Shown here: piece by piece, positions 1 to 64,000 of the stretch
Layout of the letters: each line of letters opens with the position of its first letter
How positions within the stretch are numbered: the first letter of the stretch is position 1
Virus record (IMG/VR): IMGVR_UViG_3300021440_000014
Span: 1-64,000 of that record
From: a virus
Direction: 5' to 3' (one strand)
DNA: 64,000 nt
Notes under the pieces: generated by a model
Told to the model about the DNA's origin: nothing
The model's input: the letters and a program-made list of their open reading frames with translations, nothing else
Databases searched by the model: none
Program-made: the position numbers and the translations under genes

Positions 1-867
1 AATATAAGGGACTTTGGTAAAAATTATAGAACAAAGCCAATATATAGAGACTCCAACAATAATACCTCTTTATGCGTCTGCAAAGAGACAGGTAGGTTTA
101 TTGATTTTTCTGCTAATTTATATGGCTCTCTAGAGGATCTTGTAAAACTAAGTTTAAACTTAAAAGATATATCAGAAGCGAAAAAATGGCTTGGCTCTAA
201 AATAGATATAAAATCTTTAGAGAGAAAAGAAGATAAAAACGCTTTAGGTAAATATCCAAGAGTTTTCTCTAAAAATCTATTGAACTCACTAATGCCAGTT
301 CATGACTACTGGATAAAGAGAGGAATCTCAAAAGAGACATTGGAAGTTTTCAAGGGAGGAACGGTTTATTCTGGGCAAATGGCCGGAAGATACGTTTTCC
401 CAATATTTTCCAAAGACAAAATCATAGGCTTTGCTGGAAGAGATATTTTTAATAACAACAGCGACCGGATAAAATGGAAACTTCTTGGAGATAAGGCATA
501 CTGGATGTTTCCTATGGAAAACGTAGAAGAAAATCAGTCTAACGAAGAGTTAATTATTATAGAAAGTCTGGGCGACTGTTTAAGTTTGTGGGAAGCAGGT
601 ATAAAAAATACTCTTGTTCTTTTTGGTATAAAACTTCAAAAAAATAAAATAAAAGAGATTATTAAAAGAAATTATAAAAAAATAATAATAGCATTAAATA
701 ATGATATGGAGCAAGAAGCCAATATAGGTTTTGACGCATCATGTTTTATTAAAATGCAGCTTATGAATTTTTATGATGAAAATCAAATTTTAATAAGAAT
801 GCCAGTAAAAAAAGACTTTGGAGAAATGACAACAGAGGAAATACTAAATTGGAAAAAACAAAATTAA
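1..867 (+). CDS. DNA primase (DnaG-like), 5' end outside window
   Basis: Makes RNA primers for phage DNA replication. The frame is open from base 1, so the gene begins upstream; an internal TTG at 280 is not its true start. The first ~60 visible residues (CVCKETGRFIDFSANLYGS) look like the end of a CHC2-type zinc-finger domain. Next come the DnaG core region (GRYVFPIFSKDKIIGFAGRDI) and a Toprim domain with the conserved glutamate in IIIESLGDCLSL. The usual Toprim DxD segment reads ALNNDMEQEANIG, so its first aspartate is replaced by Asn. There is no C-terminal helicase-binding domain. It overlaps the next gene by 19 bases and leads the replication cluster. The family call is fairly firm; primase activity is inferred. 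Confidence 0.75.
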   Translation, partial: NIRDFGKNYRTKPIYRDSNNNTSLCVCKETGRFIDFSANLYGSLEDLVKLSLNLKDISEAKKWLGSKIDIKSLERKEDKNALGKYPRVFSKNLLNSLMPVHDYWIKRGISKETLEVFKGGTVYSGQMAGRYVFPIFSKDKIIGFAGRDIFNNNSDRIKWKLLGDKAYWMFPMENVEENQSNEELIIIESLGDCLSLWEAGIKNTLVLFGIKLQKNKIKEIIKRNYKKIIIALNNDMEQEANIGFDASCFIKMQLMNFYDENQILIRMPVKKDFGEMTTEEILNWKKQN

Positions 868-1793
868 AATTAAGTGCTTCAAAGATTAAAATGCTTTTAA
901 GCTGTTCTTGGCTATATTATTGTAGGTATGTCCTTAAAATGCCTTCAAAATCAAATGAAGGGGCTTCTAGAGGGCTTTGTATCCATACCGTGCTTGAGTG
1001 CTTTATTAATAAAAGGCACGAAAAGCATTTTAATGCCTACAAAGACGGCTCAGAGACGCCAGCGGTCAAAAGATTAATAGAGAAACTCGCCAAGAAATAC
1101 GAAGTTTTTTCGGAAGAAAACATAGAGATAATAAACAGCATGATCTCTGTGGCGTGTAAATACGATTTTTTTGGCCTTTCTAATGGGGAGCCAAAAGAAA
1201 TAATATCCGAAAAAGAATTCAGCATAGATTTGGGAAATTTCATAATAAATGGTTTTATTGATAAAACTATAGTCTATGAAGACTTTATAAAAGTAATAGA
1301 TTATAAAAGTAGCAAGGCAAAATTTAGCACCGAAGAGCTTGAGTCTAATATTCAAGGAATGTTGTATTCACTGGCAATTTATAAACTATACAAAAAAATA
1401 CCAAATGTTGAATTTTTATTTTTGAAATTTGCTAGGAATCCATTCCAAAAATTTGGAAAATGCACGGAAGAGCAACTGAAAGGTTTTGAGTATTTTCTAG
1501 AAAATTTAGCAGAATATCTTAGTTCGTTCGATACTACTAAGGCTGAAAAAGGGTTCGCAGCAAATGATCCTAAGAAAAGATGGCAATGTGGGAAAGAGGG
1601 TTTTAAACCATGCGGAAAAGCTCATTATATATGTGAATATAGGAATCGTGTTGAATATTTTGCATTGTTAGACGATAATGGAAAAGTAGTAAAGACCTCT
1701 TTTAAAAAAGAAGAGATAAAAGAAAAAGGTAAAATAGTAAAACAATATTATATGGGCTGTCCAGCGCATACAAAAGATGATTTTTTAGACTAA
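849..1793 (+). CDS. PD-(D/E)XK nuclease, RecB/Cas4-like, probable Fe-S cluster
   Basis: A RecB/Cas4-family DNA exonuclease, 314 residues, probably acting in recombination or end processing. Visible motifs in order: KLSASKIKMLLSC at the N-terminus, RGLCIHTVLE (GxxxH), an aspartate in NGFIDKT, IDYKSSK (DxK), and QGMLYSLAIYKLY (QxxxY). One N-terminal cysteine region plus three C-terminal cysteines (WQCGKEGFKPCGKAHYIC) match the 4Fe-4S arrangement of AddB/Cas4 nucleases. The start is TTG at 849, supported by AGAGGA at 834-839; no ATG fits. No cas1 or cas2 lies nearby, so a CRISPR role is not suggested. It abuts the PHP gene with no gap. Confidence 0.75.
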   Translation: MEKTKLKLSASKIKMLLSCSWLYYCRYVLKMPSKSNEGASRGLCIHTVLECFINKRHEKHFNAYKDGSETPAVKRLIEKLAKKYEVFSEENIEIINSMISVACKYDFFGLSNGEPKEIISEKEFSIDLGNFIINGFIDKTIVYEDFIKVIDYKSSKAKFSTEELESNIQGMLYSLAIYKLYKKIPNVEFLFLKFARNPFQKFGKCTEEQLKGFEYFLENLAEYLSSFDTTKAEKGFAANDPKKRWQCGKEGFKPCGKAHYICEYRNRVEYFALLDDNGKVVKTSFKKEEIKEKGKIVKQYYMGCPAHTKDDFLD

Positions 1794-2540
1794 ATGAAAA
1801 AAATACCAATATTCAAATCGCACTATAGCATAGGAAGATCAATATTAACTCTTGAGGCTGCGGGGTCAAGTAAAGAAACTGAACCTGACTCTATATTCGA
1901 TTTGTGCGTAAAATATTCAATTAAAGACCTTTATTTAGTTGAAGATGGGCTTTCTGGATATCTAGAGGCACTCAAAAACTCTTCTGAGCTTAAAATAAAT
2001 TTAAGATTTGGCGTAAGATTTTTAGTTTGCGCAGATATTAACAAAAAAGATGAAGAATCTAAATCCACTGAACATAGAGTCATAATAATGGCTAAAAATG
2101 ACAAAGGCGTAGAGCAACTAATTAAACTTTACGAAAAAGCTAGTAAAGTTGGTTTTTATTATAAGCCTCGACTTGATTTCGAAACAATTCATTCTTTATG
2201 GACTGAAGACTTGATAATGTGCCTTCCTTTCTATGATTCTTTCATTCACGAAAATTTCCTAAAAGGCAATCACTGTGTTCCAATGTTTAAAAACATAAAA
2301 CCTTTCCTTTTTGAGGAAGATAATGATTTCATTTTTGATAATTTAATTTCTAAAAGATTACACGAATATGCGGCACAGAACAAATTAGAAGTTATAAAAA
2401 CTCAAACAGTATACTATCATACTAGGAAAGACTTTTTAAGTTATATGACATTTAGATGTATAAATGAAAGATCTACGCTTGAAAAACCTCAATTAGAGTT
2501 TTTCTCTTCTAAAAACTTTTGCTTGGAAAATGCATTATGA
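1794..2540 (+). CDS. PHP domain of DNA polymerase III alpha, separate protein
   Basis: This 248-residue protein matches the N-terminal PHP domain of bacterial DnaE but carries no polymerase domain. Recognisable segments are FKSHYSIGRSILTL (PHP motif I, lacking the usual first His of the HxH pair), GVRFLVC, HRVIIMAKNDKGVEQLIKLY and YYKPRLDFETI. It ends (FFSSKNFCLENAL) where the PHP domain normally joins the polymerase core, and the core is encoded 1.3 kb downstream at 3825-6392. The ATG directly follows the preceding TAA, and its end overlaps the exonuclease gene by ATGA. Loss of a metal-ligand His suggests a structural rather than catalytic role; that is inference. Confidence 0.75.
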   Translation: MKKIPIFKSHYSIGRSILTLEAAGSSKETEPDSIFDLCVKYSIKDLYLVEDGLSGYLEALKNSSELKINLRFGVRFLVCADINKKDEESKSTEHRVIIMAKNDKGVEQLIKLYEKASKVGFYYKPRLDFETIHSLWTEDLIMCLPFYDSFIHENFLKGNHCVPMFKNIKPFLFEEDNDFIFDNLISKRLHEYAAQNKLEVIKTQTVYYHTRKDFLSYMTFRCINERSTLEKPQLEFFSSKNFCLENAL

Positions 2541-3178
2541 ACTCACACCTTCTAAGATACGATAAAACAAAGAAAATATTTCTTTTTGATTTCGAAACAT
2601 GTAATTTAAACTTATTCTTTGAATTAAATCGACCTTGGCAGGTCGCATGGCTAGTTTTCGATCTTAATAAAGTTCATGATTTGCAAGAAAGAAAGATGAA
2701 ATGGAATGATTTTGAAATAAAAATCAAACCAGAAGTCGCCGCATTAAATCACTTCAATCAGAGAATTTACGATATAGAAGCCGTAGACGAAAAAAAAGTT
2801 TTTGATGAAATGTATCAAAAGATTGAGGAAGTAGATTATTTAATGGCTCATAATGGATTGGGTTTTGATATTTTCTTTTTAAGGGAATGGTATAAAAGAC
2901 ATGGTAAAAACTATAAACTACTGCACCATAAAATGATAGACACGAATTGTCTTGCAAAGGGCAAAAAGATGAATATAATTTACTCTCAAGACAAAGATAT
3001 GACTGAGTATCAGTTTAAATTACTAAGTAAAAAAGTAAAAGGCATTAAGACTAGATTAGGTATTATAGCGAAGGAATACAATATAGAACATGACTACGCT
3101 AATCTTCATGATGCAAAAACCGATATCCTTTTAAATAAAAAAGTCTGGGATAGAATAAAATTAGAAGTGGAAATATAA
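2537..3178 (+). CDS. DEDDh 3'-5' exonuclease (DnaQ-like proofreading subunit)
   Basis: Probable proofreading exonuclease for the phage polymerase III, 213 residues. The DEDDh residues are visible: D and E in FLFDFETCN near residues 18-20, D in AHNGLGFDIFFL, and H plus D in LHDAKTD near the C-terminus. The ATG at 2537 is preferred over an upstream TTG because it overlaps the PHP stop as ATGA, a coupling used elsewhere here. Its position between the two halves of the polymerase alpha subunit supports a replisome role. The following dCMP deaminase starts within its stop codon (TAATG). Confidence 0.8.
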   Translation: MNSHLLRYDKTKKIFLFDFETCNLNLFFELNRPWQVAWLVFDLNKVHDLQERKMKWNDFEIKIKPEVAALNHFNQRIYDIEAVDEKKVFDEMYQKIEEVDYLMAHNGLGFDIFFLREWYKRHGKNYKLLHHKMIDTNCLAKGKKMNIIYSQDKDMTEYQFKLLSKKVKGIKTRLGIIAKEYNIEHDYANLHDAKTDILLNKKVWDRIKLEVEI

Positions 3179-3597
3179 TGAATAAAAGAGAAAGAAAAAG
3201 TTGGCCGGAAACTGCAATGTTTTTAGCGGAATCAATCGCATCACTTAGGTCGGAAGATCCTTATATTCAAGTTGGAGCTTGCGTTATCCATAAGTCTAAA
3301 AAAATATCACTAGGCTATAACGGCCCGCCACCTTCTATAGAGGTTGACTACTCAGATAGAGACGCTAGAAGGTATTATATGCTTCACGCAGAGGCAAACG
3401 TATTAGACACCTGTGAGCCGGGAGAAATAGATATTATGGCAGTAACTCACTTGCCATGCTCAGACTGTCTAAAAAGGATATCTAAATATAAAATAGAAAA
3501 AGTATTTTATAAAAATGATAATTATGCATCCGTCAATATTGATAAATCAATTGAGATGGCTAAATTTTTAAATATACAATTAATAAAAATTAAATAA
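3178..3597 (+). CDS. Deoxycytidylate (dCMP) deaminase
   Basis: Converts dCMP to dUMP, feeding dTTP synthesis during phage replication. The 139-residue protein has the zinc-binding set of the cytidine deaminase fold: HAE at residues 70-72 (YYMLHAEANVL) and PCxxC at 93-97 (HLPCSDCLKR). GYNGPP is also typical of phage dCMP deaminases. Its start overlaps the upstream exonuclease stop as TAATG, so the genes are probably co-transcribed. An AT-rich phage would gain from extra thymidylate. No thymidylate synthase is seen in the window. Confidence 0.85.
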   Translation: MNKRERKSWPETAMFLAESIASLRSEDPYIQVGACVIHKSKKISLGYNGPPPSIEVDYSDRDARRYYMLHAEANVLDTCEPGEIDIMAVTHLPCSDCLKRISKYKIEKVFYKNDNYASVNIDKSIEMAKFLNIQLIKIK

Positions 3598-3598
3598 T

Positions 3599-3835
3599 AT
3601 GGCATCACTAGACTTCATATTTGATTTAACAAAAAAGCTTCAGAAACAAGACATCGACTTTTTGCTTATTACAGTTCAAAAAGGTGGAGCTAAAAGCACA
3701 GATAAAGTTCATGTATTCGATTCAATATCTCAAATGAAAAGTATTAAGGGAGTTATAGAAGGCATAGAAACTTCTAAGGATATACTAACCGAATACATAA
3801 AAGAATTTAAGAAAAACAAAAAAAATGGAAAATAA
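3599..3835 (+). CDS. Hypothetical small protein between polymerase genes
   Basis: A 78-residue protein I do not recognise. It is charged and Lys-rich at the C-terminus (KEFKKNKKNGK) with a predicted alpha/beta pattern (DFLLITVQKGG near residues 20-30). It starts one base after the deaminase stop (TAA-T-ATG, a junction repeated in this genome) and its last 11 bases overlap the polymerase start. The tight spacing argues it is real and made with the replisome. It does not resemble the missing PHP-to-palm connecting helices of DnaE. Confidence 0.6.
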   Translation: MASLDFIFDLTKKLQKQDIDFLLITVQKGGAKSTDKVHVFDSISQMKSIKGVIEGIETSKDILTEYIKEFKKNKKNGK

Positions 3836-6392
3836 ATTTGAGAAGTCATTCTCTACTCTTACGTATAACATAAACGGCGTTAAATTACCTACATTTAGCG
3901 TAGAAGAGAATATTAATAAAATTCCTAATTCGGAATTTCTTAAGGAAATAGCTTTTAAAGGACTAGATAAAAAAGTTAAATCTTCAGATAAGAAAAAATA
4001 TGAAGATAGACTAAAATATGAGCTTTCCGTCATAGAAGAGTTGAATTTTACAGACTATATTCTTTTAGTTTGGGATGTGATTAATTTCTGCCATAAAAAT
4101 AAGATACCTGTAGGCATGGGAAGAGGTTCTGCGGCGGGAAGTTTGGTGCTATTTTGCATTGATGTTACGAAGATTAACCCTATTACTTATGATCTTTATT
4201 TTGAAAGATTTATTTCAAAAATTCGCGCCAAGAAACAAGTAGTAGATGGGGTAACGTATCTTGACGGATCTTTAATGTGCGATGTCGATCTTGATATTTG
4301 CTATAGGAGAAGACATGAGGTAATGAAGTATATTACTGATAAATTCCCTAATAGAACATGTAAAATCTCTACTTTAAATTCTCTACAAGGTAAGCTACTT
4401 ATAAAGGAATGTGGTAAAATCATAGGAGATTATTCTGAGGAAGACGTAAAGAAGGTTGCTGATTTGATTCCTCAAATTTTCGGTAAGGTCAAGGACATCG
4501 AAGAAGCCTACAAAGAAGAGGAAAAATTCAAGAATTGGGTAGAGTATTCTGATAAAAATAAAAACATTTACAATACTGCCTTAAAGCTAAGAGGGTTGAT
4601 TAAAAACAAAAGCGTTCACGCCTCAGCAATGCTTATTTCAGCGGAGCCTCTCGATGGAAAGATTCCTACAGAAATAAACTCTTCAACAAAAGAAACTGTT
4701 TGTTCTTATAGCATGGATTGGTCTACTTTAACAAGCGTTAAATTGGACTTACTTGGGCTAAAATGTGTGACTGTAGTTCAGGATGTGGTAGAGCAATTAA
4801 ATTTAAAATACGAAGATATAAATCTTAACGATCCAGTCATATACAAAAATCTTCAAAACTTAAAATGTCCTCACGGCATATTTCAAGTAGAGGCTAATGC
4901 AGTCTATTCTGCATGTAAGAAAATTAAGCCGAAAAACCTTGAAGAGTTAAGCGGCGTCATGGCAGTTGCAAGACCGGGAGCCATGCAATTTATTGAATCT
5001 TATTCTAAATTTACTACAGAAGGAGAAGTTAATGGCGTTCATCCATTTTTCGATGATATTCTTAGTAAAACTGGAGGGCTATGTTTATATCAAGAGCAAT
5101 TGATGAAGATGATTAATAAAATAGGATTCTCTCTTGACGAAGCCGAAACTGTTAGAAAAATAGTTGGCAAAAAGAAAATAAAAGAAGCTAAAGAGTGGGA
5201 GGGGAAAATTGAGAAGAAAATCAAAGAAAAGGGTTTAGATCCTAAAATCTCTCAAATTTTATGGAAGATTCTAGAGGATAGCGCAAATTATTCATTCAAT
5301 TTATCTCACTCAATCTCTTATGCTAGTTTAGCGGCACTAACAGCATATTTAAAATTTAAGTATCCTACTGAGTTCTTTTTGGCCTTGCTTAGGATGACTA
5401 AGAACGAACCAGATCCTATTGAGGAAATCTCTAAAATAGTAAGAGAACTCCCTCATTTTGGAATAGAACTAATCAGGCCAGATATTGCTAAATCAGATAT
5501 GGATTTCCAGAAAGAAGGTAAAAATATAAGATTTGGTCTATCTTCCATAAAAGGAGTTGCGGATAAGACGATAGAAAAACTTCTCAAATTTAAAAGTCCA
5601 AAACCTAATAAATTCAGTATATTTAGATCTGCTGATGAAAGCGAATTATCCATTGGTATATTAACTGCTTTGATTCAAGCTGGCGCAGTTCAAGATTTTA
5701 AGCAAACAAGAGCTAAAGTAGTCCTTGAAGCGCAACTATGGAATAAGCTCACGGATCGAGAAAAAAGGGCTGCGGAAAATTATGGGGAAGAAAATGATTG
5801 GGATTTAGTTAAAGTAATAAAAATACTTAACAATAAATATGATGACAAAGGTAAACAAATAATTAAAAATAGCAGATTAGAAACTATAAAAAAGCGTTTT
5901 CATGATTTCTCTGTTATATATGAAAAGAATAAATCTAATCAGGCTTTAGCTAATTGGTATTACGAAAGAAAATTGTTAGGCTTTTCTCCATCTTCAGAAT
6001 TAAGGTTCACATTTAAAAATACTGAGAATTTTAATTCAATTTCTCAGATATGGGAGCAGGAGGAAGAAGACGAGGTAAGAATGATAGGTGTGGTTAAAGA
6101 ATTTAATGTCTCAAAGTCGAAAAAGGGAAATAAGTTTTTTAAAATTTTAGTAAAAGATGAGACTGGAGAGATTACTGTCTTGATTTTTGACTCAGGAAGA
6201 GATAGAATTGCTGAATTGATAGAAGTAAATAACGGTGCGCTTCCAAAGCCTGAAGACATAATAATATTAAATGGTAAAAAGAAGACTGACTGTATATTTG
6301 CGGACTATTATAAAATAGAAACTACTAAAATATATACGAAACTAGGGGATCTTAGAAGAGAAGAGAAAGAAGAAAAACAAACTCAAGAATAA
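3825..6392 (+). CDS. DNA polymerase III alpha subunit core (DnaE-like, no PHP domain)
   Basis: Replicative C-family DNA polymerase, 855 residues, lacking the N-terminal PHP domain encoded at 1794-2540. The active site is complete by eye: MGRGSAAGSLV around residues 98-108, aspartates in MCDVDLDI at about 153-157, and the third catalytic Asp in SVKLDLLGLK at 308. Other conserved DnaE blocks are VHASAMLISAE, GIFQVEANAV, VARPGAM, LYQEQLMKMI and YSFNLSHSISYASLAALTAYL. A helix-hairpin-helix (FGLSSIKGVADKTIEKLL) follows, then a C-terminal OB fold (EVRMIGVVKEFNVS...GEITVLIFD). The start follows immediately where a PHP domain would end (KLPTFSVEENI matches the LP.FP segment). Confidence 0.9.
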   Translation: MENKFEKSFSTLTYNINGVKLPTFSVEENINKIPNSEFLKEIAFKGLDKKVKSSDKKKYEDRLKYELSVIEELNFTDYILLVWDVINFCHKNKIPVGMGRGSAAGSLVLFCIDVTKINPITYDLYFERFISKIRAKKQVVDGVTYLDGSLMCDVDLDICYRRRHEVMKYITDKFPNRTCKISTLNSLQGKLLIKECGKIIGDYSEEDVKKVADLIPQIFGKVKDIEEAYKEEEKFKNWVEYSDKNKNIYNTALKLRGLIKNKSVHASAMLISAEPLDGKIPTEINSSTKETVCSYSMDWSTLTSVKLDLLGLKCVTVVQDVVEQLNLKYEDINLNDPVIYKNLQNLKCPHGIFQVEANAVYSACKKIKPKNLEELSGVMAVARPGAMQFIESYSKFTTEGEVNGVHPFFDDILSKTGGLCLYQEQLMKMINKIGFSLDEAETVRKIVGKKKIKEAKEWEGKIEKKIKEKGLDPKISQILWKILEDSANYSFNLSHSISYASLAALTAYLKFKYPTEFFLALLRMTKNEPDPIEEISKIVRELPHFGIELIRPDIAKSDMDFQKEGKNIRFGLSSIKGVADKTIEKLLKFKSPKPNKFSIFRSADESELSIGILTALIQAGAVQDFKQTRAKVVLEAQLWNKLTDREKRAAENYGEENDWDLVKVIKILNNKYDDKGKQIIKNSRLETIKKRFHDFSVIYEKNKSNQALANWYYERKLLGFSPSSELRFTFKNTENFNSISQIWEQEEEDEVRMIGVVKEFNVSKSKKGNKFFKILVKDETGEITVLIFDSGRDRIAELIEVNNGALPKPEDIIILNGKKKTDCIFADYYKIETTKIYTKLGDLRREEKEEKQTQE

Positions 6393-6393
6393 T

Positions 6394-7035
6394 ATGCCAC
6401 TTAATTTTTTTAAAAATAGAGAAGAAGATACGACTGGAGCAATGATGTCCTTGTCTTTTAATTCAAAAGACAAATGCCTGTTCATAACTGGTAAAAAGCA
6501 AAAAAAAATAGATTTCGAAGAAAAGGCGTTCGAAAATAGTTTGCCAGTTATTTTTAGATTGAATTTAGAAGAGATTGGCGAGTTTATTTCGGCACTCTCA
6601 AATAAAGAAGAGATGAATGTCGAAAGAGTGGCTAATGACGGTATAGACAAAAAATTTCGTCTATATTGGAGCGAAAAAGGTGCCATATTTAAATTTTATT
6701 ACGAAAGCGGAGGAAAAAGACTTATTTTCTTCATAGGATTTAAGAAGAGCGAAATACCAATATTATTAAAATATGCTGATTTTGCTTTAGAACATATATT
6801 TTCCGCTATATATTCATCCGATAAGAAAGCTGCAACGGAAAACTCACCAGAGGTAAAATTTACTCCAGTTAAGAAAAAGACCTCAAAAGAGAAGACTATT
6901 GAGCTAAGAGAGAGCAAACCTGATGATGGGGAGGTATCTTTTGATGCCGAACCACGAAATCCTGAAGCACAGCAAATAGAAGAATGGCCAGAAGAAACTA
7001 CTGGAGAATATTCAGAGCAAGATAAAGACTTTTGA
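6394..7035 (+). CDS. Hypothetical; candidate ssDNA-binding protein with acidic tail
   Basis: Not recognised as a named family. The N-terminal ~135 residues alternate predicted beta strands and end in a helix (KKFRLYWSEKGAIFKFYYES...LLKYADFALEHIF), which loosely recalls Whirly/PUR/PC4-type ssDNA-binding folds. The rest is a disordered, strongly acidic tail ending EYSEQDKDF, like the aromatic-tipped acidic tails of bacterial and phage SSBs. It starts one base after the polymerase stop, in the replisome operon, where an SSB would be expected and no OB-fold SSB is seen. The ssDNA-binding role is inference from tail, composition and position only. Confidence 0.4.
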   Translation: MPLNFFKNREEDTTGAMMSLSFNSKDKCLFITGKKQKKIDFEEKAFENSLPVIFRLNLEEIGEFISALSNKEEMNVERVANDGIDKKFRLYWSEKGAIFKFYYESGGKRLIFFIGFKKSEIPILLKYADFALEHIFSAIYSSDKKAATENSPEVKFTPVKKKTSKEKTIELRESKPDDGEVSFDAEPRNPEAQQIEEWPEETTGEYSEQDKDF

Positions 7036-7066
7036 TATTTCTCTTACTTCTCTTTATTATATTTAA

Positions 7067-8965
7067 ATGAGAAGAAAGAAGATTTTTATACAAAGCGATT
7101 TTTCGCTTGCTAAAACAGGTTTTGGAAGAGCAATGAAATCATTGCTCATGTATCTTTATAAAACAGGAAAATATGATATAACTCATTTTTGCTGTGGTAT
7201 AAACTATTCTAACGCCATTCTCACCAAAACCCCTTGGAAGTCTCTAGGCTGCTTGCCTGACTCTCCAGAGGAAATGGACGCTATTAATAGAGATCCTAAT
7301 TTACAGCGAGACGCCGGATATGGCGGATACCTAATAGATAGGGTTATTAGTAAAGAAAAGCCGGACGTATACATAGGCTCTCAAGATATATGGGCATTCC
7401 CTAATTACCATGAGAAATTCTGGTGGAATAAACCAGAAAGCGTGATTTGGACGACTTTAGATTCTCTCCCAATTCTTCCTCCAGCTATCGAAGCCGCACC
7501 TAAAGTAAAGAATTACTGGATTTGGAGCGATTTCGCTTCAAAAGAAATGAACAAATTAGGCTTTAATCACGTTCAATGTGTTCATGGACCAGTAGAAGAC
7601 TCTAAATTTTATAAGTTACCAAGCCACGCCAAGAATGGCTTAAGAAAAAAGCATGGTATTCCAGAAGATTCTTTCATTATAGGATTTGTTTTTAGAAATC
7701 AACTTAGAAAATCTGTCCCCAATCTTCTAGAAGGATTCTCCATTTTTCAGAAAGAAAATCCAGAAAAGAAGGCAAAATTGCTATTACATACCTGCTACTC
7801 TGAAGGATGGAATATTAATAAATTAGCGAAAGAATATGGAGTAAATACAAATGATATTCTAACTACTTACATTTGTAAAGTATGTGGAAATTACTCTGTA
7901 ACTAATTTTACAAGCGACGAAGAGAAATGTCCACATTGCAACGCAGAGAAGTCGTTTAGCACAACAGGGGTAGGGCGTGGAGTAACAGAAACTCAATTAA
8001 ATGAAGTTTATAATTTAATGGATGTTTACGCTCATCCATTCACTTCTGGTGGGCAAGAAATACCTATTATAGAGGCTAAACTAGCAGAACTTATAACGCT
8101 AGTAACTAATTATAGCTGCGGTGAAGAGCTATGTAAAGATGGTTCAGGTTCATTACCGCTAGAATGGGCGGAATATAGAGAGCATGGAACAGAATTCAGA
8201 AAAGCCTCAACATATCCATCTTCAATTGCAAAACAACTATCTAAAGTAGCTAAAATGGATAAAGACAAAAAAGCTCAACTTGGAAAAATGTCAAGAGAGT
8301 GGGCTTTAGAGAATTATTCGATAAATAAAATAGGAAAATTTTTCGAAGAATTTATAGATAATGCTCCATTTTGCGATTTTGATTTCGAGCAAAAGAAGGA
8401 TATTAAAAATCCAGAAGCTAAAATAGAGGACATTCAAGATAATGTTATTTGGGTAAAGAATCTTTACAAAAATATTCTGAACATGAATGTAAACGATAAT
8501 GATAGCGGACTTAATCATTGGATTACTCAATTAAAGAATGGAGCAAACAGAAAAGATATAGAAGATTATTTCAGGAGCGTAGCTGCAAAAGAAAATGAAA
8601 AAATAAAAAGTGTTAAAAACTTTTCAGATTTTATAGACGAGAACGGAAGAAAAAGGATACTCGTTGTTCTTAAAGAGAGCATTGGAGATATCTTTTTAGC
8701 CACGTCTCTTCTAGAAGATATGAAAAAATCATATAGTGAGTATGATTTATATTTCGCCTCAGATCCTCAATACGCCGAAATACTTGAAGGTAATCCTAAC
8801 ATATATAAATGGATACCTTATATTCCTCAAATGGAATCTGAGATAGCAATGACAGGCAACTTATTCAATAAAGGATTTTTCGATGCCTATTGTAATCTAG
8901 GTATTTTTACTCAAAGGCAATTAAACTATCTTACTAATAGTAGAATATCATTAGAATTAAAATAA
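7067..8965 (+). CDS. GT4 glycosyltransferase + DUF4214-like + N-terminal half of a GT9 domain
   Basis: A 632-residue multidomain protein. Residues 1 to about 430 form a GT-B glycosyltransferase like family GT4 (KTGFGRAMKSL at the N-terminus; TSGGQEIPIIEAKLAEL as the nucleotide-sugar-binding E-x7-E region). A zinc ribbon (CKVCG...CPHC) is inserted near residues 265-290. A DUF4214-like helical segment (WVKNLYKNILNMNVNDNDSG) follows. The last ~115 residues are the N-terminal Rossmann half of a heptosyltransferase-like GT9 domain (KRILVVLKESIGDIFLATSLL); the other half is the next ORF. Likely role: building or capping a glycan on host surface, virion or DNA; substrate unknown. Confidence 0.7.
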   Translation: MRRKKIFIQSDFSLAKTGFGRAMKSLLMYLYKTGKYDITHFCCGINYSNAILTKTPWKSLGCLPDSPEEMDAINRDPNLQRDAGYGGYLIDRVISKEKPDVYIGSQDIWAFPNYHEKFWWNKPESVIWTTLDSLPILPPAIEAAPKVKNYWIWSDFASKEMNKLGFNHVQCVHGPVEDSKFYKLPSHAKNGLRKKHGIPEDSFIIGFVFRNQLRKSVPNLLEGFSIFQKENPEKKAKLLLHTCYSEGWNINKLAKEYGVNTNDILTTYICKVCGNYSVTNFTSDEEKCPHCNAEKSFSTTGVGRGVTETQLNEVYNLMDVYAHPFTSGGQEIPIIEAKLAELITLVTNYSCGEELCKDGSGSLPLEWAEYREHGTEFRKASTYPSSIAKQLSKVAKMDKDKKAQLGKMSREWALENYSINKIGKFFEEFIDNAPFCDFDFEQKKDIKNPEAKIEDIQDNVIWVKNLYKNILNMNVNDNDSGLNHWITQLKNGANRKDIEDYFRSVAAKENEKIKSVKNFSDFIDENGRKRILVVLKESIGDIFLATSLLEDMKKSYSEYDLYFASDPQYAEILEGNPNIYKWIPYIPQMESEIAMTGNLFNKGFFDAYCNLGIFTQRQLNYLTNSRISLELK

Positions 8966-8966
8966 T

Positions 8967-10145
8967 ATGCACATACTAGAAGCTTACGCTCTTTCATCTG
9001 GAAGGAAAATTAAAAAACCATTTATTGTAGAAAAGTTTTTCCCTCTTAATTTAGATAAGTATATAGTTATCCAACCATTCTCCAAGCCAAGCAAAAGCTA
9101 CGACTATTGGAATGATGTAATAGAGGAGATATATCCTATTTTACAACAAAACGGATACTCGATATTACAGATTGGAGCAAAAAACGAGCCTGCACTTAAG
9201 GGGTGCTATAATTTAGCGGGGCAAACTAATTTGGGTCAGGCTGCTTATTTAATTAGGAATTGCGAATTATTTCTAGGCGCGGACTCTTTCGGAGCACATA
9301 TAGCCAGTAGTTTTGGAAAGAAAATTGTCGCATTATACTCAAATAATTACGTTGAATGCGTTAAACCATTCTGGTCAACAAATGAAAATTCTATTCTTTT
9401 AGAGCCTGAAACAGGAAAGAAACCATCCTTTTCTTTTGAAGAAAACCCAAAGAGTATAAACAAAATACCTTCCGAAAAAATAGCAGAATCAGTAGTTAAG
9501 TTACTAGGTATAGATTATGAAAGTAAATACGAGACAATTTTTACTGGCTCCTTGTATCAAAACAAATATATAGAGACAATTCCCAATCAAGTAGTTAATA
9601 CTAAGGAAATCGGAATAGAGTCAATAGTCGTAAGAATGGATATGGTTTATAGCATAGACCATCTTGTTAATCAATTAAATTTATGCAAATGCTCAATCGT
9701 AACGGATAGAGAGATTGATATTAATTTAATTAAAGCTTTTAAAGATAGAATTAAAGAGCTTATCTTTGATGTCAAAAATGAAAAAGGATTTAGCGGCGAA
9801 TATCTATCAAGAATTCAAGAGCTAAATATACCTAATTTTTTACTTACCTCTCTTAAAGGAGACGATCTTAACAGAGTAAAATTAGAGTTTTTAGACTTCG
9901 GTAATATAAATGAGAAAAATGACCTTTCTTCTGTTCTAAAAGAATTAATTTCAAAATATCCAGATAAGAAATTATTTTATAAAAGCAATAAAATAACTTT
10001 AAGTGAAGGAATGATTTTTCAGTCTATTTTTGGCTTGAAAAATAATCTACCAGTTGCTAATATGAAATCTGAGATTCAAGAAGTTTCGCTTAATGAAGAT
10101 TTCATTGCGGAGATGGAAAATTTCAAAATTTTAATAGAAAAATAA
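8967..10145 (+). CDS. C-terminal half of GT9 glycosyltransferase
   Basis: The first ~180 residues match the C-terminal Rossmann half of GT9/heptosyltransferase enzymes: YIVIQPFSKPSKSY, ILQIGAKNEP, NLAGQTNLGQAAYLI and CELFLGADSFGAHIASSFGKKIVALY (the sugar-nucleotide site). The N-terminal half is at the end of the preceding ORF. The two are separated only by TAA-T-ATG, in different frames, with no residues obviously missing. The last ~200 residues are not recognised and may be a second domain. The clean junction suggests a real gene fission or a frameshift-linked pair rather than decay. Confidence 0.65.
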   Translation: MHILEAYALSSGRKIKKPFIVEKFFPLNLDKYIVIQPFSKPSKSYDYWNDVIEEIYPILQQNGYSILQIGAKNEPALKGCYNLAGQTNLGQAAYLIRNCELFLGADSFGAHIASSFGKKIVALYSNNYVECVKPFWSTNENSILLEPETGKKPSFSFEENPKSINKIPSEKIAESVVKLLGIDYESKYETIFTGSLYQNKYIETIPNQVVNTKEIGIESIVVRMDMVYSIDHLVNQLNLCKCSIVTDREIDINLIKAFKDRIKELIFDVKNEKGFSGEYLSRIQELNIPNFLLTSLKGDDLNRVKLEFLDFGNINEKNDLSSVLKELISKYPDKKLFYKSNKITLSEGMIFQSIFGLKNNLPVANMKSEIQEVSLNEDFIAEMENFKILIEK

Positions 10146-10146
10146 A

Positions 10147-10893
10147 ATGGAAAACAAATCACCAACATTTAATAGAGAAGCCAATGGGTTAGTATCCGGC
10201 GTAACGTATCAATTTAATCCAGACGGAACTGTAAACTGGAGGAAAATGATAAAACCAGAATTCCTAGTCCCAAATGAGGAGAGACTTTCTGCGCAGCAGT
10301 TAGAAAATCTATCAACTTTAAATGTTCAAGATTTGAAGGATGAGCAGGTGCTTATACTTTTGGGCGGGATAAAGGAGCTTGCCTTCTTAAGAGGTTTTAC
10401 CTCTGTTAATTATCAAGTTCATGCGGCAACAAGAGAATATATCTGCGTTCAATGCAATATTATGTGGATGCCTCATTTTGAAACTCAAAATTATTGTGTC
10501 AGTTCTTCCGCATTAGCCGACGCTCATGTAGATAATACTAATAGAATGGGCTTGGATTTCTTAGCTTCTATAGCAGAGAACAGAGCATTTGTAAGAGCCG
10601 TAAGAAATTTCCTTAGAATAAATATAGTCGGTAAAGACGAAATGAAAAACAGAAGAGAGGCTACAGAAAACATAAATTCAATAAACCAATCTACATCAAG
10701 TTCTGGACCGGCAGTTTTAGATGAATACGGTTTCCTTTCCGATTTACTAGAAAAGAAGTCTATTACATTCGACAAGGTAAGAGCTAGGCTAGTAAGAGAA
10801 GGAGTCGAATCCGCTGATACCTTCCAGACGGTTAAAGATATTCCCGCTCCAGAGGTTTATAAGCTTATAGAAGCATTAAAGAAGCTTAAGTGA
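10147..10893 (+). CDS. Hypothetical; possible Rad52/ERF-like annealing protein
   Basis: A 248-residue protein I do not firmly recognise. A helical stretch, LDFLASIAENRAFVRAVRNFLRI near residues 135-158, resembles the 'AET/ENRA..RA.R' helix of single-strand annealing proteins (Rad52, ERF and RecT relatives). Two cysteines lie in YICVQCNIMW. A Ser-rich linker leads to a C-terminal helical region. It is the last + strand gene of the replication cluster, and its last 8 bases overlap the convergent gene at 10886. A recombination role is plausible from position and the helix, but a structural or unrelated role cannot be excluded. Confidence 0.4.
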   Translation: MENKSPTFNREANGLVSGVTYQFNPDGTVNWRKMIKPEFLVPNEERLSAQQLENLSTLNVQDLKDEQVLILLGGIKELAFLRGFTSVNYQVHAATREYICVQCNIMWMPHFETQNYCVSSSALADAHVDNTNRMGLDFLASIAENRAFVRAVRNFLRINIVGKDEMKNRREATENINSINQSTSSSGPAVLDEYGFLSDLLEKKSITFDKVRARLVREGVESADTFQTVKDIPAPEVYKLIEALKKLK

Positions 10894-11251
10894 TTGAGTT
10901 CTCTATCACTGTAAAAATAGCATTTACTCTGCCAGTTTGAGGGGATCTAATAGTTATTGCATCATCTGCGTTAAGGGCTACGAAATCCTGAAGAGCGGAA
11001 ACAACAGAGTATCCTGTGGAAATTCCGCTTATCATTAATGGGTAGGTAGAAAAGTTTACATTACTACTCGAAGTGCCCAAGCCAACCGCATTCCAGTCTT
11101 CTAAATAAATATTAACATAGGCTGACTGATTCGTTTCGTTCGCTAAAGAAATTTGTTTCACTAAAGCGGTTTTATCTACTGGACACTTATATCCAGTTAA
11201 AGGAGAAAATCCTGACAAGAAAATTGGAACTGTTTTATATTCTGATGGCAT
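10886..11251 (-). CDS. Small virion-type protein, hypothetical
   Basis: A 121-residue protein with beta-rich composition. The pattern PVDKTALVKQISLANETNQSAYVNIYLED is like small phage structural proteins that carry a 'values and units' beta-sandwich. It is the last gene of the leftward operon that starts at 17657, directly after the IPT-repeat protein. It ends in an 8-base tail-to-tail overlap with the + strand gene at 10147. Role unknown; a tail or fibre accessory is the best guess from context. Confidence 0.5.
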   Translation of the reverse strand: MPSEYKTVPIFLSGFSPLTGYKCPVDKTALVKQISLANETNQSAYVNIYLEDWNAVGLGTSSSNVNFSTYPLMISGISTGYSVVSALQDFVALNADDAITIRSPQTGRVNAIFTVIENSIT

Positions 11252-11255
11252 ATTT

Positions 11256-14200
11256 TTAAGAGAAAACGTAAATTTTTGTTTCTAAATCATTTAAATTAGA
11301 TACATCGTAGTAGTCATATACCTTTACACCGCTATAAAGACCAGTGATACCAGCAGTATTTAAAATACATAAATCATACGTTTTATCTGTTAAACTTGTT
11401 AAAGTTGGTATGGTGAATTTTATACTTTCGGTATTAGTAGCGGGACTGCCCCAGCTTGTATTAGGACTATGAACTACGCAGTCGTATCTATTTCCAAATG
11501 CATCTCTTAAAAAGCCGCTTGTTATAGCTTGAAAGTTTTGACCGCTTAAGGTAATATTAGTTCCAGTAAATATAGACATTTTTCTTGGATTAGGAGAAAT
11601 ATTACTAAAATATGGTTGTTTAAGATAAGATATAGAAGTCTCTGATGTTTTTGGGTATGGCAGGTTTATATCTCCAATTCCATTAGAAAGCCAATCTTGA
11701 CGCCTTAGTTTTATTTCGGCATCTTCGACAATTACATCGACTATATTGCCTAGTATTCCTGTTATTAATTTATCAGATACGGCTTTAAAGCTCTGAATAT
11801 TGCTAAATTCAGATGACAATAAATATTTTCCTGATAAAATTACATTTTCTACCCTTTTAAGGTTAGTTCCAGAAATAGATATCAACGTATTAAAGCTTCC
11901 TATTCTTGGCGAGAATCCGCTTATAGTAGAAATGCCACCAGTAATTCTTATTCCACTTATAAATTTAGCACCAGAAAATTCAGAAGATATATTAGAATTA
12001 AAATCTGTCCATCCACTAAATATAGGATATAAATTTCCAGTTCCGTAAAATTGGCCATTTATATAGCCCGTAATTTTTACATAATTTAACGATTGCTCAT
12101 CATAGCCAAAAGACAAATCTGAGTATTTATCTATTATATTAAAATGTTCTCCGCTTCCACTTACCAAGAAGCCAGTAACTTCATATCCATTTATCAATTT
12201 AAATGAGAATTGAGAACCTATGAATGAATTACCAGTTAAAGTAGATGAAATTATTTTAGGTAAAGGATTAAAAACTATATTTGAATTTCTAAATTTGTTA
12301 TTTCCACTTACAGAAATATAATCTGTAACAATTCCATAGGGAACATAAGTGGTAGCTAATTCAGAATTTACTATATTAGTTCCGGTAGACGAAATAAGAT
12401 TTCCATCGTATTTTTTAAAATAAAAATTACATCCTGAAAAATTTTCGCCACTTAAAGTTAGAATTTCGCTTGGAAGAGCTTTAGATGGGTATACTCCAGT
12501 TACTTTAGGAGGGTAGAGAATAGTAATTGAGCCGCTTGTCCCTGTTTCAAATCCTTTGTTTCTTAAATAAACTCTCTGAGAGATAGCACCATTAGGAACA
12601 AAAGTATACAGAGTATTTCCAGATGAATAAAAATTTGAGACTGTAAATAAACCGCTTCTTCCGCTAAAAACTATTCCTGTAACGTAGTTTAAATAATTTC
12701 CAGAGAAAGTAAGAGCTTCCGATACTACGACTGGATTTGGATAGTAGCTATTAATAACAGGAGAAGGAGGAACAACGATTAAATATCCGCTACTAACGCT
12801 TTCGCCCATTGCATTTTTAACTTTTATATAAGAGTTTAAAATACCAGAAGGAATCTGAATGTTTATACCTGTATCATTTACAGAAGTAAAATTAGCAGAC
12901 TGATCATTTAGCGAAACTCCTGTTACTAAATCAAATCCAGTTCCATATATTGAGATACTGCTTCCCCAAAGCCCCGATAATGGAGAAAATCCAGATATTG
13001 AAGGCTTGTCTACATAAGAGAATACTCCTGTCGAAACGATAATAGAATTACCATTGTTTATTATTATATTATTGTTTTTTACATATCTTCCGGGGACAGA
13101 TATATCCAAATAGGCATTATTGTCAGATCCAGTTATAGGGTAAACAGGTATATAATTTAAACTATTAAAATAAATAACTGAATCTAAATATAGGTTAGAT
13201 CCAGATATTCTCAATGTATCATTCTCTTGCCCGTATCCGTAAAATCCACTTATAGTAGGCGCACCCTTCAAATGAAAGACGTTATATCCAGACCCTATAC
13301 CACCAGAAGCGAAGACCTTAATAGAAACTTTTCCCTCATTAAATGGCAAAGCTCCACTGTATAAATTTGGGACATTTAAATATATTGTATTATTAAGCGA
13401 GCTACTGCTAAACGCTCCTGTATTCGAAACCGTAAATTTGCCCGTGCCTTGGCAAAAGTCTATACCAGTTACGTTTTTGAAATTAGAGCCATAAATTATT
13501 AAATTATTTAATACATTACCTGAAGAAGGATAAACATTGCTTACTACTGGAGTTGGCGGAATAATATTTAAACTAAAAGAGGACGGATGAAAATCGTAAG
13601 TATTAGATTTTAATATATTAACCGGACCAGAAGAGGCATTTTCTGGCACTGAACCAGTTAATTTAATTGAATTTATTACTTTAAATTCTCCAGTAGCACC
13701 ATTGAAAGAAACATAGCATGAGTTATTTACTGAATTATAATGAATTATATCAGTAAGGAAGTTAGAGCCGGATATTGTCAATGCGTCTCCAGTGCTCGCG
13801 TTTCTTCTGTCTAGCCCAGAGATGTAAGCAAATGGCTGAATTTTATCTGAGCTTAAACATGTAAGACCACTCTGGGCAAATAATTTTATGAAACCTTTAG
13901 TATTTCCACTAGGCAATGAGAAAGAAATACCAGAGTTAGAAAGAACACTGAAAGATGAAACATTTAAATTGTTTACTGTTATACCTGTTACTCCAGAAAA
14001 AGCATACCCTCTTACATTTATAATTGAGTTTGGAAGTCCTGTTAAAGGGTAAAAGCCGGTAATAATAGGAGATGGAACAAATAAAAATTTAGAATATGAA
14101 GTTAAATTTCTGGAAGCCGATTCAATTCTAACTCTACCCCATGCAGAATCCTTAGGAACAGTTACAAAAATGTTTTTATTTACTTCTCTAAAATCTCCTG

Positions 14201-14291
14201 AAGCCTCCCCAGCGAAAACCACAGCACTTATCTGGAAAAGCCCGCTGCCAGTTATGCTTATTGTTTCATTTATATTTCCGGTCGTTACCAT
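11256..14291 (-). CDS. IPT/TIG-repeat protein, probable tail surface adhesin
   Basis: A 1,011-residue protein made mostly of tandem Ig-like IPT/TIG domains, perhaps nine or ten. The unit signature recurs: a 'sGfyPltG..ns.i.i.G.nf..vtgi' opening (ISGFYGYGQENDTLRISGSN, ISGFSPLSGLWGSSISIYGT, VTGVYPSKALPSEILTLSGE). There is no signal peptide. IPT domains in phages decorate tails and capsids and can bind carbohydrate; adhesion is inferred. A good Shine-Dalgarno (AGGAG, with GGAGG further up) precedes the ATG. It sits directly after three tail-tube-like genes in one operon and is likely displayed on the virion. Confidence 0.7.
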   Translation of the reverse strand: MVTTGNINETISITGSGLFQISAVVFAGEASGDFREVNKNIFVTVPKDSAWGRVRIESASRNLTSYSKFLFVPSPIITGFYPLTGLPNSIINVRGYAFSGVTGITVNNLNVSSFSVLSNSGISFSLPSGNTKGFIKLFAQSGLTCLSSDKIQPFAYISGLDRRNASTGDALTISGSNFLTDIIHYNSVNNSCYVSFNGATGEFKVINSIKLTGSVPENASSGPVNILKSNTYDFHPSSFSLNIIPPTPVVSNVYPSSGNVLNNLIIYGSNFKNVTGIDFCQGTGKFTVSNTGAFSSSSLNNTIYLNVPNLYSGALPFNEGKVSIKVFASGGIGSGYNVFHLKGAPTISGFYGYGQENDTLRISGSNLYLDSVIYFNSLNYIPVYPITGSDNNAYLDISVPGRYVKNNNIIINNGNSIIVSTGVFSYVDKPSISGFSPLSGLWGSSISIYGTGFDLVTGVSLNDQSANFTSVNDTGINIQIPSGILNSYIKVKNAMGESVSSGYLIVVPPSPVINSYYPNPVVVSEALTFSGNYLNYVTGIVFSGRSGLFTVSNFYSSGNTLYTFVPNGAISQRVYLRNKGFETGTSGSITILYPPKVTGVYPSKALPSEILTLSGENFSGCNFYFKKYDGNLISSTGTNIVNSELATTYVPYGIVTDYISVSGNNKFRNSNIVFNPLPKIISSTLTGNSFIGSQFSFKLINGYEVTGFLVSGSGEHFNIIDKYSDLSFGYDEQSLNYVKITGYINGQFYGTGNLYPIFSGWTDFNSNISSEFSGAKFISGIRITGGISTISGFSPRIGSFNTLISISGTNLKRVENVILSGKYLLSSEFSNIQSFKAVSDKLITGILGNIVDVIVEDAEIKLRRQDWLSNGIGDINLPYPKTSETSISYLKQPYFSNISPNPRKMSIFTGTNITLSGQNFQAITSGFLRDAFGNRYDCVVHSPNTSWGSPATNTESIKFTIPTLTSLTDKTYDLCILNTAGITGLYSGVKVYDYYDVSNLNDLETKIYVFS

Positions 14292-14292
14292 A

Positions 14293-15339
14293 TTAAAATT
14301 CTCCTATACCTCCATTATCGATAGATATATACTCGTCAGAAGTATCCCTTCCTCTTGTCGTTATAACTGTTATCTTTCCAGATGGATAAACTGAATTTAT
14401 AGAAAACCTTATGTAAGGTATGTTTTTTATTTTTACAAATAAAGCACTTGCCATTTTTTCCTGACCATATAAAACAGAGACGAATCCATCTAAATTACTT
14501 CCAGAAACTAAAATTGGCTCATTAATTACTGGATTAAGCTTCGAAAAACCTGATATTTCGGGACCGTAGTTATTTATATTTTCCTGAGTTAAAGTATAAG
14601 ATGATTCCAAAACACTGTTTTGGCCAACAGAAAGATTTCTGGCGGCAAGATTACCTGATACAAAAATATCGTCTACTTCTTCTTTGTATTTATTGCATAT
14701 TGAAACAGATATATATCCTTCTGCGCCAGAATATCCTATTCTTTTGTCTAACTCGTTACAGCTTATCTCGCAAACGGATTGTTTTTTAGATGGGAGAACT
14801 GAGTTCGGCCCTACAACGCCTTTATTGTATAAATCATCACGAAAATCAGCAGAATTTTCAACGCTTGATTTCCAAGATATTTTTCTAATACCAGATGAAG
14901 AAACAAAATTTGAATCGATAACACAGTCAGAAAAATTTAAGAAATTTGGTCTTGAAATTCTTTCTCTATTTGGAGCAAAACTTCCATTAAGATCTCCCCA
15001 AAATATTATTTCTGCACTTGCTTTAACGGGTGAATTTGGTATAAAATCAATCAAGTAAGAAGACACGAATCCTGACTCAAAATATAGTCCACCAAAATTA
15101 CATTTTACAGGAATAGAAGAGTTAGATAATAGGTTATTTTTAACGAAATCATTTCCAGTTAAATAATATGAAACAGACAATGTTCCATTTACGTCCGTGT
15201 TCCCTACAACATAAGTTGGGTCGTTATAACCAACGAGAACGTTACTTGAAAGGGCATTCCTGCAAGAAATTGAAGCTTCCTCCACGAATAGGGGCGAATC
15301 ATTAATAGTGATTTTACATTGTTTCGAAGAGTAAAACAT
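14293..15339 (-). CDS. Tail-tube-like protein with C-terminal Ig/IPT-like domain
   Basis: A 348-residue protein related to the downstream and upstream neighbours and, more distantly, to the large tail-tube proteins at 37590 and 38986. Shared landmarks: an N-terminal 'C.itInd.pl...asIs...' strand, and a mid-domain FVSSYLIDFIPNSPVKASAEIIFWGDLNG that aligns with ISNFSTE.SVGNFPTT in the large tubes. The last ~80 residues (PVINEPILVSGSNLDG...) look like a single IPT-like domain. AAAGGAG lies 9-10 bases before the neighbouring start at 16157's operon mate boundary, so translation is coupled. Probable minor tail-tube or tail-tip ring protein; exact role unknown. Confidence 0.5.
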   Translation of the reverse strand: MFYSSKQCKITINDSPLFVEEASISCRNALSSNVLVGYNDPTYVVGNTDVNGTLSVSYYLTGNDFVKNNLLSNSSIPVKCNFGGLYFESGFVSSYLIDFIPNSPVKASAEIIFWGDLNGSFAPNRERISRPNFLNFSDCVIDSNFVSSSGIRKISWKSSVENSADFRDDLYNKGVVGPNSVLPSKKQSVCEISCNELDKRIGYSGAEGYISVSICNKYKEEVDDIFVSGNLAARNLSVGQNSVLESSYTLTQENINNYGPEISGFSKLNPVINEPILVSGSNLDGFVSVLYGQEKMASALFVKIKNIPYIRFSINSVYPSGKITVITTRGRDTSDEYISIDNGGIGEF

Positions 15340-16157
15340 TAGAAGCTCCTTTCTAAATTTATCTCGGTAACAACGTAATTATTAACAGATGAATTCATTT
15401 TTGATTCTGTTACGTATGAATCTTTGAAATCCATAGAAATTCTTTCCGCGAAATCTGTTCCATAATTACTAATATTCGATATCGAGACACTATCTACATT
15501 GCCGGATAAAGGAATAATAGAATTATTATTTAAATTACCAGAGAAATTGATTTCTAGGAATTTTTCTTTAATTAATGAGATCGTTTCATTTCCTTCCAAA
15601 AAGATTATATCGCTTGGACTCTTTCCCCCTATAGTAAACACTGGCTGATAATTTAATTCACAAGAGTATGAAAAACCATAGGTGCTTTGGAATCCAGTAT
15701 GTCCATAGTCTACATTTATAGCCCAAGAATGTAAAAATTTTGATTCATTATTATCGTAGTCTATTACTCCTCTTTTCTTTGATATTTTTCCAGATATAGG
15801 GTAAAAAGTAGTAAAAGAAACACTTGCTGCCGCAGGCTCATTAGGCGAAAAATTCAAACTGTAGCTTTTTATTAAAGCAGGGCATTTTAGTCCGCCTATA
15901 TCTATGTTCAAGAAAGAGACTTCAAACGGATTTGATTTTATTTTTTGTATCTCTAATAGATTTATATCATCTACTTTTGGTATATAATTTATTTCTATAT
16001 CAGATGTAATAACTGATTCTGGGCTTCTAACTGAAGAATTATAGTATCCAATTGGAGAAAGGTTCGCGAGCGAGCTTTTCTGGCTTATAGACGCAGAGTT
16101 GGCTATCAACCCTGTTCCATTGATTACGACATCACAATCTGAGAAATTTATAGCCAT
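15339..16157 (-). CDS. Tail-tube-like protein (minor paralogue)
   Basis: A 272-residue paralogue of the two neighbours: FSDCDVVINGTGLIANSASIS at the start parallels the gene at 14293, and IKSYSLNFSPNEPAAASVSF matches the tail-tube strand pattern seen in five proteins of the window. The second half repeats the same fold type (HSWAINVDYGHTG...). It ends by a one-base stop/start overlap (TAATG) with 14293-15339, whose own Shine-Dalgarno AAAGGAG lies inside this gene's end. No extra decoration domain is visible. Probably a minor tube or tube-tip component; function inferred from family resemblance only. Confidence 0.5.
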   Translation of the reverse strand: MAINFSDCDVVINGTGLIANSASISQKSSLANLSPIGYYNSSVRSPESVITSDIEINYIPKVDDINLLEIQKIKSNPFEVSFLNIDIGGLKCPALIKSYSLNFSPNEPAAASVSFTTFYPISGKISKKRGVIDYDNNESKFLHSWAINVDYGHTGFQSTYGFSYSCELNYQPVFTIGGKSPSDIIFLEGNETISLIKEKFLEINFSGNLNNNSIIPLSGNVDSVSISNISNYGTDFAERISMDFKDSYVTESKMNSSVNNYVVTEINLERSF

Positions 16158-16163
16158 ATTTTA

Positions 16164-17657
16164 TTATAAATAAGAAATATCCTGTTTCTCATAACTGGCT
16201 TCGTAATGCTGAAATACTTCTTCACTACTTAATATCTTTGAGTAAATAGATACTTTATCGATATAGCCTTTAAAAATTACAGAGGCAAAAGTATTGCCTA
16301 TGTATAAAACTGGCATAGATAAATTACTACGAGTTATGGGGCATGATATGGTATTATTATACTGTCCATTTACGTATAAATCTATTTTACCTATTTCGGC
16401 ATTAAGACAGAAAGCATAGTGAACCCACGTATTATCTTGCGGAGAGACTCCCAAATCATAATCTACTCCATCAAGCCTAAAATGAAGGTTAGTCATTGTA
16501 TCTCCTATGACAATCGAAGGCCCACTCGAATCAGTTCCCCAAGAAAATAAGCCGCTTCCAGCAACTAATGCTCCATTTAAGTAGTCGCTGCTATAAAACC
16601 AGCCGCATATTGTGATTTTGTCAGAATTATGGGGGATAGAAGATAATGAATATGCATAGCTATTTGAACTATTGCCAAAAATTACTCTACCTGTTTCTGG
16701 ATCATTTAGGTTATTAAAAAGATAAAAATCTACATCTTTATTATAAACTAAATTTTTCCAAGTTAAATAAGAGTAAAAACTAGAATCATTTTGAGCGTCA
16801 AGAAAAAGAACTAAATCCTTGTTAGGTATATATTTTTTTGAATTGACAAATCCCCTATAAGTCAATGTAACAGTAGAGATAGTCTCTGAATCCCCAGAAT
16901 AGTCTTCTTTTATAAGTAACATATCTTCAAACTGAAAAGATGATAAGGCGTTAGATTTGTTGGTTTCATACAAATCTAAAGTAACGTTTGACTGCCTTTT
17001 CGTAAAGGGATAGTTTTTTAAGTTATATGCCTCATACTGTGCCGCACTTATAGTTACTGAAAAATTTACAGAAATTGGCCAATTTGTGTCCACTCTTTTG
17101 GGCGCGAAAGTTCCTAATATGTAATCAGCCCGTCTATTCACTATTATTTCTAAAGAATAAGAAAGAACGTGATCTGTAGAAAAATCATTTGTAGAGAAGG
17201 AAATACTTAAATCTTCTGACGAAGAATCTTTCACATCGTCTTCAGATGATATGAGATTTTGAGCTTCTTCGTATGATATTTTTCCAACATCTCCAAAAAC
17301 TGAGAAATCAGCAGAGATTTTAGGGGATTCACCTATTTGACACGAAGATGAGTATCTAGTAAGGTATCCACTAATGAATCCATAGTTATTCGTTACATTG
17401 TTTTTGTTAAAAATGATTATACCGTCTACAGGGTTAACTCCAGTATAAGATTTTAATGGGTCTACCGATACTAGATTGCAATTAACAGTAAAAGACCCAT
17501 TTTTCGGGCCAGAAACGTTGAAACTTGAGTTATCTGCGCCCAAAGAAGAGACATCTACTGCATTTACGGGGTTGCTAAAAGAAACATTTTGAACTCCTCT
17601 TACCCTTGAAGAGTTCAAATACAAGTATTGACTTTCTCTTCTAATATAATTAGACAT
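16164..17657 (-). CDS. Tail-tube-like protein fused to LamG/concanavalin-like domain
   Basis: A 497-residue protein. The first ~290 residues hold two tail-tube-like halves (VRGVQNVSFSNPVNAVDVSSL; YLTRYSSSCQIGESPKISAD; then VLSYSLEIIVNRRADYILG). The last ~200 residues are a LamG/laminin-G-like jelly roll with typical strands (ITICGWFYSSDYLNG, HYAFCLNAEIGKIDLYVNGQ, GYIDKVSIYSKILSSEEV), a common carbohydrate-binding fold. The ATG at 17657 is preferred over an upstream TTG at 17675 because AAGG repeats precede it and a GTGTAA motif lies just upstream. First gene of a leftward operon. Probably a tail-tube ring that exposes a glycan-binding domain. Confidence 0.6.
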   Translation of the reverse strand: MSNYIRRESQYLYLNSSRVRGVQNVSFSNPVNAVDVSSLGADNSSFNVSGPKNGSFTVNCNLVSVDPLKSYTGVNPVDGIIIFNKNNVTNNYGFISGYLTRYSSSCQIGESPKISADFSVFGDVGKISYEEAQNLISSEDDVKDSSSEDLSISFSTNDFSTDHVLSYSLEIIVNRRADYILGTFAPKRVDTNWPISVNFSVTISAAQYEAYNLKNYPFTKRQSNVTLDLYETNKSNALSSFQFEDMLLIKEDYSGDSETISTVTLTYRGFVNSKKYIPNKDLVLFLDAQNDSSFYSYLTWKNLVYNKDVDFYLFNNLNDPETGRVIFGNSSNSYAYSLSSIPHNSDKITICGWFYSSDYLNGALVAGSGLFSWGTDSSGPSIVIGDTMTNLHFRLDGVDYDLGVSPQDNTWVHYAFCLNAEIGKIDLYVNGQYNNTISCPITRSNLSMPVLYIGNTFASVIFKGYIDKVSIYSKILSSEEVFQHYEASYEKQDISYL

Positions 17658-17680
17658 ACCTTGAACCTTTAGCAATTATA

Positions 17681-17687
17681 TTTACAC
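17681..17687 (-). promoter_or_regulatory. GTGTAA motif, candidate late promoter for 17657-10886 operon
   Basis: GTGTAAA on the - strand, followed by TATAA, 24 bases upstream of the ATG at 17657. It faces the + strand copy at 17705-17711, giving a divergent pair and a TTTACAC...GTGTAAA inverted repeat. Promoter role is inferred from repeated placement of the motif upstream of operons. Confidence 0.5.
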
Positions 17688-17704
17688 TATAAACTATTTT
17701 ATTG

Positions 17705-17711
17705 GTGTAAA
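17705..17711 (+). promoter_or_regulatory. GTGTAA motif, candidate late promoter for tail-tip operon
   Basis: GTGTAAA 19 bases before the ATG at 17731, the only + strand copy found upstream of an operon. It is followed by AGGAATAAGG at 17719-17728, which also follows the motif before the tape-measure gene on the other strand. Confidence 0.5.
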
Positions 17712-17730
17712 ATAAATAAGGAATAAGGCA

Positions 17731-18252
17731 ATGGACTCTATATTTAACATTGAGGAATGGGAGGCTAATAAAGTCTATTACAAAAACAGTATAGTAATAG
17801 ATAGTGGAACTATTTATTATGCATTAAAAACCCATTCATCTTCCATATTCGATAGAGTGAATAATTTTGGCGGTGTCCTAACTATTGGTCAAACTGAACT
17901 GCCAAATTTCATTTGGAAGCCCTCTTATGGTTCTAAAGCCTCTTTTGCGCCTCCAGTAAGGACAATTAAAATGGGGGATGGATACGAGCAAAATTACGCC
18001 GCAAATATAAAAAAAATAATCATAGAGCATGATTTAATTTTTGAGAATAGGAACGATCTAGAAGCGATGGCAATATATCATTTTCTATGGTCAAGGAACG
18101 GTAAAGACGTATTTTATTGGGAGCAACATTCTCAATTCTCTAAAATCTCCACTTTTATAGCAAAAGATATAGTTTTCCAAAGGAATTTCTTTAACAATAA
18201 TTCTATAAATGTCAAATTTATGGAAAAGCCAAGTTACCAAACTATTTTCTAG
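17731..18252 (+). CDS. Minor tail protein M-like, first copy
   Basis: First gene of a lambda-order tail-tip operon. The 173-residue protein has two parts. Residues 1 to about 45 (WEANKVYYKNSIVIDSGTIY) follow the W..Y..GdiV.y.g..Y pattern of chitin-binding-type (CBM5/12-like) modules. The rest matches lambda gpM-type minor tail proteins (FIWKPSYGSKASFAPPVRTI, KMGDGYEQNYAANI, HFLWSRNGKDVFYW). gpM-like proteins join the tube to the tail tip. A paralogue follows directly. AAGG repeats before the ATG serve as the ribosome-binding site. Confidence 0.65.
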   Translation: MDSIFNIEEWEANKVYYKNSIVIDSGTIYYALKTHSSSIFDRVNNFGGVLTIGQTELPNFIWKPSYGSKASFAPPVRTIKMGDGYEQNYAANIKKIIIEHDLIFENRNDLEAMAIYHFLWSRNGKDVFYWEQHSQFSKISTFIAKDIVFQRNFFNNNSINVKFMEKPSYQTIF

Positions 18253-18253
18253 T

Positions 18254-18757
18254 ATGTCTTCAATTTACGATATTCAAGATTGGAATTACTCATTTCCTTA
18301 TGTTAGAAATGATATAGTAAGATACGCGGGTAATTTCCTTTACTCACTTAAAGATATAGCCGAAAATACGGATTTTTCTTATGAAAATTTTGGCGGTTTT
18401 ATAATAACAAATGAAAGAAAACCAAATTTTATTTGGAAACCTTCGTTTCCTGTTAAGTATAATACTGTGAATAGGATAATTAATACATCTTTTAAAGAAG
18501 GTGCGTTAAGTCTTGGATACGATGGAATAAATAGTAACTCTATAGAAATAGAAATGAATTTTTCGAGCAGGGATGATAAAGAGGCAGCGGCAATATGTCA
18601 CTTCTTAGACCAAAGGGGTGGCGTAGAATCTTTTTATTACACGGTAGGTTTCCCATTTAATGTCTCTAAGTTATTTATATGCAAAGAGTGGCAAAGCACA
18701 CCTTCTAGCCTGAATATAAATAACATAACAGCCACATTTAAACAAGTATTCAACTAA
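18254..18757 (+). CDS. Minor tail protein M-like, second copy
   Basis: A 167-residue paralogue of the preceding gene: same N-terminal carbohydrate-module pattern (IQDWNYSFPYVRNDIVRYAG) and same gpM-like body (PNFIWKPSFPVKYNTVNRII, CHFLDQRGGVESFYY). The ATG at 18254, one base after the upstream TAG, is preferred over an overlapping in-frame ATG at 18209, because the TA(A/G)-T-ATG junction recurs in this genome and the protein then begins like its paralogue. It overlaps the L-like gene by TAATG. Two M-type proteins suggest a stepped tube-to-tip connector. Confidence 0.65.
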   Translation: MSSIYDIQDWNYSFPYVRNDIVRYAGNFLYSLKDIAENTDFSYENFGGFIITNERKPNFIWKPSFPVKYNTVNRIINTSFKEGALSLGYDGINSNSIEIEMNFSSRDDKEAAAICHFLDQRGGVESFYYTVGFPFNVSKLFICKEWQSTPSSLNINNITATFKQVFN

Positions 18758-19818
18758 TGAATAAAGATCAAGCCATAATTTCATCAAAGAAGTTGCTTTT
18801 AGAATCAACTTCTCTTTCCCCTTCTTCTTTAATCACATTGTTTGAAATGGACATTTCTGACTTAGCTTTTGATAAAGGAATTATAGGAGAGATAACAGAA
18901 TTTAATGAAGAAGATAGAATCTTTAGGTTCCATAATAATATACCTTTAATTTCTAATCAAATAGTTTGGAAAGGTAAAACTTTCTATGGATTGCCAGTTA
19001 AGGCAGAAGGATTCGAAATAAATGGAAGAGGAACCTTGCCAACGCCAAAATTATCCATATCAACTAATGAAGAAGGAGTTCCGTTCCTATCTAAATTAAA
19101 AGTCCAAATCAATAGACTTGGTGATCTAACAGGTATAAAAGTTACAAGAATAAGAACTTTTTATAAATATTTGGATGCAATCAATTTCGAGAATAGCGAA
19201 AATCCAAACGCAGATCCTTATGTAGAATTTCCAAGAGACGTATTTTATGTAGACAGAAAAACCATAGAAAATAAAAATACGATAGAATTTGAGTTGGCAT
19301 CGATTTTAGATGTGGAGGGAATTAAGCTTCCAGCGAGAATCGTTGTATCAAATAGATGCACTTGGCAGTATAGGGGCCAAGGATGCTTATACGAATCAGA
19401 GGCCAATAGAAATGTTGAGGTTCATGGACCAGAAAATAAAAGTAGACTTCCTTCTTCCGCCCCTCCTGTGGCTACTGAAAAGGGGGATTTAATTTCTGAA
19501 CTATTACCAGATGGAACAAGTTTAAACTATAGAGGAAAGCACGATAAAAATCTTACTTACAACATTGGCGATTATGTCTACATTGAAAAAAATGGTATAA
19601 AATACTATTTTGTCGCGCATACTTTAGTTCCAGAGAATACTTTTCCTCCAAATGGAAAATATTGGATTCAGGACGGTTGCAGTAAGTTAGTTAATAATGG
19701 ATGTAAGTATAGATGGGGAGTTATTGGAGGAACTGCCGCGCCGGGAAGAGCAAACGGAAACCCTCACAATGGATGTCTACCGTTCGGCGGTTTCTCCGCA
19801 GTTAGTAAGGTTAGGTAA
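18757..19818 (+). CDS. Minor tail protein L-like (Fe-S tail-tip protein)
   Basis: Matches phage lambda gpL, a tail-tip ring protein that in lambda carries an iron-sulfur cluster. The 353-residue protein ends with the diagnostic cysteine set: SNRCTWQYRGQGC, then DGCSKLVNNGCKYRWG, then HNGCLPFGGFSAV. The N-terminal region is a beta-rich gpL core. Starts in the upstream stop (TAATG) and ends the same way into the K-like gene, so translation is coupled. Position between M and K is as in lambda. An insertion of ~90 residues between the two cysteine pairs contains another W/Y-rich module (YNIGDYVYIEKNGIKYY) similar to the carbohydrate-type pattern in the M proteins. Confidence 0.8.
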   Translation: MNKDQAIISSKKLLLESTSLSPSSLITLFEMDISDLAFDKGIIGEITEFNEEDRIFRFHNNIPLISNQIVWKGKTFYGLPVKAEGFEINGRGTLPTPKLSISTNEEGVPFLSKLKVQINRLGDLTGIKVTRIRTFYKYLDAINFENSENPNADPYVEFPRDVFYVDRKTIENKNTIEFELASILDVEGIKLPARIVVSNRCTWQYRGQGCLYESEANRNVEVHGPENKSRLPSSAPPVATEKGDLISELLPDGTSLNYRGKHDKNLTYNIGDYVYIEKNGIKYYFVAHTLVPENTFPPNGKYWIQDGCSKLVNNGCKYRWGVIGGTAAPGRANGNPHNGCLPFGGFSAVSKVR

Positions 19819-20561
19819 TGATAAGCGAAATAAATAAGAAAATTATAAAAGAACACGCTTTAGAGGACTGCTCTAAAGAGTGCTGTGGACTTATTTATTC
19901 TAATGGAGAGAATGGTCAGTCCGTATTTAAAAGTAGGAACATATCTTCTCAGCCTGAAAATTTCTTTGAAATAGATCCAAAAGACTATCTTAAAGCCTCA
20001 CTAGAGGGAAAAGTTATAGGTTTTTACCATAGCCATTTCGGAGAACATGCTAATTCTTTTACAGATTTTGATATTTTAAATTGCGAAAGATTTAAAATGT
20101 TCGGTGTCATTTACGATATAAGGACGGATTCATTCTCTTACTATTCTCCATCTGGTTATAAGCTTCCATACACGGAAAGAGAGTATGTCATAGGTGGAAT
20201 AGACTGTTTTTCTCTTGTTAGGGATTTTTACAAAAATGAACTTAATATAGAAATAACAGACCTTGAAACGAAGTATAGGTATATAGAACACAAACCGGAA
20301 CATCCAGATAATGTTGGCTGTTTAAATATACTACCGGAACATTTTAAAAATAATAATTTTATAGAAGTTAAAGACCTGAAAGAAAACGATATCATTTTGA
20401 TGAATAGTGATAAAATTTTATCCCCAATTCATTGTTCTATTTATAGGGGGAATAATTATATTTTACATCATCCGTTTGGCGCAAAATCAAGAATAGAAAG
20501 AATAAGAAGTTGGCACACAAAATATACAACTCACAAATTTAGACATAAGAGCATGTTATGA
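19818..20561 (+). CDS. Tail assembly protein K-like (JAMM + NlpC/P60 peptidase)
   Basis: A 247-residue protein with two peptidase domains in lambda gpK order. The N-terminal JAMM/MPN domain shows SKECCGLIYS and the metal motif GFYHSHFGEHANSFTDFD. The C-terminal NlpC/P60 domain shows the catalytic Cys in GGIDCFSLVRDFY and the His in SPIHCSIY, followed by YILHHPFG. In lambda, gpK assists tail-tip assembly, and NlpC/P60 domains cut peptidoglycan stems, which would help DNA entry. It overlaps the I-like gene by ATGA. The assignment is firm from both domain motifs and context. Confidence 0.85.
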   Translation: MISEINKKIIKEHALEDCSKECCGLIYSNGENGQSVFKSRNISSQPENFFEIDPKDYLKASLEGKVIGFYHSHFGEHANSFTDFDILNCERFKMFGVIYDIRTDSFSYYSPSGYKLPYTEREYVIGGIDCFSLVRDFYKNELNIEITDLETKYRYIEHKPEHPDNVGCLNILPEHFKNNNFIEVKDLKENDIILMNSDKILSPIHCSIYRGNNYILHHPFGAKSRIERIRSWHTKYTTHKFRHKSML

Positions 20562-21211
20562 AAAAGTTAACAAATATAAAGCTTCATGGGATATTAGGCG
20601 AAGAGGTTGGGATAAAAGAATGTAATCTTTCGATATCTTCTGTTTCAGAAGCTATCAGAGCATTAGAGGCTTTAACAAAGAATAAGCTTTATAAATTTTT
20701 TAGGGATAAAGACTCGGAAGGAATTGCCTATAAGGTTTTAATTAACGGAAGGGAAGCAGAGGTCGAAAACTTAAAAGAAGATGATCTTGATAGAATTAAA
20801 AACAGTGAGCTATGCATGAATTTTAATGATTTAAAAAGTATAGATATAGTCCCCGTTATTCAGGGGTCAGGGAAAGCGGGATCTATAGGAGCAATAGTTT
20901 TAGGTGTCATATTAATAATAGTTGGAGCCTATCTCTCTGCTTTTGGTGGTGCGGCCCTAATTGGCGCAGGTATAGGTTTAATTGTTGGCGGCGTCATGTA
21001 TCTTCTCTCTAGTCCTCCCAAAATAGACGATTTTAGAGAAGTTAAAGGCGGGGGAAGAACTTCTTATCTGTTCAGTGGCCCTCAAAACACAACTAGAGAA
21101 GGTGGGCCTGTTCCCGTAGGATACGGAAGAATGATTGTAGGAAGTCAAGTAATATCTGCTTCTTACGAAGTGTCACATGCTAACGCAGATTATAATCCAT
21201 TAACATCATAA
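20558..21211 (+). CDS. Tail assembly protein I-like
   Basis: A 217-residue protein matching lambda gpI. It has an N-terminal ubiquitin-like beta-grasp region (TNIKLHGILGEEVG...SVSEAIRALEAL) and a glycine/alanine-rich hydrophobic stretch at about 110-150 (AIVLGVILIIVGAYLSAFGG). The C-terminal segment GPVPVGYGRMIVGSQVISAS is typical of the family. It sits between K-like and J-like genes with stop/start overlaps on both sides. In lambda the protein is needed to start tail-tip assembly and is not found in the finished tail. The hydrophobic part may insert transiently in a membrane; that is inference. Confidence 0.8.
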   Translation: MKKLTNIKLHGILGEEVGIKECNLSISSVSEAIRALEALTKNKLYKFFRDKDSEGIAYKVLINGREAEVENLKEDDLDRIKNSELCMNFNDLKSIDIVPVIQGSGKAGSIGAIVLGVILIIVGAYLSAFGGAALIGAGIGLIVGGVMYLLSSPPKIDDFREVKGGGRTSYLFSGPQNTTREGGPVPVGYGRMIVGSQVISASYEVSHANADYNPLTS

Positions 21212-24200
21212 TGAGCGACGAAATTAAATTTTTCATAAAAGGTGCCGGTGGCTCACAACCCGAACAACCTAAAGCAAGAATTCCTGTAGAAGCCAGAGAG
21301 GGTATAAGCGGGCAATTTATAGAAAGCGGAAATCTTAGCGTTCCGGTTGATAGAGTTGTTTCTCTTACTCAGATTAGAACTTTAGACTTAATCTCCGAAG
21401 GCGAACTAGAAGGTCTTGTTTCGGGTGAGTATTCTTATGTTGGGTATCCGGGTGAAATTGGATATAGAAGTGCAGTTTTCAAGCCTTTTCAAAGTAAAGT
21501 AATTGGTGGTAAGTCAATACCTTATCTCAGATCTATTTACTGGAACGAAACTCCAGTGGTGGATAAAGATAATTTATTTAACTTCCAGCAGATAGATGTA
21601 ACCTATTCTGCCGGAACTCCAAATGGAAGCTCTTCTGTGGGGATTGGAGATGAGCTAACAATAAGTAGGAACATTCAGGAAAGATTGAGAGGCCCAAACT
21701 CAATACTAGACGCGAAAAATAAACAGCAAGCAATAGGAGAAGCAGAACAATTTGCTAAATACTATAGGATTCTAAATAAAGACTGTAAAGGAGCTATCGT
21801 TAATGTAAGAGTCAACGCTCTTTCTCAAACAATAGTAGGTGGAACTAAAGCTGGTGATACGGCAGCTTCATCTATATTTTATAGAATTTATTATAAACCA
21901 ATATTCAATAAAGCAGGAACAATATCAGCAGAAAATGTAGGCCCAGAAGATCAAGCGGGATACATCGAAGGCAAAGAAGAGATAATAAGAGGCAAAATTA
22001 GTTACGGATACATTAGATCTACAAGAATAACTTTTGATGAGGCTTATTTCCAAGATCCAACTTTTATAGGATGGGCAATTAAAGTATTCAGACTCACTCC
22101 AGATTCTCTTCAGGGAACTTTAAGAAATCAAACCTACATTGATAGCATAACTGAAATTTATGGAAACTCTTTCTGCTATCCAAACTCAGCTATAGTTTCT
22201 CAGAAATTCAGCGCAGAATACTTCAATCAAATCCCAGCAAGAGCATTTGACGTAAGGCTTTTAAAAGTAAAAATTCCTTCAAACTATGACCCAATAACTA
22301 AAACGTATGAAGGAATATGGGATGGGACTTGGAAGTCGGACGAGTATGGCAATGATGGGTTATTTTGGACGGATAATCCGGCATGGTGTTTTTACGACAT
22401 CCTAACTAATAGCAGATATGGGCTAGGCAAGTATATCTCTAGCTCTTTAGTCGATAAATGGACGCTTTACCAAATCTCTCAATATTGCGACACAATGGTT
22501 CCAGATGGGGTAGGCGGCGTCGAACCAAGGTTTACCTGCAACATGATTATTACTAGCAGGGAAGAAGCCTATAGGGTTCTGAGCGACATGGCAAGCATAT
22601 TTAGAGCTATCCTATATTATCAAGGTGGATCAATATACACTTCGATGGATATAGAGAAAGACTCTATCTATCAGTTTTCCAATTCTAACGTAGCAGAAGG
22701 CAATTTTAATTATTCTTCTAGCAGTAAAAGAGTAAGGCATTCGGTAGCTATAGTAAGGTATAATGACAAAACGAATTTTTATTTGCCAGCAATAGAATAC
22801 GTAGAAGATACTGAAGCCATCAAAAAGTATGGATATAGAGAGCTAGAGGTAGCCGCTTTTGGCTGCACAAGTAGGGGTCAAGCTATCAGGTTCGGAAGAT
22901 GGGCATTACTTAGCGAATCTCTTGAAACCGAAACCGTATCCTTCGATGCGGGCCTTGAATCATGTTATCTTAAACCGGGGGATATTTTTAGAGTATCAGA
23001 CTACTATAAAACAAATTCAAGAAGAGGCGGAAGAATTTATGATGCATATAAAAGTGGGCAAAGTTCAGTAGTTCTTTTGGACGACATAGTAACAGGGTTC
23101 AAAGATAGCTCTACATATAAATTAGCAATAACTTCTCCTTCTTACAGTTTCGATCCAACACTTGTTGAAGGGATTACAAGCGACGACATTTCAAACATAA
23201 GAAAAAATCAAGTCCAATTAATAACTTTTTCTGGTGGAGACGTTTCATCTATAAGCGGCTATTCTAGAGTTATAATTAATGAAGACAATTGGTCCAACCA
23301 AATAGATTTTAAAAATAGATATGTAGTGCCTAGATCAGTATGGACTATAGAAGCTACGGGAAATGATTTGTATGATAATAATTTTAATAATCAATGGGAT
23401 TATTATAGAGTCATAAAAATTGAAGAAAAAGAAGAGAATCTATTTGGCATAAATGCTCTTCAGTATGATTTATCTAAATATCAAGCCGTAGATTCTGGTC
23501 TTAACTTTGAAAATCAAGTTGTTCAAATCGGTAACGTAAGTGCGCCTGACTCTCTATTTTTAGAGTATGTAGATTTAGAAGGATCTAGTAATCTAAAAGC
23601 TATTAAATACTCTATCTCGAAGACGAACATGGATGGAGTAAACGGATTCCTTGTTTATGCTAAACTTGGAGATTGGGAGTCAGAAGATTTTTCAGAAAGA
23701 TTTACCAACGGTAATATTCCTCAAGTAATACCTCAGACTCCAAACAGCGAGTTTTTAATTAACGTTGCCTCTAATAGTAATCCAAGCGGAAATTTCATTC
23801 CCCTTGAAAATGGAACATACTACTTTAGAGTTTATTCAAGGAATCTTCAAGGTATACCTTCTGAAAATGGGGTTTCTAGTTCCATTTCAGTATTTGATCT
23901 TAATAAATTTCAAGGCTTAAGAATAAGCTCTCTTAGAGTCGAAGGAAATTCAGATGCGTTGTTATCTCAAAAAGCTGAAGATACTATATCCTTTATTTCT
24001 CCGACTTTTAGATGGCAGGCATCTTTAGAAAATGCTCCTTCTACACCCTATACTCTAGGGGATGTATATTACAGAATGACGATTAGGAAATCTACAAGTC
24101 CTAACTCTTCTGCGCCCGCTACATCAGATGAAAGCCCTATCGTTGGAGATCCTTATCAGCCTTCTAGCGTTATATACCACGAAGAAAAAGGGTATAAACC

Positions 24201-25506
24201 GGATGACGTAAATAATCCTAGTTTATCATTCGATTTAATTGAAAATATTTCTGCTTTTACTAAATATTATACAAATCAGCCTCAAGGTCTTACTCCAAGT
24301 GGGGCTATAAGAGATTACGATGTAGTCGTAGAAGCACATCTTCAAGACGGATCTAGTTCGGCTGGAGGCAATATATTCTCTACGGTAAGAGGAGGAAATT
24401 TAGATTCTGAGTATTCTCAAAGCAAAACTAATGGATGGGATATTTTACATGTAAATAATCCAAAAATACCAGCCATACAATTAACGGAGCAAGCAGATTT
24501 GGACTCCTGCCAAATAGCAGCAGTATCAGACCCCACAAGAATATGCACGGAGCAGTGGATTAACTCTAATGGAACCGTAAGTATAGATATTAAGACTAAT
24601 AATCTGCTAGATGATATAGCTGGAGGTTTTATATATAGTTGCAGAGAAATTTTTTCCACAGAAGAAGCTTTAAATGGCAAAAAAGCAAATGGAACGTCTA
24701 TTTACAGAGGAGAATTTTCGGATTTATCTAATCCGTTAAATGCAGCCTCTAATTTGAAAGACATTAAAAATGGATACGTTGCAGTATCTTTTTATGACAA
24801 TTTAGATAAAGCTTTCAGGGATGAAATGCTCAAGGTTAACCCTAAATACAATGACGTATTTATTAGCGGTTTAAATGTTTCTAATGCTGCTGGGGCAAAA
24901 CTTAAATCAATATCTTCTACTCTTGGCAGCTATGTTGCGTGGGGGCAAGTATTTTTTAAAGGAAAGAGAAAAACAGGTTCAACGACCAAATGGGTAATAG
25001 AAGAGTTGTCTTGGTTTGGGCCGGGAATAATAAGTGTTATCGATGACGGCTCTACTCAAAACTACGCAAAAATAAGAATAGGATTAGACTCGGAATTAGT
25101 AGACCAAAATGCAAATACCGCATTTAATATATCTTATACTTATTCTAATACTCCAGTTGGGACAAATACAGTTCCGGTTTTTAAAACAAATAAAAACTTG
25201 CCATTACTTTCAGCAGGGACTTCTCCACATAATAGATTTACTATTGCAGACAATAATTTGCCTATAGAATATATTTCTAAATGGACTAATCCATCAAGCG
25301 TAGAAGATATTCATCATTACAACTTAGAAAATGTTGTTACTATCTTAGAGCTAACAAATGAATACGCTATAGCAAAAATAGATATTCCTCAATTAACTGC
25401 GACTTCCAGCATTTATAATGCGACAACAGAAGCAAAAATATTCATTGGAATAATGCAGTCTTCGGAAGGAAAAACTCTATCAGCGGACATAGGTAAAGAA
25501 TTTTAA
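21211..25506 (+). CDS. Tail tip / central fibre protein J-like (host specificity)
   Basis: A 1,431-residue protein homologous to lambda gpJ, the baseplate hub and receptor-binding fibre. Conserved early blocks: DLISEGELEGLVSGEYSYVG, SIYWNETPVVD, DILTNSRYGLGKYI, and DMASIFRAILYYQGGSIYTS near residues 465-485. Fibronectin-like and Ig-like sections follow, then a long divergent C-terminus, where receptor specificity normally resides. It starts in the I-like stop (TAATG). A small tail gene follows 5 bases downstream. The C-terminal ~550 residues have no recognised adhesin motif, so the receptor is unknown. Confidence 0.85.
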   Translation: MSDEIKFFIKGAGGSQPEQPKARIPVEAREGISGQFIESGNLSVPVDRVVSLTQIRTLDLISEGELEGLVSGEYSYVGYPGEIGYRSAVFKPFQSKVIGGKSIPYLRSIYWNETPVVDKDNLFNFQQIDVTYSAGTPNGSSSVGIGDELTISRNIQERLRGPNSILDAKNKQQAIGEAEQFAKYYRILNKDCKGAIVNVRVNALSQTIVGGTKAGDTAASSIFYRIYYKPIFNKAGTISAENVGPEDQAGYIEGKEEIIRGKISYGYIRSTRITFDEAYFQDPTFIGWAIKVFRLTPDSLQGTLRNQTYIDSITEIYGNSFCYPNSAIVSQKFSAEYFNQIPARAFDVRLLKVKIPSNYDPITKTYEGIWDGTWKSDEYGNDGLFWTDNPAWCFYDILTNSRYGLGKYISSSLVDKWTLYQISQYCDTMVPDGVGGVEPRFTCNMIITSREEAYRVLSDMASIFRAILYYQGGSIYTSMDIEKDSIYQFSNSNVAEGNFNYSSSSKRVRHSVAIVRYNDKTNFYLPAIEYVEDTEAIKKYGYRELEVAAFGCTSRGQAIRFGRWALLSESLETETVSFDAGLESCYLKPGDIFRVSDYYKTNSRRGGRIYDAYKSGQSSVVLLDDIVTGFKDSSTYKLAITSPSYSFDPTLVEGITSDDISNIRKNQVQLITFSGGDVSSISGYSRVIINEDNWSNQIDFKNRYVVPRSVWTIEATGNDLYDNNFNNQWDYYRVIKIEEKEENLFGINALQYDLSKYQAVDSGLNFENQVVQIGNVSAPDSLFLEYVDLEGSSNLKAIKYSISKTNMDGVNGFLVYAKLGDWESEDFSERFTNGNIPQVIPQTPNSEFLINVASNSNPSGNFIPLENGTYYFRVYSRNLQGIPSENGVSSSISVFDLNKFQGLRISSLRVEGNSDALLSQKAEDTISFISPTFRWQASLENAPSTPYTLGDVYYRMTIRKSTSPNSSAPATSDESPIVGDPYQPSSVIYHEEKGYKPDDVNNPSLSFDLIENISAFTKYYTNQPQGLTPSGAIRDYDVVVEAHLQDGSSSAGGNIFSTVRGGNLDSEYSQSKTNGWDILHVNNPKIPAIQLTEQADLDSCQIAAVSDPTRICTEQWINSNGTVSIDIKTNNLLDDIAGGFIYSCREIFSTEEALNGKKANGTSIYRGEFSDLSNPLNAASNLKDIKNGYVAVSFYDNLDKAFRDEMLKVNPKYNDVFISGLNVSNAAGAKLKSISSTLGSYVAWGQVFFKGKRKTGSTTKWVIEELSWFGPGIISVIDDGSTQNYAKIRIGLDSELVDQNANTAFNISYTYSNTPVGTNTVPVFKTNKNLPLLSAGTSPHNRFTIADNNLPIEYISKWTNPSSVEDIHHYNLENVVTILELTNEYAIAKIDIPQLTATSSIYNATTEAKIFIGIMQSSEGKTLSADIGKEF

Positions 25507-25511
25507 AATAT

Positions 25512-26375
25512 ATGAGAGCATCAATACTAAAAAACACAAACAGAGCAGTTTCATCTTCAGAGGAATCTTGGGGATCGCTTAGAGAAAACACAATGGTAAA
25601 ATTTGGAAATGATTCTGAATTCTACAAAATTGGTTCAAGTAAGCAATTCATGTTCATAAAAAACTTTAAGTCAATTAATCAAAATCAAATTCTTATTGAA
25701 GACGATATTGGAATTGCCCTGAACGTTTTAGATACAGTTCAAGTATCCTTTAAGGAATATGAGCTTTTAACCGTTATTAAGGAAGAGAATAGGGGGAGCA
25801 AATATAAAGTGGGAGATTTACTTACTATTGCTGGCGGAATTCCGTCTAAAGACACTCAGACCAATATTGATTATTCTACTAAGTTGGTAGTATCGGAGGT
25901 TGGCGCAGATGGGGAAATATTACAAATAAGACTGGAGCATCCGGGTAAATATATTTGCGCTCCAGAACAGAAATGTAATTTAATTGGCGGGCATGGTAGC
26001 GGAGCGACTGTATTGGCAGATTTCGTAGTATCAGATCATCGATACATTACTGAAAGAACAGTGACGAGAATAGATAAAAATGAAAAAGGAACAATTATTA
26101 CCCTTGACTCCAAGATAGACTCAGCAGTTACAGATGGTAAAATTTCTGTAACTAAATGGGAGCTTTTTATTACGTCTAATTACGCGGGAGAATCAAAATA
26201 TAATGAGCAGATACAATTTATAAGAGATTTCTCGCCAAATTTAGGTATTCCATTTTTATTGAAGGATAATCAATCCCCAGAAGCTATTTACAATTTAGCA
26301 ATATTGAAAATAGACTCTGAGTTTACTAAACTTCAAAATAGGATAAAAGAGCTAGAATCAAGAATTAGGGGATAA
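25512..26375 (+). CDS. Tail-tip accessory protein with C-terminal coiled coil
   Basis: A 287-residue protein of unknown family at the end of the tail-tip operon. The middle holds a beta-rich segment with GGHGSGATVLADFVVSD (common in phage virion proteins with a 'Gh.SGA.v.a' turn). The C-terminus SEFTKLQNRIKELESRIRG is a short coiled coil, suggesting a trimer. It ends tail-to-tail with the tape-measure gene (18-base overlap). Likely a fibre or chaperone for J; that is inferred from position. Confidence 0.5.
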   Translation: MRASILKNTNRAVSSSEESWGSLRENTMVKFGNDSEFYKIGSSKQFMFIKNFKSINQNQILIEDDIGIALNVLDTVQVSFKEYELLTVIKEENRGSKYKVGDLLTIAGGIPSKDTQTNIDYSTKLVVSEVGADGEILQIRLEHPGKYICAPEQKCNLIGGHGSGATVLADFVVSDHRYITERTVTRIDKNEKGTIITLDSKIDSAVTDGKISVTKWELFITSNYAGESKYNEQIQFIRDFSPNLGIPFLLKDNQSPEAIYNLAILKIDSEFTKLQNRIKELESRIRG

Positions 26376-29300
26376 TAGTCCGCCATTTTTCTTTTGCTCT
26401 ATAATAACTTCCACAACTTTCGACTTGACAAGTTCGGCGAATTTCTTGCTGTTTTCTTGATCTTTTCCAGAGCGCGAACCTGAAGAGTCAGAAGATGTTT
26501 TAGATTCTACAGAACCTTCCTTAGACACGTTGACCGTGATGCTAATATTATTAGTTCCACCAGTAACGCTTTGGACTTGATTATTTGAACCTGAATCATT
26601 CTTGCCGTTAGACTTTAAAGATTTAACAGCTTCAGATAGCTCAGATATTACAGAGGATATTTTATCCATGTAATTAGACTCATTGCCATTTGAAGAATAA
26701 GATCCTACATATCCGCCTTCGGCATATTTTCTTCCATTATTTATATTGTTGAAGAAACTTGTTCCGTATTTGTCTACGGCTGATTTTTTAACTACAAATT
26801 CACCCCCAGTTAACATCGCGGGAATTTTATCCGTAGAAGAATTTCCGCCAAATACAGTGCCGCCCCCGGCATATTTTTTAATTATACCTCCATTAGCTCT
26901 GCCTAAACCATTAAAAATTGCTGCTACTTCTGTATCTCCAGAATTGTAAGATGTAGTTCCTCCAAACTTATCTCTTACAATATAGCCATCACTACCTTTT
27001 GTTATAGTAGACCCATCTCCTAGTTTCTTTGTATTAGAAGATGAGCTACCTATTTGACCTAATCCATAGGCACCAACCTGAATACCGGCAGATATATAAG
27101 CAGATCTTAGAGAATTATTTCTCTGCCTATTAAAGTTTCTAAGAGTTAATCTTCTATTTTTATCGTAGTCTTTCCTATCTCCAAGATAACCAATTAATTC
27201 CTGCTCTCTTTCGAACTTTAATCTATTAGCGGGATTATTTTCATCAGTTTGCCCCAAGGCTGATAACTGATTACTTACATTAAAATATCCTCCAGTAGGA
27301 CGTTTAGCATCATTATAAGCGAAAGCATTATTCAATACTATAGAAGATCTGTCCCCTTCAGAGAAACTTCTAGTTACCTGCGCTGCGCCAAAGTCCTGAT
27401 TTCCACGACTCTTCTTAGGCAGTTTAGTTCCATCTCCATATATAGGAGAATTTTTGTTCAACTCATTAAGGTAATCTTCGCCAATTGCTTGCACCGCAGA
27501 TCTTTTTATTACATATTCCCCTTCCGTCAGCATTGCTGGGACATCATCTCTAGTTCCTGACCCGCCTTTAACTCTGCCACCAGAGCTATATCTCATTATC
27601 TTGCCACCCATGTTCTTCTTTTGTGAAGTAGATGAGCTTCCAAAAGCCGAAGCCACGGACTTACCAGCTTCCCCAAGATACGAGAATAGTAAATTAGTAG
27701 ACAAATCTATGCTTAAATCTTGAACTCTTTTAAGAACTGAATTTCCAAAACTTCTAAATGCATCATCAGCGTCTTTAGTTCCATCTGCAAATGATTTAAA
27801 TGCGCTAGAGAACTCTGATTTGATTGTCGCAGCCGTAGTCACGGCTCCATCAGAAATTTCCTTATAATAGTCTTGACTATTGTATGCGGTTAACTCATTT
27901 CCAAATAAGCTCGCAGCTTGAGAAATTTTAAAATCTTTAGACTGTATTGATTTTTCATTTGCCAATCTTAATTGAGCATTATAATCTTTTCCGCTTATAT
28001 CTCCCCTATTATAAGCTTCTTTCGATCTAGCGGCTAAGAACTTTTCAGTTAAAGTAAGTTGTTTCTTAGCTATCTCGATTGCTGATAGCCCATTTCCAAT
28101 GGATTTTTTCTCTAATTTATCTAGCTGATCTCTTAAGTTTTTGGATTCTCTTAAATTTTCCGTGCCATCTTTAGATAATGCGGCCAATCTTGCTGCGCTA
28201 TTAGCTCTATTATCTAGGCTAGAAATAACAGAAGAGTAAGCTTGATTTGCATCGCCATTATCTCCAGTAGCCTGAAATACTGCTTGTTTCCTGAATAAAT
28301 CTTCGCCTATCTTACCAGATTGATCCGAGTTAAGTAATTGGCTCAATAATGAAGCAAATGACTCTCTTGTTCTTCTAGCCGTTAGCCCGCTCGTATCGAA
28401 CTGAATATTCTTTGCTTTTTCAGTTAATGCCTCAGATAATGTTCTTTCTTCACCTGCGCTAGGAGCAGGATTTATATACTTAGAAGAAGTTTGCTGAAGC
28501 GGAACAACGGGCGTATTTGGCGTTCTAATCCCAAATGCATCAAATAATGGGTCGCCAGCTAAAGGATTACTTTTACCTGCTGAAGCGTAAAATGAGATAG
28601 GATCTCCAATGGCTCCCCTAGAGCCGTCATACTTCTCTCCCCTTAACGCTGCTACAAGTTCAGCAACATTTTTAACGCTTACATTAAAACCATTATCGGA
28701 CGAAAGTTTCTGTAATATAGAGTCAAGATTTTGGCTATTTAATTTTATTTCGCTATATAAATTAGAAGACTGTCTTAATATTTCATCTTGTTTAGTTTCG
28801 GTTTTAAACTCATTAGTAAGCTGTTTTCTCGCTATCTCTTCTGGAGAAGCGGGTAGAAGATCATTAGGGAAGTTCTGTTTAATTGTATTGGCTAAATCGC
28901 TAACCAAAGGCTCAAACAAGCTAGTTCCTTGAACGTCAACGCCTAAAGATTGAAGTAATTTTGCGTTTTGGAACTTACCTTGGCCGGAAAGACCGAAATC
29001 TCCAATTTGCGCCCCTAACTCAGAAAGCGTATTTCCAGTAAGGATAGACTGTTTAAAATTAGCAGAGTTGCTTAATATATTTCCTGCGCCCCCGCCAACG
29101 CTTAATTTCTTCTGAAGATCTATCAGATCTATTTCGGCTCTTCTTTTTTCTTCCGACAGAGTTACGAGTTCTTTATTCCTATTTTCTACAGATCCCACTT
29201 GTAGTCCCCTTGAAATACCTAAATTTTTTATTGTAGAATTTAGTTCTTCAAGTAACTTTTTTTGATCCGCCGTAGTTTCCGCAGTTCCATCTGGTCTTAC

Positions 29301-32300
29301 GAGTGGATCTAATTTTACAATACTTTTTTCTAAAAAGCCTTGTAATTTGTCTATCTGTTGAAAAACAGATCCAAAATCTCCAGAGGAAGAAGATTTAGCT
29401 ATAGACTCTTTAAGATCTAATAGTGGGGCGGTAAATTCATTGGCTTTTCTAACTGCTGATTTTCCATCTCCAGTTGCTTCCGTTCCGGTTCCAAAAGCTT
29501 CTTCTATTCTTTTTTTGAGAATAGATAAAGCTCCATTATCAATAGAATCAGAAATTCCAGAAACAAAATTTTGATTGATTTTAGCTATCGAACTTACTCT
29601 TTCTTCTTCTATTTGTCTTCTATCATTCTGGAATCTAAGATTAGTTAAAGTTTTAGGCCCAGCAAAATTTTCCTGTATTTTAGCAAAATTTTCAAATCTT
29701 AAAGAATTAGATTTTTTCTGAAACTCTAAGTTAGCAGTCGCCTCCTCATTAACAGAAGACATTACTGTTTTAAAGTTATTTATTACTTCTATAGTTCTAA
29801 ATAAAGAAGCTGAAAAATCTGATGTAGTTTCTAAAGTTCTTTCTCTCTCAGATTTTCCAAGAGCTTCTCTGTTCACTCTTTTTAAAACCGCATCTCCAGA
29901 TAAGTTTTGTTCTAGAAATCTTTGAAATTTATCTATAAACTCGATTGGGTTTGTTTTAGCTCCTTCTTTTAAACTTTGAATAGCATCAAATTTTTGGGTA
30001 TCTGGTAAATTTGATTTATTTATAAAGTTTTCAAAAGCTTTAACACTGGCTTCTATCGAAGACGCAGGAGAGAGAGGATCAAACTTTTTAAATCCTTCTT
30101 CAATATCTTTTTTGAAATTTACCACTTCCGAAAGAGGAATATTTTGTAAATTTTGACCATTTTTAAATGGAATTTGGTTTATAAATCTATTAAAACTTTC
30201 AGAACTAGATACGTTTTCTCTTGTTCTAAATTTTAAATCCTGTAATACTCCGAGGTCATAAGAAGGATCTGCGCCAGCACCCAAAATATCAAGAGAGCCA
30301 ACTGAAGTTCTTCTGTTATTTATAGCTTCTTCTAGTCTATCTCTATTTGGAATAGAAAACTTTTCTAATTTATTATTTATGTTTTCTGATCTACCTAATT
30401 TAGAAACATCTTTTTTCGTATTAGAACCAAACTCTACTGCAAAATCTGCGTTTTTCTTTTCAAAAGCTATAGAATCAATAATTTCTTTAACAGCTTCCTG
30501 TAGACCTTTAAAACCTCCAGTAGATAAACCTTGATTAATTTTGCCTCTTTGTTCCAAGGATAGATTACCAAAAATATTTTTTTGCTCTTTTTGTAATTCG
30601 CTTATTTTTTCAGAACTTAAACCCCTACTATTTCTAAGGGAATCTTCTAATTTAATATAATTAGATAGATTTTCAGAATTTTCCCTATAAGAAGTATTTA
30701 TCCTCTCTAAATTCTTTTGTAAATCTGGAAGGTTACTTATAAATGCTTCAAAAATTCTAGGAAATTCAGTTGCTACTCCAATAGCGGCACCAGCCGCTAT
30801 TCCCGGTGCGCCAAATACTGCACCAAGCCCAGCGTAAGACGCAACATTTCCGACTGATTGAGTTAATTGACCAAATCCTCTTTGGTTTTTAGTTTCGTCT
30901 GTAAAAAGCTGAGATCCAATGCCACCCAAAATTGGGGCAGCAAATCCAGCGGCTATAGAAATAGTATTTAATTTGGAATCGCGGCTTTGTTTAGCGGCTT
31001 CGTATCTTTCTCTATTTTCATTTTTTAATTGATTAGCCTTTGTTCTTGTTTCTCCAAAAAAAAGACTTTTTAAAGAACCTGCTGCGTCAATCTTTTCCTG
31101 AAGAATTGCCTCTTCTTCTTTAAGTTTTGCGGTTTTTTTCTCTTGTATTTTTAATTGAGTAAAATACTCCCCCTTCATTTTTCTACTTAAAGGAACTATA
31201 TCATTAATTATTCTGTTTACTTCAGTAAAATCGTCGGAAGTTCCACCAAGTTTCCTTATGTTCTGTTCTATTACATTCTTAAAATTTTCTACGTTTTTCT
31301 TTTTAGATGATACTTCCCCTGTTTTAATTTTATTAGAAAAAGAAGATATCAAATCATTGATTACCTCAGATCCACCTAATTTATTTATAGATGGGTTTCT
31401 GAAAGAGAAATTTTCTTTCAAAAAGAATGAATCGTAACCAGAATTTTGAATTAATTTAGACTTAGAGCCTATTCTTTTAGAAAGTTCTTCAGATTCCAAA
31501 GATTCTCTTTCTTTTTTGCCAGCAAGATAGTTTTGCATTGAAGAAAATTTAATTTCTCCTTTTGGTTCATCAGGGAAAAACCCATAAGCGTTTTTATTAT
31601 AATTAACTGATCTTGTAAGGCTATTTCTTAAGCTTTTTACGCCTTTTGCCGTTAAGCTAAATTCCTCAGATAAATCTTTAATTTTGGAGTCTACATCTTT
31701 GAAGGTAAATGTGTCATTTTTAATTTGAGATTTTAAATCTTCCAAAACTCTTTGGAACTCTTCCCTTTTGGATGCGGGAGTAAAAGGCTTAAAGGTTTCT
31801 GAGCTAGATGCAAAATCCGGGGCATAGTTAGGAATTAACCCATCAGCCGCGCCATGCGTCTTAGGATTTAGCCCTTGGCTCAAAGCCCTATTAATGCCCT
31901 GATTTAATCCAAGTGGCTCATCCTTTGTGTTATATACCCCAAGTCCAGCAGGATTCAGTGGAGATTTAAGAAAAGGAGATGAAGAAGCCTTTATTAAAGA
32001 AGGAGAAACTCCCGCCCCGACTTCTCTACTTACTGCTTTAGAAAGAGATGAATAGTTAGGTATTAATCCTTTTGAGGCCGGAATTAGTCCAGAATCCCTC
32101 AAGTATTTAGTTAAACTTAAGTCGTTTAGACCAACTTCCCTGCTTCTTCCAAATGTTCCATTTTTTACTAGAAATTTTAATTTAGGTTGAGCAAAAGCAT
32201 TAGTAATAGCCTCTGCAACCGATTCAAGTTTATTTACATTTACTATTTTATTGGAAATTTTAGCAAAATCATTTTCTCCTGCAACAGAAATACCAGTTGC

Positions 32301-35300
32301 AGTATTAAGGGTTTTTCCTCCTAGTTGAGAATGAGTTTCATCAAATATTTTAGAAGGGATTCTACTCGTTATATCTAGCTTGTCGTCAAGGAAATGAGAG
32401 TATTCATGAATTAAGGCTCTTGAAGTTTTTCTGGCGGAAATAGACTGAAGATCTTCCTTCATTCTGCCAGAGAGTTGACCGTATCCTCCTTTGAAGCCAA
32501 AATTATCGTCTAGTTTTCCAGCTAAATTATCAAAATTTAAAGTAATTAAATCTGGATCATATACCGCTTTTGTGCTAGAAGATAATTTGCCCTCTATCTT
32601 TCTAAAATCTTTTGCCACGTCTAATTTTGGTGTTGCGCCCACTTTACCAAGAATAAAATTAGAATATTTCTCGAAAGATTCAGTAGAGAGGGCTTTACTT
32701 ATAAATTCATCAGGAGTAAGAGAAAAATTACTATAAGACTTAGGATCTGTCACCAACCTATCTTCTAAATTAATACTGCTAAATAAATTACTCGCGTAAT
32801 TAGGAACTATTCCAGCCGCGCCAAATTGAGATTTCAACTCTTTTAATCTTGATTTAGATAATTTAAATTCTCCGGGATCTATAACGGTCGCCAAGCTTCC
32901 ATTGGCCACCATTGCGGCAAATGTTTGAGAATTTTTATCTCCAAATCCACTTAAGAAATTAGCAGAATTTCTGCTATTAGCTAAAGCAGAAAGCTCCCTG
33001 CTTAATCTATCATTAACAGTAAAATTACTTAAATGAAGATCATCTGGCGTTATCCCATGATTTAAATCGAAATTTTCAAAAGCCTTACCTATGTATGAAG
33101 TTGAAAAAAGTCTAGTTACTGCGTCAGAAGAGTTTTCATGACTCGTTGGATCTTTTATAAACTCTTTATAAATACCTCCTTCAGATAATGAATTATTTAA
33201 AGATTTAAAAATTTTAGGAAATTTTACTCCCGGCAAAGAAATACTTTCGAGATACTTAGAGATTAAGTATTCTTTTTCAATCTCTCTAGGATCTACAAAT
33301 TTTTTAAATTGTTTAAAACCAACTGGAACGCCGCCAATTAGCTGTTTTAAATCTAGGAATCTTGCGTTTTGGCCTATCTCCCCAATTTGCTCTCCTTGTA
33401 TTCTATAATTTGGAACAAGACCAGCCGCAAAATTCTTATATGGATCAAACCCATGAACATCTTCGAAAGCTTTTTTATAGTTCGTGCCAGCTTCACTATT
33501 TTTAGGAGGAAGGATAGCGGGTTGACTCATCCCGAAGTCTTTAACTTGTTCTTTTGAGTTATAAATCACATTTCCCATGCCGGGAACTGACATCCTCTTT
33601 ATAGAACCAGCTTCGTAACCACCTAGCAATGCGCCAACCTTTTCTTTCGTCTCTTCAGGGATTAATCCTCCAGCAGCGGTCTTACCCGGAGAATTTGGCA
33701 ACACTATTTTACCAGCCTTATCAAAGCCTATCTGATTAGATTTCAAGAAATTAGCTGAAGCCTTCGATGTTACAGCGTCTAATCTAGAAATAGCCTCAAG
33801 TCTTTGCTGAGTAAGAGACAATAATGTTCTTTCTACTTCAACTTGAGAAATTGTTTTATTAAGTATTTTTTCCCTTAATCCCGGCTCAAAAGAAAGAGTA
33901 TCTTTCAGTGCCTCGGATATCTGTTTCTGTTGCAGCGCAAATTTATTAAGACCAGCAAAGCTTTTTAATGCGTCTGCCGTAAATTCTGCGAAAGATAACG
34001 CCAATTTACCTACAGCAATAGAGACTATCGCCAGCCCCGGACCAGCAATAAACTCTCCAAGTCCCTTCAAGGCACCATCAGCTATTTGTCTTCCAATTCC
34101 TTTTGACTGTTCGCCAACATCCCCAAATAAAGACTCAACTATTCCCGTCGTGTTTTTTATAACAGGAGCGATGGTAAGATTGCCAACAGTTTCACCTAAC
34201 TGCCTAAATGTCTCTTTACTCTTGTTGAGAACCGAAGCCAAGCTTTTATTATATTCTTCGTTCCTTTTGCTGGCTTCGTTTTGGGACTGAGCGGATTTTT
34301 GAGTGGCTTGATCTACTACGCTGTATTCCTTAGACAAGTCGCCAAGCAAGGCTTTTAAAATGTTAATTTGATAAACGCTACCGACAAGTTCAGCTAAGTA
34401 AGACTGTTGAGAGTCCGAAGCACTATTAAAAGTTCCAGCAAAGTTCTTTAAAATCTCTGACACTGGCAAAATCTGTTGTCCCGCCCCTCTTACTACAGTT
34501 CCCAAACTTTCTAGTTGAGCAATAACTTCTGGTCTTTCTATTCTTGTGAAAATAGTCTTTAAAGCGTTACCAATTACAGCACCACCACGGGCAGTTGTCT
34601 GCTGCGCTGAGGTAACAAAACCTATCAAGCTGTCAATACTAACTCCAGCTTCGGCAGCGGTGCTACCCACACGTTTCAGAGCCTCGGCTAAGTCTTTTGA
34701 GCTAACGGCAAATGCCGCGTCAACATTAGCGAATTTGTTAATTACTTCTGTAGACGTTAATCCAGCCTTTGAAAAGCTGTTAACCGAAGCCGTAAGAGAT
34801 TCTACGCTATCTTCAAGAGATATACCGGCTTGCCTAGATAAAATAGCCGCATCTTTAAGTCTTATAAGGGTTTCTTCCGCACCAAGACCTTGACGTGCTA
34901 ATTCAGTAGCTCCAGCCGCAATTTCAGAAAAAGACTGACCCGTATCTTTAGCTATACTAAAGATTTCGTTTTTAAAATTAGAAAGCTCTTCAGCATTTTG
35001 ATTTAGGAGAGTATTTAATTCAGTAAATGACTTGTTAACTTCTATAGTAGAAGAAACTAAGCTTTTTATGCCCTGAGATACCTGAAATATTAAACCAGCA
35101 GAAGCTCCGAAAGCTATGACACGCGCATTCGCAGCCGCCATAGATTTCGAAAACTCGTCTGTAGAAGAGGTTATTTGACCAAGGGGTCTAGTTAAGGAGC
35201 TTGAATTGAGCCTTCTATTAAATAAATTCTGTATTTTAGACGCACTTTCCTCAGCTTGCCTAAATAAAGGAGAAAAATCTCCACCAACAGATAAATTGTA

Positions 35301-35315
35301 AGTCTCAACTGGCAT
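26358..35315 (-). CDS. Giant tape-measure protein with embedded kinase-like and zincin-like domains
   Basis: A 2,985-residue tail length-determining protein. Residues ~50-330 are the TP901-type tape-measure core (IAKDTGQSFSEIAAGATELA, SRQAGISLEDSVESLTASVN). Four G(L/I)(I/V)PNY linkers lie near residues 632, 832, 1080 and 1157. Between the first two is a protein-kinase-like region: VGFKQFK, DDLHLSNF (residues 758-765) and TVIDPGEF (~810). Between the second and third is a zincin signature HEYSHFLDD (970-978) with a later SVAEAITNAFA. Long helical and coiled-coil segments follow. The C-terminus has two 'PAML..GE.V.K.SAV' motifs. At about 1.5 angstrom per residue it implies a tail of roughly 450 nm. 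Confidence 0.9.
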   Translation of the reverse strand: MPVETYNLSVGGDFSPLFRQAEESASKIQNLFNRRLNSSSLTRPLGQITSSTDEFSKSMAAANARVIAFGASAGLIFQVSQGIKSLVSSTIEVNKSFTELNTLLNQNAEELSNFKNEIFSIAKDTGQSFSEIAAGATELARQGLGAEETLIRLKDAAILSRQAGISLEDSVESLTASVNSFSKAGLTSTEVINKFANVDAAFAVSSKDLAEALKRVGSTAAEAGVSIDSLIGFVTSAQQTTARGGAVIGNALKTIFTRIERPEVIAQLESLGTVVRGAGQQILPVSEILKNFAGTFNSASDSQQSYLAELVGSVYQINILKALLGDLSKEYSVVDQATQKSAQSQNEASKRNEEYNKSLASVLNKSKETFRQLGETVGNLTIAPVIKNTTGIVESLFGDVGEQSKGIGRQIADGALKGLGEFIAGPGLAIVSIAVGKLALSFAEFTADALKSFAGLNKFALQQKQISEALKDTLSFEPGLREKILNKTISQVEVERTLLSLTQQRLEAISRLDAVTSKASANFLKSNQIGFDKAGKIVLPNSPGKTAAGGLIPEETKEKVGALLGGYEAGSIKRMSVPGMGNVIYNSKEQVKDFGMSQPAILPPKNSEAGTNYKKAFEDVHGFDPYKNFAAGLVPNYRIQGEQIGEIGQNARFLDLKQLIGGVPVGFKQFKKFVDPREIEKEYLISKYLESISLPGVKFPKIFKSLNNSLSEGGIYKEFIKDPTSHENSSDAVTRLFSTSYIGKAFENFDLNHGITPDDLHLSNFTVNDRLSRELSALANSRNSANFLSGFGDKNSQTFAAMVANGSLATVIDPGEFKLSKSRLKELKSQFGAAGIVPNYASNLFSSINLEDRLVTDPKSYSNFSLTPDEFISKALSTESFEKYSNFILGKVGATPKLDVAKDFRKIEGKLSSSTKAVYDPDLITLNFDNLAGKLDDNFGFKGGYGQLSGRMKEDLQSISARKTSRALIHEYSHFLDDKLDITSRIPSKIFDETHSQLGGKTLNTATGISVAGENDFAKISNKIVNVNKLESVAEAITNAFAQPKLKFLVKNGTFGRSREVGLNDLSLTKYLRDSGLIPASKGLIPNYSSLSKAVSREVGAGVSPSLIKASSSPFLKSPLNPAGLGVYNTKDEPLGLNQGINRALSQGLNPKTHGAADGLIPNYAPDFASSSETFKPFTPASKREEFQRVLEDLKSQIKNDTFTFKDVDSKIKDLSEEFSLTAKGVKSLRNSLTRSVNYNKNAYGFFPDEPKGEIKFSSMQNYLAGKKERESLESEELSKRIGSKSKLIQNSGYDSFFLKENFSFRNPSINKLGGSEVINDLISSFSNKIKTGEVSSKKKNVENFKNVIEQNIRKLGGTSDDFTEVNRIINDIVPLSRKMKGEYFTQLKIQEKKTAKLKEEEAILQEKIDAAGSLKSLFFGETRTKANQLKNENRERYEAAKQSRDSKLNTISIAAGFAAPILGGIGSQLFTDETKNQRGFGQLTQSVGNVASYAGLGAVFGAPGIAAGAAIGVATEFPRIFEAFISNLPDLQKNLERINTSYRENSENLSNYIKLEDSLRNSRGLSSEKISELQKEQKNIFGNLSLEQRGKINQGLSTGGFKGLQEAVKEIIDSIAFEKKNADFAVEFGSNTKKDVSKLGRSENINNKLEKFSIPNRDRLEEAINNRRTSVGSLDILGAGADPSYDLGVLQDLKFRTRENVSSSESFNRFINQIPFKNGQNLQNIPLSEVVNFKKDIEEGFKKFDPLSPASSIEASVKAFENFINKSNLPDTQKFDAIQSLKEGAKTNPIEFIDKFQRFLEQNLSGDAVLKRVNREALGKSERERTLETTSDFSASLFRTIEVINNFKTVMSSVNEEATANLEFQKKSNSLRFENFAKIQENFAGPKTLTNLRFQNDRRQIEEERVSSIAKINQNFVSGISDSIDNGALSILKKRIEEAFGTGTEATGDGKSAVRKANEFTAPLLDLKESIAKSSSSGDFGSVFQQIDKLQGFLEKSIVKLDPLVRPDGTAETTADQKKLLEELNSTIKNLGISRGLQVGSVENRNKELVTLSEEKRRAEIDLIDLQKKLSVGGGAGNILSNSANFKQSILTGNTLSELGAQIGDFGLSGQGKFQNAKLLQSLGVDVQGTSLFEPLVSDLANTIKQNFPNDLLPASPEEIARKQLTNEFKTETKQDEILRQSSNLYSEIKLNSQNLDSILQKLSSDNGFNVSVKNVAELVAALRGEKYDGSRGAIGDPISFYASAGKSNPLAGDPLFDAFGIRTPNTPVVPLQQTSSKYINPAPSAGEERTLSEALTEKAKNIQFDTSGLTARRTRESFASLLSQLLNSDQSGKIGEDLFRKQAVFQATGDNGDANQAYSSVISSLDNRANSAARLAALSKDGTENLRESKNLRDQLDKLEKKSIGNGLSAIEIAKKQLTLTEKFLAARSKEAYNRGDISGKDYNAQLRLANEKSIQSKDFKISQAASLFGNELTAYNSQDYYKEISDGAVTTAATIKSEFSSAFKSFADGTKDADDAFRSFGNSVLKRVQDLSIDLSTNLLFSYLGEAGKSVASAFGSSSTSQKKNMGGKIMRYSSGGRVKGGSGTRDDVPAMLTEGEYVIKRSAVQAIGEDYLNELNKNSPIYGDGTKLPKKSRGNQDFGAAQVTRSFSEGDRSSIVLNNAFAYNDAKRPTGGYFNVSNQLSALGQTDENNPANRLKFEREQELIGYLGDRKDYDKNRRLTLRNFNRQRNNSLRSAYISAGIQVGAYGLGQIGSSSSNTKKLGDGSTITKGSDGYIVRDKFGGTTSYNSGDTEVAAIFNGLGRANGGIIKKYAGGGTVFGGNSSTDKIPAMLTGGEFVVKKSAVDKYGTSFFNNINNGRKYAEGGYVGSYSSNGNESNYMDKISSVISELSEAVKSLKSNGKNDSGSNNQVQSVTGGTNNISITVNVSKEGSVESKTSSDSSGSRSGKDQENSKKFAELVKSKVVEVIIEQKKNGGLLSPNS

Positions 35316-35340
35316 ATATAAACCTTATTCCTAGTTTATA

Positions 35341-35346
35341 TTACAC
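35341..35346 (-). promoter_or_regulatory. GTGTAA motif, candidate late promoter for tape-measure gene
   Basis: TTACAC on the + strand, i.e. GTGTAA reading toward the tape-measure ATG at 35315, 25 bases upstream. It is followed by AGGAATAAGG (35332 down to 35323), shared exactly with the tail-tip leader at 17719-17728. Confidence 0.5.
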
Positions 35347-35352
35347 AGGTTT

Positions 35353-36336
35353 TTATACATTACTTATCCTTAACATATCTTCCATGCTTAATTTTCCACC
35401 CCTCTTGGCGGCTTCTTTAATAAGGTTATTCTTGGAAACTTGGCCACCAAGACCTATATGATCAAGATCTTCTTTAGTCGCGCCAACCAAGGAAACGTTA
35501 GAATTATCCTTATCATATTTACTAAGAACTTTTTCGGCATTCTTGTTAGTCTCAAACCATTCTACAATCTTGTCGGGGTCGTCTTTAATATCGTCTGGTA
35601 TACCATTAGTATTAGCTAAGATGGATTTATAATATTTTGCGTGGGAAAATACTTCATTTTGATAGAAAGAAAGATGGGCAACTGGTTTGCCCCAAAAAGC
35701 ACAAGGATCTTCGCTGCAAATATAAAAATAGTTCATGAAAGAAGGGGAAATGCTTATTTTTTTTAGAGTTCTTGAGCTAAATTTCTCTGTATGCTCTAAA
35801 AATTTAGAAGAAATAGAAATATATTCATCTGGCTCCAATTCGTCATAGTCCTCTTCTGTCCAAAATGAATTTTTTAAATTTTCGTCCGAAAAAGATGACA
35901 GAAAGAAGAATTTGTCATTTATTCTTTTATCAGCGAAACTTTCTGCTGTTATACCAATTGCTTTATCTTTTTTAGACTGTAATTCCTTTATTTTCTTTTC
36001 AAATTCGGCTATCTCAAATTTCATATACTCAATCTGAGATTTAAGAAACATTTTCCTTTTGGTTTCTTCCAGTCTTTTTACGTAGTCTATTTTTTCCTCT
36101 AAATCTCTCTCTTCTTTTTGAGTCCATTCCCCGGAGGAGTATACTTCTTGCAGTTTCTCCTGATATGTTTTTACTCCTTTTTTGGCGGCTTTCTCCAAGC
36201 TATCAGCGTAAATCTCTTCTAACTCCCCAGATATGAAAATGTCTATATGTTTTACATATAGACATTTACCCTGAAAATTATACTTACTATATCCTTTTAT
36301 TATTTCGGATTGAAGTTTTTTTAAATTTTCACTCAT
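35353..36336 (-). CDS. Tail assembly protein candidate, coiled coil, upstream of tape measure
   Basis: A 327-residue protein not recognised as a family. Residues ~50-125 are strongly charged coiled coil (EKIDYVKRLEETKRKMFLKSQIEYMKFEIAEFEKKIKELQ is the core, given here only as location). A C-terminal SAP/HeH-like short helical motif may be present (DLDHIGLGGQVSKNNLIKEA). It overlaps the preceding gene by 8 bases and lies directly upstream of the tape measure, the place of tail assembly chaperones (lambda G/GT, T4 gp24-type counterparts differ). A chaperone role that coats the giant tape measure is inferred from position. No frameshift site was identified. Confidence 0.45.
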   Translation of the reverse strand: MSENLKKLQSEIIKGYSKYNFQGKCLYVKHIDIFISGELEEIYADSLEKAAKKGVKTYQEKLQEVYSSGEWTQKEERDLEEKIDYVKRLEETKRKMFLKSQIEYMKFEIAEFEKKIKELQSKKDKAIGITAESFADKRINDKFFFLSSFSDENLKNSFWTEEDYDELEPDEYISISSKFLEHTEKFSSRTLKKISISPSFMNYFYICSEDPCAFWGKPVAHLSFYQNEVFSHAKYYKSILANTNGIPDDIKDDPDKIVEWFETNKNAEKVLSKYDKDNSNVSLVGATKEDLDHIGLGGQVSKNNLIKEAAKRGGKLSMEDMLRISNV

Positions 36337-37078
36337 TAGCCGCTTTTTGCGTAGCTACTTCAACTTTATCTTCAACTGGCTTTTGTTCTGGATTTTTATT
36401 AAGCCCAACCGTGTCAGCTAATACATCAAAATCTTCTTTGTTTTCAATTCTTCCAGTATACCAAGCAGTAACCAAAAGAAGCATTTTTCTAGCGAGATTG
36501 ATATAGAAATCATCATCTCTCTCAGCAAAGTCATCATAAGTTTTTAACTTAGTTTTATAGTCTCCTTCACCGAAAAACGGTTTTTCGTTTTTAAAGAAGG
36601 CTAACTGGAATAGCCACCACAAAACAGTTTTATTTCTTGAGATAGTTTCAGCCGTGTGCTCATACAAAGACTGTTGTGAAGATTCTATGCTTTGGAGGAT
36701 TCCTCTTAAGTCAGAGATTTCATTAATAATTGCATTAATTTTATCCTTTTCTTCTTTAGTTCTTTCGTCTTCCTTTTTAAGAGACAAAGCCTGATACTCA
36801 GACTCTTTAGCTTTAATGAGTCCAACAGACTCAATATAAGTTTCTTTGTCTTTTTGGGAAAGCGTTCCTAATTCATCTGCGAATTTTACAGCCAGTTGAT
36901 TTCTAGTTAGCAGCCCTTCTTTAATGCAATTAGAAAGCGCGACGCCATAAAACATCTCTTCCTCTTCGAAAAGAACACGATTAGGTTTTCTTAAAAAGAG
37001 TTCAATTGCCTCGTATTTGTCTTCACCTTTTTCGTTTTTTACTTTTTTATAAGCCGTGAATTCGTATAATTTTTTCAT
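36329..37078 (-). CDS. Tail assembly chaperone candidate
   Basis: A 249-residue, highly charged and helical protein (LRKPNRVLFEEEEMFYGVALSN at about 28-50; a central coiled-coil KEDERTKEEKDKINAIINEI). A Trp-rich helix follows (KTVLWWLFQLAFF). The C-terminus is acidic and disordered. It begins in the ATG/stop overlap with the 74-residue gene upstream and overlaps the downstream 327-residue gene by 8 bases. Lying between tail tube and tape measure, it is the best candidate for the tail assembly chaperone. The family is not recognised. Confidence 0.45.
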   Translation of the reverse strand: MKKLYEFTAYKKVKNEKGEDKYEAIELFLRKPNRVLFEEEEMFYGVALSNCIKEGLLTRNQLAVKFADELGTLSQKDKETYIESVGLIKAKESEYQALSLKKEDERTKEEKDKINAIINEISDLRGILQSIESSQQSLYEHTAETISRNKTVLWWLFQLAFFKNEKPFFGEGDYKTKLKTYDDFAERDDDFYINLARKMLLLVTAWYTGRIENKEDFDVLADTVGLNKNPEQKPVEDKVEVATQKAANE

Positions 37079-37299
37079 ATTTTATTTTCTATAAAAGTCT
37101 TTGTCTGATTTAAATTTGTTTTGCCGCCAAGTGTTATTAAAAAGTTTTTCTTTTTGGAGTCATCCCAAGAATTGTATAGTTTTTTAAAATCATTGGAATT
37201 AAAAAATTTTACATTTACAAATTTTACTCCAAAAGCTTCTATGGCTCTTGCTGTGCTCTGCAATTTTATTCTTTGTTCTATAATATTAACAATGTTCAT
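37075..37299 (-). CDS. Small hypothetical protein in tail operon
   Basis: A 74-residue basic protein (MNIVNIIEQRIKLQSTARAI at the start) of unknown family. It shares 4-base overlaps with both neighbours, so it is almost certainly translated as part of the tail chaperone operon between tail tube and tape measure. No domain is visible. Confidence 0.5.
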   Translation of the reverse strand: MNIVNIIEQRIKLQSTARAIEAFGVKFVNVKFFNSNDFKKLYNSWDDSKKKNFLITLGGKTNLNQTKTFIENKI

Positions 37300-37532
37300 T
37301 TTAAGTAAATCGATATCTTATCAAAATCCTGATCTATCTCTCTGGCAGTATCATTGCCACAGTCGAGAATCTTCTTTCTTATCTTTTTGAAGTCCTCTTC
37401 TTTTAAATTATATGGTGGATTTTTAATATCTTCTAATATAATTAGAAGATTTTTGTATAAGTTGGTGATTTTTCTTTGAGTTTGAAACTTAAAGAATTCA
37501 GATATCTCTTTACTCTTATCTATAGAAGCCAT
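37296..37532 (-). CDS. Small helical protein, first gene of the tail chaperone operon
   Basis: A 78-residue helical, charged protein (MASIDKSKEISEFF...) with no family recognised. An upstream in-frame ATG at 37580 would add 16 residues, but that extension lies across a GTGTAA motif (37565-37570) and a perfect 11-bp hairpin. The ATG at 37532, immediately after the hairpin, is therefore preferred. The stop overlaps the next start by 4 bases. It is probably a tail assembly factor, inferred from location only. Confidence 0.5.
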   Translation of the reverse strand: MASIDKSKEISEFFKFQTQRKITNLYKNLLIILEDIKNPPYNLKEEDFKKIRKKILDCGNDTAREIDQDFDKISIYLK

Positions 37533-37566
37533 AATCCCTTTTGAAAACCTTTTTCCAAAAGGGATT
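37533..37566 (-). promoter_or_regulatory. Perfect 11-bp hairpin abutting the start codon at 37532
   Basis: AATCCCTTTTG (37533-37543) and CAAAAGGGATT (37556-37566) are exact reverse complements around a 12-base loop. On the - strand the stem ends directly against the ATG at 37532, and the loop-proximal side contains the only G-rich stretch that could be a ribosome-binding site. It could be a terminator for the upstream tail-tube gene, or a translational control hairpin of the new transcript, since the GTGTAA motif lies above it. Confidence 0.5.
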
Positions 37567-37570
37567 ACAC
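37565..37570 (-). promoter_or_regulatory. GTGTAA motif upstream of tail chaperone operon
   Basis: GTGTAA reading leftward, 32 bases above the ATG at 37532, overlapping the upper edge of the hairpin stem by two bases. It lies in the gap after the tail-tube gene that ends at 37590. Candidate late promoter by analogy with the other copies. Confidence 0.4.
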
Positions 37571-37589
37571 TTTTATGCAAATGATAGAA

Positions 37590-38912
37590 TTAACTTATTA
37601 ACGTATTGCCTACACTAGGTAAGTATCCGCTCATGAAAAGACCTCTATCGCTTTGGAGTGGACCGCCAATCTGTGAAGAAAAGCTTAAGGAAACTCCTTT
37701 ATTTGGGCCAATAGATGAGGTATATGATTGAGAATCAAGTTTAGCGTTTTTCAGCACGTATTTCATCATTGTAAAATTACCCGTCTGAGGATGAGCTATA
37801 TTTACTTCTATATCATAGTTTTTATCTTGAGATATTGCTTCTACTAAATTTCCAGTAGAGATATCACCAAGATTTGCGTCGATAGAAAGGTTTACCTGAA
37901 CAGGGAACCTAATTTCTCTACTAAAAGCATACTTGCTTCCAAGTTTTTCGAGCGGATCTCTAGAAAGTGAAAAGCTTAGATTATAACTTTGAATTTTAGC
38001 ATCAGATATTAATGCACCAAGTTCCTGCTGATTAGAACTGCTTCCGCCCTGAAGAACTTTAAAAGTAATATCTCCCGGTTTAAGAACGCTTATTGAATAG
38101 GGACTTCTAAATTGACTTGCTGTAGGAGTAGCATTAGGTCCATTTACTGAGGTAGTAAATGAAAATCCAGACCAAGGATTAGTAACGGCAACAGGCACAC
38201 ATACAAATTTTTGGTTATTATTGGACGCAGAAACATTTACAGCAGATCCATCAGCGGGGTTGACGGCTGGATTATTAATTAAATATATACCAGAGAATCC
38301 TTCACCACCTTCATAATTACCAAATCCAGCACCATTGGTAGGGAGTGGCGTTTGGAACATTATATTAAGCCCCTCTAACGAAACATTAGTAGTAGGAAAA
38401 TTGCCTACCGAACCTTCTGTAGAGAAATTAGAAATAAAACAATTGCCTAAAGAGACGAAAGATATTTTATTATAATTACTTCCATTGTTTTCGCCGTGAT
38501 TTATCGCATCAATACCTTCTGGGACAGTTTTTACAAAGTAATTTTTGTCGTCCTGAGTTTTATTAAGAATATTAGAAATGCAGCTTACATTTTGGTTAGA
38601 GCCAGAATTGATTGTGAATCCAAGCATTTGTTCATTATAGAAATTCGCATTTAAATAAGAGAAATCAAGATTAACAGTAGGAGACTCAAGAAGAATTCTA
38701 TCTATAGCCGCCAATTCCCCAAATTGGTTAACATCTCTTCTGTTCAAAGAATAACCGTAGTTAATAGATTGGACTCTAAAAAGTTGTTTAGTTAGCGGTC
38801 TTGGATTTAAACCTGTATTAACTATTAAATTATCATCATTTTGTATTCCTGTAGAAGGACTTGGCCCAACGTATAGGACTTCGTTTTGGTAAATTACTCT
38901 ATTCTTTGGCAT
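37590..38912 (-). CDS. Tail-tube paralogue (minor, AT-rich codons)
   Basis: A 440-residue paralogue of the protein at 38986-40245. They share long blocks: VQSINYGYSLNRRDVNQFG, AAIDRILLESPTVNLDFSYL, ISNFSTE.SVGNFPTT and IQSYNLSFSLSRDPLEKLGS. Codon choice is AT-rich like most of the genome: the shared block ILLESPTVNLD uses AGA/ACT/AAT/GAT where the paralogue uses CGT/ACC/AAC/GAC. This suggests lower expression and a minor or specialised tube ring, perhaps near the tip or terminator end. It has its own GTGTAA motif at 38928-38933 and its own transcript. Confidence 0.65.
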   Translation of the reverse strand: MPKNRVIYQNEVLYVGPSPSTGIQNDDNLIVNTGLNPRPLTKQLFRVQSINYGYSLNRRDVNQFGELAAIDRILLESPTVNLDFSYLNANFYNEQMLGFTINSGSNQNVSCISNILNKTQDDKNYFVKTVPEGIDAINHGENNGSNYNKISFVSLGNCFISNFSTEGSVGNFPTTNVSLEGLNIMFQTPLPTNGAGFGNYEGGEGFSGIYLINNPAVNPADGSAVNVSASNNNQKFVCVPVAVTNPWSGFSFTTSVNGPNATPTASQFRSPYSISVLKPGDITFKVLQGGSSSNQQELGALISDAKIQSYNLSFSLSRDPLEKLGSKYAFSREIRFPVQVNLSIDANLGDISTGNLVEAISQDKNYDIEVNIAHPQTGNFTMMKYVLKNAKLDSQSYTSSIGPNKGVSLSFSSQIGGPLQSDRGLFMSGYLPSVGNTLIS

Positions 38913-38927
38913 AATATCTAAATAAAA

Positions 38928-38933
38928 TTACAC
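38928..38933 (-). promoter_or_regulatory. GTGTAA motif, candidate late promoter for tail-tube paralogue
   Basis: GTGTAA 15 bases above the ATG at 38912, directly downstream of the terminator of the preceding tail-tube gene. The leader contains TTTAGATATT before the ATG and no Shine-Dalgarno; similar leaders follow the motifs at 42702 and 61828. Confidence 0.5.
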
Positions 38934-38961
38934 AAAAAAACGCGGGAATTTTCCCGCGTTT
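38934..38961 (-). terminator. Rho-independent terminator after major tail-tube gene
   Basis: CGCGGGAA (38941-38948) pairs with TTCCCGCG (38951-38958), extended by AAA/TTT, and is followed on the - strand by a run of seven T. It lies 25 bases after the stop of the gene at 38986 and is the strongest hairpin in the window. Confidence 0.85.
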
Positions 38962-38985
38962 ATGTTTTATTATTTTATCAACTTT

Positions 38986-40245
38986 TTAGTAATCAATACT
39001 AGGAGCAAGACCGCTGAAGAACAAGCCCTTAGTCGTCTGCAACGGACCACCGATTTGAGACGAGAAGCTCAATGACACAGACTTATTAGGTCCAATTGAC
39101 GAAGTATAAGACTGAGAATCCAACTTAGCATTTCTCAAAGTATACTCAAGTGCTCTTAGAGAACCTGTTTGAGGGTGCTTAATTGCAATTCTAATGTCGT
39201 AGCTCTTATCTGCTTGAATAACGTCAACCAAGTTACCAGTGGTAAGGTCGCCAACGTTTGCGTCAACAGAAAGGTTCACTTGGACAGGGAATCTAATTTC
39301 TCTGGCGAACGCATATTTGCTGCCCAGCTTTTCAAGCGGATCTCTTGAAAGAGAGAAGCTTAGGTTGTAGCTCTGAATCTTCGCATCAGAAATCGTAAGA
39401 CCAGCTTCGTTAAGAGAGTTAGTTGTTCCAGCGTCCCAGAAGTCGAACGTGATGTCTCCCGGTCTTAAAGCCGAAATATTGTATGCATATCCTGCGTCAC
39501 CTACTCCAAGGTTTCCGCTTCCATAAGTGCCGAACATCTTACCATTAATAGCGTTACTCTTGAACGGAGGAATAGCAGCGTAAGTGCTTAATCCAGAGCC
39601 ATCAACGGGATTAACTGCTGGGCTAGGAACCCAAGATCCAGTTGCAAGTAATCCACCAGTAGCAGGAGCAACGAATCCGTTACCGCTTTGCTTTTGAGTA
39701 AATAAAATGTTAAGACCTTCTACGGAAACGCTAGTCGTTGGGAAATTACCAACGGACGCCTCGGTAGAGAAGTTAGAAATGAAACCGTTACCAATCGCAA
39801 TATATTGTTCTGGATTAGCACCGGAAAGTCCAGCATATTCAGCGGCATCAACACCTTCTGGAACAGTTTTAATAAAATAGTTTCTATCGTCTTCGGTCTT
39901 GTTAAGAATGTTAGCGATAGCAGATACATATCCCTGACCAGTATTAATGTAAAAACCTAACGCTTCTTCATTAGAGAAAGACGAGTTAAGATAAGAAAAG
40001 TCGAGGTTAACGGTAGGGGATTCAAGCAAAATACGGTCAATAGCAGCGAGTTCACCAAATTGGTTCACGTCCCTTCTATTCAAAGAGTAACCATAGTTAA
40101 TGGATTGAACTCTGACTAATTGTTTAACCTTGTAAAAACCAGTAGTTTGCCCAGCGGCAGTAACGGTTCCGTATTGCGTTCCTGTTGCAGGTGCAGGACC
40201 GGCTAGTAAACCTTCTGTTTGGTAAATTATTCTATTTTTTGCCAT
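38986..40245 (-). CDS. Major tail-tube protein
   Basis: A 419-residue protein proposed as the main tail-tube subunit. It has two tube-like halves: the first with QSINYGYSLNRRDVNQFG and FISNFSTEASVGNFPTTSV, the second with IQSYNLSFSLSRDPLEKLGS and SYTSSIGPNKSVSLSFSSQI. Codon use is visibly GC-richer (CGT, ACC, AAC, GAC, GGT) than in its paralogue at 37590 or in most neighbours, and like the major capsid gene, as expected for a very abundant protein. It is a single-gene transcript: GTGTAA motif upstream at 40279-40284 and a strong terminator downstream. The leader has no Shine-Dalgarno. Confidence 0.7.
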   Translation of the reverse strand: MAKNRIIYQTEGLLAGPAPATGTQYGTVTAAGQTTGFYKVKQLVRVQSINYGYSLNRRDVNQFGELAAIDRILLESPTVNLDFSYLNSSFSNEEALGFYINTGQGYVSAIANILNKTEDDRNYFIKTVPEGVDAAEYAGLSGANPEQYIAIGNGFISNFSTEASVGNFPTTSVSVEGLNILFTQKQSGNGFVAPATGGLLATGSWVPSPAVNPVDGSGLSTYAAIPPFKSNAINGKMFGTYGSGNLGVGDAGYAYNISALRPGDITFDFWDAGTTNSLNEAGLTISDAKIQSYNLSFSLSRDPLEKLGSKYAFAREIRFPVQVNLSVDANVGDLTTGNLVDVIQADKSYDIRIAIKHPQTGSLRALEYTLRNAKLDSQSYTSSIGPNKSVSLSFSSQIGGPLQTTKGLFFSGLAPSIDY

Positions 40246-40278
40246 AAAATTATTTAATTTTTAAAATTCTAATATCTG

Positions 40279-40284
40279 TTACAC
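40279..40284 (-). promoter_or_regulatory. GTGTAA motif, candidate late promoter for major tail-tube gene
   Basis: GTGTAA reading leftward, 33 bases above the ATG at 40245, followed by an AT-only leader. It lies between this gene and the end of 40307-41167. Confidence 0.5.
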
Positions 40285-40306
40285 GTTATTTTATCCTTAT
40301 AGAATA

Positions 40307-41167
40307 TTAAAGTCTTGGATTACGGACCAGTTCTATTCTCATATCTATGATGTTTGGAAATACTCCGGGGTTTAGAGTTTTTATCTCATTTACTATTGCG
40401 GATCTATAAGAGATTTGAGTAGTAGAAACGTTGGCTATACATGCCATATCAGAGAACGGTATGCTATTGGCTATTTGCGTATAGTTATAATTTCCATTTT
40501 TAGAATAACCTAAGTTATTATAAGGCATATCATTTTCAGAAAAAATAGGTATGAAAGTATACTTCTTATCCCTTAATATTGAAGAAACCGCGTCACATGA
40601 GAACTGAGAGTTAGCTAAAACTATTAATTTAATGTTAAAAACAGTAGTATCTGTGCCGCCAAAAGCAAAAGGTTCGTTAACGCTTCCATCGTTCTTAACA
40701 AAAATACAGGGGAAAGTCAGTGTTTGTGGGGCTAATCCAGTGAAAGGTCTATTAATCTTGGGTCTTGCCTCGTATTTAGTTTCAAATAGCAATTTATACT
40801 CAGGTTCGTTTGTCAGGTAAACATTAAAATCTTTGATAGCGTAATTTCCGCTAATAGTTTGGTTATTAAGACTTTGAGAAAAATATAATTGGCCTTCATT
40901 GAAATTTACGCCAGAATATCCAGACTCACCAACCGAAACATAGTTATTATTTAAATAAACTCCAGAAAGAATATTCGCATTTGGGATAGATGTATCTGCG
41001 ACTATCTGTTTGAATGGAGAAGCGTAAGCGTAGTAATCGCTAAATATAGAATCTATTCGGTAAAATTGACCGGATACATTGGTATAAGCTTCTCCTTTAT
41101 CTAATAGAGTATGATCGAGCCATAATAACACGCTCGACATTAATTTATTGTCTAATTGAGGCTTCAT
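40307..41167 (-). CDS. Virion protein, tail completion / terminator candidate
   Basis: A 286-residue, beta-rich protein of unrecognised family. FKQIVADTSIPNANILSG, FPCIFVKNDGS and MRIELVRNPRL are its clearest blocks. It is the last gene of a four-gene operon (42689 to 40307) placed between head-side genes and the tail tube, where tail terminator and head-tail joining proteins sit in siphoviruses. It starts with a 4-base overlap. The role is from position alone. Confidence 0.4.
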   Translation of the reverse strand: MKPQLDNKLMSSVLLWLDHTLLDKGEAYTNVSGQFYRIDSIFSDYYAYASPFKQIVADTSIPNANILSGVYLNNNYVSVGESGYSGVNFNEGQLYFSQSLNNQTISGNYAIKDFNVYLTNEPEYKLLFETKYEARPKINRPFTGLAPQTLTFPCIFVKNDGSVNEPFAFGGTDTTVFNIKLIVLANSQFSCDAVSSILRDKKYTFIPIFSENDMPYNNLGYSKNGNYNYTQIANSIPFSDMACIANVSTTQISYRSAIVNEIKTLNPGVFPNIIDMRIELVRNPRL

Positions 41168-41766
41168 TTAGTTGTAAATTTTAATTTTAAATCATTAAGT
41201 ATCTTAGAGATATAAGGAGTTGGCTTAAATGCGCCATCTCTAAGTCTGTCTATAGATTGTAAGCCCCTGCCAGATCTACTAGAAGATGAAGTTGAAAAAT
41301 TTTTCCAGTAAATATATTCCGTAAATCCAGATATACCATTTTCAATACCTCTTAACCAACTATTACCAGAATCCCAAGGAAGAGGAGTCAAATCATATAA
41401 AGTCCTATAAGAAGGTATTTTTACTTTATAGTTAAAAATTATTTTTGTGCCCCGTTCTATTATAGTAGGGGTATCGTTCATGGAAATAAGTAATTCTAAA
41501 GCCCTTAAGACATCTTCTATTGGAGTAGATCCTGAATCGAAACCTATAAACGAGAATAAATTTCCTTTTCCAGCCAAAGTCTGAGAAATATTAGAAGAAT
41601 TTTCGTCACTTAATTCTTTACTGACCTTATGTTCTTCAAATTGCTCTAATGCAGCTATTTTAGCCGCATTAAATCTTGCTTCAGCGGCATTATAAGCAAT
41701 GTTTTTCAAGGAATTTATTCTAGCCTTCCTTGTTTCGTTATTAAACTGTATTGCGTTAAATCTCAT
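41164..41766 (-). CDS. Head-tail joining candidate (HK97 gp10-type position)
   Basis: A 200-residue protein with a helical, basic N-terminal third (NETRKARINSLKNIAYNAAEARFNAA) and a beta-rich second half (IIFNYKVKIPSYRTLYDLTPLPW, GISGFTEYIYW). It overlaps both neighbours (ATGA and TAATG types). Size and order fit tail-completion proteins such as the HK97 gp10 family, but I see no diagnostic motif. Low-confidence functional call; good confidence that it is a gene. Confidence 0.4.
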   Translation of the reverse strand: MRFNAIQFNNETRKARINSLKNIAYNAAEARFNAAKIAALEQFEEHKVSKELSDENSSNISQTLAGKGNLFSFIGFDSGSTPIEDVLRALELLISMNDTPTIIERGTKIIFNYKVKIPSYRTLYDLTPLPWDSGNSWLRGIENGISGFTEYIYWKNFSTSSSSRSGRGLQSIDRLRDGAFKPTPYISKILNDLKLKFTTK

Positions 41767-42212
41767 TAAGTAGTGCTATACAAAGTAAAATAATAATAAA
41801 TTAACCCCTGAAAGTTTTGGACGCTTTCGCCCCCAATATTATTATAACTTATTCCATCCATCTCGAATAGTTCGTTTCTTCCGTTTTTTATAAATTCTCT
41901 GGCATCTTTTTGAACTTTAATCCTAGACATATTCACGCTAGATAAGCTTTGAACGTCTGGTTGGTTCGCAGAGTTTTGATTTTTATTATCTACCTTGATA
42001 ACCGGGAATATGCCAGAAACAGGAACCATTATAAAATTATCCTCATTCGAAGAAAATTGATATCCTGCATAAATATTCTCAGAACTGTTAACAATTACCC
42101 TTTTCGGCTCTTTATGAACAATTAAATTCCTTCCATTTGAGAATGTGTCAAAATGTCTCGCGAAAATACCTGTTTTTGAATATATTTGAGAGTCTGAAAG
42201 TAAACTACTCAT
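41766..42212 (-). CDS. Hypothetical head-tail connector component
   Basis: A 148-residue beta-rich protein (LIVHKEPKRVIVNSSENIYA; FIMVPVSGIFPVIKVDNK). A good Shine-Dalgarno (AAAGGAG, 7-8 bases before ATG) supports the start. Second gene of the operon that begins at 42689. Head-tail connector role inferred from operon order. Confidence 0.45.
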   Translation of the reverse strand: MSSLLSDSQIYSKTGIFARHFDTFSNGRNLIVHKEPKRVIVNSSENIYAGYQFSSNEDNFIMVPVSGIFPVIKVDNKNQNSANQPDVQSLSSVNMSRIKVQKDAREFIKNGRNELFEMDGISYNNIGGESVQNFQGLIYYYFTLYSTT

Positions 42213-42215
42213 GTG

Positions 42216-42689
42216 TTATCTCCTTTGATAGTAATCTCTTGGGCGGACCTCTATTAATTCTTCATCGCCGCAAACTTGCACAGGAGCAACGGAATTGTTA
42301 TTATATCCTTTAACAAGTTTATCAAGGGATTCCTGTTCCAGTTTTTTCATCTGAATGTAGCTCTTGCTTATTTCGTTTTTATTGACTGTTCTCACAGTTC
42401 CTCCGTCAGATGAGACTTCGAGTATTATATCCTGAGAGGCCACGCCAAGAAAACTCCTTATCTTCTTATCGTAAAAATAAATGCTATACAATTTTTTTAG
42501 TATAGCTTTTTCGTCAACATTCAATTCTGGGGAGATGTCAATAGAATCCTCTGACACTTGGAATGAAGTTGCTATTAAATTATTTAAATCTCCTATGTTA
42601 TTGACTATCCAATAACTAATAGAAGGAGTTGAAAGAGAGCTATCGTCTAGCTCTCTTCTTATTTCATCTGCAATTGATACAACTTTCAT
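42216..42689 (-). CDS. Head-tail adaptor-like protein
   Basis: A 157-residue, mostly helical protein: ADEIRRELDDSSLSTPSISYWIVNNIGDLNNLI at the start is typical of phage adaptor proteins (HK97 gp6-like), as is the helix-turn-helix-turn layout (YSIYFYDKKIRSFL). It opens the connector operon and has its own GTGTAA motif. Family assignment is by pattern only. Confidence 0.5.
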   Translation of the reverse strand: MKVVSIADEIRRELDDSSLSTPSISYWIVNNIGDLNNLIATSFQVSEDSIDISPELNVDEKAILKKLYSIYFYDKKIRSFLGVASQDIILEVSSDGGTVRTVNKNEISKSYIQMKKLEQESLDKLVKGYNNNSVAPVQVCGDEELIEVRPRDYYQRR

Positions 42690-42701
42690 ATCTATGTATT
42701 A

Positions 42702-42707
42702 TTACAC
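42702..42707 (-). promoter_or_regulatory. GTGTAA motif, candidate late promoter for connector operon
   Basis: GTGTAA reading leftward, 12 bases above the ATG at 42689, with leader ending ATAGAT-ATG. It lies in the 30-base gap after the gene ending at 42720. Confidence 0.5.
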
Positions 42708-42719
42708 AGATATGTATTT

Positions 42720-43058
42720 TTATTTACCTTCGCCGAGAATTTTTAATGCGCTAGTTGAAATACTTTTGCCATTATTGGTTTGTTTTGCGGGCATTTTATA
42801 TAAACCAACGTATGCATTAAACTCTTTAACGAGTTTTCTGACGATAAGATCTCTGTTATCGCTGGGCTGAACACCAACTTTTCTTGCGTGAAGTTGTAAA
42901 TCAGACAGATTCATAGATTGAATCTCTTTGATATATTCGTCTAGCTTAAGTGTTCCGTATTTAGTCATTCCTTTGTCACCCCAAACTTGATCTAGAGTAG
43001 AGGGCGCGAAATTTTCTTCTTTACCGTTAATTTGAGTGATTTTTTTTGGTTTTGCCAT
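42720..43058 (-). CDS. Small protein with Rho-N/SAP-like helix motif
   Basis: A 112-residue basic protein. The segment MNLSDLQLHARKVGVQPSDN matches the Rho N-terminal/SAP-like helix-extended loop-helix fold, a small nucleic-acid-binding motif often seen in phage virion proteins. The rest is disordered and Lys-rich. It follows the beta-helix gene on the same strand with a 33-base gap and no visible promoter, so it probably shares the 48698-start transcript. Function unknown; head or connector DNA contact is possible. Confidence 0.5.
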   Translation of the reverse strand: MAKPKKITQINGKEENFAPSTLDQVWGDKGMTKYGTLKLDEYIKEIQSMNLSDLQLHARKVGVQPSDNRDLIVRKLVKEFNAYVGLYKMPAKQTNNGKSISTSALKILGEGK

Positions 43059-43091
43059 ATATATTATTTTACTATTTTATATTTTTAATTT

Positions 43092-45005
43092 CTAATCTAT
43101 TTTCTTGAAGCCGGGACCGATATCTCTTCTTCTAGAGCTATTTCCAGAATAAGACGCTTTTGGATCTGCTACGAATGGATTAGTTCCATAATAATATCTA
43201 TATCCTGCGGGAATCCTTGTTGGTTCATTTTCGGTAGGCTTATATGGATCGTATGGTGGCCACTGTAAGCTACCAAAGAATGTAGGCTTTGAAGTTAAAT
43301 AAAAGCTATTTGGAATTGTTTTATCATAAGTATGAACTACATTTTTTTCATCCCAAACAATTGCAGATCCGGGAGCTAAATCGCTGGCTCTATAACTCCA
43401 ATTACCCCATCTTATCATTGTTTCTCTTACGTTAGTATCGTATTCAAGAGATTCTCTTGGATTACGAGAATCATCTCCTGAACCATTTATTATATACCCT
43501 AATTTAAAAAGCGTAGTATAAACGTTGTCGTAAGGGAAATATTTTAGATTATAACACTCGTAAATAGATTCTGGTGCCCCTCCCGTTGTTCCTCCTAAAA
43601 TATTACCAACAAACATCCAATAATGATTTCTTCTACAAACATCTACGGTTATCGTCTGGGCGTCTATAAATTCATTCCCTCTATCTTGAGAAAATATTCT
43701 ATTTCTAAGAATAGTAAAATGAGAGCTTGTCCCCCAATATTCGTCTGCTCTTATACCTGATGCTGAAAAATTTCCTTCTATTAAATTCATAAAAGGATGT
43801 CCTCCGTGCATCAAATTACTAAATCTTCTAATAATATCTGAATCTCCTTCTCCTAATCTCCACCAAATATTTGTAACGAAATTATAGCTAACTACATTTC
43901 CAGAAGTGCATCCTTCAAAACATACTGTTCCTATCGTTAGTTTTTCTGATATATTATCCGTAATCAATAAAGCAGAAGTATGAGGGCCAAGAAAAATAGG
44001 ATATGCCCTGTCTGAAGTATAATGTAAATCTCTTTCGTTTCCGACCGGAACTCCTCCATAGAGATAGCAACCGCTTATTTCTGACCATAAAGCGTTATAA
44101 ACCCAGAAAGCCCTTCTATGTGCTCCTATCAATTTCACATTTTTTACCCAACAATTAACCCATCCAAAAACCGTAATAGTATCAAACGCATCTGAGTCTA
44201 GGTTATCAAGAGTTAAATTTTCTAAACCAGCCTCCTCTACCATTGGCCCAATTCTTACCGCTTGAGGTTGGTTTGTATAAGAAAAATACAAAGGAGGATC
44301 TATTTGAACCGTCGTTGAATTAACTACGTTAGTTATTTTGACTATTTGCCCACATGGTCTAGTCCCAGATTCTCTACCCAACCAAGTAGCATACTGATTA
44401 GCTCCTCCTCCTCCTGTTCCGGCTGATGTAAAATTCGAAACAGGAAGAATAGCACCCTCATTCGTTTTAGTGTCTACTATGAGATATTGACCTACTGACC
44501 AATTATGTGTTGTAGAAGTAGTTAAATTAACGGAATCTTTTGTTGGAGACACTAAATCAAAAGCTGGATAAGTTGACCAAGAGAAATCAAAACCCATATC
44601 AAAATTAACCATTCTTTTTGATAAAAGTTTAATTGGAGTAATTACTCCTGTTTCTGCATTCGTTGAATAGGAAGATATATAAAAAAGATCTGGAGAAACC
44701 CCTTTAATAATAGTTTCATACATGTTTTCTCCTTTTAAAGTTACATAACTTGGGATTTTTAAAGCTTCATCTATTAAATATGTTCCATTTTTTAAAAGAA
44801 CAATTTTATTTGGTGGGCAGTTACTTATAGCTGCTTGTATTTGTTTCGTTGTAGCCCCCGGATTTATAATAGTATAAATTTCTCTGTCCGTATTCACCGT
44901 AGATCTAAGACCCGGATTCCAGTTTATTCTTAAATTATCTGGAATAATAGTAGAAAAACAGTTATGAATAAATAGGAAAAAAAGTAAAAAATAAATTGAT
45001 TTCAT
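43092..45005 (-). CDS. Secreted right-handed beta-helix (pectate-lyase-like) protein, copy 1
   Basis: A 637-residue protein with a Sec signal peptide (MKSIYFLLFFLFIHNCFST). The mature start is IIPDNLRINWNPGLR, then an 'ATTKQIQAAISNCPPNKIV' pattern and a pectate-lyase-type parallel beta-helix with many short turns. Fold members cut or bind polysaccharide. It is a paralogue of the proteins at 46890 and 48767, sharing 'YWGTSSHFT.LRNRI', 'F.GPH..A.LITDN' and 'WGNW.YR'. Last in an operon with a jelly-roll and a fibre-like protein, each with a signal peptide. Catalytic residues cannot be assigned by eye. Exported depolymerase or secreted adhesin are both possible. Confidence 0.7.
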   Translation of the reverse strand: MKSIYFLLFFLFIHNCFSTIIPDNLRINWNPGLRSTVNTDREIYTIINPGATTKQIQAAISNCPPNKIVLLKNGTYLIDEALKIPSYVTLKGENMYETIIKGVSPDLFYISSYSTNAETGVITPIKLLSKRMVNFDMGFDFSWSTYPAFDLVSPTKDSVNLTTSTTHNWSVGQYLIVDTKTNEGAILPVSNFTSAGTGGGGANQYATWLGRESGTRPCGQIVKITNVVNSTTVQIDPPLYFSYTNQPQAVRIGPMVEEAGLENLTLDNLDSDAFDTITVFGWVNCWVKNVKLIGAHRRAFWVYNALWSEISGCYLYGGVPVGNERDLHYTSDRAYPIFLGPHTSALLITDNISEKLTIGTVCFEGCTSGNVVSYNFVTNIWWRLGEGDSDIIRRFSNLMHGGHPFMNLIEGNFSASGIRADEYWGTSSHFTILRNRIFSQDRGNEFIDAQTITVDVCRRNHYWMFVGNILGGTTGGAPESIYECYNLKYFPYDNVYTTLFKLGYIINGSGDDSRNPRESLEYDTNVRETMIRWGNWSYRASDLAPGSAIVWDEKNVVHTYDKTIPNSFYLTSKPTFFGSLQWPPYDPYKPTENEPTRIPAGYRYYYGTNPFVADPKASYSGNSSRRRDIGPGFKKID

Positions 45006-45775
45006 AAAGGATCGCTTCCAATTTTATCAGGGCTAACTCTCACTTTGTCTATTCTATAATCTGATGGAGTGTACTCAGAGTAAAACCATATTCCATTAGC
45101 TGAACCAGTTGACTTACCATTTGTTATCGCAGTGTAAAAAGATGATCCGCTGGCAGGTTTAGTTTCGCTATTCAAAGCCATAAATACTTCAGCAAGTGAA
45201 TTAGCTCCAGTTCCGGCAACATAATGTAACCATATACTTATAGTATCCGTAGGTGCTGCGGCACCAACTGTAGATATTTCTACATAGCCAGTTGATCCAA
45301 AAGCTCCTTCTATTAATTTCAAAGTGCCATTATAATTTAAATACAGCGAACAAATAGGAGTGTTATCTTGACTCCCAGACATTAAATTAAAAATAGTTGT
45401 TCCGTCTTGATATGTAACTCTTTTGAATCTAAAATACACATATACCTCTGAAGTTAAATCAAAAGCCCCAACGTAGTAGATACGAGCACCATCTTGAAGT
45501 CTTAAACTTTTAGAGCCAACAAGAGGATCTGTAGCATACGCGAATTCAACAGTTCCCACTAAAGGAAAACCAACAACAAATTGTTGAACCCAACCCGGAA
45601 GAAAAACTCCTTCTTGAGCATCCTCGAAATCTTCTTTATAAATATAAGTTGGAGCAGCCTCACAACAATCTGGGTTTTTAGTTAAATGATTTTTTCTTTT
45701 AAAGATTGAAACCTGCTGAGAAAAACACTGAGTAGATAAAAGAAATAAAAATATTAAATTTAAAATTTTTACCAT
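45002..45775 (-). CDS. Secreted jelly-roll (concanavalin-like) protein, copy 1
   Basis: A 257-residue protein with a Sec signal peptide ending CFSQ. The body is a concanavalin-like beta-sandwich: YKEDFEDAQEGVFLPGW, SKSLRLQDGARIYYVGAFD, VYVYFRFKRVTYQDGTTIFN, GTLKLIEGAF, IWLHYVAGTGANSLAEVF and YRIDKVRVSP. Its paralogue is at 50593, and the 'W/YHYVAGTGAN' strand is shared (VRYVAGSGANG there). Domains of this fold bind glycans. It shares 4-7 base overlaps with both neighbours. Role: probably binds the polysaccharide that the linked beta-helix protein acts on; inference. Confidence 0.65.
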   Translation of the reverse strand: MVKILNLIFLFLLSTQCFSQQVSIFKRKNHLTKNPDCCEAAPTYIYKEDFEDAQEGVFLPGWVQQFVVGFPLVGTVEFAYATDPLVGSKSLRLQDGARIYYVGAFDLTSEVYVYFRFKRVTYQDGTTIFNLMSGSQDNTPICSLYLNYNGTLKLIEGAFGSTGYVEISTVGAAAPTDTISIWLHYVAGTGANSLAEVFMALNSETKPASGSSFYTAITNGKSTGSANGIWFYSEYTPSDYRIDKVRVSPDKIGSDPL

Positions 45776-46890
45776 GTTGCCGTCTCCTCTGGATCAACTA
45801 AGTTCTCGAAATACCTTATGACAATGAAATATATTTTGGCTACTCCGGGTAAGTCGTCTGCGGTTTCATCAACTAATCTTCTTATTCTTAAATCTAGAAT
45901 AGCCCCAGAAGTAGACGTTGAATGCCCAAGATTTAAGTTGCCACTTGAAGAGGATTTTATTAAATCGTTAAAAGCGGTTTGCGAGCTAGTTATTTTTATT
46001 TCAGTGCCATAAGATTGATCTACTGGATCATCGTGTTCTACCATATCTGCGGATATACCCCAAACTACGGATTTACTTGGGATTGCATTTGAAGCCGACC
46101 AATAGACTTTTACCTCTACATTACCTTTATCCCAAGTTTCAGGCATCGGGACGGAAGCGCAAACAGTTTGTATAGTCGTATTTGTAAACTCCATAAAGTC
46201 TCTTCTTTTAAAATTTACGATACTTTCTTCTGTCCCATAAATTGCGCCAGCCGTAAAATTAGTTAGCATGGCTCCCGCTGGTATAGCTAAGGTTCTGTAA
46301 ATACCAGATCTAGAATTATTCCTCCACTCTCCTTCTCCAGTGGTAGAATTAGTGCATGTCCAAACGTAGTTACTTTGCGCATTGCTATTGGGAATTCTAA
46401 TGTCAAATAATGTTGGACTGCGATTATAAACATTAGTATTATATAGACCCGTTCTATTATTTTGATATGAATCACACCAAAACTTTTGATTACTATAATT
46501 AAAGAAATACATGTTAGTAGAAGGGATTCCTCCTAAAACTGGATTGCTACCATCTAACTCTTTCGCATTAGAAGGAAAATACGCAAAAACAGAATTAGTA
46601 TTAACCAATTCTACAACTACCTGTTTAAATGTATTCGCTTCGTTTGGTTGATTGGCAAATGATATAGTGAAATTATTGCTAGGATAAACTATATAGTAAT
46701 TAGTCCTCCAATCTACAACTATGTTTGTTGTATTGTTAAGTTTAATCATCGTTTTAGATCCATTTTTAAGATTAAAAATGGAAAGACCTGTCTGAACAAC
46801 GAACCCAGTAACAGGATCATATTGAACAGTTCTTAGTTGTCCGAAACAAGTAATGGCACTAAGCAATAAAAATAAAAATATATTTCTCAT
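45769..46890 (-). CDS. Secreted fibre-like beta protein, copy 1 (longer)
   Basis: A 373-residue protein with a Sec signal peptide (MRNIFLFLLLSAITCFGQ). Residues ~30-145 match the paralogue at 51351: NTTNIVVDWRTNYYIVYPSN, VVVELVNTNSVFAYFPSN, STNMYFFNYSNQKFWCDSYQ. That pattern is common in phage tail-fibre domains (strand, then 'G..W.DS'). A second C-terminal beta-sandwich (AMLTNFTAGAIYGTEESIVN... through VIRYFENLVDPEET) is absent from the shorter copy. It overlaps the upstream beta-helix gene by one base (TAATG). A virion-type domain behind a signal peptide is unusual. Confidence 0.6.
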   Translation of the reverse strand: MRNIFLFLLLSAITCFGQLRTVQYDPVTGFVVQTGLSIFNLKNGSKTMIKLNNTTNIVVDWRTNYYIVYPSNNFTISFANQPNEANTFKQVVVELVNTNSVFAYFPSNAKELDGSNPVLGGIPSTNMYFFNYSNQKFWCDSYQNNRTGLYNTNVYNRSPTLFDIRIPNSNAQSNYVWTCTNSTTGEGEWRNNSRSGIYRTLAIPAGAMLTNFTAGAIYGTEESIVNFKRRDFMEFTNTTIQTVCASVPMPETWDKGNVEVKVYWSASNAIPSKSVVWGISADMVEHDDPVDQSYGTEIKITSSQTAFNDLIKSSSSGNLNLGHSTSTSGAILDLRIRRLVDETADDLPGVAKIYFIVIRYFENLVDPEETATW

Positions 46891-48698
46891 TAGTCTTTCT
46901 TGATTATAATTTCAAATTTTCCTTTTCCAAAAATCGTTTCTGGCGCAGGAGTTGGATCTACTACGGGTGGGGGTTCCTGTGTTCCTCCAGAAGAAGCGGG
47001 TGGATTTACTCCATAAACATATCTATATCCTGCTGGAATATTTGTTGGCGAAAAATTAGGATTAGAAGGATCGTATGGGGGCCATTTTAGGAAACCGAAA
47101 GAAGAAGGTTTGCTAGTGAGATAAAAGCTATCAGGAATTACTTTGCTAGTAGTATCTACGACATTATTAGGGTGCCAAGTTTGACCTGAGCCAGCTATCG
47201 TATCATTTGTCCTATAGCACCAATTGCCCCATCTAATCATAGTAATCAAAGTAGAAGGATCATAGCTTGTTGCCCCACTTCCTAGGCTATTATAGCCTAT
47301 TTTCCAAATAGAAGAAATAGAACTGCTATAAGGAGCAGGCTCTCCATTAATTAATTCGTAATTTCCCTCTTGGACTTCCGTTCCGCCAAGTAAATTACCA
47401 ATGAAAGACCAATACCAATTACGTCTTTCAACGTCTACTGTCCAAGTTTGTGCGTCATCTGCGCCTCTATCTATCTGGCAAATTCTATTTCTCAACGCAG
47501 TGAAATGAGAGCTTGTTCCCCAATACTCGTCTGCCCTGATACGTCCGCCACTCCAATTTCCTTCTATAAGATTCATCATGGGGTGAGGACCATGCATAAG
47601 CGGGCCAAAGCGTCTCGGGCTATCTCCAGTATTAGACCACCAAATATTTGTAATAAAATTATAGCTGAAAACATTACCAGAAGAGTTACCCTCCCAGCAC
47701 ATACCCATCGTAAGTTTTTCGAGAATATTGTCAGTAATTAAACATGCGGTCGCGTGTGGGCCAAGAAAAGGAGCATAAGATCTATCGCTAATATAAGCTC
47801 CGCTATTATCTGTTCCTACGGGGCGACCCTCATGAATTAAACATCCATTAATTTCGAACCATAGCGCATTATAAACCCAATAAGATCTTCTATCTATACC
47901 TCTCACTTCTATGTTCTTTGTCCAGCAATTAACTGCCCCAAAAACGCCTACGTTGTCTCTAACCCTAACTGGATGACCATTTAGCGACAAATCCTCTGCT
48001 CCAGCATACTCTGTGATTCCTGTCATTTTTACTCCCTGCGGAGAATTTGCGTAGCTCCAGTAAAGAGGGGGACTAAATGTAACGCTTGTTGGAGAAACTA
48101 CTGACGTAATTTTGACAAGTTGACCAACGCATCTTCTGCCTGAGTCTCTACCTACCCAATTAGCAGAACCTAAAGAGCCAGCATGATCCATTGGGGGGTT
48201 TCCGGCTGGCTGCTCTAACATATCAAAAAGAACTAAATCTCCAGTCACCCATCCATGTGCTGTAGTTGTGCTAATTGTATCACTATCTTTAACGGCTGAT
48301 ACTATAGATTTGGCGGGTTGACTCCAACTTTCATCAAAATTATTATCGAAAGAAATAATAGTGCTTCCAGAAAAGGCTGCGGCAGGTTGAAGGATAGTAT
48401 TACTAATTCCCGCCCCCCTCAAAGTAACTTTACTTGGGATTACTAGAGTCGAAGAAAGATTATAAGTTCCAGAAGATAATTGAACTACCTGATTTTGAGG
48501 ACAAGTATCTAATGCCGATTGAATTTCTGCTTTCGTCGCTCCAGCAGCAATAGTTTTAAAAATTACTGTTCTATTGGGGATTCCGCCTCTAACTCCAGCG
48601 TCCCAATTGATTCTATAAGAAGGAGGAAGAATTTCGCTTAAGCAACTGAAAGCGAAAAACATAAAAATAATAAAAATGGTAAATCTGATTTTGTTCAT
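46890..48698 (-). CDS. Secreted right-handed beta-helix protein, copy 2
   Basis: A 602-residue paralogue of the protein at 43092. N-terminal signal peptide (MNKIRFTIFIIFMFFAFSCLS; a cysteine near the cleavage site does not make a good lipobox). Mature part: INWDAGVRGGIPNRTVIFKT, then 'ATKAEIQSALDTCPQNQVVQ' and a beta-helix with shared blocks (YWGTSSHFTALRNRICQ). The C-terminus has a Pro-rich linker (TQEPPPVVDPTPAPE) before a short basic tail. It opens the operon that runs to 42720, after a GTGTAA motif. Likely polysaccharide-active or -binding; enzyme activity not provable here. Confidence 0.7.
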   Translation of the reverse strand: MNKIRFTIFIIFMFFAFSCLSEILPPSYRINWDAGVRGGIPNRTVIFKTIAAGATKAEIQSALDTCPQNQVVQLSSGTYNLSSTLVIPSKVTLRGAGISNTILQPAAAFSGSTIISFDNNFDESWSQPAKSIVSAVKDSDTISTTTAHGWVTGDLVLFDMLEQPAGNPPMDHAGSLGSANWVGRDSGRRCVGQLVKITSVVSPTSVTFSPPLYWSYANSPQGVKMTGITEYAGAEDLSLNGHPVRVRDNVGVFGAVNCWTKNIEVRGIDRRSYWVYNALWFEINGCLIHEGRPVGTDNSGAYISDRSYAPFLGPHATACLITDNILEKLTMGMCWEGNSSGNVFSYNFITNIWWSNTGDSPRRFGPLMHGPHPMMNLIEGNWSGGRIRADEYWGTSSHFTALRNRICQIDRGADDAQTWTVDVERRNWYWSFIGNLLGGTEVQEGNYELINGEPAPYSSSISSIWKIGYNSLGSGATSYDPSTLITMIRWGNWCYRTNDTIAGSGQTWHPNNVVDTTSKVIPDSFYLTSKPSSFGFLKWPPYDPSNPNFSPTNIPAGYRYVYGVNPPASSGGTQEPPPVVDPTPAPETIFGKGKFEIIIKKD

Positions 48699-48738
48699 AT
48701 AAGTATTATAATAATTAAAGTATGTAATATATACTTTT

Positions 48739-48744
48739 TTACAC
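48739..48744 (-). promoter_or_regulatory. GTGTAA motif, candidate late promoter for secreted operon 1
   Basis: GTGTAA reading leftward, 40 bases above the ATG at 48698, in the 68-base gap after the gene ending at 48767. No other promoter-like element is apparent until 42702, so it likely serves the five genes 48698 to 42720. Confidence 0.5.
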
Positions 48745-48766
48745 TATTTTAGGGATAATCAATAGA

Positions 48767-50596
48767 TTACCTGTCCATAGATTTTATATTAGGTCTTCCT
48801 TTACCATTTATGACTCTAATGTTTCCAGTTGATAGCCCAGATCCAGAACCCCCTCCACCCCCGCCTCCTTCTTGAGGGGGATTCCCTAGTCCAAAAGCTC
48901 TCCAAGCCGCAGGAAGATTAGTAGCAGTATTCATTGCTAAAGATCTAGTAGGATCAAACGGTGGCCAACTTAGCCCAGCAAAATTAGTTGGTTTAGCACT
49001 AAGATAAAATGAGTTAGTTATAGTAGTGTAAGAAGTATCTAAAACGCTGTTCGTGTGCCAAACTTGACCACTACCACTTATGCTATCATTAGTTCTGTAA
49101 GTCCAGCAGCCCCAACGAATTGTATTTGTCCATACATAAGGATCATAATTTGCACTGGTATTGCCTAAACTTTCATAGCCCAACTTCCAAATTGTTGCAG
49201 TTCCTTCTGAAAAAGATTCGCCTAATATGTATTCATAATTGCTTTCGTTGACACCGGGAGCACCACCTGCAACTTCGCCAAGAAACACCCAATTGCGGTT
49301 GTTTCTTTCAATGTCGTAAGTCCAAGCTTGTTGGGCGGGCGAACCTCTATCAACCTGAAGAACTCTATTGCGTAAGCTTACAAAACTATCTGAAGTTCCA
49401 AAGTATTCGTCTGCCCTTGTTCTGCCAGCAAGCCAATTGCCTTCAATAAGGTTTAAAGTAGGGTGAGGTCCGTGCATCAATACTGCAAAGCGGCGAGGAG
49501 GATCAGTGTTTGCGTCCCACCAGATATTAGTAGTATAATTATAAGAAAATACATTACCAGAAGCAGCACCTTCAAAAGATATCGCCATAGTAACCTTTTC
49601 TATCCAATTATCTGTAATTAAACCTGCGGAGCAGTGCGGACCAAGAAACCCACCATAGGCACGTTCGCTAGTATACTGCGCGTCATTATCATTTCCTACC
49701 GGAATACCTCCTTCAATATGGTTTGCTGAAATTGTTGGCCACAAAGCTCCATAAACCCAATATGCTCTAGATTTTATACCTCTTATATGGCACCTAGTAA
49801 CCCAACATTCTATGGCTCCTTGCCATTGAGTATTATGATCTATGGTTAAAGAGCTATTAGCGATAGTTACATCTTCCACTCCAGCCCTGTGAACTAATCC
49901 AGTTATTTTCGCTGACTGAGGGGAATTACTATAGCTACTATAAAAAGGAGGATCTATTTGAAATACAGTAGTAGATACAATATTTGTAATTTTAGATACT
50001 TGACCATTAGGGCGGTTTCCTACCGCCGCTGGTCTTCCGCAGTAATTACAATCTCCAAGTGTCCCTCTATTCCTGATAGGCTTTAAATTAGAAGTATTAG
50101 TAACTTGATCTATTATGACATAATCGCCTGCGCTGTAACCATGAGCCACGGAAGAGGTTGCATTCACGCTACCTTTTACTGGAGTGACTAAATCTCTTAT
50201 TGGTCCACTATCCCAATGGTAGCTATAACCATTATCAAACATTACTATTGTATTTCCTGAAAAAGTAGGAGCATTAGTCAATATAGTTACTCCCATGCCA
50301 GCCCCTCTTAAAGTCACGCCATCTTTACTCATCTCTATACTAGCAGAAAGAGAGTAAACTCCAGCAGATAAAAGGACTACTTGGTTCGATGGACACGCAG
50401 CTATAGCAGCATTAATTGTTGCTGCTGAAGCACCAGATACTATTGTGGTATAAATCGTTTGACGATCTGGAATGCCCCCTCTAACCCCCGGATTCCATTC
50501 TATAATTCTTTCATCTGGAATTATGGGCGAAAAGTTCTGAGATAGAGCATTAAAACAAAATGCTAATATAAATAAAATTGAAAATATTTTTTTCAT
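48767..50596 (-). CDS. Secreted right-handed beta-helix protein, copy 3
   Basis: A 609-residue paralogue of the proteins at 43092 and 46890. Signal peptide MKKIFSILFILAFCFNALSQ; then IIPDERIIEWNPGVRGGIPD, 'AATINAAIAACPSNQVVLLS' and a beta-helix body (YFGTSDSFVSLRNRVLQ; GFLGPHCSAGLITDNW). A poly-Gly linker (PQEGGGGGGGSGSG) precedes a short C-terminal tag NIRVINGKGRPNIKS. Similar glycine linkers appear in the neighbouring jelly-roll and repeat proteins. It is the last gene of the operon from 52438 and ends 22 bases before the next motif. No enzyme residues can be named. Confidence 0.7.
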   Translation of the reverse strand: MKKIFSILFILAFCFNALSQNFSPIIPDERIIEWNPGVRGGIPDRQTIYTTIVSGASAATINAAIAACPSNQVVLLSAGVYSLSASIEMSKDGVTLRGAGMGVTILTNAPTFSGNTIVMFDNGYSYHWDSGPIRDLVTPVKGSVNATSSVAHGYSAGDYVIIDQVTNTSNLKPIRNRGTLGDCNYCGRPAAVGNRPNGQVSKITNIVSTTVFQIDPPFYSSYSNSPQSAKITGLVHRAGVEDVTIANSSLTIDHNTQWQGAIECWVTRCHIRGIKSRAYWVYGALWPTISANHIEGGIPVGNDNDAQYTSERAYGGFLGPHCSAGLITDNWIEKVTMAISFEGAASGNVFSYNYTTNIWWDANTDPPRRFAVLMHGPHPTLNLIEGNWLAGRTRADEYFGTSDSFVSLRNRVLQVDRGSPAQQAWTYDIERNNRNWVFLGEVAGGAPGVNESNYEYILGESFSEGTATIWKLGYESLGNTSANYDPYVWTNTIRWGCWTYRTNDSISGSGQVWHTNSVLDTSYTTITNSFYLSAKPTNFAGLSWPPFDPTRSLAMNTATNLPAAWRAFGLGNPPQEGGGGGGGSGSGLSTGNIRVINGKGRPNIKSMDR

Positions 50597-51360
50597 GGTG
50601 CTGACGTGGAATCTCCTACTTGAATTTTATCGTAGATTAATTCCATAATACCTGTAAAGTCTACCCAGCCTATAGCCAGCCAGTTAGCATTTGCTGTTCC
50701 TGTTCCAGTGCTTAAGCTAGTAAAATTATTTCCAGAAGTGGGACGAGAGCCATCTGTAGAGAAACATACTGAAGCAACTCCATTTGCCCCGCTACCCGCA
50801 ACGTATCTAATATAAACATGATAAGTGGTTCCATCAGACATTGTTCCAACAGTAGCAGACGAAGAGGTCGCCCCATGTCTTACTTTCAGTGCCCCGCCAG
50901 ATGTCAATAAAACATCTGCAATCCTACTTTGAGAAGAGTTCCATATTTCTAGCATTTTGGCGTCTCCAGAATTAGGTGTGCTAACTGGTCTTATCATGAA
51001 ATAAAACCATCTTTCTGATCCAGCAGTAAAAGTATTGTATATGAAACTAGAAGCATCACTTGCAGTTAATATTCTTAAAGATTGGCTACCATCTAGAACC
51101 GTAGTAGTATAGTCTTCATTAACTGTTCCTCCTCCAAGGGATTCAGTCCACGCAGGGGAAGTAGTTGAATATCCTGTTCCTTCAAAAGTTTCGTTTAAAA
51201 GAGTAGAAGTAAGTCCTCCGCTACCTCCCCCACCACCACCGCTAGACACTTTATATTTTAATATAGATGAAATAAATGAAACGTTCCTAACCCCAACTGA
51301 ATAAGAAGGCGTAAAAGAAAAAAGAATGAATAATATGATTAAATATTTTTTCATTTCCAT
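50593..51360 (-). CDS. Secreted jelly-roll (concanavalin-like) protein, copy 2
   Basis: A 255-residue paralogue of the protein at 45002. The signal peptide is followed by a short stem and a poly-Gly hinge (SSGGGGGGSGG near 37-47), then the concanavalin-like domain (LLNETFEGTGYSTTSPAW, GSQSLRILTASDASSFIYN, RWFYFMIRPVSTP, VYIRYVAGSGANGVASV). Two starts fit: ATG at 51360 or ATG at 51354; the latter gives an ATGA overlap with the upstream stop. It overlaps the beta-helix gene downstream by 4 bases. Likely a glycan-binding partner. Confidence 0.65.
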   Translation of the reverse strand: MEMKKYLIILFILFSFTPSYSVGVRNVSFISSILKYKVSSGGGGGGSGGLTSTLLNETFEGTGYSTTSPAWTESLGGGTVNEDYTTTVLDGSQSLRILTASDASSFIYNTFTAGSERWFYFMIRPVSTPNSGDAKMLEIWNSSQSRIADVLLTSGGALKVRHGATSSSATVGTMSDGTTYHVYIRYVAGSGANGVASVCFSTDGSRPTSGNNFTSLSTGTGTANANWLAIGWVDFTGIMELIYDKIQVGDSTSAP

Positions 51361-52115
51361 TCAGAAATAGTTGTATAAACGTTCGTTCCTTCTGCGTCTA
51401 AAGTTAATATATAAGTTATCGAATTCGTAAGAGTAGACCAAATAGGAGAGTTGACGTTTGTATAAAAATAAGTTGCAAAACTAGGTCCACCTAAAGTAGG
51501 ATAAACTACAGTTCTGTTTACAAGTTGAGGTTTTATATATATAACTTTTGTTTTGCTTGTGCCAGCCTGCAAACCAGTTACATTCGTTATACTTATGTTA
51601 TTAGTAAGATACCAAGTCTCTGTTGGGACTTCCAAGTTTACTGTTAAATTACTGTTTACAGTGCTATTCGTGGCAACGTTTATAGTCGTTAAATTTTGAT
51701 ATATTTCCTGATGTGAATCTATCCAAAAAGTAGTTCCATTATATCTCATTGTGAACCAATTAGTTGACGGAGCCGCAGACATAAATGGAGTCGTAAAATT
51801 AGGCCCATTTGTAGGGAAATAAGCTATAGTAGAGTTGGTATTAACTACCTCTAAAACTATCGAGGCATAAGTTGATCCCGAACTTGGAACATTCGTCCAA
51901 GAAATAGAGAAATCATTACTCGGAGTAGCTCGGTAGTAATTCGTATTCCAACTGAGTAATACGTTTGTCGTATTGCCCAAATCAACCTGAGAATTTCTAA
52001 GTGCCGTTGGGACTAATTTTCTAGTAGAAGAATCGTATATTACAGTATTATATGTTGCCGCAAAAATAGAATTAAGCGTCAAAAAAAACAAGCAAATTAT
52101 TAATATTTTTTTCAT
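51351..52115 (-). CDS. Secreted fibre-like beta protein, copy 2 (shorter)
   Basis: A 254-residue protein with a Sec signal peptide (MKKILIICLFFLTLNSIFA). Residues ~25-135 match the paralogue at 45769 (NTTNVLLSWNTNYYRATPSN, VLEVVNTNSTIAYFPTN, STNWFTMRYNGTTFWIDSHQ). The rest differs: a low-complexity Asn/Thr stretch (NLTTINVATNSTVNSNLTVN), then a beta-rich end. It starts within the stop of the BppU-like gene, so a secreted protein is co-translated with a baseplate-type protein. Function unknown. Confidence 0.6.
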   Translation of the reverse strand: MKKILIICLFFLTLNSIFAATYNTVIYDSSTRKLVPTALRNSQVDLGNTTNVLLSWNTNYYRATPSNDFSISWTNVPSSGSTYASIVLEVVNTNSTIAYFPTNGPNFTTPFMSAAPSTNWFTMRYNGTTFWIDSHQEIYQNLTTINVATNSTVNSNLTVNLEVPTETWYLTNNISITNVTGLQAGTSKTKVIYIKPQLVNRTVVYPTLGGPSFATYFYTNVNSPIWSTLTNSITYILTLDAEGTNVYTTISEWK

Positions 52116-52438
52116 TAAGAAACGTCCTCAATTACAGCGAAAATAAAATTATTTCCGGGTGGAAAAGTCATTTGGTTAGAGTCAGGAAAAGTTACCAAAA
52201 ACTCACCTTCATAAAAACCTTTTACAGATGTATCTCCAGAAACCCATGAATATTGGGCTATTCCCTGAGATGCGTCATAAACAGAGCCAGTCCTAGTAAT
52301 TATATCTCCAGAAGGGCGCAATTTATAATTAAAATTGACCAAGCAACCAGAGAGGTTAATGTTCTCTTCATTAGAGTCCTGTAGTTGAACTCTTAATACA
52401 GGGAGCACGTCCCCCTTTTTTAAATAAAAATCTATCAT
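52115..52438 (-). CDS. BppU-like baseplate protein N-terminal domain
   Basis: A 107-residue protein whose whole length fits the N-terminal domain of BppU-type baseplate upper proteins: FYLKKGDVLPVLRVQLQDSN, LSGCLVNFNYKLRPSGDIIT, AQYSWVSGDTSVKGFYEGEF, VTFPDSNQMTFPPGNNFIF. In other phages this domain anchors receptor-binding proteins to the baseplate. Here it stands alone, opening an operon of signal-peptide proteins. The 5' leader after the GTGTAA motif is only ~9 bases, so the mRNA may be nearly leaderless. Confidence 0.65.
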   Translation of the reverse strand: MIDFYLKKGDVLPVLRVQLQDSNEENINLSGCLVNFNYKLRPSGDIITRTGSVYDASQGIAQYSWVSGDTSVKGFYEGEFLVTFPDSNQMTFPPGNNFIFAVIEDVS

Positions 52439-52447
52439 AAAATATTT

Positions 52448-52453
52448 TACACT
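52448..52453 (-). promoter_or_regulatory. GTGTAA motif, candidate late promoter for secreted operon 2
   Basis: GTGTAA reading leftward, with only 9 bases (AAATATTTT region) between it and the ATG at 52438. Its last base is also the first base of the stop of the repeat protein gene at 52453. Confidence 0.5.
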
Positions 52454-55400
52454 TATAACTTCCTAATAACTGTCCTGCTATCCGAATACGGACTCTTTAT
52501 GGTTATAAAATTACCAGCATTTTTAATCTTTGGATTTAAATTCGCATTAGAGTTTTTTATAATTATAGAACTTGAAGGAGCGACAAAAATCCTTGCTCTT
52601 GCAGACTGATGAACAGAAGAATAAGGTGCAGAACCAATAAGAGCTTTACCTGAAATGCTCTTGTCCAAAGATTTTCTAATTCTTGCAATCGCATTAATAT
52701 ATTTCTGAGCAACTAATGAAACTCTAGCTCTAGCAAGTATATTTTTGAAATTAGCATTCGCGATACTAGAAACAGCAAATTGATTTCTAAATACAGATCT
52801 AGATACTCTAGCAATAGAATTAATATTTTTCTGCGAAGAAATTTTAATCCTTGCGATTGCTAACTGATTCTTTAAGTAAAGAACTGATATAGAAGCCCTT
52901 GAAGACTGATTATAAGAGCTTGTTCTTGTTACTCTTGCTAACGATTGCTGGTTTTTAGCCAACGTAGCCGCAATCCTAGCTCTACCAGAGATAGACTGAA
53001 CCTGTAACGCGCTTCCAATTCTAGCAATACCAGATATATTTAAGCTATTCGTTTTACGTATCCTAGATATAGCCTGAATATTTTGAGCAGAAGATATATA
53101 AATAGAGCTTCTTGCGCTAATATTCTGAGAATAAGTTCTAGAAATTCTTGATACAGCATTTAAATTCTTCTGAGCCGAAGAAGTTATTCTTGCTCTAGCT
53201 GTAATTGAGTTTTGCTGTAATGCTGAACCGATTCGAGATACAGCAGAAATATTGTAACCTAAAGATTTAGATAACCTAGAGATAGCCTGAATATTATAGC
53301 TATTTGTTTTTGATACTCTGGATAAAGCAGATTGATTTTTATCAAAAGTTCTCTTTACTCTTGATAAAGCCTGAATATTTTGCTGTCTTACAGCAGTAAT
53401 GCGCGAAACAGAGCTTATATTAGCCGTATTCTGCTTTTGTATCCTAGATACAGAAGAGATATTTCTATTATATGTAGCTTTAACTCTCGATACGCCACTT
53501 ATGCTATAACTAGAGCTATTTTTAATTCTAGCTATACCTTGTTGGTTTTTCGAGGCAGAAGGATTGCCGATATAAGCTCTACCAGAAATACTAGAGAACC
53601 CAATGCTGTCTTGAGAAACTCTTAATGTTACCGTATCTCCCTCTAGGACAAGATAAATTCTATGATACGTTCCATCATCGGGGCAATATAGTATTACGTC
53701 ATTTCTATAGGGGCTTGAAGTCTCCGTTTGATTTATAGAAACGAATACATTATTAGAGTCTGATTCGTCCGCGAAAACATTGTAAGCTTTAGCGGAATCT
53801 TGGCAGAACAAGTTCCAGTTTAAAGCCGCAGAAGGAGGATTAGACTGATATTGGTCTATGTTTAATGTATAAACTCCATCCTGAGTTCTTAATCTTAGGG
53901 CATACCAGTTACTAGAATTTCCTAAAATTAAAACATCTGTGGAGTCCGCATTTTTAATTACTCTTGCTACCGACTGCTGATAAACGGAGCTAGGAGTTCC
54001 ACTCGAAATATATGCTCTGGCCTGCTGAGTCTTATTAACTTGACCTCTTATGTTAGAAGTTCCAGAAATACTTCTGTCTATAGCTGCTGTTCCAATCCTA
54101 GCGACAGCCTGAATGCTCTTTATAGCTGGGGCTTTAACATTCGCTAAAGACTGAATATTTTTGCTATAAGAAACTTTTATTCTAGATATAGAGCTTTGAT
54201 TTTTGCTGCTCGTTAAAGATATCCTAGATATAGCCTGTTGGAATTTTAAGCTGGAATTGGATATTCTTGCTCTTCCTTGAATATTATTCTGTTTTGCGGA
54301 AGTTATTCTTGAAACAGATTGAATATTATAATTAGAAGCTTTCGATAATCTAGATATAGCAGATTGATTTTTCGAGAACGAAGCAGAAATTCTAGCAATC
54401 GACTGCTGATTCTTGGATATAGATATTTTTATCCTAGAAATGGCTTGAATACTATACAGCCTAGAATTGGCGACACGCGCCAAAGCCTGTATATTATTAT
54501 TACCTTTAGTCGCTGTTATTCTGGCTATACCTTGCTGATTTTTGGAAACAGAAGAGGTTATTCTAGAAACGGACTGAATATTATAAAGCTTAGAATTAAC
54601 AACTCTCGATATAGATTGTATGTTGTTATTATTCTTTGTGGCTGTTATTCTGGATAGAGCCTGCTGATTCTTTTGAGTAGAAATGAATATTCTAGAAACA
54701 GATTGGATATTATAAAATCTAGCATTGACTATTCTTGCCGTGCTCTGGATGAAATAGTTTTTACCAGAAGTAATTCTTGATATCGCTTGTTGATTTTTAT
54801 TTAGTGAATTTCTAACGGAAGAAATAGACTGAATAAATTTTTGGCCAGACGCAGTAATCTTAGCGACAGAAGATATATTCTTGAATAAACTATTACTAAT
54901 TCTAGCTCTTGCTTGCTGGAAATTATTAGTTTTAGCAGACGTTATTCTTGAGACTGCACTTAAATTATAATTACGACCAACGGAAATCCTAGAAATACCC
55001 TGTTGGTTCTTCTGAAAACTATTAGATATCTTAGCGATACCCTGAATACTTTTATTATTAGATACTGTTATCCTTGATCTTCCAGATATAGAATAATCTA
55101 AAGTTTTCGAAACCCTAGCCAAAGATTGCTGGTTCTTCTGATTGGCTATGTAAATTCTAGATATCGACTGGATATTTTTCGCTGAAGAATTTGACAGTCT
55201 AGATACAGAAGAAATATTATACTGACTACTTCTACTTACTCTAGAAATAGCCTGTATATTATAAAATTTAGATAAAGATATTCTTGATATCGCCTGCTGA
55301 TTTATAAAAGAAGATTTATAAATTCTGGCAACAGACTGTATATTTTTGGATACACTTGACTGAATTCTAGCTTTAGCTTGCTGATCCGCAGAGTCTACAA

Positions 55401-56940
55401 CTTTAATTCTAGATACTGCTTGAATATATTCTAGGTTAAAATTAGAAATTCTAGATATAGCCTGAATGTTTTTCTGGGTAGACTGTAAAATACTAGACTT
55501 ACCTTGTATATAATAATTGGAAGTAGAACTTCCTCCCCCGCCACCAGAAGGCGCATTACCAGTAAAAGGATTTAAAGCAACGGCATGTAAAAGAGCATTT
55601 GATGCCGCCATTTCAACGCTAATGTAGCCGCTTGTAAAAATGTCTCTTTCATCTAAACCATCGTTTGTAGTGCTAAACGCTGCGTTTGGCTGAGTATTAT
55701 AAACAGTTAAAGTTCCAGAGGTTCCAGATCCACCAACATCATTTGCGTATGTAAAGTTTACCGCAAATCTTTGGCTGGGACTACCAGTGACAAGAAAATC
55801 ATACCTTGGTGAAGCTTTATATCCTGAAAATTTAGATCCAGTTGGACTTGTTAAATTAACTCCAGAATATTCTATTAAACCGGCAGCTAAAGTAATTGTA
55901 TCGAAAGCCCCGCCAGTGCTTTGAATTCTTACTGTAAATGGATTATTACCAGTTCTGGGATTTAAAAGATAATATTGGTGAGCGTGATTCCAAAATGGAT
56001 CAATCGTCTTACCTATCTCCGTAAAAACTTGATCTCCCCAACAAACACCAGAAATTCCAGAAGGATTAATGCCAGTTGTTACATTACTTTGATTATATGT
56101 AATGTTAGCTATTAATATTGTATTATTATTCGAGTAAGAAGTAAACCCAGAATAAGAAACTACGTATCCGCTACTTGAGGGATCGAAAATAGATCTTTCT
56201 CCTTTGCCGGATATTAAGGCAATTGTAGTTGGCCTGTATAAAGATGCTACGCTAGATTGATTTCTACTATTTTGCCTAGTAATTCTAGAAATACCCGAAT
56301 TACGACCATAGCCCCAAGTCGTAATAGGGTTAGAGAAACCAAGCCAAGGGTTGCCCGTTTGAGTTCCAGACTCTATATAAGGCAAATCTCCAGATTGTGC
56401 ATTGTAACCAAATCTATGCGTCGCCGTTCTAGATGTCGCCAACGCTTCGTAGGCTATAAAACCAACTTCAACAACTAATCTATCACCACCAGAAACGTTA
56501 ATATTTCCGCTGACTCCAGTATAAGGAGGGAAAAATCTTCCGCTTAAAGTAGGGGATAGAGGAAACTCCTGAGATGTTCCAGAATTGGGAAATCCAGAAT
56601 AAATTACGGCTCTTAAAGCGTTAGTAGGAGTAACAGCTTTAATAAGTATAGCATACTGCTGGTTAGCTAATAAGTTATTCTCGGAAACTTGAATGATACC
56701 GCTAATAAAACCGCTAATAGACTGCGTGGCTAATTCATCAGAAACGTATTGGCGAGTAAGAACCCTATAAGGGGTTGTAGCGATTGCTTTTGTGCTTAAC
56801 TTTCCAGTAAAAGCATGGTTAACTGGATTTATGCTGAGGTATCTTTTATCCGCTTCAGTAGTTCTATTCCAGCCGCTCTCGTAATTAATGTTCGTTACGG
56901 GCGCATTACCAGACTGAATAAAATAAAAACGATATGGCAT
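52453..56940 (-). CDS. Giant fibre-like protein with ~60 copies of a 14-residue Arg-ladder repeat
   Basis: A 1,495-residue virion-type protein. The first ~470 residues are non-repetitive: a tail-fibre-like start (EADKRYLSINPVNHAFTGKL, QYVSDELATQSISGFISGII) and beta-rich domains, ending in a poly-Gly hinge (APSGGGGGSSTS). Then come about 36 tandem 14-residue units of the type N-(I/Q)-Q-(S/A)-(I/V)-(S/A)-R-(I/V)-x5-(K/Y), for example NIQSISRIYIANQK and NQQSLARVSKTLDY. A ~110-residue globular insert follows, then ~24 more units and a short C-terminus. Arg recurs at one position of nearly every unit. No signal peptide. Likely a long basic beta-solenoid or fibre shaft on the tail; family unknown. 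Confidence 0.75.
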   Translation of the reverse strand: MPYRFYFIQSGNAPVTNINYESGWNRTTEADKRYLSINPVNHAFTGKLSTKAIATTPYRVLTRQYVSDELATQSISGFISGIIQVSENNLLANQQYAILIKAVTPTNALRAVIYSGFPNSGTSQEFPLSPTLSGRFFPPYTGVSGNINVSGGDRLVVEVGFIAYEALATSRTATHRFGYNAQSGDLPYIESGTQTGNPWLGFSNPITTWGYGRNSGISRITRQNSRNQSSVASLYRPTTIALISGKGERSIFDPSSSGYVVSYSGFTSYSNNNTILIANITYNQSNVTTGINPSGISGVCWGDQVFTEIGKTIDPFWNHAHQYYLLNPRTGNNPFTVRIQSTGGAFDTITLAAGLIEYSGVNLTSPTGSKFSGYKASPRYDFLVTGSPSQRFAVNFTYANDVGGSGTSGTLTVYNTQPNAAFSTTNDGLDERDIFTSGYISVEMAASNALLHAVALNPFTGNAPSGGGGGSSTSNYYIQGKSSILQSTQKNIQAISRISNFNLEYIQAVSRIKVVDSADQQAKARIQSSVSKNIQSVARIYKSSFINQQAISRISLSKFYNIQAISRVSRSSQYNISSVSRLSNSSAKNIQSISRIYIANQKNQQSLARVSKTLDYSISGRSRITVSNNKSIQGIAKISNSFQKNQQGISRISVGRNYNLSAVSRITSAKTNNFQQARARISNSLFKNISSVAKITASGQKFIQSISSVRNSLNKNQQAISRITSGKNYFIQSTARIVNARFYNIQSVSRIFISTQKNQQALSRITATKNNNNIQSISRVVNSKLYNIQSVSRITSSVSKNQQGIARITATKGNNNIQALARVANSRLYSIQAISRIKISISKNQQSIARISASFSKNQSAISRLSKASNYNIQSVSRITSAKQNNIQGRARISNSSLKFQQAISRISLTSSKNQSSISRIKVSYSKNIQSLANVKAPAIKSIQAVARIGTAAIDRSISGTSNIRGQVNKTQQARAYISSGTPSSVYQQSVARVIKNADSTDVLILGNSSNWYALRLRTQDGVYTLNIDQYQSNPPSAALNWNLFCQDSAKAYNVFADESDSNNVFVSINQTETSSPYRNDVILYCPDDGTYHRIYLVLEGDTVTLRVSQDSIGFSSISGRAYIGNPSASKNQQGIARIKNSSSYSISGVSRVKATYNRNISSVSRIQKQNTANISSVSRITAVRQQNIQALSRVKRTFDKNQSALSRVSKTNSYNIQAISRLSKSLGYNISAVSRIGSALQQNSITARARITSSAQKNLNAVSRISRTYSQNISARSSIYISSAQNIQAISRIRKTNSLNISGIARIGSALQVQSISGRARIAATLAKNQQSLARVTRTSSYNQSSRASISVLYLKNQLAIARIKISSQKNINSIARVSRSVFRNQFAVSSIANANFKNILARARVSLVAQKYINAIARIRKSLDKSISGKALIGSAPYSSVHQSARARIFVAPSSSIIIKNSNANLNPKIKNAGNFITIKSPYSDSRTVIRKL
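52590..53605 (-). repeat. Second block of the 14-residue (42-base) tandem repeat, ~24 units
   Basis: Coding tandem repeat with a 42-base period in the distal part of the 52453-56940 gene. Units (NISSVSRIQKQNTA, NIQALSRVKRTFDK, NQSALSRVSKTNSY) keep the N..(S/A)R(I/V) core while linkers vary. The DNA is too diverged for recent slippage; the pattern is protein-level. Confidence 0.7.
53950..55510 (-). repeat. First block of the 14-residue (42-base) tandem repeat, ~36 units
   Basis: Same repeat as the second block, in the middle of the 52453-56940 gene. Three flavours alternate irregularly: K-NQQ, Y-NIQ and x-NIS. A few units have 15 residues (NNIQSISRVVNSKLY). Divergence between units suggests old expansion kept by selection. 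Confidence 0.7.
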
Positions 56941-57008
56941 AAAAACTTAACCATATCTCTACTTTTATATTGTATTATAACTAAGAGATATTGTATTATC
57001 TCTATTTA

Positions 57009-57014
57009 TTACAC
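57009..57014 (-). promoter_or_regulatory. GTGTAA motif, candidate late promoter for the repeat-protein gene
   Basis: GTGTAA reading leftward, about 68 bases above the ATG at 56940 and directly after the stop of the gene at 57015. The leader contains AGAGATA/TATCTCT-type inverted stretches that may fold. Confidence 0.45.
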
Positions 57015-57413
57015 TTATTCTAGCTCAATAACATATTGCACATTATTGCCATGAATATCTAACGCTTGCCAACCTAACTTAAATGTGACTTCTTTATGTA
57101 GCGGCTCTAAACCTTGAGTAAAATTCAAAACATTTCTTCTGAAATAGATAATTCTTCTATTGGTAAAAAAATGCTCGGAATTGTGGATGTTAAATTTTAC
57201 TCCATTAACTTCAAAATGCCCATCATTTAAATCTACTAAATAATCATTAACTCCGTCCGCCAAGCAAAACAACTCTAATTGATTACCGTTTTCCTCTTCT
57301 TTTAAAACGTCGTAAAATGAAGATTTTAATGGATCTATGGAAGAAATGTCGTCGGGCTGTTGTTGCAAAATTTTACCGTCTTTAAATCTGGCTGCAAATA
57401 GATATTTTAGCAT
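57015..57413 (-). CDS. Hypothetical small protein between repeat protein and virion gene
   Basis: A 132-residue soluble alpha/beta protein (LKYLFAARFKDGKILQQQPD; ELFCLADGVNDYLVDLNDGH; VTFKLGWQALDIHGNNVQYV). Not recognised. It has no GTGTAA motif directly upstream and follows a hairpin at 57448-57477, so it may depend on read-through from 58057. A small virion or assembly protein is the likely class. Confidence 0.5.
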   Translation of the reverse strand: MLKYLFAARFKDGKILQQQPDDISSIDPLKSSFYDVLKEEENGNQLELFCLADGVNDYLVDLNDGHFEVNGVKFNIHNSEHFFTNRRIIYFRRNVLNFTQGLEPLHKEVTFKLGWQALDIHGNNVQYVIELE

Positions 57414-57440
57414 ATTAGTATATTAATTCCTATTTCTTAT

Positions 57441-57477
57441 AAAAAATAAAACCCATATAATAAATTATATGAGTTTT
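57441..57477 (-). terminator. Hairpin terminator after 57515-58057 gene
   Basis: CATATAA (57454-57460) pairs with TTATATG (57465-57471) around TAAA, with one mismatch before the outer AAAAC/GTTTT pairing. On the - strand it is followed by a T-rich run. AT-only stem, so a weak terminator allowing read-through. Confidence 0.55.
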
Positions 57478-57514
57478 GTTGAATTTATCTAGTTAATTTT
57501 CGTCTTATCTCAAA

Positions 57515-58057
57515 TCAGTTTTCATCAAATCTGAGAGATAGCGTAATTATTGCAGAATCGCCGGGGGGTGCAGCAGCAGAAGTCTTTAACTGAGTTACCA
57601 AATAACTCGTATAACCAGTAGAAGGCAATGTAGTTGCAGCCGCTCTAGCATTTTCAGGACCAGTAGTTCCAAAGAAAACAGGAACGCCAGTAGTTAGAAG
57701 ACCCGTAAGAGTCAAATCAACAGCAGTTCCAGCCAATGCAGTAGTGGCAGGAGTTGTGTAGCCCGAAATACCAGTATAAACTAACGTGAATCCGGGTTGA
57801 GTAAAGTCACCAGTAGTATGTTGGAATAAGCAATTGCTAATCTGGTTGAAAGTTCCCGAGAAAACTCCAAACTGATATTTTGGATAGCTATTACTTCCAG
57901 CCGAAATCGGAGAAGAAGAGTAAACAGTGTTTACGTCATCTGTATTCTTCCAATTTGCTTGAGAAACGTTGAAAGTTCTAGTAGTCCCCTTTGAGGCTCC
58001 GCTCAAAGATGCTACGGCAGTTCCATTGTCTTCCGCCCAAAAAAATGTACTAGCCAA
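57515..58057 (-). CDS. Virion protein, probable head decoration or minor capsid
   Basis: A 180-residue, Ala/Thr/Ser-rich beta protein (MASTFFWAEDNGTAVASLSG; YPKYQFGVFSGTFNQISNC; SAIITLSLRFDEN). The start is TTG, supported by a strong GGAGG 7-8 bases upstream, and a GTGTAA motif 60 bases up. Codons are richer in GC than the genome average, like the major capsid gene, which suggests high expression. It lies just downstream of the major capsid. Family not recognised. Confidence 0.55.
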   Translation of the reverse strand: MASTFFWAEDNGTAVASLSGASKGTTRTFNVSQANWKNTDDVNTVYSSSPISAGSNSYPKYQFGVFSGTFNQISNCLFQHTTGDFTQPGFTLVYTGISGYTTPATTALAGTAVDLTLTGLLTTGVPVFFGTTGPENARAAATTLPSTGYTSYLVTQLKTSAAAPPGDSAIITLSLRFDEN

Positions 58058-58117
58058 GATAGACCTCCAGTTTTAATTGTTTGAAATTTTTCATATATTA
58101 AATTAATTCAATAAGAT

Positions 58118-58123
58118 TTACAC
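58118..58123 (-). promoter_or_regulatory. GTGTAA motif, candidate late promoter for 58057 gene
   Basis: GTGTAA reading leftward (as GGTGTAAATC), 60 bases above the TTG start at 58057. It directly follows the capsid terminator at 58153-58185, so the two mark a transcript boundary in the ~150-base gap 58058-58207. Confidence 0.5.
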
Positions 58124-58152
58124 CAAAATATTTAAATAGTCTTTAAGGTTTT

Positions 58153-58185
58153 AAAAAAAAACGACTTACGTTTTTGCGTAAGTCG
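58153..58185 (-). terminator. Rho-independent terminator after major capsid gene
   Basis: CGACTTACG (58162-58170) pairs exactly with CGTAAGTCG (58177-58185), loop TTTTTG, followed on the - strand by a run of at least eight T. It ends the capsid transcript 23 bases after the stop at 58208. Confidence 0.85.
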
Positions 58186-58207
58186 CTTGTTATTTTATCT
58201 CTTGATA

Positions 58208-59305
58208 TTAGACAATCAAGCCGCAAACGCCACGGGCGTCAACGCAAACTCTACCTTCTTCAAGGGCACCGTAAGTTCCGATCTTTTCAGAACGGGAAAC
58301 CCACTGGTCGTCAGGAACCACGCTGAACGTAGAACCAGAGTCAGCATTTTGAGCGATAGGACGAATAAACGCTTCTCTGCTCAAGTCGAAACCAATCAAG
58401 ATTTCATCGTTTGAAGCACTGAAGGTAGCACCGTCATAGTTAGTTGAACCTGCGAATTCCGAGAAGAGAACGTTATACTTCTTACCTGCGCCAAGTTCTA
58501 GCAAGTCCGTTATAGAAACTCCATAGATTTCAGAGCTACCAGCAGAGTTGAAGATATTCTCACGAATAGCGTCAGGAAGAGGAATAGAAGTCGTGCCAGA
58601 TCCAGCCTGACGAGTATTCATCGGGTTGAATGCGAAGTTACGAATCTGTTCTTTAACTTCTGGGCTAACAAATAAGTCAGTAAGACCTTCCGTGTCAACT
58701 CCAGTTGCGGTTCCACCGTTGAAAGCGGCGTTAATTCTGCGAAGCTTAGTGATAAGCTTGCTCAAATCAGGAACAATAAACACGTCGTCTGTTCCAGACT
58801 GATAAACGTGCTGTAACCCCTGAGTGCTCGCTTCGGCAAGAGCCTTAAGAACAACCGCCCAAGCATTACGCTCCTGTTTAATAAGGATTTCCTGAGCCAT
58901 TCTCTCCGTTGCTTTAGCAACAACATCCAAGCGCGAACGTCTAGCATATTTCTTCATGAAAGAAATCGCTGAGTCGAGACGGTATGTGGAGATTTTCATC
59001 TCTTTCACGCCTTCAACTTGGTTCGTAGGAAGACCACCAGCTTGAGATTGCGCCCAAGTGCTAATCGTTCCAACGCTTTCGTCGTAGTATAAGTCAAGCG
59101 GAATGCTCGGACTATCATCTTCGTTATATGGCTTGTCAGAGTAAACTCTTGAAGCTGTTCCAGCAGAATTGATAACTTGCTGAATCACGGGACCGATGAA
59201 ACCGGCGAAAATAGAAACAGCCTCATTAGAAACCGTTTGATCCTTAGATCCCATCGCCTTAATTAGCTCAATCTGGTCTGGTGTATTTTTGAATTGAATC
59301 TTCAT
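58208..59305 (-). CDS. Major capsid protein
   Basis: A 365-residue protein forming the head shell. It starts MKIQFKNTPDQIELIKAMGS and continues FAGFIGPVIQQVINSAGTAS, with EIYGVSITDLLELGAGKKY and IGFDLSREAFIRPIAQ in the last third; the layout fits HK97-fold capsids. Codon use is clearly GC-richer than neighbours, as for a very abundant protein. It follows a decoration-type protein and a protease-scaffold gene, the normal head order. It ends with a strong terminator. The leader is A/T-rich without a Shine-Dalgarno. Confidence 0.75.
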   Translation of the reverse strand: MKIQFKNTPDQIELIKAMGSKDQTVSNEAVSIFAGFIGPVIQQVINSAGTASRVYSDKPYNEDDSPSIPLDLYYDESVGTISTWAQSQAGGLPTNQVEGVKEMKISTYRLDSAISFMKKYARRSRLDVVAKATERMAQEILIKQERNAWAVVLKALAEASTQGLQHVYQSGTDDVFIVPDLSKLITKLRRINAAFNGGTATGVDTEGLTDLFVSPEVKEQIRNFAFNPMNTRQAGSGTTSIPLPDAIRENIFNSAGSSEIYGVSITDLLELGAGKKYNVLFSEFAGSTNYDGATFSASNDEILIGFDLSREAFIRPIAQNADSGSTFSVVPDDQWVSRSEKIGTYGALEEGRVCVDARGVCGLIV

Positions 59306-59338
59306 ATTTTTTAATTTTTTATCTTTCGATTATTATGA

Positions 59339-59893
59339 TTAGAGAGTGTTGATCTTGATAAGGACTAAACCGTTTGCACTCTTCGGTCCAAGAGCAATAC
59401 CGACCTTGTTAGCTTGAGGAAGCGCAGTAGCACCTGCTCCAGTAGTATGGACAGTAAGTTCTCCGTTAGTAGTAGCGTAAAGGTTTGCACCCGGAGTAAC
59501 AACTCCGTTAACTCCGCTGTATAAGAATACACCGCGAGTAACAACAGGAACAGCCTGTCCGCTTAGAGCAACCTGCATTTCTGCGGCTTTTCTTGGGTTA
59601 TAAATGAGCTTCTCTCCGTTTTCGTCGAACTCTCTCACGTCAAAGAGGGTCATACCGATAGCGGTGTCGCCCGTTGCAGTTGCGGTAACAGCAGGACGAA
59701 CTCCGTAACGCAATGAAACTACGTTAGTATAACTTGAAGCAAATGGATCTGCGGAATGGACTTCTCCATCGCTTGTCCAGCCAGTTACAATCTTGACGAA
59801 TGTTCCTTTGTTAACGTTATCGCTACCGCTGTAACGATATAAGTTAATTACATCGTGTTCATCGTAGTCTCTGAATGGTCTTAGGTTTGGCAT
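59339..59893 (-). CDS. Capsid decoration / stabilisation protein candidate
   Basis: A 184-residue beta-rich protein (LYRYSGSDNVNKGTFVKIVT; GDTAIGMTLFDVREFDENGE; VPVVTRGVFLYSGVNGVV). The GC-rich codon choice matches the capsid gene, suggesting abundance. Placement between protease-scaffold and capsid genes is typical of head decoration proteins (DUF2190-like pattern). The family call is by pattern only. Confidence 0.6.
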   Translation of the reverse strand: MPNLRPFRDYDEHDVINLYRYSGSDNVNKGTFVKIVTGWTSDGEVHSADPFASSYTNVVSLRYGVRPAVTATATGDTAIGMTLFDVREFDENGEKLIYNPRKAAEMQVALSGQAVPVVTRGVFLYSGVNGVVTPGANLYATTNGELTVHTTGAGATALPQANKVGIALGPKSANGLVLIKINTL

Positions 59894-59930
59894 AATTTTA
59901 TTTTATAAATTTTTTAGTATTTTTTATTTA

Positions 59931-61451
59931 TTAGCGTTTTTTGATTAAAACATTTTCAGGGGCAAACGCTTTGGCCCATCTGTCTTTTTGAGAATCTTCC
60001 TTTGAAGGAGTCGCCGGAACGGAAGGAGTTTGAACCTTCGCACTTGCAACGGCATCAGCAACAACTTGCTCTTCTTGAGCTTTTTGTTCTGAAGCTACGA
60101 CAGTAGAGGCGCAGGCTTCGTCGCCTTTCTTATCCATCGGCTTTTGGCCCTTCGGCATTTTCTTCTTATTCTTCAGGAAAGTCTGAGCATTCTTTTTAAA
60201 TGCAGCATAAGACTCATCTGTTTTTAAATTTTTAATCTCGGAAGCAAGAGCAGAACGATCTTCGTCATCTAAGTTATAATCAGCGTCAAATTCGCTCATT
60301 CTAGCAGAGAAGATTTCTTCACTCTTTTTCTCTTCGATAGCTTTTTGAATCTTATCAACTTCAGCTTTTAGGGTTTCAATCTCCTTATTTGCTTTAGCAA
60401 GAGTTTCATTAAGTGTGTTAACTTCTTCTTTGTGGGCTTTTAAAAGATTTTCTTTTGCTTCTTTTTCTTTTAAGAACTCGTCGTTAGCTTTCTTAATTTC
60501 TTCAGAAACGAAATCCGTAATTGCAGAAGCTTCAATTACTTTAATGGATTCAGCGTTTATGTCTTTTAAGCTGGTAATTTTCATATTTATCTTATTCTCT
60601 TTTACATTAGTTATTTTAACTTGTGAAATATTATTTGATATATTTTCGCTCGCGGCAACCTGTAGCGAAGCGTTTTCCGTATCTATCTCCTCTTCTTTAG
60701 TCTCTTCTTCGCAAGCGACGCCTTGAACATCTGCTGCGGGAGATTCTGTAAGTCCAATGCCAATGGCTAAAACTCCTTCAGTAGGACAACGATATAAATT
60801 TTCTTCTCCAATTTTACCTTTTCCGCCAAAAGCAGTTAAATTAGCTTTTATTTTAGTAACTTCTTCTTTGTCGTTAATCACTCTTCCGTCTTCGGAATTT
60901 TTGCTATCTCCTTCTATTGCAAGAATAGAAAAATCTTTATAACCCAATTCCCAAGAAGCACTTACTTTCAAATAGTTTTGGGATTCTGGGTCAGCACAGT
61001 CTTCAATTAAATCAGCGAGTTCATCAGAAACATTTCTCCATATAACTCCTCCCAAAGTAATATTAAATGGAGAAGTCATATCTTTAACTTGCTCTAATGT
61101 TAAAGGCTTTTCTGTTCCAAACTCGGAAAAGCCCGCAGAAACAATGCATCCAACTACTTTCTTCTGATTGTGATCTAAGTTAATCGGCTTATTAATGAAA
61201 GTATCATAAATATTTAAAGCCGTAGAAGTAAGTATTACGTCTTTGTTCTTGTTAACTCTATTAACAACACATGCGCTAAAAGATATAGGAAGAAGATCGT
61301 AATTCTTTTCAGAATCAACGTCAGGCAAAAACTTCTTAAGCTGATCAATTGAAGCCAAGGAAAGATATTTGTCTTTTTCAGCCGAAACTATAGGTTTAAC
61401 AGTTAGCGAGCCGAAAATAGACTTATATTCTAATTCTTTTCTCTTTTTCAT
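59931..61451 (-). CDS. Prohead protease fused to scaffold protein
   Basis: A 506-residue protein with two parts. Residues 1 to about 250 resemble phage prohead serine proteases: ISFSACVVNRVNKNKDVILTS, the catalytic-type His in FINKPINLDHNQKKVVG, and Ser in YLKVSASWELGYK. Residues ~290-440 are a charged coiled-coil scaffold (KANDEFLKEKEAKENLLKAH...). The C-terminus is Ala/Lys/Glu-rich. A Met (MKITSLKDINAES) at base 60584 could start a separate scaffold of about 217 residues, as lambda Nu3 starts inside C. It overlaps the upstream gene by ATGA. Confidence 0.65.
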   Translation of the reverse strand: MKKRKELEYKSIFGSLTVKPIVSAEKDKYLSLASIDQLKKFLPDVDSEKNYDLLPISFSACVVNRVNKNKDVILTSTALNIYDTFINKPINLDHNQKKVVGCIVSAGFSEFGTEKPLTLEQVKDMTSPFNITLGGVIWRNVSDELADLIEDCADPESQNYLKVSASWELGYKDFSILAIEGDSKNSEDGRVINDKEEVTKIKANLTAFGGKGKIGEENLYRCPTEGVLAIGIGLTESPAADVQGVACEEETKEEEIDTENASLQVAASENISNNISQVKITNVKENKINMKITSLKDINAESIKVIEASAITDFVSEEIKKANDEFLKEKEAKENLLKAHKEEVNTLNETLAKANKEIETLKAEVDKIQKAIEEKKSEEIFSARMSEFDADYNLDDEDRSALASEIKNLKTDESYAAFKKNAQTFLKNKKKMPKGQKPMDKKGDEACASTVVASEQKAQEEQVVADAVASAKVQTPSVPATPSKEDSQKDRWAKAFAPENVLIKKR

Positions 61452-61813
61452 TTCTTTTTAATGTAAGCCGCGTTAAGAACTTTGTTTTTAGGGTTGGCAG
61501 AAGAAGCGGAAATATAAATAGAAGGAACTTCTACTTCGTAATCATCTTCCATTCCACAGGCTTTTAAAGCCTTCATCATTTGGCTTGATGATTTAATTTT
61601 AGGTAAGTGACCTTTTCCATGATCGTAAGTATATTTATAAAAATCTTCAGTTATGTAATTTATTCTTGAATGAATATTGCTCATCGCATACATTAGATCT
61701 TCCATCATGACCTTCATTTTGTCGGAAGAAGTATAATCATCAGCACTAACTGTCTTTAATTTACTTTCTATTGTGGCAAAACTTTTTGAAAGTTCTTCAA
61801 TTTTTTCTTTCAT
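61448..61813 (-). CDS. Hypothetical head-operon protein
   Basis: A 121-residue helical protein (KIEELSKSFATIESKLKTVS; MMEDLMYAMSNIHSRINYI) of unknown family. It opens the head operon (61813 to 58208) with its own GTGTAA motif and overlaps the protease-scaffold start. Possibly a portal-associated or head assembly factor; only location supports this. Confidence 0.45.
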   Translation of the reverse strand: MKEKIEELSKSFATIESKLKTVSADDYTSSDKMKVMMEDLMYAMSNIHSRINYITEDFYKYTYDHGKGHLPKIKSSSQMMKALKACGMEDDYEVEVPSIYISASSANPKNKVLNAAYIKKK

Positions 61814-61827
61814 AAATCTAAGAAATG

Positions 61828-61833
61828 TTACAC
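61828..61833 (-). promoter_or_regulatory. GTGTAA motif, candidate late promoter for head operon
   Basis: GTGTAA reading leftward, 14 bases above the ATG at 61813, leader ending TTAGATTT-ATG. It lies in the 29-base gap after the lipoprotein gene ending at 61843. Confidence 0.5.
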
Positions 61834-61842
61834 TTAATAAAA

Positions 61843-62595
61843 CTAACTTATCATCTTTTTGATGATTTCTTGGTTTTCTGGAGACTGATTTATTTTATGA
61901 GAGGTATGAAATAAGTCCAAAATCTTTTCTTTCATTTCAGGATCTTCTATTTCTTCTTCTATTCTCTTTTTAAATTCCTGCCCACCATGCAGCATTTGAG
62001 TGGCTAATTCAGCAGTTTTCTTTCCTAAGCCAAAAACTCCTCCAGATATTACTTTAGATCCTACGGAAACGACTGCTCCCGCTGCTGGATTTAAAACGCT
62101 TAATACTTTTAAAGCTATCCAAACAAATGCTAGTATAATAGCTATTACAATAAATTGAGTAAAATACCCTATTTGAATGGCCCCCGTTCCTTCTATTTTT
62201 TTGCCTGCATTTTTATCGTTATCCTCCCTAAAATCTTCAAGCTTAGAATCTAATTTCGCATCTAGTCTATCTAGTTTAGCTTTAAGTAATTCAGCCTCTT
62301 GTCTCCAAGGATCTACGGGTTTACCTAAACTTCCGGCTAGAGAATTAGCCACAGATTCGGCCTCTATTGCCGGTTTTAAAACATTAGTTGGAGAATCTGA
62401 TCTAACAGCCTCTATAACTGTCTCTTTAGTTTTTCTGGCAACGTAATCGGCGGCTTCTTTTTGAATTTCTTTATGTTGAATAGTAGCTTCTGGAACTTTC
62501 TCAACTTTATCCTGCATAAATTCTACTTTTTTGGGGAATAATGAGCACCCATTCAAAACCATAAACAGGGGTAATACTAATAATATTTTTTTCAT
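61843..62595 (-). CDS. Membrane lipoprotein, possible spanin-like or exclusion protein
   Basis: A 250-residue protein with a lipoprotein signal (MKKILLVLPLFMVLNGCSLF, lipobox LNGC, Cys17). It then has a charged helical stretch with coiled coil (~96-125), one membrane segment at about 145-168 (FTQFIVIAIILAFVWIALKV), and a ~80-residue charged C-terminus. Lipid anchor plus inner transmembrane segment is the topology of unimolecular spanins, which fuse the two membranes at lysis, but the long C-terminal part is atypical. No holin or endolysin is adjacent. A superinfection-exclusion or tail-injection role is an alternative. Confidence 0.5.
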   Translation of the reverse strand: MKKILLVLPLFMVLNGCSLFPKKVEFMQDKVEKVPEATIQHKEIQKEAADYVARKTKETVIEAVRSDSPTNVLKPAIEAESVANSLAGSLGKPVDPWRQEAELLKAKLDRLDAKLDSKLEDFREDNDKNAGKKIEGTGAIQIGYFTQFIVIAIILAFVWIALKVLSVLNPAAGAVVSVGSKVISGGVFGLGKKTAELATQMLHGGQEFKKRIEEEIEDPEMKEKILDLFHTSHKINQSPENQEIIKKMIS

Positions 62596-62598
62596 AAA

Positions 62599-64000
62599 TT
62601 AAATAGGTTCAAATTTAGCGTAAACTCTTGTAGGCATAGTTGGGAAATAATTACCTTCAAACATATTATCTGCGTCAAATAGATTCCATATTCCATACGT
62701 AGAACCATCCGATATAATGGTATCATTTGTATCATAATGATCTGTATTAGCGAAAACAGTTTTAGAACTAATAGATCCAGTGTCCATATAAGAAACTGAA
62801 CATGTTTTAATAGACGATACTGGAAGTCTACCGGCTATATTACCTTTATCCCCCTGAACACTTGGATCGTATCCTGTGCCCTGATTACAAGAAAGAATAC
62901 TTATGTAATTAGAGCTAGAAAACGGTCTATTAAAAATGATTTGATGATGGAAACTATTTATTTCTAATTCATTTAATGAAGCGGTATTACTATGTTTCTT
63001 GCCCCTAACTGGAACAATTCCGCTAATATTATTTAACCATCCAGATTTATAATGCACTAAAATGTAAGGAACCCAACCACTTGAAGTTCCCGCTACACTA
63101 GGTCTTGGCATTGGAAGTCCAGTTGGGTTTAAATAAAGTAATTTACGATTACTAAGGTTATCGTTTATAGAATTAACAGTAAAAAATCCATTGTAAGATT
63201 TATCCAAACGATTTTGTTGAGTATTTGTTGCTGCGGCCGAATCTAAAATACCAGACACGTAAACAATGTCTCCAGCCTCAAAAACAGAAGTATCCCATTT
63301 CACAGACCTACTATCAATAGGATCTTTGAGGATAAAAACAATTTTATTTACTCCCACACCTGAATCCATGTATATTCCATCTGTAACCCCTACTTTAACC
63401 TGCGGATCAAACATGCATTTTTTCTGCGTATCGTCCTGAATGCCATTCGGGAACAAAGCAGTTCCGCTAACATTTAAATTTCCATGAACAACCAAGTGCC
63501 CACTTACAAATCCACTACCCTGAATGTGAGTGGCATTATTTATTCCATAGCCCAAAAATGTTTTGCCACTTACAAATAGTTGATCTCCAACATTAAGCCC
63601 AGATCTTATAAATCCACTTTGATTAGCGAGCAAATGACCGCTAATTACAACATTTCCAGTTACGTCTATACCTCCAGAAACTTCAATTTTTCTGTTAAAA
63701 ACTGTTTTACCAACTAAAGTAATATTATCGTTTTGGCTGTTGCCTAAATATGTATCGCCGCTGACTCTTAAGTCGCCAACAACTCCCAAGTTAGAACCGA
63801 CGTTTACGGTACTTTGAAATAAAGCAGGGGCACTAAATGTTGAAGCGGCGTTTACCGTAAGAGTATTCGTTGAGGATTGCCCTAAAACAGTATCTCCGCT
63901 TGCCCCAAGTATTTTTTGGGAAGCTATGTTACCAGCAATATATAAATTGTCATTTCCGGTTATTAATCCTAAAGATTTAATCCCACTATTAAAAATACCA
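62599..64000 (-). CDS. Tail fibre / head fibre-like protein, 5' end outside window
   Basis: Reads openly to the right edge of the window; a TTG at 63789 is not the true start. The visible 467 residues begin with repeated beta units typical of trimeric phage fibres (GNDNLYIAGNIASQKILGAS, GDLRVSGDTYLG, GNVVISGHLLANQSG, GHLVVHGNLNVSGTA). A C-terminal globular domain follows (IDSRSVKWDTSVFEAGDIVY; FHHQIIFNRPFSSSNYISIL). The 'xxVxGxtxLG' units recur about every 15-25 residues. It sits upstream of the head operon, so either a head or neck fibre or a tail fibre is possible. Confidence 0.6.
   Translation of the reverse strand, partial: GIFNSGIKSLGLITGNDNLYIAGNIASQKILGASGDTVLGQSSTNTLTVNAASTFSAPALFQSTVNVGSNLGVVGDLRVSGDTYLGNSQNDNITLVGKTVFNRKIEVSGGIDVTGNVVISGHLLANQSGFIRSGLNVGDQLFVSGKTFLGYGINNATHIQGSGFVSGHLVVHGNLNVSGTALFPNGIQDDTQKKCMFDPQVKVGVTDGIYMDSGVGVNKIVFILKDPIDSRSVKWDTSVFEAGDIVYVSGILDSAAATNTQQNRLDKSYNGFFTVNSINDNLSNRKLLYLNPTGLPMPRPSVAGTSSGWVPYILVHYKSGWLNNISGIVPVRGKKHSNTASLNELEINSFHHQIIFNRPFSSSNYISILSCNQGTGYDPSVQGDKGNIAGRLPVSSIKTCSVSYMDTGSISSKTVFANTDHYDTNDTIISDGSTYGIWNLFDADNMFEGNYFPTMPTRVYAKFEPI

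Follow-up and report, generated by a model that had tools for sequence, protein, structure and literature searches.

The tail tape measure protein encoded in the 64,000-nucleotide stretch of viral DNA analysed here (hereafter the window) belongs to a group in which a conserved N-terminal backbone and spacers of about 70–75 residues frame cargo domains strung between copies of a short linker peptide, and in which gain, loss and exchange of this cargo all involve entire cassettes bounded by the linkers. The protein probably doubles as a carrier of these exchangeable cassettes as effectors, which would be ejected with it and act on the host. To our knowledge, little has been established about what tailed phages introduce into the cell along with their DNA. 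If tape measures do carry swappable cassettes, effectors of early infection could be read off from the hundreds of them present in metagenomes, and the linker would provide a simple rule for finding such effectors.

The tape measure gene is accompanied in the same 64-kb window by a lambda-type tail tip module (18757–25506, plus strand), which includes two minor tail proteins (phrog_18 and phrog_30), a tail assembly protein (phrog_32) and gpJ-type Pfam matches. The tape measure itself is that of a siphophage, and its layout, given from the N-terminus, is as follows:

26358..35315, minus strand: tail tape measure protein, 2985 aa (Pfam PhageMin_Tail, E 2.5e-23; phrog_4211, E 3e-55)
34383..34952, minus strand: PhageMin_Tail domain, conserved backbone (aa 122–311)
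33996..34052, minus strand: hydrophobic, possibly membrane-spanning segment ahead of the cargo (aa 422–440)
33651..33668, minus strand: degenerate first linker GLIPEE (aa 550–555; GFIPNF at this place in relatives)
33423..33650, minus strand: conserved spacer of about 75 aa ahead of the cargo (aa 556–631)
33405..33422, minus strand: linker GLVPNY (aa 632–637)
32814..33404, minus strand: cassette K, predicted kinase-fold domain (aa 638–834; Lys 668, alpha-C Glu 682, DLHLSN 759–764, IDPG 812–815)
32796..32813, minus strand: linker GIVPNY (aa 835–840)
32070..32795, minus strand: cassette Z, probable zincin-like domain at the level of its motif (aa 841–1082; HEYSH 970–974; candidate third ligand E1031 or E1035)
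32052..32069, minus strand: linker GLIPNY (aa 1083–1088)
31842..32051, minus strand: conserved 70-aa spacer past the cargo (aa 1089–1158), containing GLGVYNTKDEP
31824..31841, minus strand: linker GLIPNY (aa 1159–1164)
30789..30971, minus strand: hydrophobic segments past the cargo (aa 1449–1467 and 1491–1509)

The composition of the protein is uneven: all eight histidines among its 2985 residues fall within 621–1154, and both cysteine and tryptophan are absent from its whole length.

The preliminary description of this DNA had reported four copies of G(L/I)(I/V)PNY in the tape measure. All four are present, and none of 20,000 shuffles of the tape measure sequence gave two or more linkers; the position first given as 632 is exact, while those given as 832, 1080 and 1157 were off by two to three residues and are in fact 835, 1083 and 1159. 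That the linkers mark domain boundaries, as had also been proposed, is now strongly supported, and the rule is far more general than could be seen from one protein. A search with the linker pattern returned 101 stretches in viral contigs, with at least two linkers in 90 ORFs besides the window's own. When relatives were fetched by their N-terminus alone, with no linker criterion, all 82 complete ones carried between 2 and 11 linkers. In total, about 146 related tape measures were compared, all from uncultured viruses, and their inter-linker segments, 277 of them unique, group into about 69 families. The conserved N-terminus and the spacers of about 70 residues flank these variable segments, with the group-wide linker consensus G-(F/Y/L)-(I/V)-P-N-(F/Y)-A. 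Among cultured phages, the only matches are N-terminal ones of 25–28% to SPbeta-like and lactococcal phages, with neither spacer nor cargo.

It is in pairs of relatives that the exchange of cassettes is most directly seen, since backbones 71–82% identical bear unrelated cassettes, and similarity breaks at the linkers. L107 and L071, for instance, are 82% identical in their N-terminal part and 85% in the last spacer, and three cassettes of one, the kinase included, are unmatched in the other. The same pattern was found in the pairs L105/L093 and L160/L161; a kinase label that chained clusters had given to L070 is disregarded; L182/L189 was rejected as a swap of unrelated cassettes, its cassette being a diverged homologue. 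Might the linkers then simply be recombination sites at the level of DNA, with the peptide incidental? Cassette boundaries do coincide with them, but their synonymous codons vary freely, and even within one gene the retained peptide is encoded with many synonymous differences from linker to linker. Conservation thus acts on the peptide and not on the DNA, and this explanation, which is highly improbable, was rejected.

What the peptide does is a separate matter. In the mechanism that we propose, it would be the site at which a shared factor, be it a protease, an assembly chaperone or the tube wall, handles every cassette alike, and this is the least certain step of all. Delivery into the host and cleavage at the linkers, both raised in the preliminary description, are plausible. 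With a likelihood only a little short of even, the motif could instead serve for docking or threading, with the tail assembly chaperone or the tube wall as its partner, and the cargo would then remain a single uncleaved chain. Such a role agrees with a motif that is conserved as a peptide, independently of the cassettes, and that bounds short cargo-free spacers too; no direct evidence speaks against docking or threading, nor does any speak for cleavage.

The nature of cassette K is the better supported of the two in the window. It had been described as kinase-like from three motifs, VGFKQFK (aa 665), DDLHLSNF (aa 758) and VIDPGEF (aa 811), of which the D-x-H-x-x-N pattern occurred in 2.7% of 20,000 shuffles of the tape measure. 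Conservation in homologues and the predicted fold now support a kinase-fold domain: homologues at 21–28% identity keep the Lys, the alpha-C Glu, the catalytic Asp and Asn and the Asp of D-x-G, and these catalytic positions are invariant across the 9 kinase-family sequences aligned. The AlphaFold2 model of this first inter-linker segment (pLDDT 78.3, pTM 0.76) is a predicted kinase fold without the usual C-lobe, only about 20 residues being left after D-x-G, so that in both sequence and model a complete C-lobe is absent. With this model, all the PDB neighbours listed by Foldseek belong to the kinase superfamily (best E 1.5e-4), as do the matches listed by VIA (Z up to 9.3, scores of 8–9 being only moderate). 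The nearest solved folds are the atypical small kinases Bud32/PRPK and RIO and the APH/MPH phosphotransferases, although K has no sequence match to them and its C-lobe after D-x-G is nearly absent. Kinase-PolyVal (PF18762) is a minimal kinase which, like K, has lost the C-lobe and shows a D-L-H-x-x-N...I-D pattern. Its HMM gave no match to K, and a comparison of K with a Kinase-PolyVal profile (34 sequences from Bacteroidia genomes) gave a non-significant P of 0.015 over 24 columns at DLHxxN; this was nonetheless the best of five templates, the controls having P values of 0.12–0.44. Taken alone, K had no match in Pfam, PHROG and PDB sequence searches, and no close relative was found in viral contigs by peptide pattern. 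The kinase family sits at differing slots among the relatives, with two copies in L106, and dN/dS between its members is 0.14–0.22, which indicates purifying selection. Tape measures tolerate changes in length, and the kinase and zincin segments might accordingly be regarded as inert spacers, but the invariant catalytic residues at such low identity and the dN/dS values of the kinase family make this very doubtful.

For cassette Z, the zincin-like claim holds at the level of the motif. Both HEYSHFLDD (aa 970) and the downstream Glu in SVAEAITNAFA (aa 1032) are present, and 20,000 shuffles of the tape measure produced HExxH in 0.16% and HExxHxxD in 0.01% of cases; as judged from this motif, Z is a probable zincin-like domain. 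Homologues were sought among viral contigs by peptide pattern, among the inter-linker segments of relatives and in 295 genomes belonging to the same class as a MAG that bears such a tape measure, and none was found; Z alone had no match in Pfam, PHROG and PDB sequence searches either. Its sole weak match (E 0.09) was to the part of a plasmid LPD5 ‘polyvalent’ protein that contains HExxH, and a profile built from that protein's relatives did not bear this out (P 0.007 across 48 columns; hmmsearch gave no match). Scanning for HEYxHxxDD gave 28 viral stretches, which resemble Z only around the motif and none of which lies in a linker-type tape measure. It has been proposed that polyvalent proteins are processed by zincins (PMC5512222), and Z could likewise be imagined to mature the tape measure by cutting it at its linkers. 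Only 5 of the 277 cassettes contain HExxH, that of the window among them, whereas every member of the group has linkers; the linkers therefore cannot depend on Z, and such a role is improbable.

The other cassettes are of various kinds: besides the kinase family, relatives carry a P-loop family of 8 members, an SNase and a cytidyltransferase-related (nucleotidyltransferase-like) region, both above the Pfam cut-off, a GHKL-like cassette, further cassettes with HExxH, and a dominant family, family A. The latter accounts for 148 of the 277 segments. Its invariant residues (G, F, E, D, K, K) had suggested a PD-(D/E)XK nuclease, but the PDB profile matches were spurious lectins and its AlphaFold2 model (pLDDT 86) had no matching fold in the PDB by Foldseek and VIA, so that this identity is not claimed. 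Since the dominant family has no recognisable fold, an enzymatic role for most of the cargo is unproven. The immediate biochemical targets are the kinase family and this dominant family, with its invariant E, D, K and K.

How would such cargo reach the host? Going by tape measure biology, the protein would be injected with the DNA: it would leave the tail tube during DNA entry, and cargo lying between two hydrophobic segments would pass to the host interior, where the cassette domains would target host molecules as infection begins. The hydrophobic segment ahead of the cargo is found in 82 of 82 complete relatives, and that past the cargo in 78. The tail lumen may not accommodate a folded 20-kDa domain, unless the domain unfolds or is positioned at one end. 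It is well established that some tape measures have wall-degrading domains, and the flanking hydrophobic segments would also suit cassettes that serve the virion or DNA entry, for example in opening the cell wall or in helping the tape measure across the membrane. This is unlikely, as no recognised cassette is a wall-degrading enzyme, and as their diversity better suits cytoplasmic targets. For host-directed effectors, a broader reading can be proposed, which is about as likely as not: in a large group of uncultured siphophages, perhaps largely infecting Flavobacteria, the tape measure would be a general delivery chassis, the repeated peptide delimiting cassettes exchanged between phages and serving as a release or handling site for each of them.

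This arrangement is close to those of ‘polyvalent’ proteins and of tape-measure-like effectors of contractile injection systems; no report of swappable effector cassettes inside a phage tape measure was found in the literature. Tape-measure-related effectors of contractile injection systems have varied functional domains, and in Tme and Sle1, as here, the effector domain of a tape-measure-like protein varies between relatives (PMC11126660, PMC13277306). These are however C-terminal domains in bacterial injection systems, while here a phage protein carries internal segments between linkers, as many as ten in a single protein. The exchange of cassettes between these phages can also be likened to that of the tips of polymorphic toxins. 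Polyvalent proteins, which occur in phages and in conjugative elements, are thought to enter with the DNA, count kinases and zincins among their listed domains, and likewise bring together within a single chain several effector-type domains unrelated to one another, with cassette-like variation noted there too (Iyer et al., 2017; PMC5512222). The term ‘tape measure’ is absent from that paper. In the present case, it is the tail tape measure that carries the cassettes, and a repeated linker peptide marks them off. Relatives such as L152 and L158 have several candidate effector-type domains within one chain; in the window, K would count as such a domain by its predicted fold and Z by its motif only.

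The cargo discussed here is carried by a single long gene of the window:

26358-35315, minus strand: tail tape measure protein, 2985 aa (PhageMin_Tail, E 2.5e-23; phrog_4211, E 3e-55)

The preliminary description had read in this protein four copies of a short linker peptide, G[LI][IV]PNY, with kinase-like and zincin-like domains between them. Every motif that it named was located, the linkers lying at aa 632, 835, 1083 and 1159, and both linkers and HExxH exceed the chance expectation from protein composition. A decayed first linker, GLIPEE, is found at aa 550. The architecture marked by these linkers is group-wide. A DNA-level search of viral contigs with the pattern A[AG]G[LF]IPN[YF]A matched 101 stretches; at least two linkers occur in 90 ORFs, the window's own excluded. 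A single linker copy is seen in just 12 of 1465 ORFs. Most of the 90 align with aa 1-637 of the window's protein (~30-49% identity) and again near 1080-1223, with no alignment between ~aa 637 and ~1080. A second set of relatives was fetched by the N-terminus alone, the best 80 of at least 586 being kept. In the 82 complete tape measures examined, linker number ranges from 2 to 11; half of these proteins have four, the usual sites being ~aa 540, 622, 890 and 965. The consensus over 659 contexts is [AS]-x-G-[FYL]-[IV]-P-N-[FY]-A. Since synonymous positions of the linker codons vary within one gene, the peptide is what is kept, and it is under selection. The frame also includes two short conserved spacers, ~75 aa ahead of the cargo and ~70 aa behind it. 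The eight histidines of the window's tape measure all lie at aa 621-1154, in or adjoining the cargo region, and its 2985 residues include neither Cys nor Trp.

The cargo is modular, swapped, and bounded by linkers. Counted as unique inter-linker segments of at least 95 aa, the 277 cassettes form 97 BLAST clusters and, after HMM merging, ~69 families. Family A accounts for 148 of the 277 and usually makes up the whole cargo (95 of 146 tape measures); the window is without it. Two related tape measures, L107 and L071, share 82% identity at the N-terminus and 85% in the last spacer; the three cassettes that follow family A in L107, kinase included, lack a counterpart in L071, where a different one is present. 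The L105/L093 and L160/L161 pairs differ in cargo in the same manner, and linkers are the points where identity between near relatives drops and recovers.

Cassette K (aa 638-834) is predicted to have a kinase fold, as had been proposed. Its homologues, at 21-28% identity, also lie between linkers (L068/L104, L009/L105, L017/L107, L108/L109, L080, L106), with a more diverged one within a longer cassette of L157/L158. Family landmarks are a Gly-rich region, V-G-x-K, Glu, I-x-K-E, D-[LF]-H-x-x-N and D-x-G. Across the nine sequences the catalytic Lys, Glu, Asp, Asn and second Asp never vary, the His of D-[LF]-H-x-x-N being lost in L157; dN/dS is 0.14-0.22 (four relatives), and one member gave a Pkinase match (E 0.005). 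The AlphaFold2 model built on the family alignment (pLDDT 78.3, pTM 0.76) matches kinases throughout the PDB hits listed by Foldseek (PRPK, E 1.5e-4) and mostly viral kinases among those listed from BFVD, with VIA-align Z scores of 9.3 for DAPK1, 8.9 for PRPK, 8.4 for Rio1, and 8.0 for MPH-E and APH. As only ~20 residues follow D-x-G, most of the C-lobe is absent. In this K resembles Kinase-PolyVal, described as kinases minus the C-terminal subdomain (PMC5512222). The Pfam Kinase-PolyVal model gave no match to K, and a profile of 34 Kinase-PolyVal sequences matched at DLHxxN only (P 0.015). The L106 tape measure, an ORF of 3067 aa in which nine linkers delimit eight inter-linker segments, holds two different kinase-family copies at separate slots.

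Cassette Z (aa 841-1082) is probably a zincin, judging from its motifs: HEYSHFLDD is followed, 57 residues past the second His, by ESVAEAITNAF, the zincin pattern. This part of the proposal thus holds at the level of motifs, and searches of viral contigs, cultured phages, 295 genomes and the fetched tape measures yielded no homologue. The top match overall (E 0.09) comes from a Moraxella plasmid: an LPD5 protein, 31% over ~145 aa with HExxHxxD aligned, whose matching region is flanked by LPD5 and LPD1 domains and which is therefore a polyvalent protein. A profile of 23 of its relatives reached no better than P 0.007 against Z, over 48 columns, and hmmsearch gave no match. HExxH cassettes unrelated to Z occur in L152 and L157/L158/L160. 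A role for Z as general linker protease is ruled out, because nearly all relatives are without HExxH.

Among the other cassettes, two exceed their Pfam cut-offs: an SNase in L152 (24.1 bits against 21) and a cytidyltransferase-related region in L138 (34.2 bits against 26.7). A GHKL-like ATPase in L158 falls slightly under its own; there are also a P-loop family (n=8) and weaker single matches such as GNAT and ParB_N. In L157/L158/L160, aa ~960-1759 form one long cassette with a GHKL-like ATPase region and an HExxH motif, followed consecutively in L157/L158 by the diverged kinase-family domain. Family A (L180:11879-12670 and 147 other segments; ~260-280 aa) is possibly a nuclease. Its invariant G, F, E, D, K and K are arranged as G-x-x-F-E, D, D-x-K and K, one diverged member having E-M-K for D-x-K; its confident AlphaFold2 model found no fold match in the PDB.

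A hydrophobic segment lies ahead of the cargo in 82/82 relatives and behind it in 78/82. On infection, tape measures exit the tail and are able to enter the membrane (cited in PMC11126660 and PMC13277306); the cargo could in this way reach the host cytoplasm and modify host molecules early. Injected multidomain effectors are a known concept (PMC5512222), and contractile injection systems have effectors that resemble tape measures (PMC11126660, PMC13277306). Within the open-access papers searched, none of which has both GFIPNF and tape measure, a phage tape measure serving as cassette chassis appears to be new.

The window, whose parent IMG/VR record is 172 kb, also encodes:

18757-20561, plus strand (opposite to the tape measure): minor tail proteins, lambda-type tip module
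20558-21211, plus strand: tail assembly protein, lambda-type tip module
21211-25506, plus strand: gpJ-like protein, lambda-type tip module
43092-45005, 46890-48698 and 48767-50596: Pect-lyase_RHGA_epim proteins

Given the tape measure and the lambda-type tip module, the virus is most likely a siphophage that infects a Gram-negative bacterium. The tip genes (18757-25506) converge on the tape measure gene, an unusual tail-module layout. Nine tape-measure relatives were located in species genomes: five are on contigs of Flavobacteriales or Flavobacteriaceae MAGs, and the remaining four come from MAGs of Neomarinimicrobiota, Halobacteriovorax, Proteobacteria and Verrucomicrobiales; because of binning errors, this is only a hint of a Flavobacteriales/Flavobacteriaceae host. 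The three Pect-lyase_RHGA_epim proteins, each ~600 aa, have a pectate-lyase-like N-terminal domain in common and are likely paralogous tail spikes or fibres.

Follow-up and report, generated by a model that had tools for sequence, protein, structure and literature searches.

The 64-kb window analysed here is a portion of a 172,010-base virus record and carries, on its minus strand, a cassette of seven genes whose products are predicted to begin with signal peptides (SPs). All seven open reading frames (ORFs) appear in the ORF list of the window where a sequence-only reading had placed them. In order of transcription along the reverse strand (51351, 50593, 48767, 46890, 45769, 45002, 43092), the cassette consists of fibre-like, jelly-roll-like and beta-helix genes (set 1), an extra beta-helix gene, and again fibre-like, jelly-roll-like and beta-helix genes (set 2). 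Set 1 encodes a fibre-like protein (51351-52115; 254 aa; predicted SP MKKILIICLFFLTLNSIFA, at 52059-52115), a jelly-roll-like protein (50593-51360; 255 aa; predicted SP at about residues 1-21, followed by a Gly-rich linker) and a beta-helix protein (48767-50596; 609 aa; predicted SP MKKIFSILFILAFCFNALS). The extra beta-helix protein (46890-48698; 602 aa; predicted SP MNKIRFTIFIIFMFFAFSCLS) is followed by the set 2 fibre-like (45769-46890; 373 aa; MRNIFLFLLLSAITCFG), jelly-roll-like (45002-45775; 257 aa; MVKILNLIFLFLLSTQCFS) and beta-helix (43092-45005; 637 aa; MKSIYFLLFFLFIHNCFS) proteins, each again with its predicted SP. Neighbouring ORFs mostly share an overlap of 1-10 bases, so the start codons that open the SPs are coupled starts.

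The cassette is flanked by conserved virion genes, that is, it lies inside the tail gene module. A BppU-like baseplate protein without SP (52115-52438; 107 aa) is first in the set 1 transcription unit, and its PF10651 match (27.6 bits against a cut-off of 23.1) bears out the earlier claim of a BppU-like neighbour. Beyond it lie a virion-type neighbour, a long repeat-rich fibre protein without SP (52453-56940; 1495 aa), and the probable major capsid protein (58208-59305), our synteny anchor, whose role is judged from position and conservation. At the opposite end of the cassette is a conserved lineage gene (42720-43058) that adjoins the capsid gene in relatives; all four of these genes are likewise on the minus strand. 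Long fibre proteins made of short repeats (NIQSVSRI / QTGVARI style) occur at 52453-56940 in the window and at L213:8233-13911, and are common to the relative G047. Three paralogues matching the same relative genes, two in the window (37590-38912 and 38986-40245) and one at G000 64568-66364, apparently represent a multiplied tail protein.

The two sets are clearly related to each other. The fibre-like pair (51351 and 45769) shares 38% identity over 150 aa (E 1e-26), the jelly-roll-like pair (50593 and 45002) 28% identity (E 2e-16), and the three beta-helix paralogues show 44-48% identity to the first one. Judged by these identities of 28-48%, the duplication of the cassette is old and diverged. 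The earlier description of a duplicated cassette therefore holds for two diverged sets plus one additional helix, while the repeat itself is imperfect, with the extra helix standing between the sets. All three beta-helix proteins exceed the Pfam cut-off of 27 bits for PF12708 (29.9 for 43092, 34.8 for 46890 and 30.0 for 48767). Combining an SP with a beta-helix fold family, they are predicted to have the makings of secreted polysaccharide lyases; sequence comparison gave no significant match of the source phage's helices to a solved or characterised enzyme. AlphaFold2 models reached a mean pLDDT of 48 for the jelly-roll-like protein and 31 for the helix, too low for use, and "jelly-roll" is a label guessed in the sequence-only reading. 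Residues 203-310 of the set 2 fibre match gp74 of EBPR siphovirus 2. No virion-attachment N-terminal domain was recognised in the cassette proteins of the source phage.

To call SPs, we applied a rule (basic n-region, hydrophobic stretch, small residues at -3/-1) to the ORFs of the entire 172-kb record. It was passed by 14 of the 159 genes of at least 100 aa, including all seven cassette genes, which form the sole such run in the record, and by only 2 of 291 internal methionines used as a control (0.7%). When the 14 positive genes were shuffled among the 159, a run of seven was never reached in 200,000 trials, in full agreement with the claim of seven consecutive signal-peptide proteins. Within the window, the only other gene passing the rule was the lipoprotein-like 61843. 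By eye, none of the cassette proteins has a canonical lipobox (46890, with AFSC, fits a permissive pattern only), and in six of the seven no lipid anchor or other means of surface attachment is evident. A second SP run, of three genes, lies at G000 117371-120220 (L006:15371-18220); one of its products resembles NMT1-like periplasmic binding proteins, and one of its genes has an SP-bearing homologue in G047 (47% identical). An SP protein with Laminin_G_3 and fn3 domains is encoded at G000 128677-129990 (L007:7677-8990), which is not in the virion region.

Assuming the predicted cleavage sites, the mature cassette proteins contain 30 cysteines in 2847 residues (1.05 per 100 aa), compared with 15 in 7210 residues (0.21 per 100 aa) for the virion proteins of the source phage. 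This fivefold higher content fits folding in an oxidising compartment. As a general proof of export, cysteine content was rejected, since the two groups differ little in the other carriers described below (1.39 vs 1.00).

The hexamer GTGTAA was the most over-represented in the coding-strand gaps between 35 and 64 kb, where 9 of its 10 copies fall inside gaps that make up 2.7% of the sequence (P about 7e-14). These nine late-gene gaps lie on the coding strand between 35341 and 61833, making GTGTAA a motif that may serve as a late promoter or in processing; a late promoter role is our inference. As the sequence-only reading had noted, the motif is shared within the locus: one minus-strand copy (52447-52452) precedes the BppU-like gene and set 1, and another (48739-48744) precedes the extra helix and set 2. 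Genome-wide enrichment was rejected: the motif occurs 49 times and its reversed control 63 times.

Relatives of the source phage and searches in cellular genomes

The source phage belongs to a large uncultivated lineage with conserved gene order, which we defined by relatives of its terminase (54-62% identity, encoded in 105 candidate stretches) and of its probable capsid protein (397 relatives). The cassette had been expected to be syntenic in related phages. This expectation failed: none of the searched relatives of the lineage carries the helix gene, and the variable region next to their capsid gene and their counterpart of gene 42720 encodes collagen-like or other fibres without SP. Small BppU-like proteins were seen by eye at this equivalent locus, and most SP genes of the relatives are short, resemble lipoprotein genes and lie upstream of the gene for the capsid protein. 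Since the fibres at the equivalent locus are SP-less, the predicted export signals are particular to the cassette; for the same reason, we rejected the idea that all fibres of the lineage bear SPs. The central fibre J, used as a query, returned no relatives.

One relative, G048, encodes an SP-bearing fibre beside an SP-bearing beta-helix protein, away from the virion locus. The N-terminal part of the set 1 fibre is related to this SP-fibre, whose C-terminal domain is 58% identical to an SP-less protein of Sphingomonas phage Carli. Other genes of the relatives drew our attention on reading. The 208-kb relative G047 encodes two SP proteins that resemble subtilisin-type proteases (L259:179-2848 and L262:14694-16790), and the equivalent fibre locus of G035 (48307-55059, on L092) contains sulfotransferase-, radical-SAM- and glycosyltransferase-like genes.

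Cellular genomes were screened as well. At the sensitivity of the scan, 84,980 genomes of bacteria and archaea (GTDB) yielded no relative of the helix or the jelly-roll protein, which supports the supposition that the cassette is absent from host genomes. Searches of viral contigs and GTDB with the helix gave no relatives, and tblastn against phages and plasmids gave weak, partial matches only. The jelly-roll scans of GTDB and of the phage records seed on short patterns, which distant members can escape. A recent capture of the cassette from a host was not supported, given a base composition like that of its surroundings and no match in a bacterial genome.

The trio in unrelated phages

In a set of 50,697 phage records, only vir555 (BK063671), a third-party metagenome-type assembly and the only annotated virus matched, contained the jelly-roll family; two additional jelly-roll queries again recovered vir555 alone. 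No member was found among the isolated phages searched. With one matching record among 50,697, cultivation bias may have hidden this family. The vir555 record lists a phrog_332 adaptor and phrog_394/376 tail proteins and labels the host as Methanomicrobiales. In vir555, the tail-fibre gene is immediately followed by genes for a 133-aa protein whose N-terminus is hydrophobic and then for an SP trio in the same order as in the source phage: a fibre-like protein of 768 aa, a jelly-roll protein of 241 aa (vir555_00058, 37% identical to the set 1 jelly-roll) and a beta-helix-style protein of 524 aa.

Profile searches extended the set of carriers, almost all of them metagenomic contigs, to L319, L320, L321, L322, L323 (with near copies L324 and L325), L326 and L327, whose jelly-roll proteins are also related to that of set 1, and, in a second set, to L330, L334, L339 and L340. 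Overall, roughly a dozen unrelated podo- and siphoviruses carry the module, mostly in the order SP-fibre, SP-jelly-roll, SP-beta-helix. The complete module, three neighbouring SP genes so arranged and including a related jelly-roll, occurs twice in the source phage and also in vir555, most of L319-L327, L330 and L339. Exceptions include a fusion in L340, an SP-less gene at the fibre position in L319 and L334, a third gene without clear SP in L339 and a jelly-roll without SP in L328. The carriers belong to different kinds of tailed phage, as shown by the capsid, portal, adaptor, tape-measure and J-type families encoded beside the module. Upstream of the module, several carriers encode a normal tail fibre without SP: a separate SP-less fibre or spike is present in vir555, L320 and L326, and an SP-less protein at the fibre position in L319.

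The product of the last gene of the module matches Beta_helix in L322 and L326, and in L330 it is a relative of pectate lyases (9buj, E 1e-19; VexL, E 3e-5) whose gene adjoins an endolysin gene; other last-gene proteins carry CHB_HEX_C, F5/8 type C or Ig-like modules. In vir555, L319, L320, L321, L323, L327 and L334 no beta-helix model scored above its cut-off, and there the helix label reflects position and sequence style.

Across the carriers, 34 of 37 cassette ORFs passed the SP rule, compared with 7 of 116 others, some of the seven being lipoproteins. Of the three ORFs that failed, inspection revealed an SP in two, namely the third gene of L334 and, with a later start, the helix of L322. 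As the export signal was kept across strongly diverged cassettes, it has probably been selected.

The SP-fibre of L322 matches tail-fibre families, and its residues 17-18, right behind the predicted SP, align with position 2 of baseplate/fibre-connector families; the alignment with T4 gp10 has the same start at position 2 (E 6e-4). By these alignments, an SP is placed before a complete virion-type N-terminus. This bears on an objection to export, namely that the hydrophobic N-termini belong to ordinary virion tailspikes made in the cytoplasm. The position in the tail locus and the fibre-type domains agree with such an explanation, as does the major capsid ORF on the contig of L322 (L332:4374-5351), whose start is also SP-like, so that a virion protein can pass the rule. 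We nevertheless consider it very improbable: all seven proteins and nearly all other cassette members have the basic start, hydrophobic stretch and small -3/-1 residues that internal methionines so rarely provide, and the SP of L322 precedes the virion-type N-terminus instead of replacing it. The capsid ORF itself has 24 extra residues at its start, with a profile offset of about 24, and its SP-like start may be due to a wrongly assigned start codon, with a GTG at residue 25.

Candidate roles of the exported module

Virion parts, including phage depolymerases and fibres, are understood to be made in the cytoplasm, and we know of no described tailed-phage system that uses a dedicated three-protein exported module; no published report of one was found in the open-access literature. 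The closest published precedent found there is the gp40 esterase of Xanthomonas phage PBR31, which has an N-terminal SP, is similar to tail-associated hydrolases and is encoded near the lysis genes (PMC10975493); it is a single esterase, in contrast to the fibre/jelly-roll/helix trio. Virion tailspikes and fibres, such as the PF12708-type spike of PBR31 (PMC10975493) and the P22 tailspike, share beta-helix or fibre domains, late expression and a tail-gene neighbourhood with the cassette. However, they are SP-less and have a virion-binding domain, whereas every cassette member has an SP and no such domain was recognised in the source phage. Secreted cellular pectate lyases and the Vi-antigen lyase VexL (9buj, 6fi2) share the SP and the right-handed beta-helix, and the last gene of L330 is a relative, but these are single cellular genes, and the source-phage helices lack a significant match to a solved enzyme.

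Our best explanation, held at about even confidence, takes the cassette to be a mobile module of late genes whose products, derived from tail fibres and directed at polysaccharide, are exported and act as soluble proteins outside the cytoplasm around lysis. The proteins would be made late by the infected cell from the GTGTAA-marked virion region and carried by Sec and signal peptidase into the periplasm, where disulfides could form. From there they may reach the outside when the cell lyses or by way of a secretion system of the host. Outside, the fibre and jelly-roll parts would bind polysaccharide of the host surface or the surrounding matrix, and the beta-helix part would cut or bind it, freeing progeny or preparing neighbouring cells. 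The proteins would thus act as soluble factors alongside the virion's own SP-less fibres. From the gene content, this is the simplest reading, since carriers often own a virion fibre, the G048 pair is encoded away from the virion locus, and the module of L330 ends in a lyase relative next to an endolysin gene. Counting against it are the gp10-like virion N-terminus retained by the SP-fibre of L322 and the lack of a catalytic match for the source phage's helices, with export, cleavage and enzyme activity all being predictions. In a two-membrane cell, moreover, a type I SP by itself reaches only the periplasm.

Alternatively, the proteins may be virion fibres that are exported, folded and disulfide-bonded in the periplasm, where the SP is removed, and that join the tails when lysis mixes the compartments. 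Such two-compartment assembly would be an unusual route. Its main support is L322, with its SP directly before a complete virion-type N-terminus; the cassettes also occupy the tail-fibre position in many phages, and the G048 fibre has a C-terminal domain in common with a Sphingomonas phage protein. We regard it as a minority possibility, given that several carriers already own an SP-less fibre or spike, that the G048 pair sits outside the virion locus and that no virion-anchoring domain was recognised in the source phage's fibres. The original proposal of a secreted system rather than a set of tailspikes was thus upheld for export, through the recurring SP trio, the SP-less virion fibres kept beside it, the cysteine content and the pectate-lyase relative; its dismissal of a virion role was not, as L322 is compatible with such a role after export.

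Exported fibre and lectin-like proteins could also coat the host's surface polysaccharide and so prevent binding by competing phages or, on debris, by progeny of the phage itself. Receptor-binding-type domains are indeed joined to export signals here, and phage surface proteins for exclusion are known: Ltp-type lipoproteins (PMC3952083) are likewise phage-encoded and exported to the host envelope, but are lipid-anchored and not fibre- or spike-like, whereas the cassette encodes large proteins with type I SPs (46890 being ambiguous). We consider such receptor masking or superinfection control unlikely. That six of the seven proteins show no evident surface anchor speaks against it, and the helix and lyase members suggest cutting. 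Exclusion factors are usually expressed early or in lysogeny, while expression of the cassette looks late, alongside virion genes.

The recurrence of the same exported trio in about a dozen unrelated phages suggests, from predicted features, that numerous phages export such proteins, which probably bind or cut sugars, from the infected cell instead of just building them into the particle. It implies either a soluble arm that attacks capsules or biofilm matrix, or an unrecognised route of tail-fibre assembly. We lean slightly towards the broader view that, in many uncultivated tailed phages, receptor-binding and polysaccharide-cutting fibres are Sec-exported and disulfide-folded outside the cytoplasm, and then form a soluble attack complex or are loaded onto virions at lysis. 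The module is also a predicted source of secreted carbohydrate-active proteins. Separately, a classic tail-fibre-like protein with an SP and paired cysteines is encoded on an unrelated phage contig (L301:8231-9337; IMGVR_UViG_3300011443_000049).

Follow-up and report, generated by a model that had tools for sequence, protein, structure and literature searches.

What kind of structure does a viral protein form when a unit of only 14 residues is repeated in it some sixty times, and what would such a protein do for the particle? This question is raised by P0001, encoded in a window of 64,000 nucleotides that covers positions 1 to 64,000 of the IMG/VR virus record IMGVR_UViG_3300021440_000014. Judging from the sequence, the gene order and one domain model of good quality, we consider it fairly probable that P0001 forms an elongated fibre or filamentous decoration of the virion, mostly of beta structure and situated near the head or neck. 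The repeats, their family, the association with a partner gene and the place of the gene are shown directly, and an N-terminal jelly-roll is predicted with good confidence. From this material we infer the presence of P0001 in the virion, its fibre shape, its oligomeric state, a contact function and the movement of its genes between phages.

The repeat protein

P0001 carries its repeats in two arrays, separated by a globular insert (Table 1). The repeats seen in the initial annotation are confirmed, although the count of 36 plus 24 units is revised to 37 plus 24, i.e. 61 units in total. The poly-Gly hinge and the insert of about 110 residues that were described there are likewise present, the former as a run of five glycines at aa 466-470 and the latter at aa 1001-1116, and a short tail follows array 2. 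Within the arrays, successive units are spaced by 14 residues in 50 of 59 steps, by 15 in seven and by 16 in two. Position 4 of the unit is Ala, Ser or Gly, position 6 Ser or Ala, and position 8 Ile, Val or Leu in all 61 units, while position 7 is Arg in 49 of them.

The 14-residue periodicity is far above chance: self-identity at lag 14 is 0.305 in array 1 and 0.288 in array 2, compared with largest maxima of 0.159 and 0.169 among 200 shuffles. Array 1 and two relatives also show a super-period of 42 residues (lag 3 in units; for array 1 the shuffle fraction is 0.001, in one of 20 lag tests), but array 2 and most arrays lack it, and it was left unused. Tandem Repeats Finder detected no tandem repeat at the DNA level in the array region, which suggests that the array is old and has been kept by selection on the protein. 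No other ORF of at least 80 aa in the record, both inside the window and in the rest, holds a second array of such repeats.

Table 1. Features of the P0001 locus (positions in the window; HD, N-terminal jelly-roll domain)
Feature	Position	Strand	Basis or occurrence
P0001, 1,495-aa repeat protein	52453..56940	-	ORF call, translation
P0001 aa 1-210, HD, probable virion anchor	56311..56940	-	AF2, relatives, fold match
P0001 aa 211-464, no detected relatives	55549..56310	-	low-confidence model
P0001 aa 465-476, Ser/Gly hinge with GGGGG	55513..55548	-	translation
P0001 array 1, aa 477-1000, 37 units	53941..55512	-	
P0001 globular insert, aa 1001-1116 (~116 aa)	53593..53940	-	
P0001 array 2, aa 1117-1457, 24 units	52570..53592	-	
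p57015, 132 aa, second conserved small cassette gene	57015..57413	-	20/62 repeat stretches
p57515, 180 aa, conserved partner gene upstream of repeat gene	57515..58057	-	57/58 loci
Probable major capsid protein	58208..59305	-	position; weak match to PHROG 2522 major head protein, E 0.11
107-aa BppU_N-like protein, just 3' of repeat gene	52115..52438	-	PF10651, 27.6 bits, cut-off 23.1
Three pectate-lyase-like proteins, after repeat gene	43092-45005, 46890-48698, 48767-50596	-	PF12708

Distribution of the repeat family

No model in Pfam, PHROGs or NCBIfam fits the 14-residue repeats, in line with the first impression that they belong to no described family. A scan of IMG/VR with a two-unit DNA pattern, in which the motif of the first scan demanded two Arg, yielded 62 stretches and 63 ORFs that bear the motif. 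Once duplicates and ORFs of less than four chained units had been removed, the set comprised 48 repeat proteins with 1,272 units. Their consensus is T-I-T-G-[KLV]-A-R-I-T-x-T-T-x-Q, the step between units is 14 residues in 1,111 of 1,173 cases, and the number of units counted per ORF ranges from 4 to 98; a single member of the set, L075, does not appear to belong to the family. The largest array, with 98 units counted in an ORF cut by the locus end (L068:5633-10294), contains a 336-bp DNA repeat with 99% matches, and tandem copies at the DNA level are also found in L039; in these two relatives the array has recently expanded. Two array-bearing ORFs adjoin each other on the same strand in L031, L049 and L066.

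Searches of IMG/VR with the peptides of P0001 itself returned no match. Neither did tblastn searches of the arrays against phage records, one of which used a less repetitive array, but BLAST masks low-complexity sequence and this result does not show absence. Sequence searches against solved structures yielded nothing beyond weak, chance-like matches in the case of P0001 and its arrays, and no match for HD or p57515. Within the open-licence PMC literature, neither the motif strings and 14-residue phage fibre repeats nor tandem repeats of phage beta-solenoid tail fibres were found, and no title or abstract opening pointed to a paper with this 14-residue repeat. The repeat proteins thus apparently form a large, undescribed family and, as no earlier description was found, both the family and its gene cassette appear from their sequences to be new.

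A conserved partner gene

The arrays are accompanied by a partner gene and a conserved cassette that are absent from the initial annotation. Homologues of p57515 occur in 23 of the 62 repeat stretches, and those of p57015 reach nearly the same number (Table 1). Both lie mostly 5' of the repeat gene and on its strand; a few loci have the two small genes in another order or p57015 on the other strand. A p57515 profile, made from 14 sequences of loci first found by the repeat scan, retrieved 102 relatives in IMG/VR, from which 80 loci were kept. The 58 loci with at least 6 kb downstream were scored; 30 of them are on contigs already found by the repeat scans and 28 on others, and the set includes the near-copy loci L214/L215, L242/L243 and L258/L259.

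With the strict motif, an array was detected in 28 of the 30 loci seen by the repeat scans and in 15 of the 28 unseen ones. The loci without a strict-motif array have variant units, in many of which position 6 is occupied by a larger residue. With a relaxed motif, an array is found downstream on the same strand in 57 of the 58 loci (27 of the 28 unseen ones), at a median distance of 2.7 kb, and in the 58th (L251) it is present by eye. Of the 22 loci with less than 6 kb downstream, seven have an array. As a control, the relaxed motif was found in one of 8,241 ORFs in 80 HD loci, that one (L091) being a real array, and shuffles gave none of 3 or more. In L251, L257, L264 and L272, four of the ten variant proteins printed, the variant array is followed by an acidic, Trp-rich C-terminal tail.

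The association extends to a single case outside the viral records. When 84,980 bacterial and archaeal genomes were searched with a Gly-only pattern, which fits 45 of the 62 viral stretches, 11 matches were obtained, one of which is a real array, on a contig of a Blastocatellia MAG (L163). Because the partner gene lies about 4 kb upstream of this array on the same strand (24974 versus 28900), the contig is probably phage or prophage; a profile search of 162 genomes of its class found the partner only in the genome of L163 itself.

The arginine column

An Arg column and a positive charge had been pointed out in P0001, and both proved to be traits of the family. Arg occupies position 7 (Arg7) in 77% of 1,032 units of the partner-found loci, counted with a motif blind to that position; the net charge is positive in 54 of 56 partner-associated arrays (the other two are not net positive) and in 30 of 30 arrays of at least 12 units from the first scan. 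In keeping with the binding of acidic polymers suggested in the initial annotation, these charges might indicate that the main role of the array is electrostatic: a polycationic Arg/Lys comb could attach to acidic exopolysaccharide, LPS, teichoic acid or extracellular DNA and keep the particle close to its host. Such a role would suit the composition of the P0001 arrays, where 132 Lys and Arg face only 8 Asp and Glu in 869 residues, as well as the three pectate-lyase-like proteins encoded nearby, but we regard it as doubtful, although a serious possibility. Arg7 is no more frequent in arrays of higher background charge (Spearman -0.25, p 0.066, 56 arrays), three arrays with a net-negative background retain it at a mean of 0.60, and in the L091 array position 7 is by eye mostly Trp, His, Asn, Thr and others rather than Arg. 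Eight further arrays from an Arg-blind scan have Arg7 in 43% of 86 units and Lys in 19%, the Arg7 share being below that of the partner-found loci. Since Arg7 is kept in arrays of neutral or negative background, it may be structural; we read Arg7 as partly structural and regard the binding of polyanions as possible but secondary.

Fold of the repeat

Over the 1,032 partner-locus units, entropy is lowest at position 4 (0.56 bits), followed by positions 8 (0.93) and 7 (1.49). Ile or Gln at position 2, small residues at 4 and 6 and Ile, Val or Leu at 8 would fit the inward face of a beta-strand, with positions 1, 3, 5 and 7 outside. The fixed small and hydrophobic positions and the 14-residue period bear out the periodic beta-type repeat that had been suspected from P0001 alone. 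The more specific proposal of a solenoid, to be checked with AlphaFold, fared less clearly: AF2 with an in-register family alignment produced a strand pattern of period 14, but at low confidence (pLDDT mostly 57-76). When the repeats had no aligned relatives, AF2 drew helices; this helical model was dropped, as it lacked relatives and as Gly4 and the Thr/Ile/Val-rich motif argue against a helix.

Structural comparison by VIA-align placed the repeat model closest to the beta-solenoid antifreeze protein 3p4g (Z 14.2, rmsd 3.7, 214 aligned), while Foldseek found no match in the PDB at E 0.001. AF2 favours beta-solenoids for perfect repeats, according to passages of one study (PMC11795689). Given this bias, the low pLDDT and the helices drawn without relatives, the solenoid fold is a lead only, and the match to 3p4g, a Ca-dependent protein unlike the Asp-poor array of P0001, may stem from nothing more than a shared solenoid layout, the model being weak. 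Matches to the LpxD/GlmU solenoids were discarded for an rmsd above 10 Å, and the 11 BFVD matches at E <0.001, which have query TM-scores of 0.13-0.38 and comprise mixed proteins including baseplate wedge initiators, were not used.

A quite improbable explanation is that the array has no ordered periodic fold and acts as a passive spacer or as a linker that is extended and largely disordered. The very low complexity of the sequence and the low, alignment-dependent confidence of AF2 would be expected of such a linker, but the small and hydrophobic positions and the near-constant unit length are kept over 1,272 units, and disorder would not need them.

Several known types of fibre and repeat were compared with the array. 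Collagen-like fibres of the (Gly-X-Y)n type were rejected in view of 25 Gly in 869 array residues and the 14-residue period. RTX beta-rolls and the MpAFP solenoid have a repeated Gly/Asp Ca-binding motif, and a Ca-dependent solenoid of this type was rejected as the arrays contain only 7 Asp. The adenovirus triple beta-spiral, a trimer, has a repeat of about 15-17 residues in which a Gly/Pro turn joins two antiparallel strands; its unit length is near to that of the array, in which Gly occupies position 4 in 89% of the partner-associated units, while Ala, Ser and Gly are mixed in P0001. The BACON domain is far longer than 14 residues. As described in passages on crAssphage, it forms tandem repeats in a phage protein, as the unit of P0001 does, and it is a domain associated with carbohydrate binding (PMC6949934). 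The triple beta-helix of T4 gp5, the adenovirus spiral and the Orsay beta-bracelet likewise build a fibre from a short repeat with fixed hydrophobic and small positions, but these shafts are solved and, in the sections that treat them, differ from P0001 in motif and period, which is 8 residues in gp5 and the bracelet against 14 (PMC4576200, PMC7565637). The former is a triple-stranded helix with the octapeptide VxGxxxxx (PMC4576200), the latter a pentamer with an eight-residue unit of a five-residue strand and a three-residue loop (PMC7565637). A gp5-type helix was rejected as lag 8 is outside the eight best lags of either array, and an Orsay-type bracelet on the length of the unit.

The N-terminal domain and the insert

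What had been called a fibre-like head is more likely an anchor than a tip. AF2 models HD as a jelly-roll with pLDDT of about 84-97, which by prediction makes aa 1-210 a beta-sandwich of the galactose-binding-like or CBM-like kind; the closest folds are CocE-type C-terminal jelly-roll domains (Z 12.3, rmsd 2.9, 163 aligned), and this region has neither a Pfam match nor a PDB profile match. IMG/VR holds 126 relatives of HD, mostly N-terminal in proteins whose C-terminal parts vary. Anchors for exchangeable fibres behave in this way, so that HD is more likely the base of P0001. The proteins matched in BFVD include some annotated as collagen repeat, Peptidase S74 and pectin lyase fold, and Pfam recognised almost nothing in the C-terminal parts of 52 HD-family proteins (two SPP1_Dit, one DUF1349). 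Streptomyces phage Wakanda/Muntaha gp27 and UOF79085 of Caudoviricetes ct7ZZ929 share the N-terminal HD of P0001 at about 26-28% identity but have HD alone, without an array; their genes are located between the capsid protein and later head-tail genes.

Among the 80 kept HD loci, one combines HD and an array in a single ORF (L091), and another has the array in a gene close by (L137). Fusions of arrays with HD are seen in P0001, L047/L061 and L091, and fusions with Gly_rich_2 in L029, L047, L054 and L066; as several array proteins possess neither HD nor another large domain, the HD anchor is not common to all. The L091 protein (L091:7493-11164) consists of HD, a long region that is beta-propeller-like by eye, and the array.

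The insert of P0001 has a 30%-identical counterpart inside a protein encoded at 64571-66364 of the record (L013:571-2364). That protein is otherwise related to two proteins that are 59% identical to each other, encoded at 37590-38912 and 38986-40245 on the minus strand, and the three are probably paralogous tail-tube proteins. Judged by its sequence, the insert could be a mobile surface domain.

Gene neighbourhood

In the relative L061, a major head protein (phrog_10) is followed by p57515, p57015, a protein with HD, Gly_rich_2 and the array, and then by a head-tail adaptor (phrog_442), neck, tail terminator, tail and tape measure genes; the Gly_rich_2 match sits on L047, which is the repeat protein of L061 on a second contig. 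Upstream of p57515, 80 ORFs from 44 partner loci have matches in many different families of major head, portal, protease and terminase proteins, the commonest single family accounting for 8 of the 80. The virion protein assumed in the initial annotation is therefore found among virion genes. In the window, the gene upstream of the probable major capsid gene resembles the structural cement protein PF22758 (E 1.7e-05, 25.4 bits), below the cut-off of 27. The repeat gene thus lies near a capsid protein gene, as expected of a head fibre or decoration protein, although adjacency to head genes is no proof of attachment to the head.

An unlikely alternative location is the tail tip or baseplate, the gene of a fibre of this kind merely standing among head genes. 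Gly_rich_2 domains are known from tail-fibre proteins, and their presence in four relatives agrees with a tail position, as do the BppU_N-like neighbour, a homologue of which adjoins the array gene in 4 of 62 stretches, and the pectate-lyase-like genes that come after the repeat gene. On the other hand, the repeat gene of L061 is placed between the capsid and head-tail adaptor genes, and gp27 of Wakanda, with HD alone, between the capsid protein and the adaptor.

A location near the head or neck would place P0001 beside phi29 gp8.5, SPP1 gp12, T4 Hoc and T5 pb10, outer head proteins that are thought to aid host adhesion (PMC7602432). Passages of the same source describe such head fibres and decoration proteins as in some cases elongated or built of several domains, one part anchoring them and another pointing outward, much as proposed for P0001; unlike in P0001, the shafts named there are coiled-coil, collagen-like or Ig-like, and those passages name no 14-residue Arg repeat (PMC7602432).

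In a comparison of 45 loci, limited to ORFs of at least 200 aa within 6.5 kb, 21 of 32 pairs of p57515 with at least 80% identity lack any similarity among their upstream head genes, as do 349 of 389 pairs with 60-80% identity. On this evidence, the cassette seems to be exchanged among phages that have unrelated heads.

A model for the array and its significance

In the arrangement that we favour, the N-terminal jelly-roll would hold P0001 to the particle, perhaps via p57515, and the 14-residue units would stack along a single axis. Positions 2, 4, 6 and 8 would pack inward, those at 4 and 6 being small, so that Arg7 would repeat as an outward column. By the numbers of residues per 15 Å given in PMC7565637, and with a solenoid rise of 4.8 Å, the 61 units (869 aa) would extend over about 29 nm as a one-rung solenoid, about 42 nm as a triple beta-helix and about 77 nm as a beta-spiral. 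The length of the array could be freely adjusted, globular domains such as aa 1001-1116 might be threaded into it to display contact surfaces, and the whole cassette would pass between phages whose heads are unrelated. We also put forward, as a tentative proposal whose chances we place somewhat short of even, that p57515 is a near-universal adaptor in a hitherto unrecognised, horizontally exchanged virion cassette of uncultured phages, by which capsids of many unrelated families carry a length-adjustable fibre of 14-residue units with a conserved, functionally required Arg column and a new beta-fibre fold.

The repeat family and its partner gene are now named beside the head genes of many phages that are known only from metagenomes, and simple sequence tests for both are given. 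If P0001 is a fibre, it would represent a new type of shaft whose short, regular units make its length tunable, of use in studies of fibre folds and as a scaffold, and would indicate a head-proximal device for adhesion or spacing. Such a device could be missed, because homologues of the two small cassette genes have no tblastn match in 50,697 phage records.

Two minor observations concern the genes that come after the repeat gene. The products of the genes at 43092, 45002, 45769, 46890, 48767, 50593 and 51351 have by eye a signal-peptide-like start, which is odd for virion genes, and the pairs 51351/45769 and 50593/45002 resemble duplicated blocks, likewise by eye.
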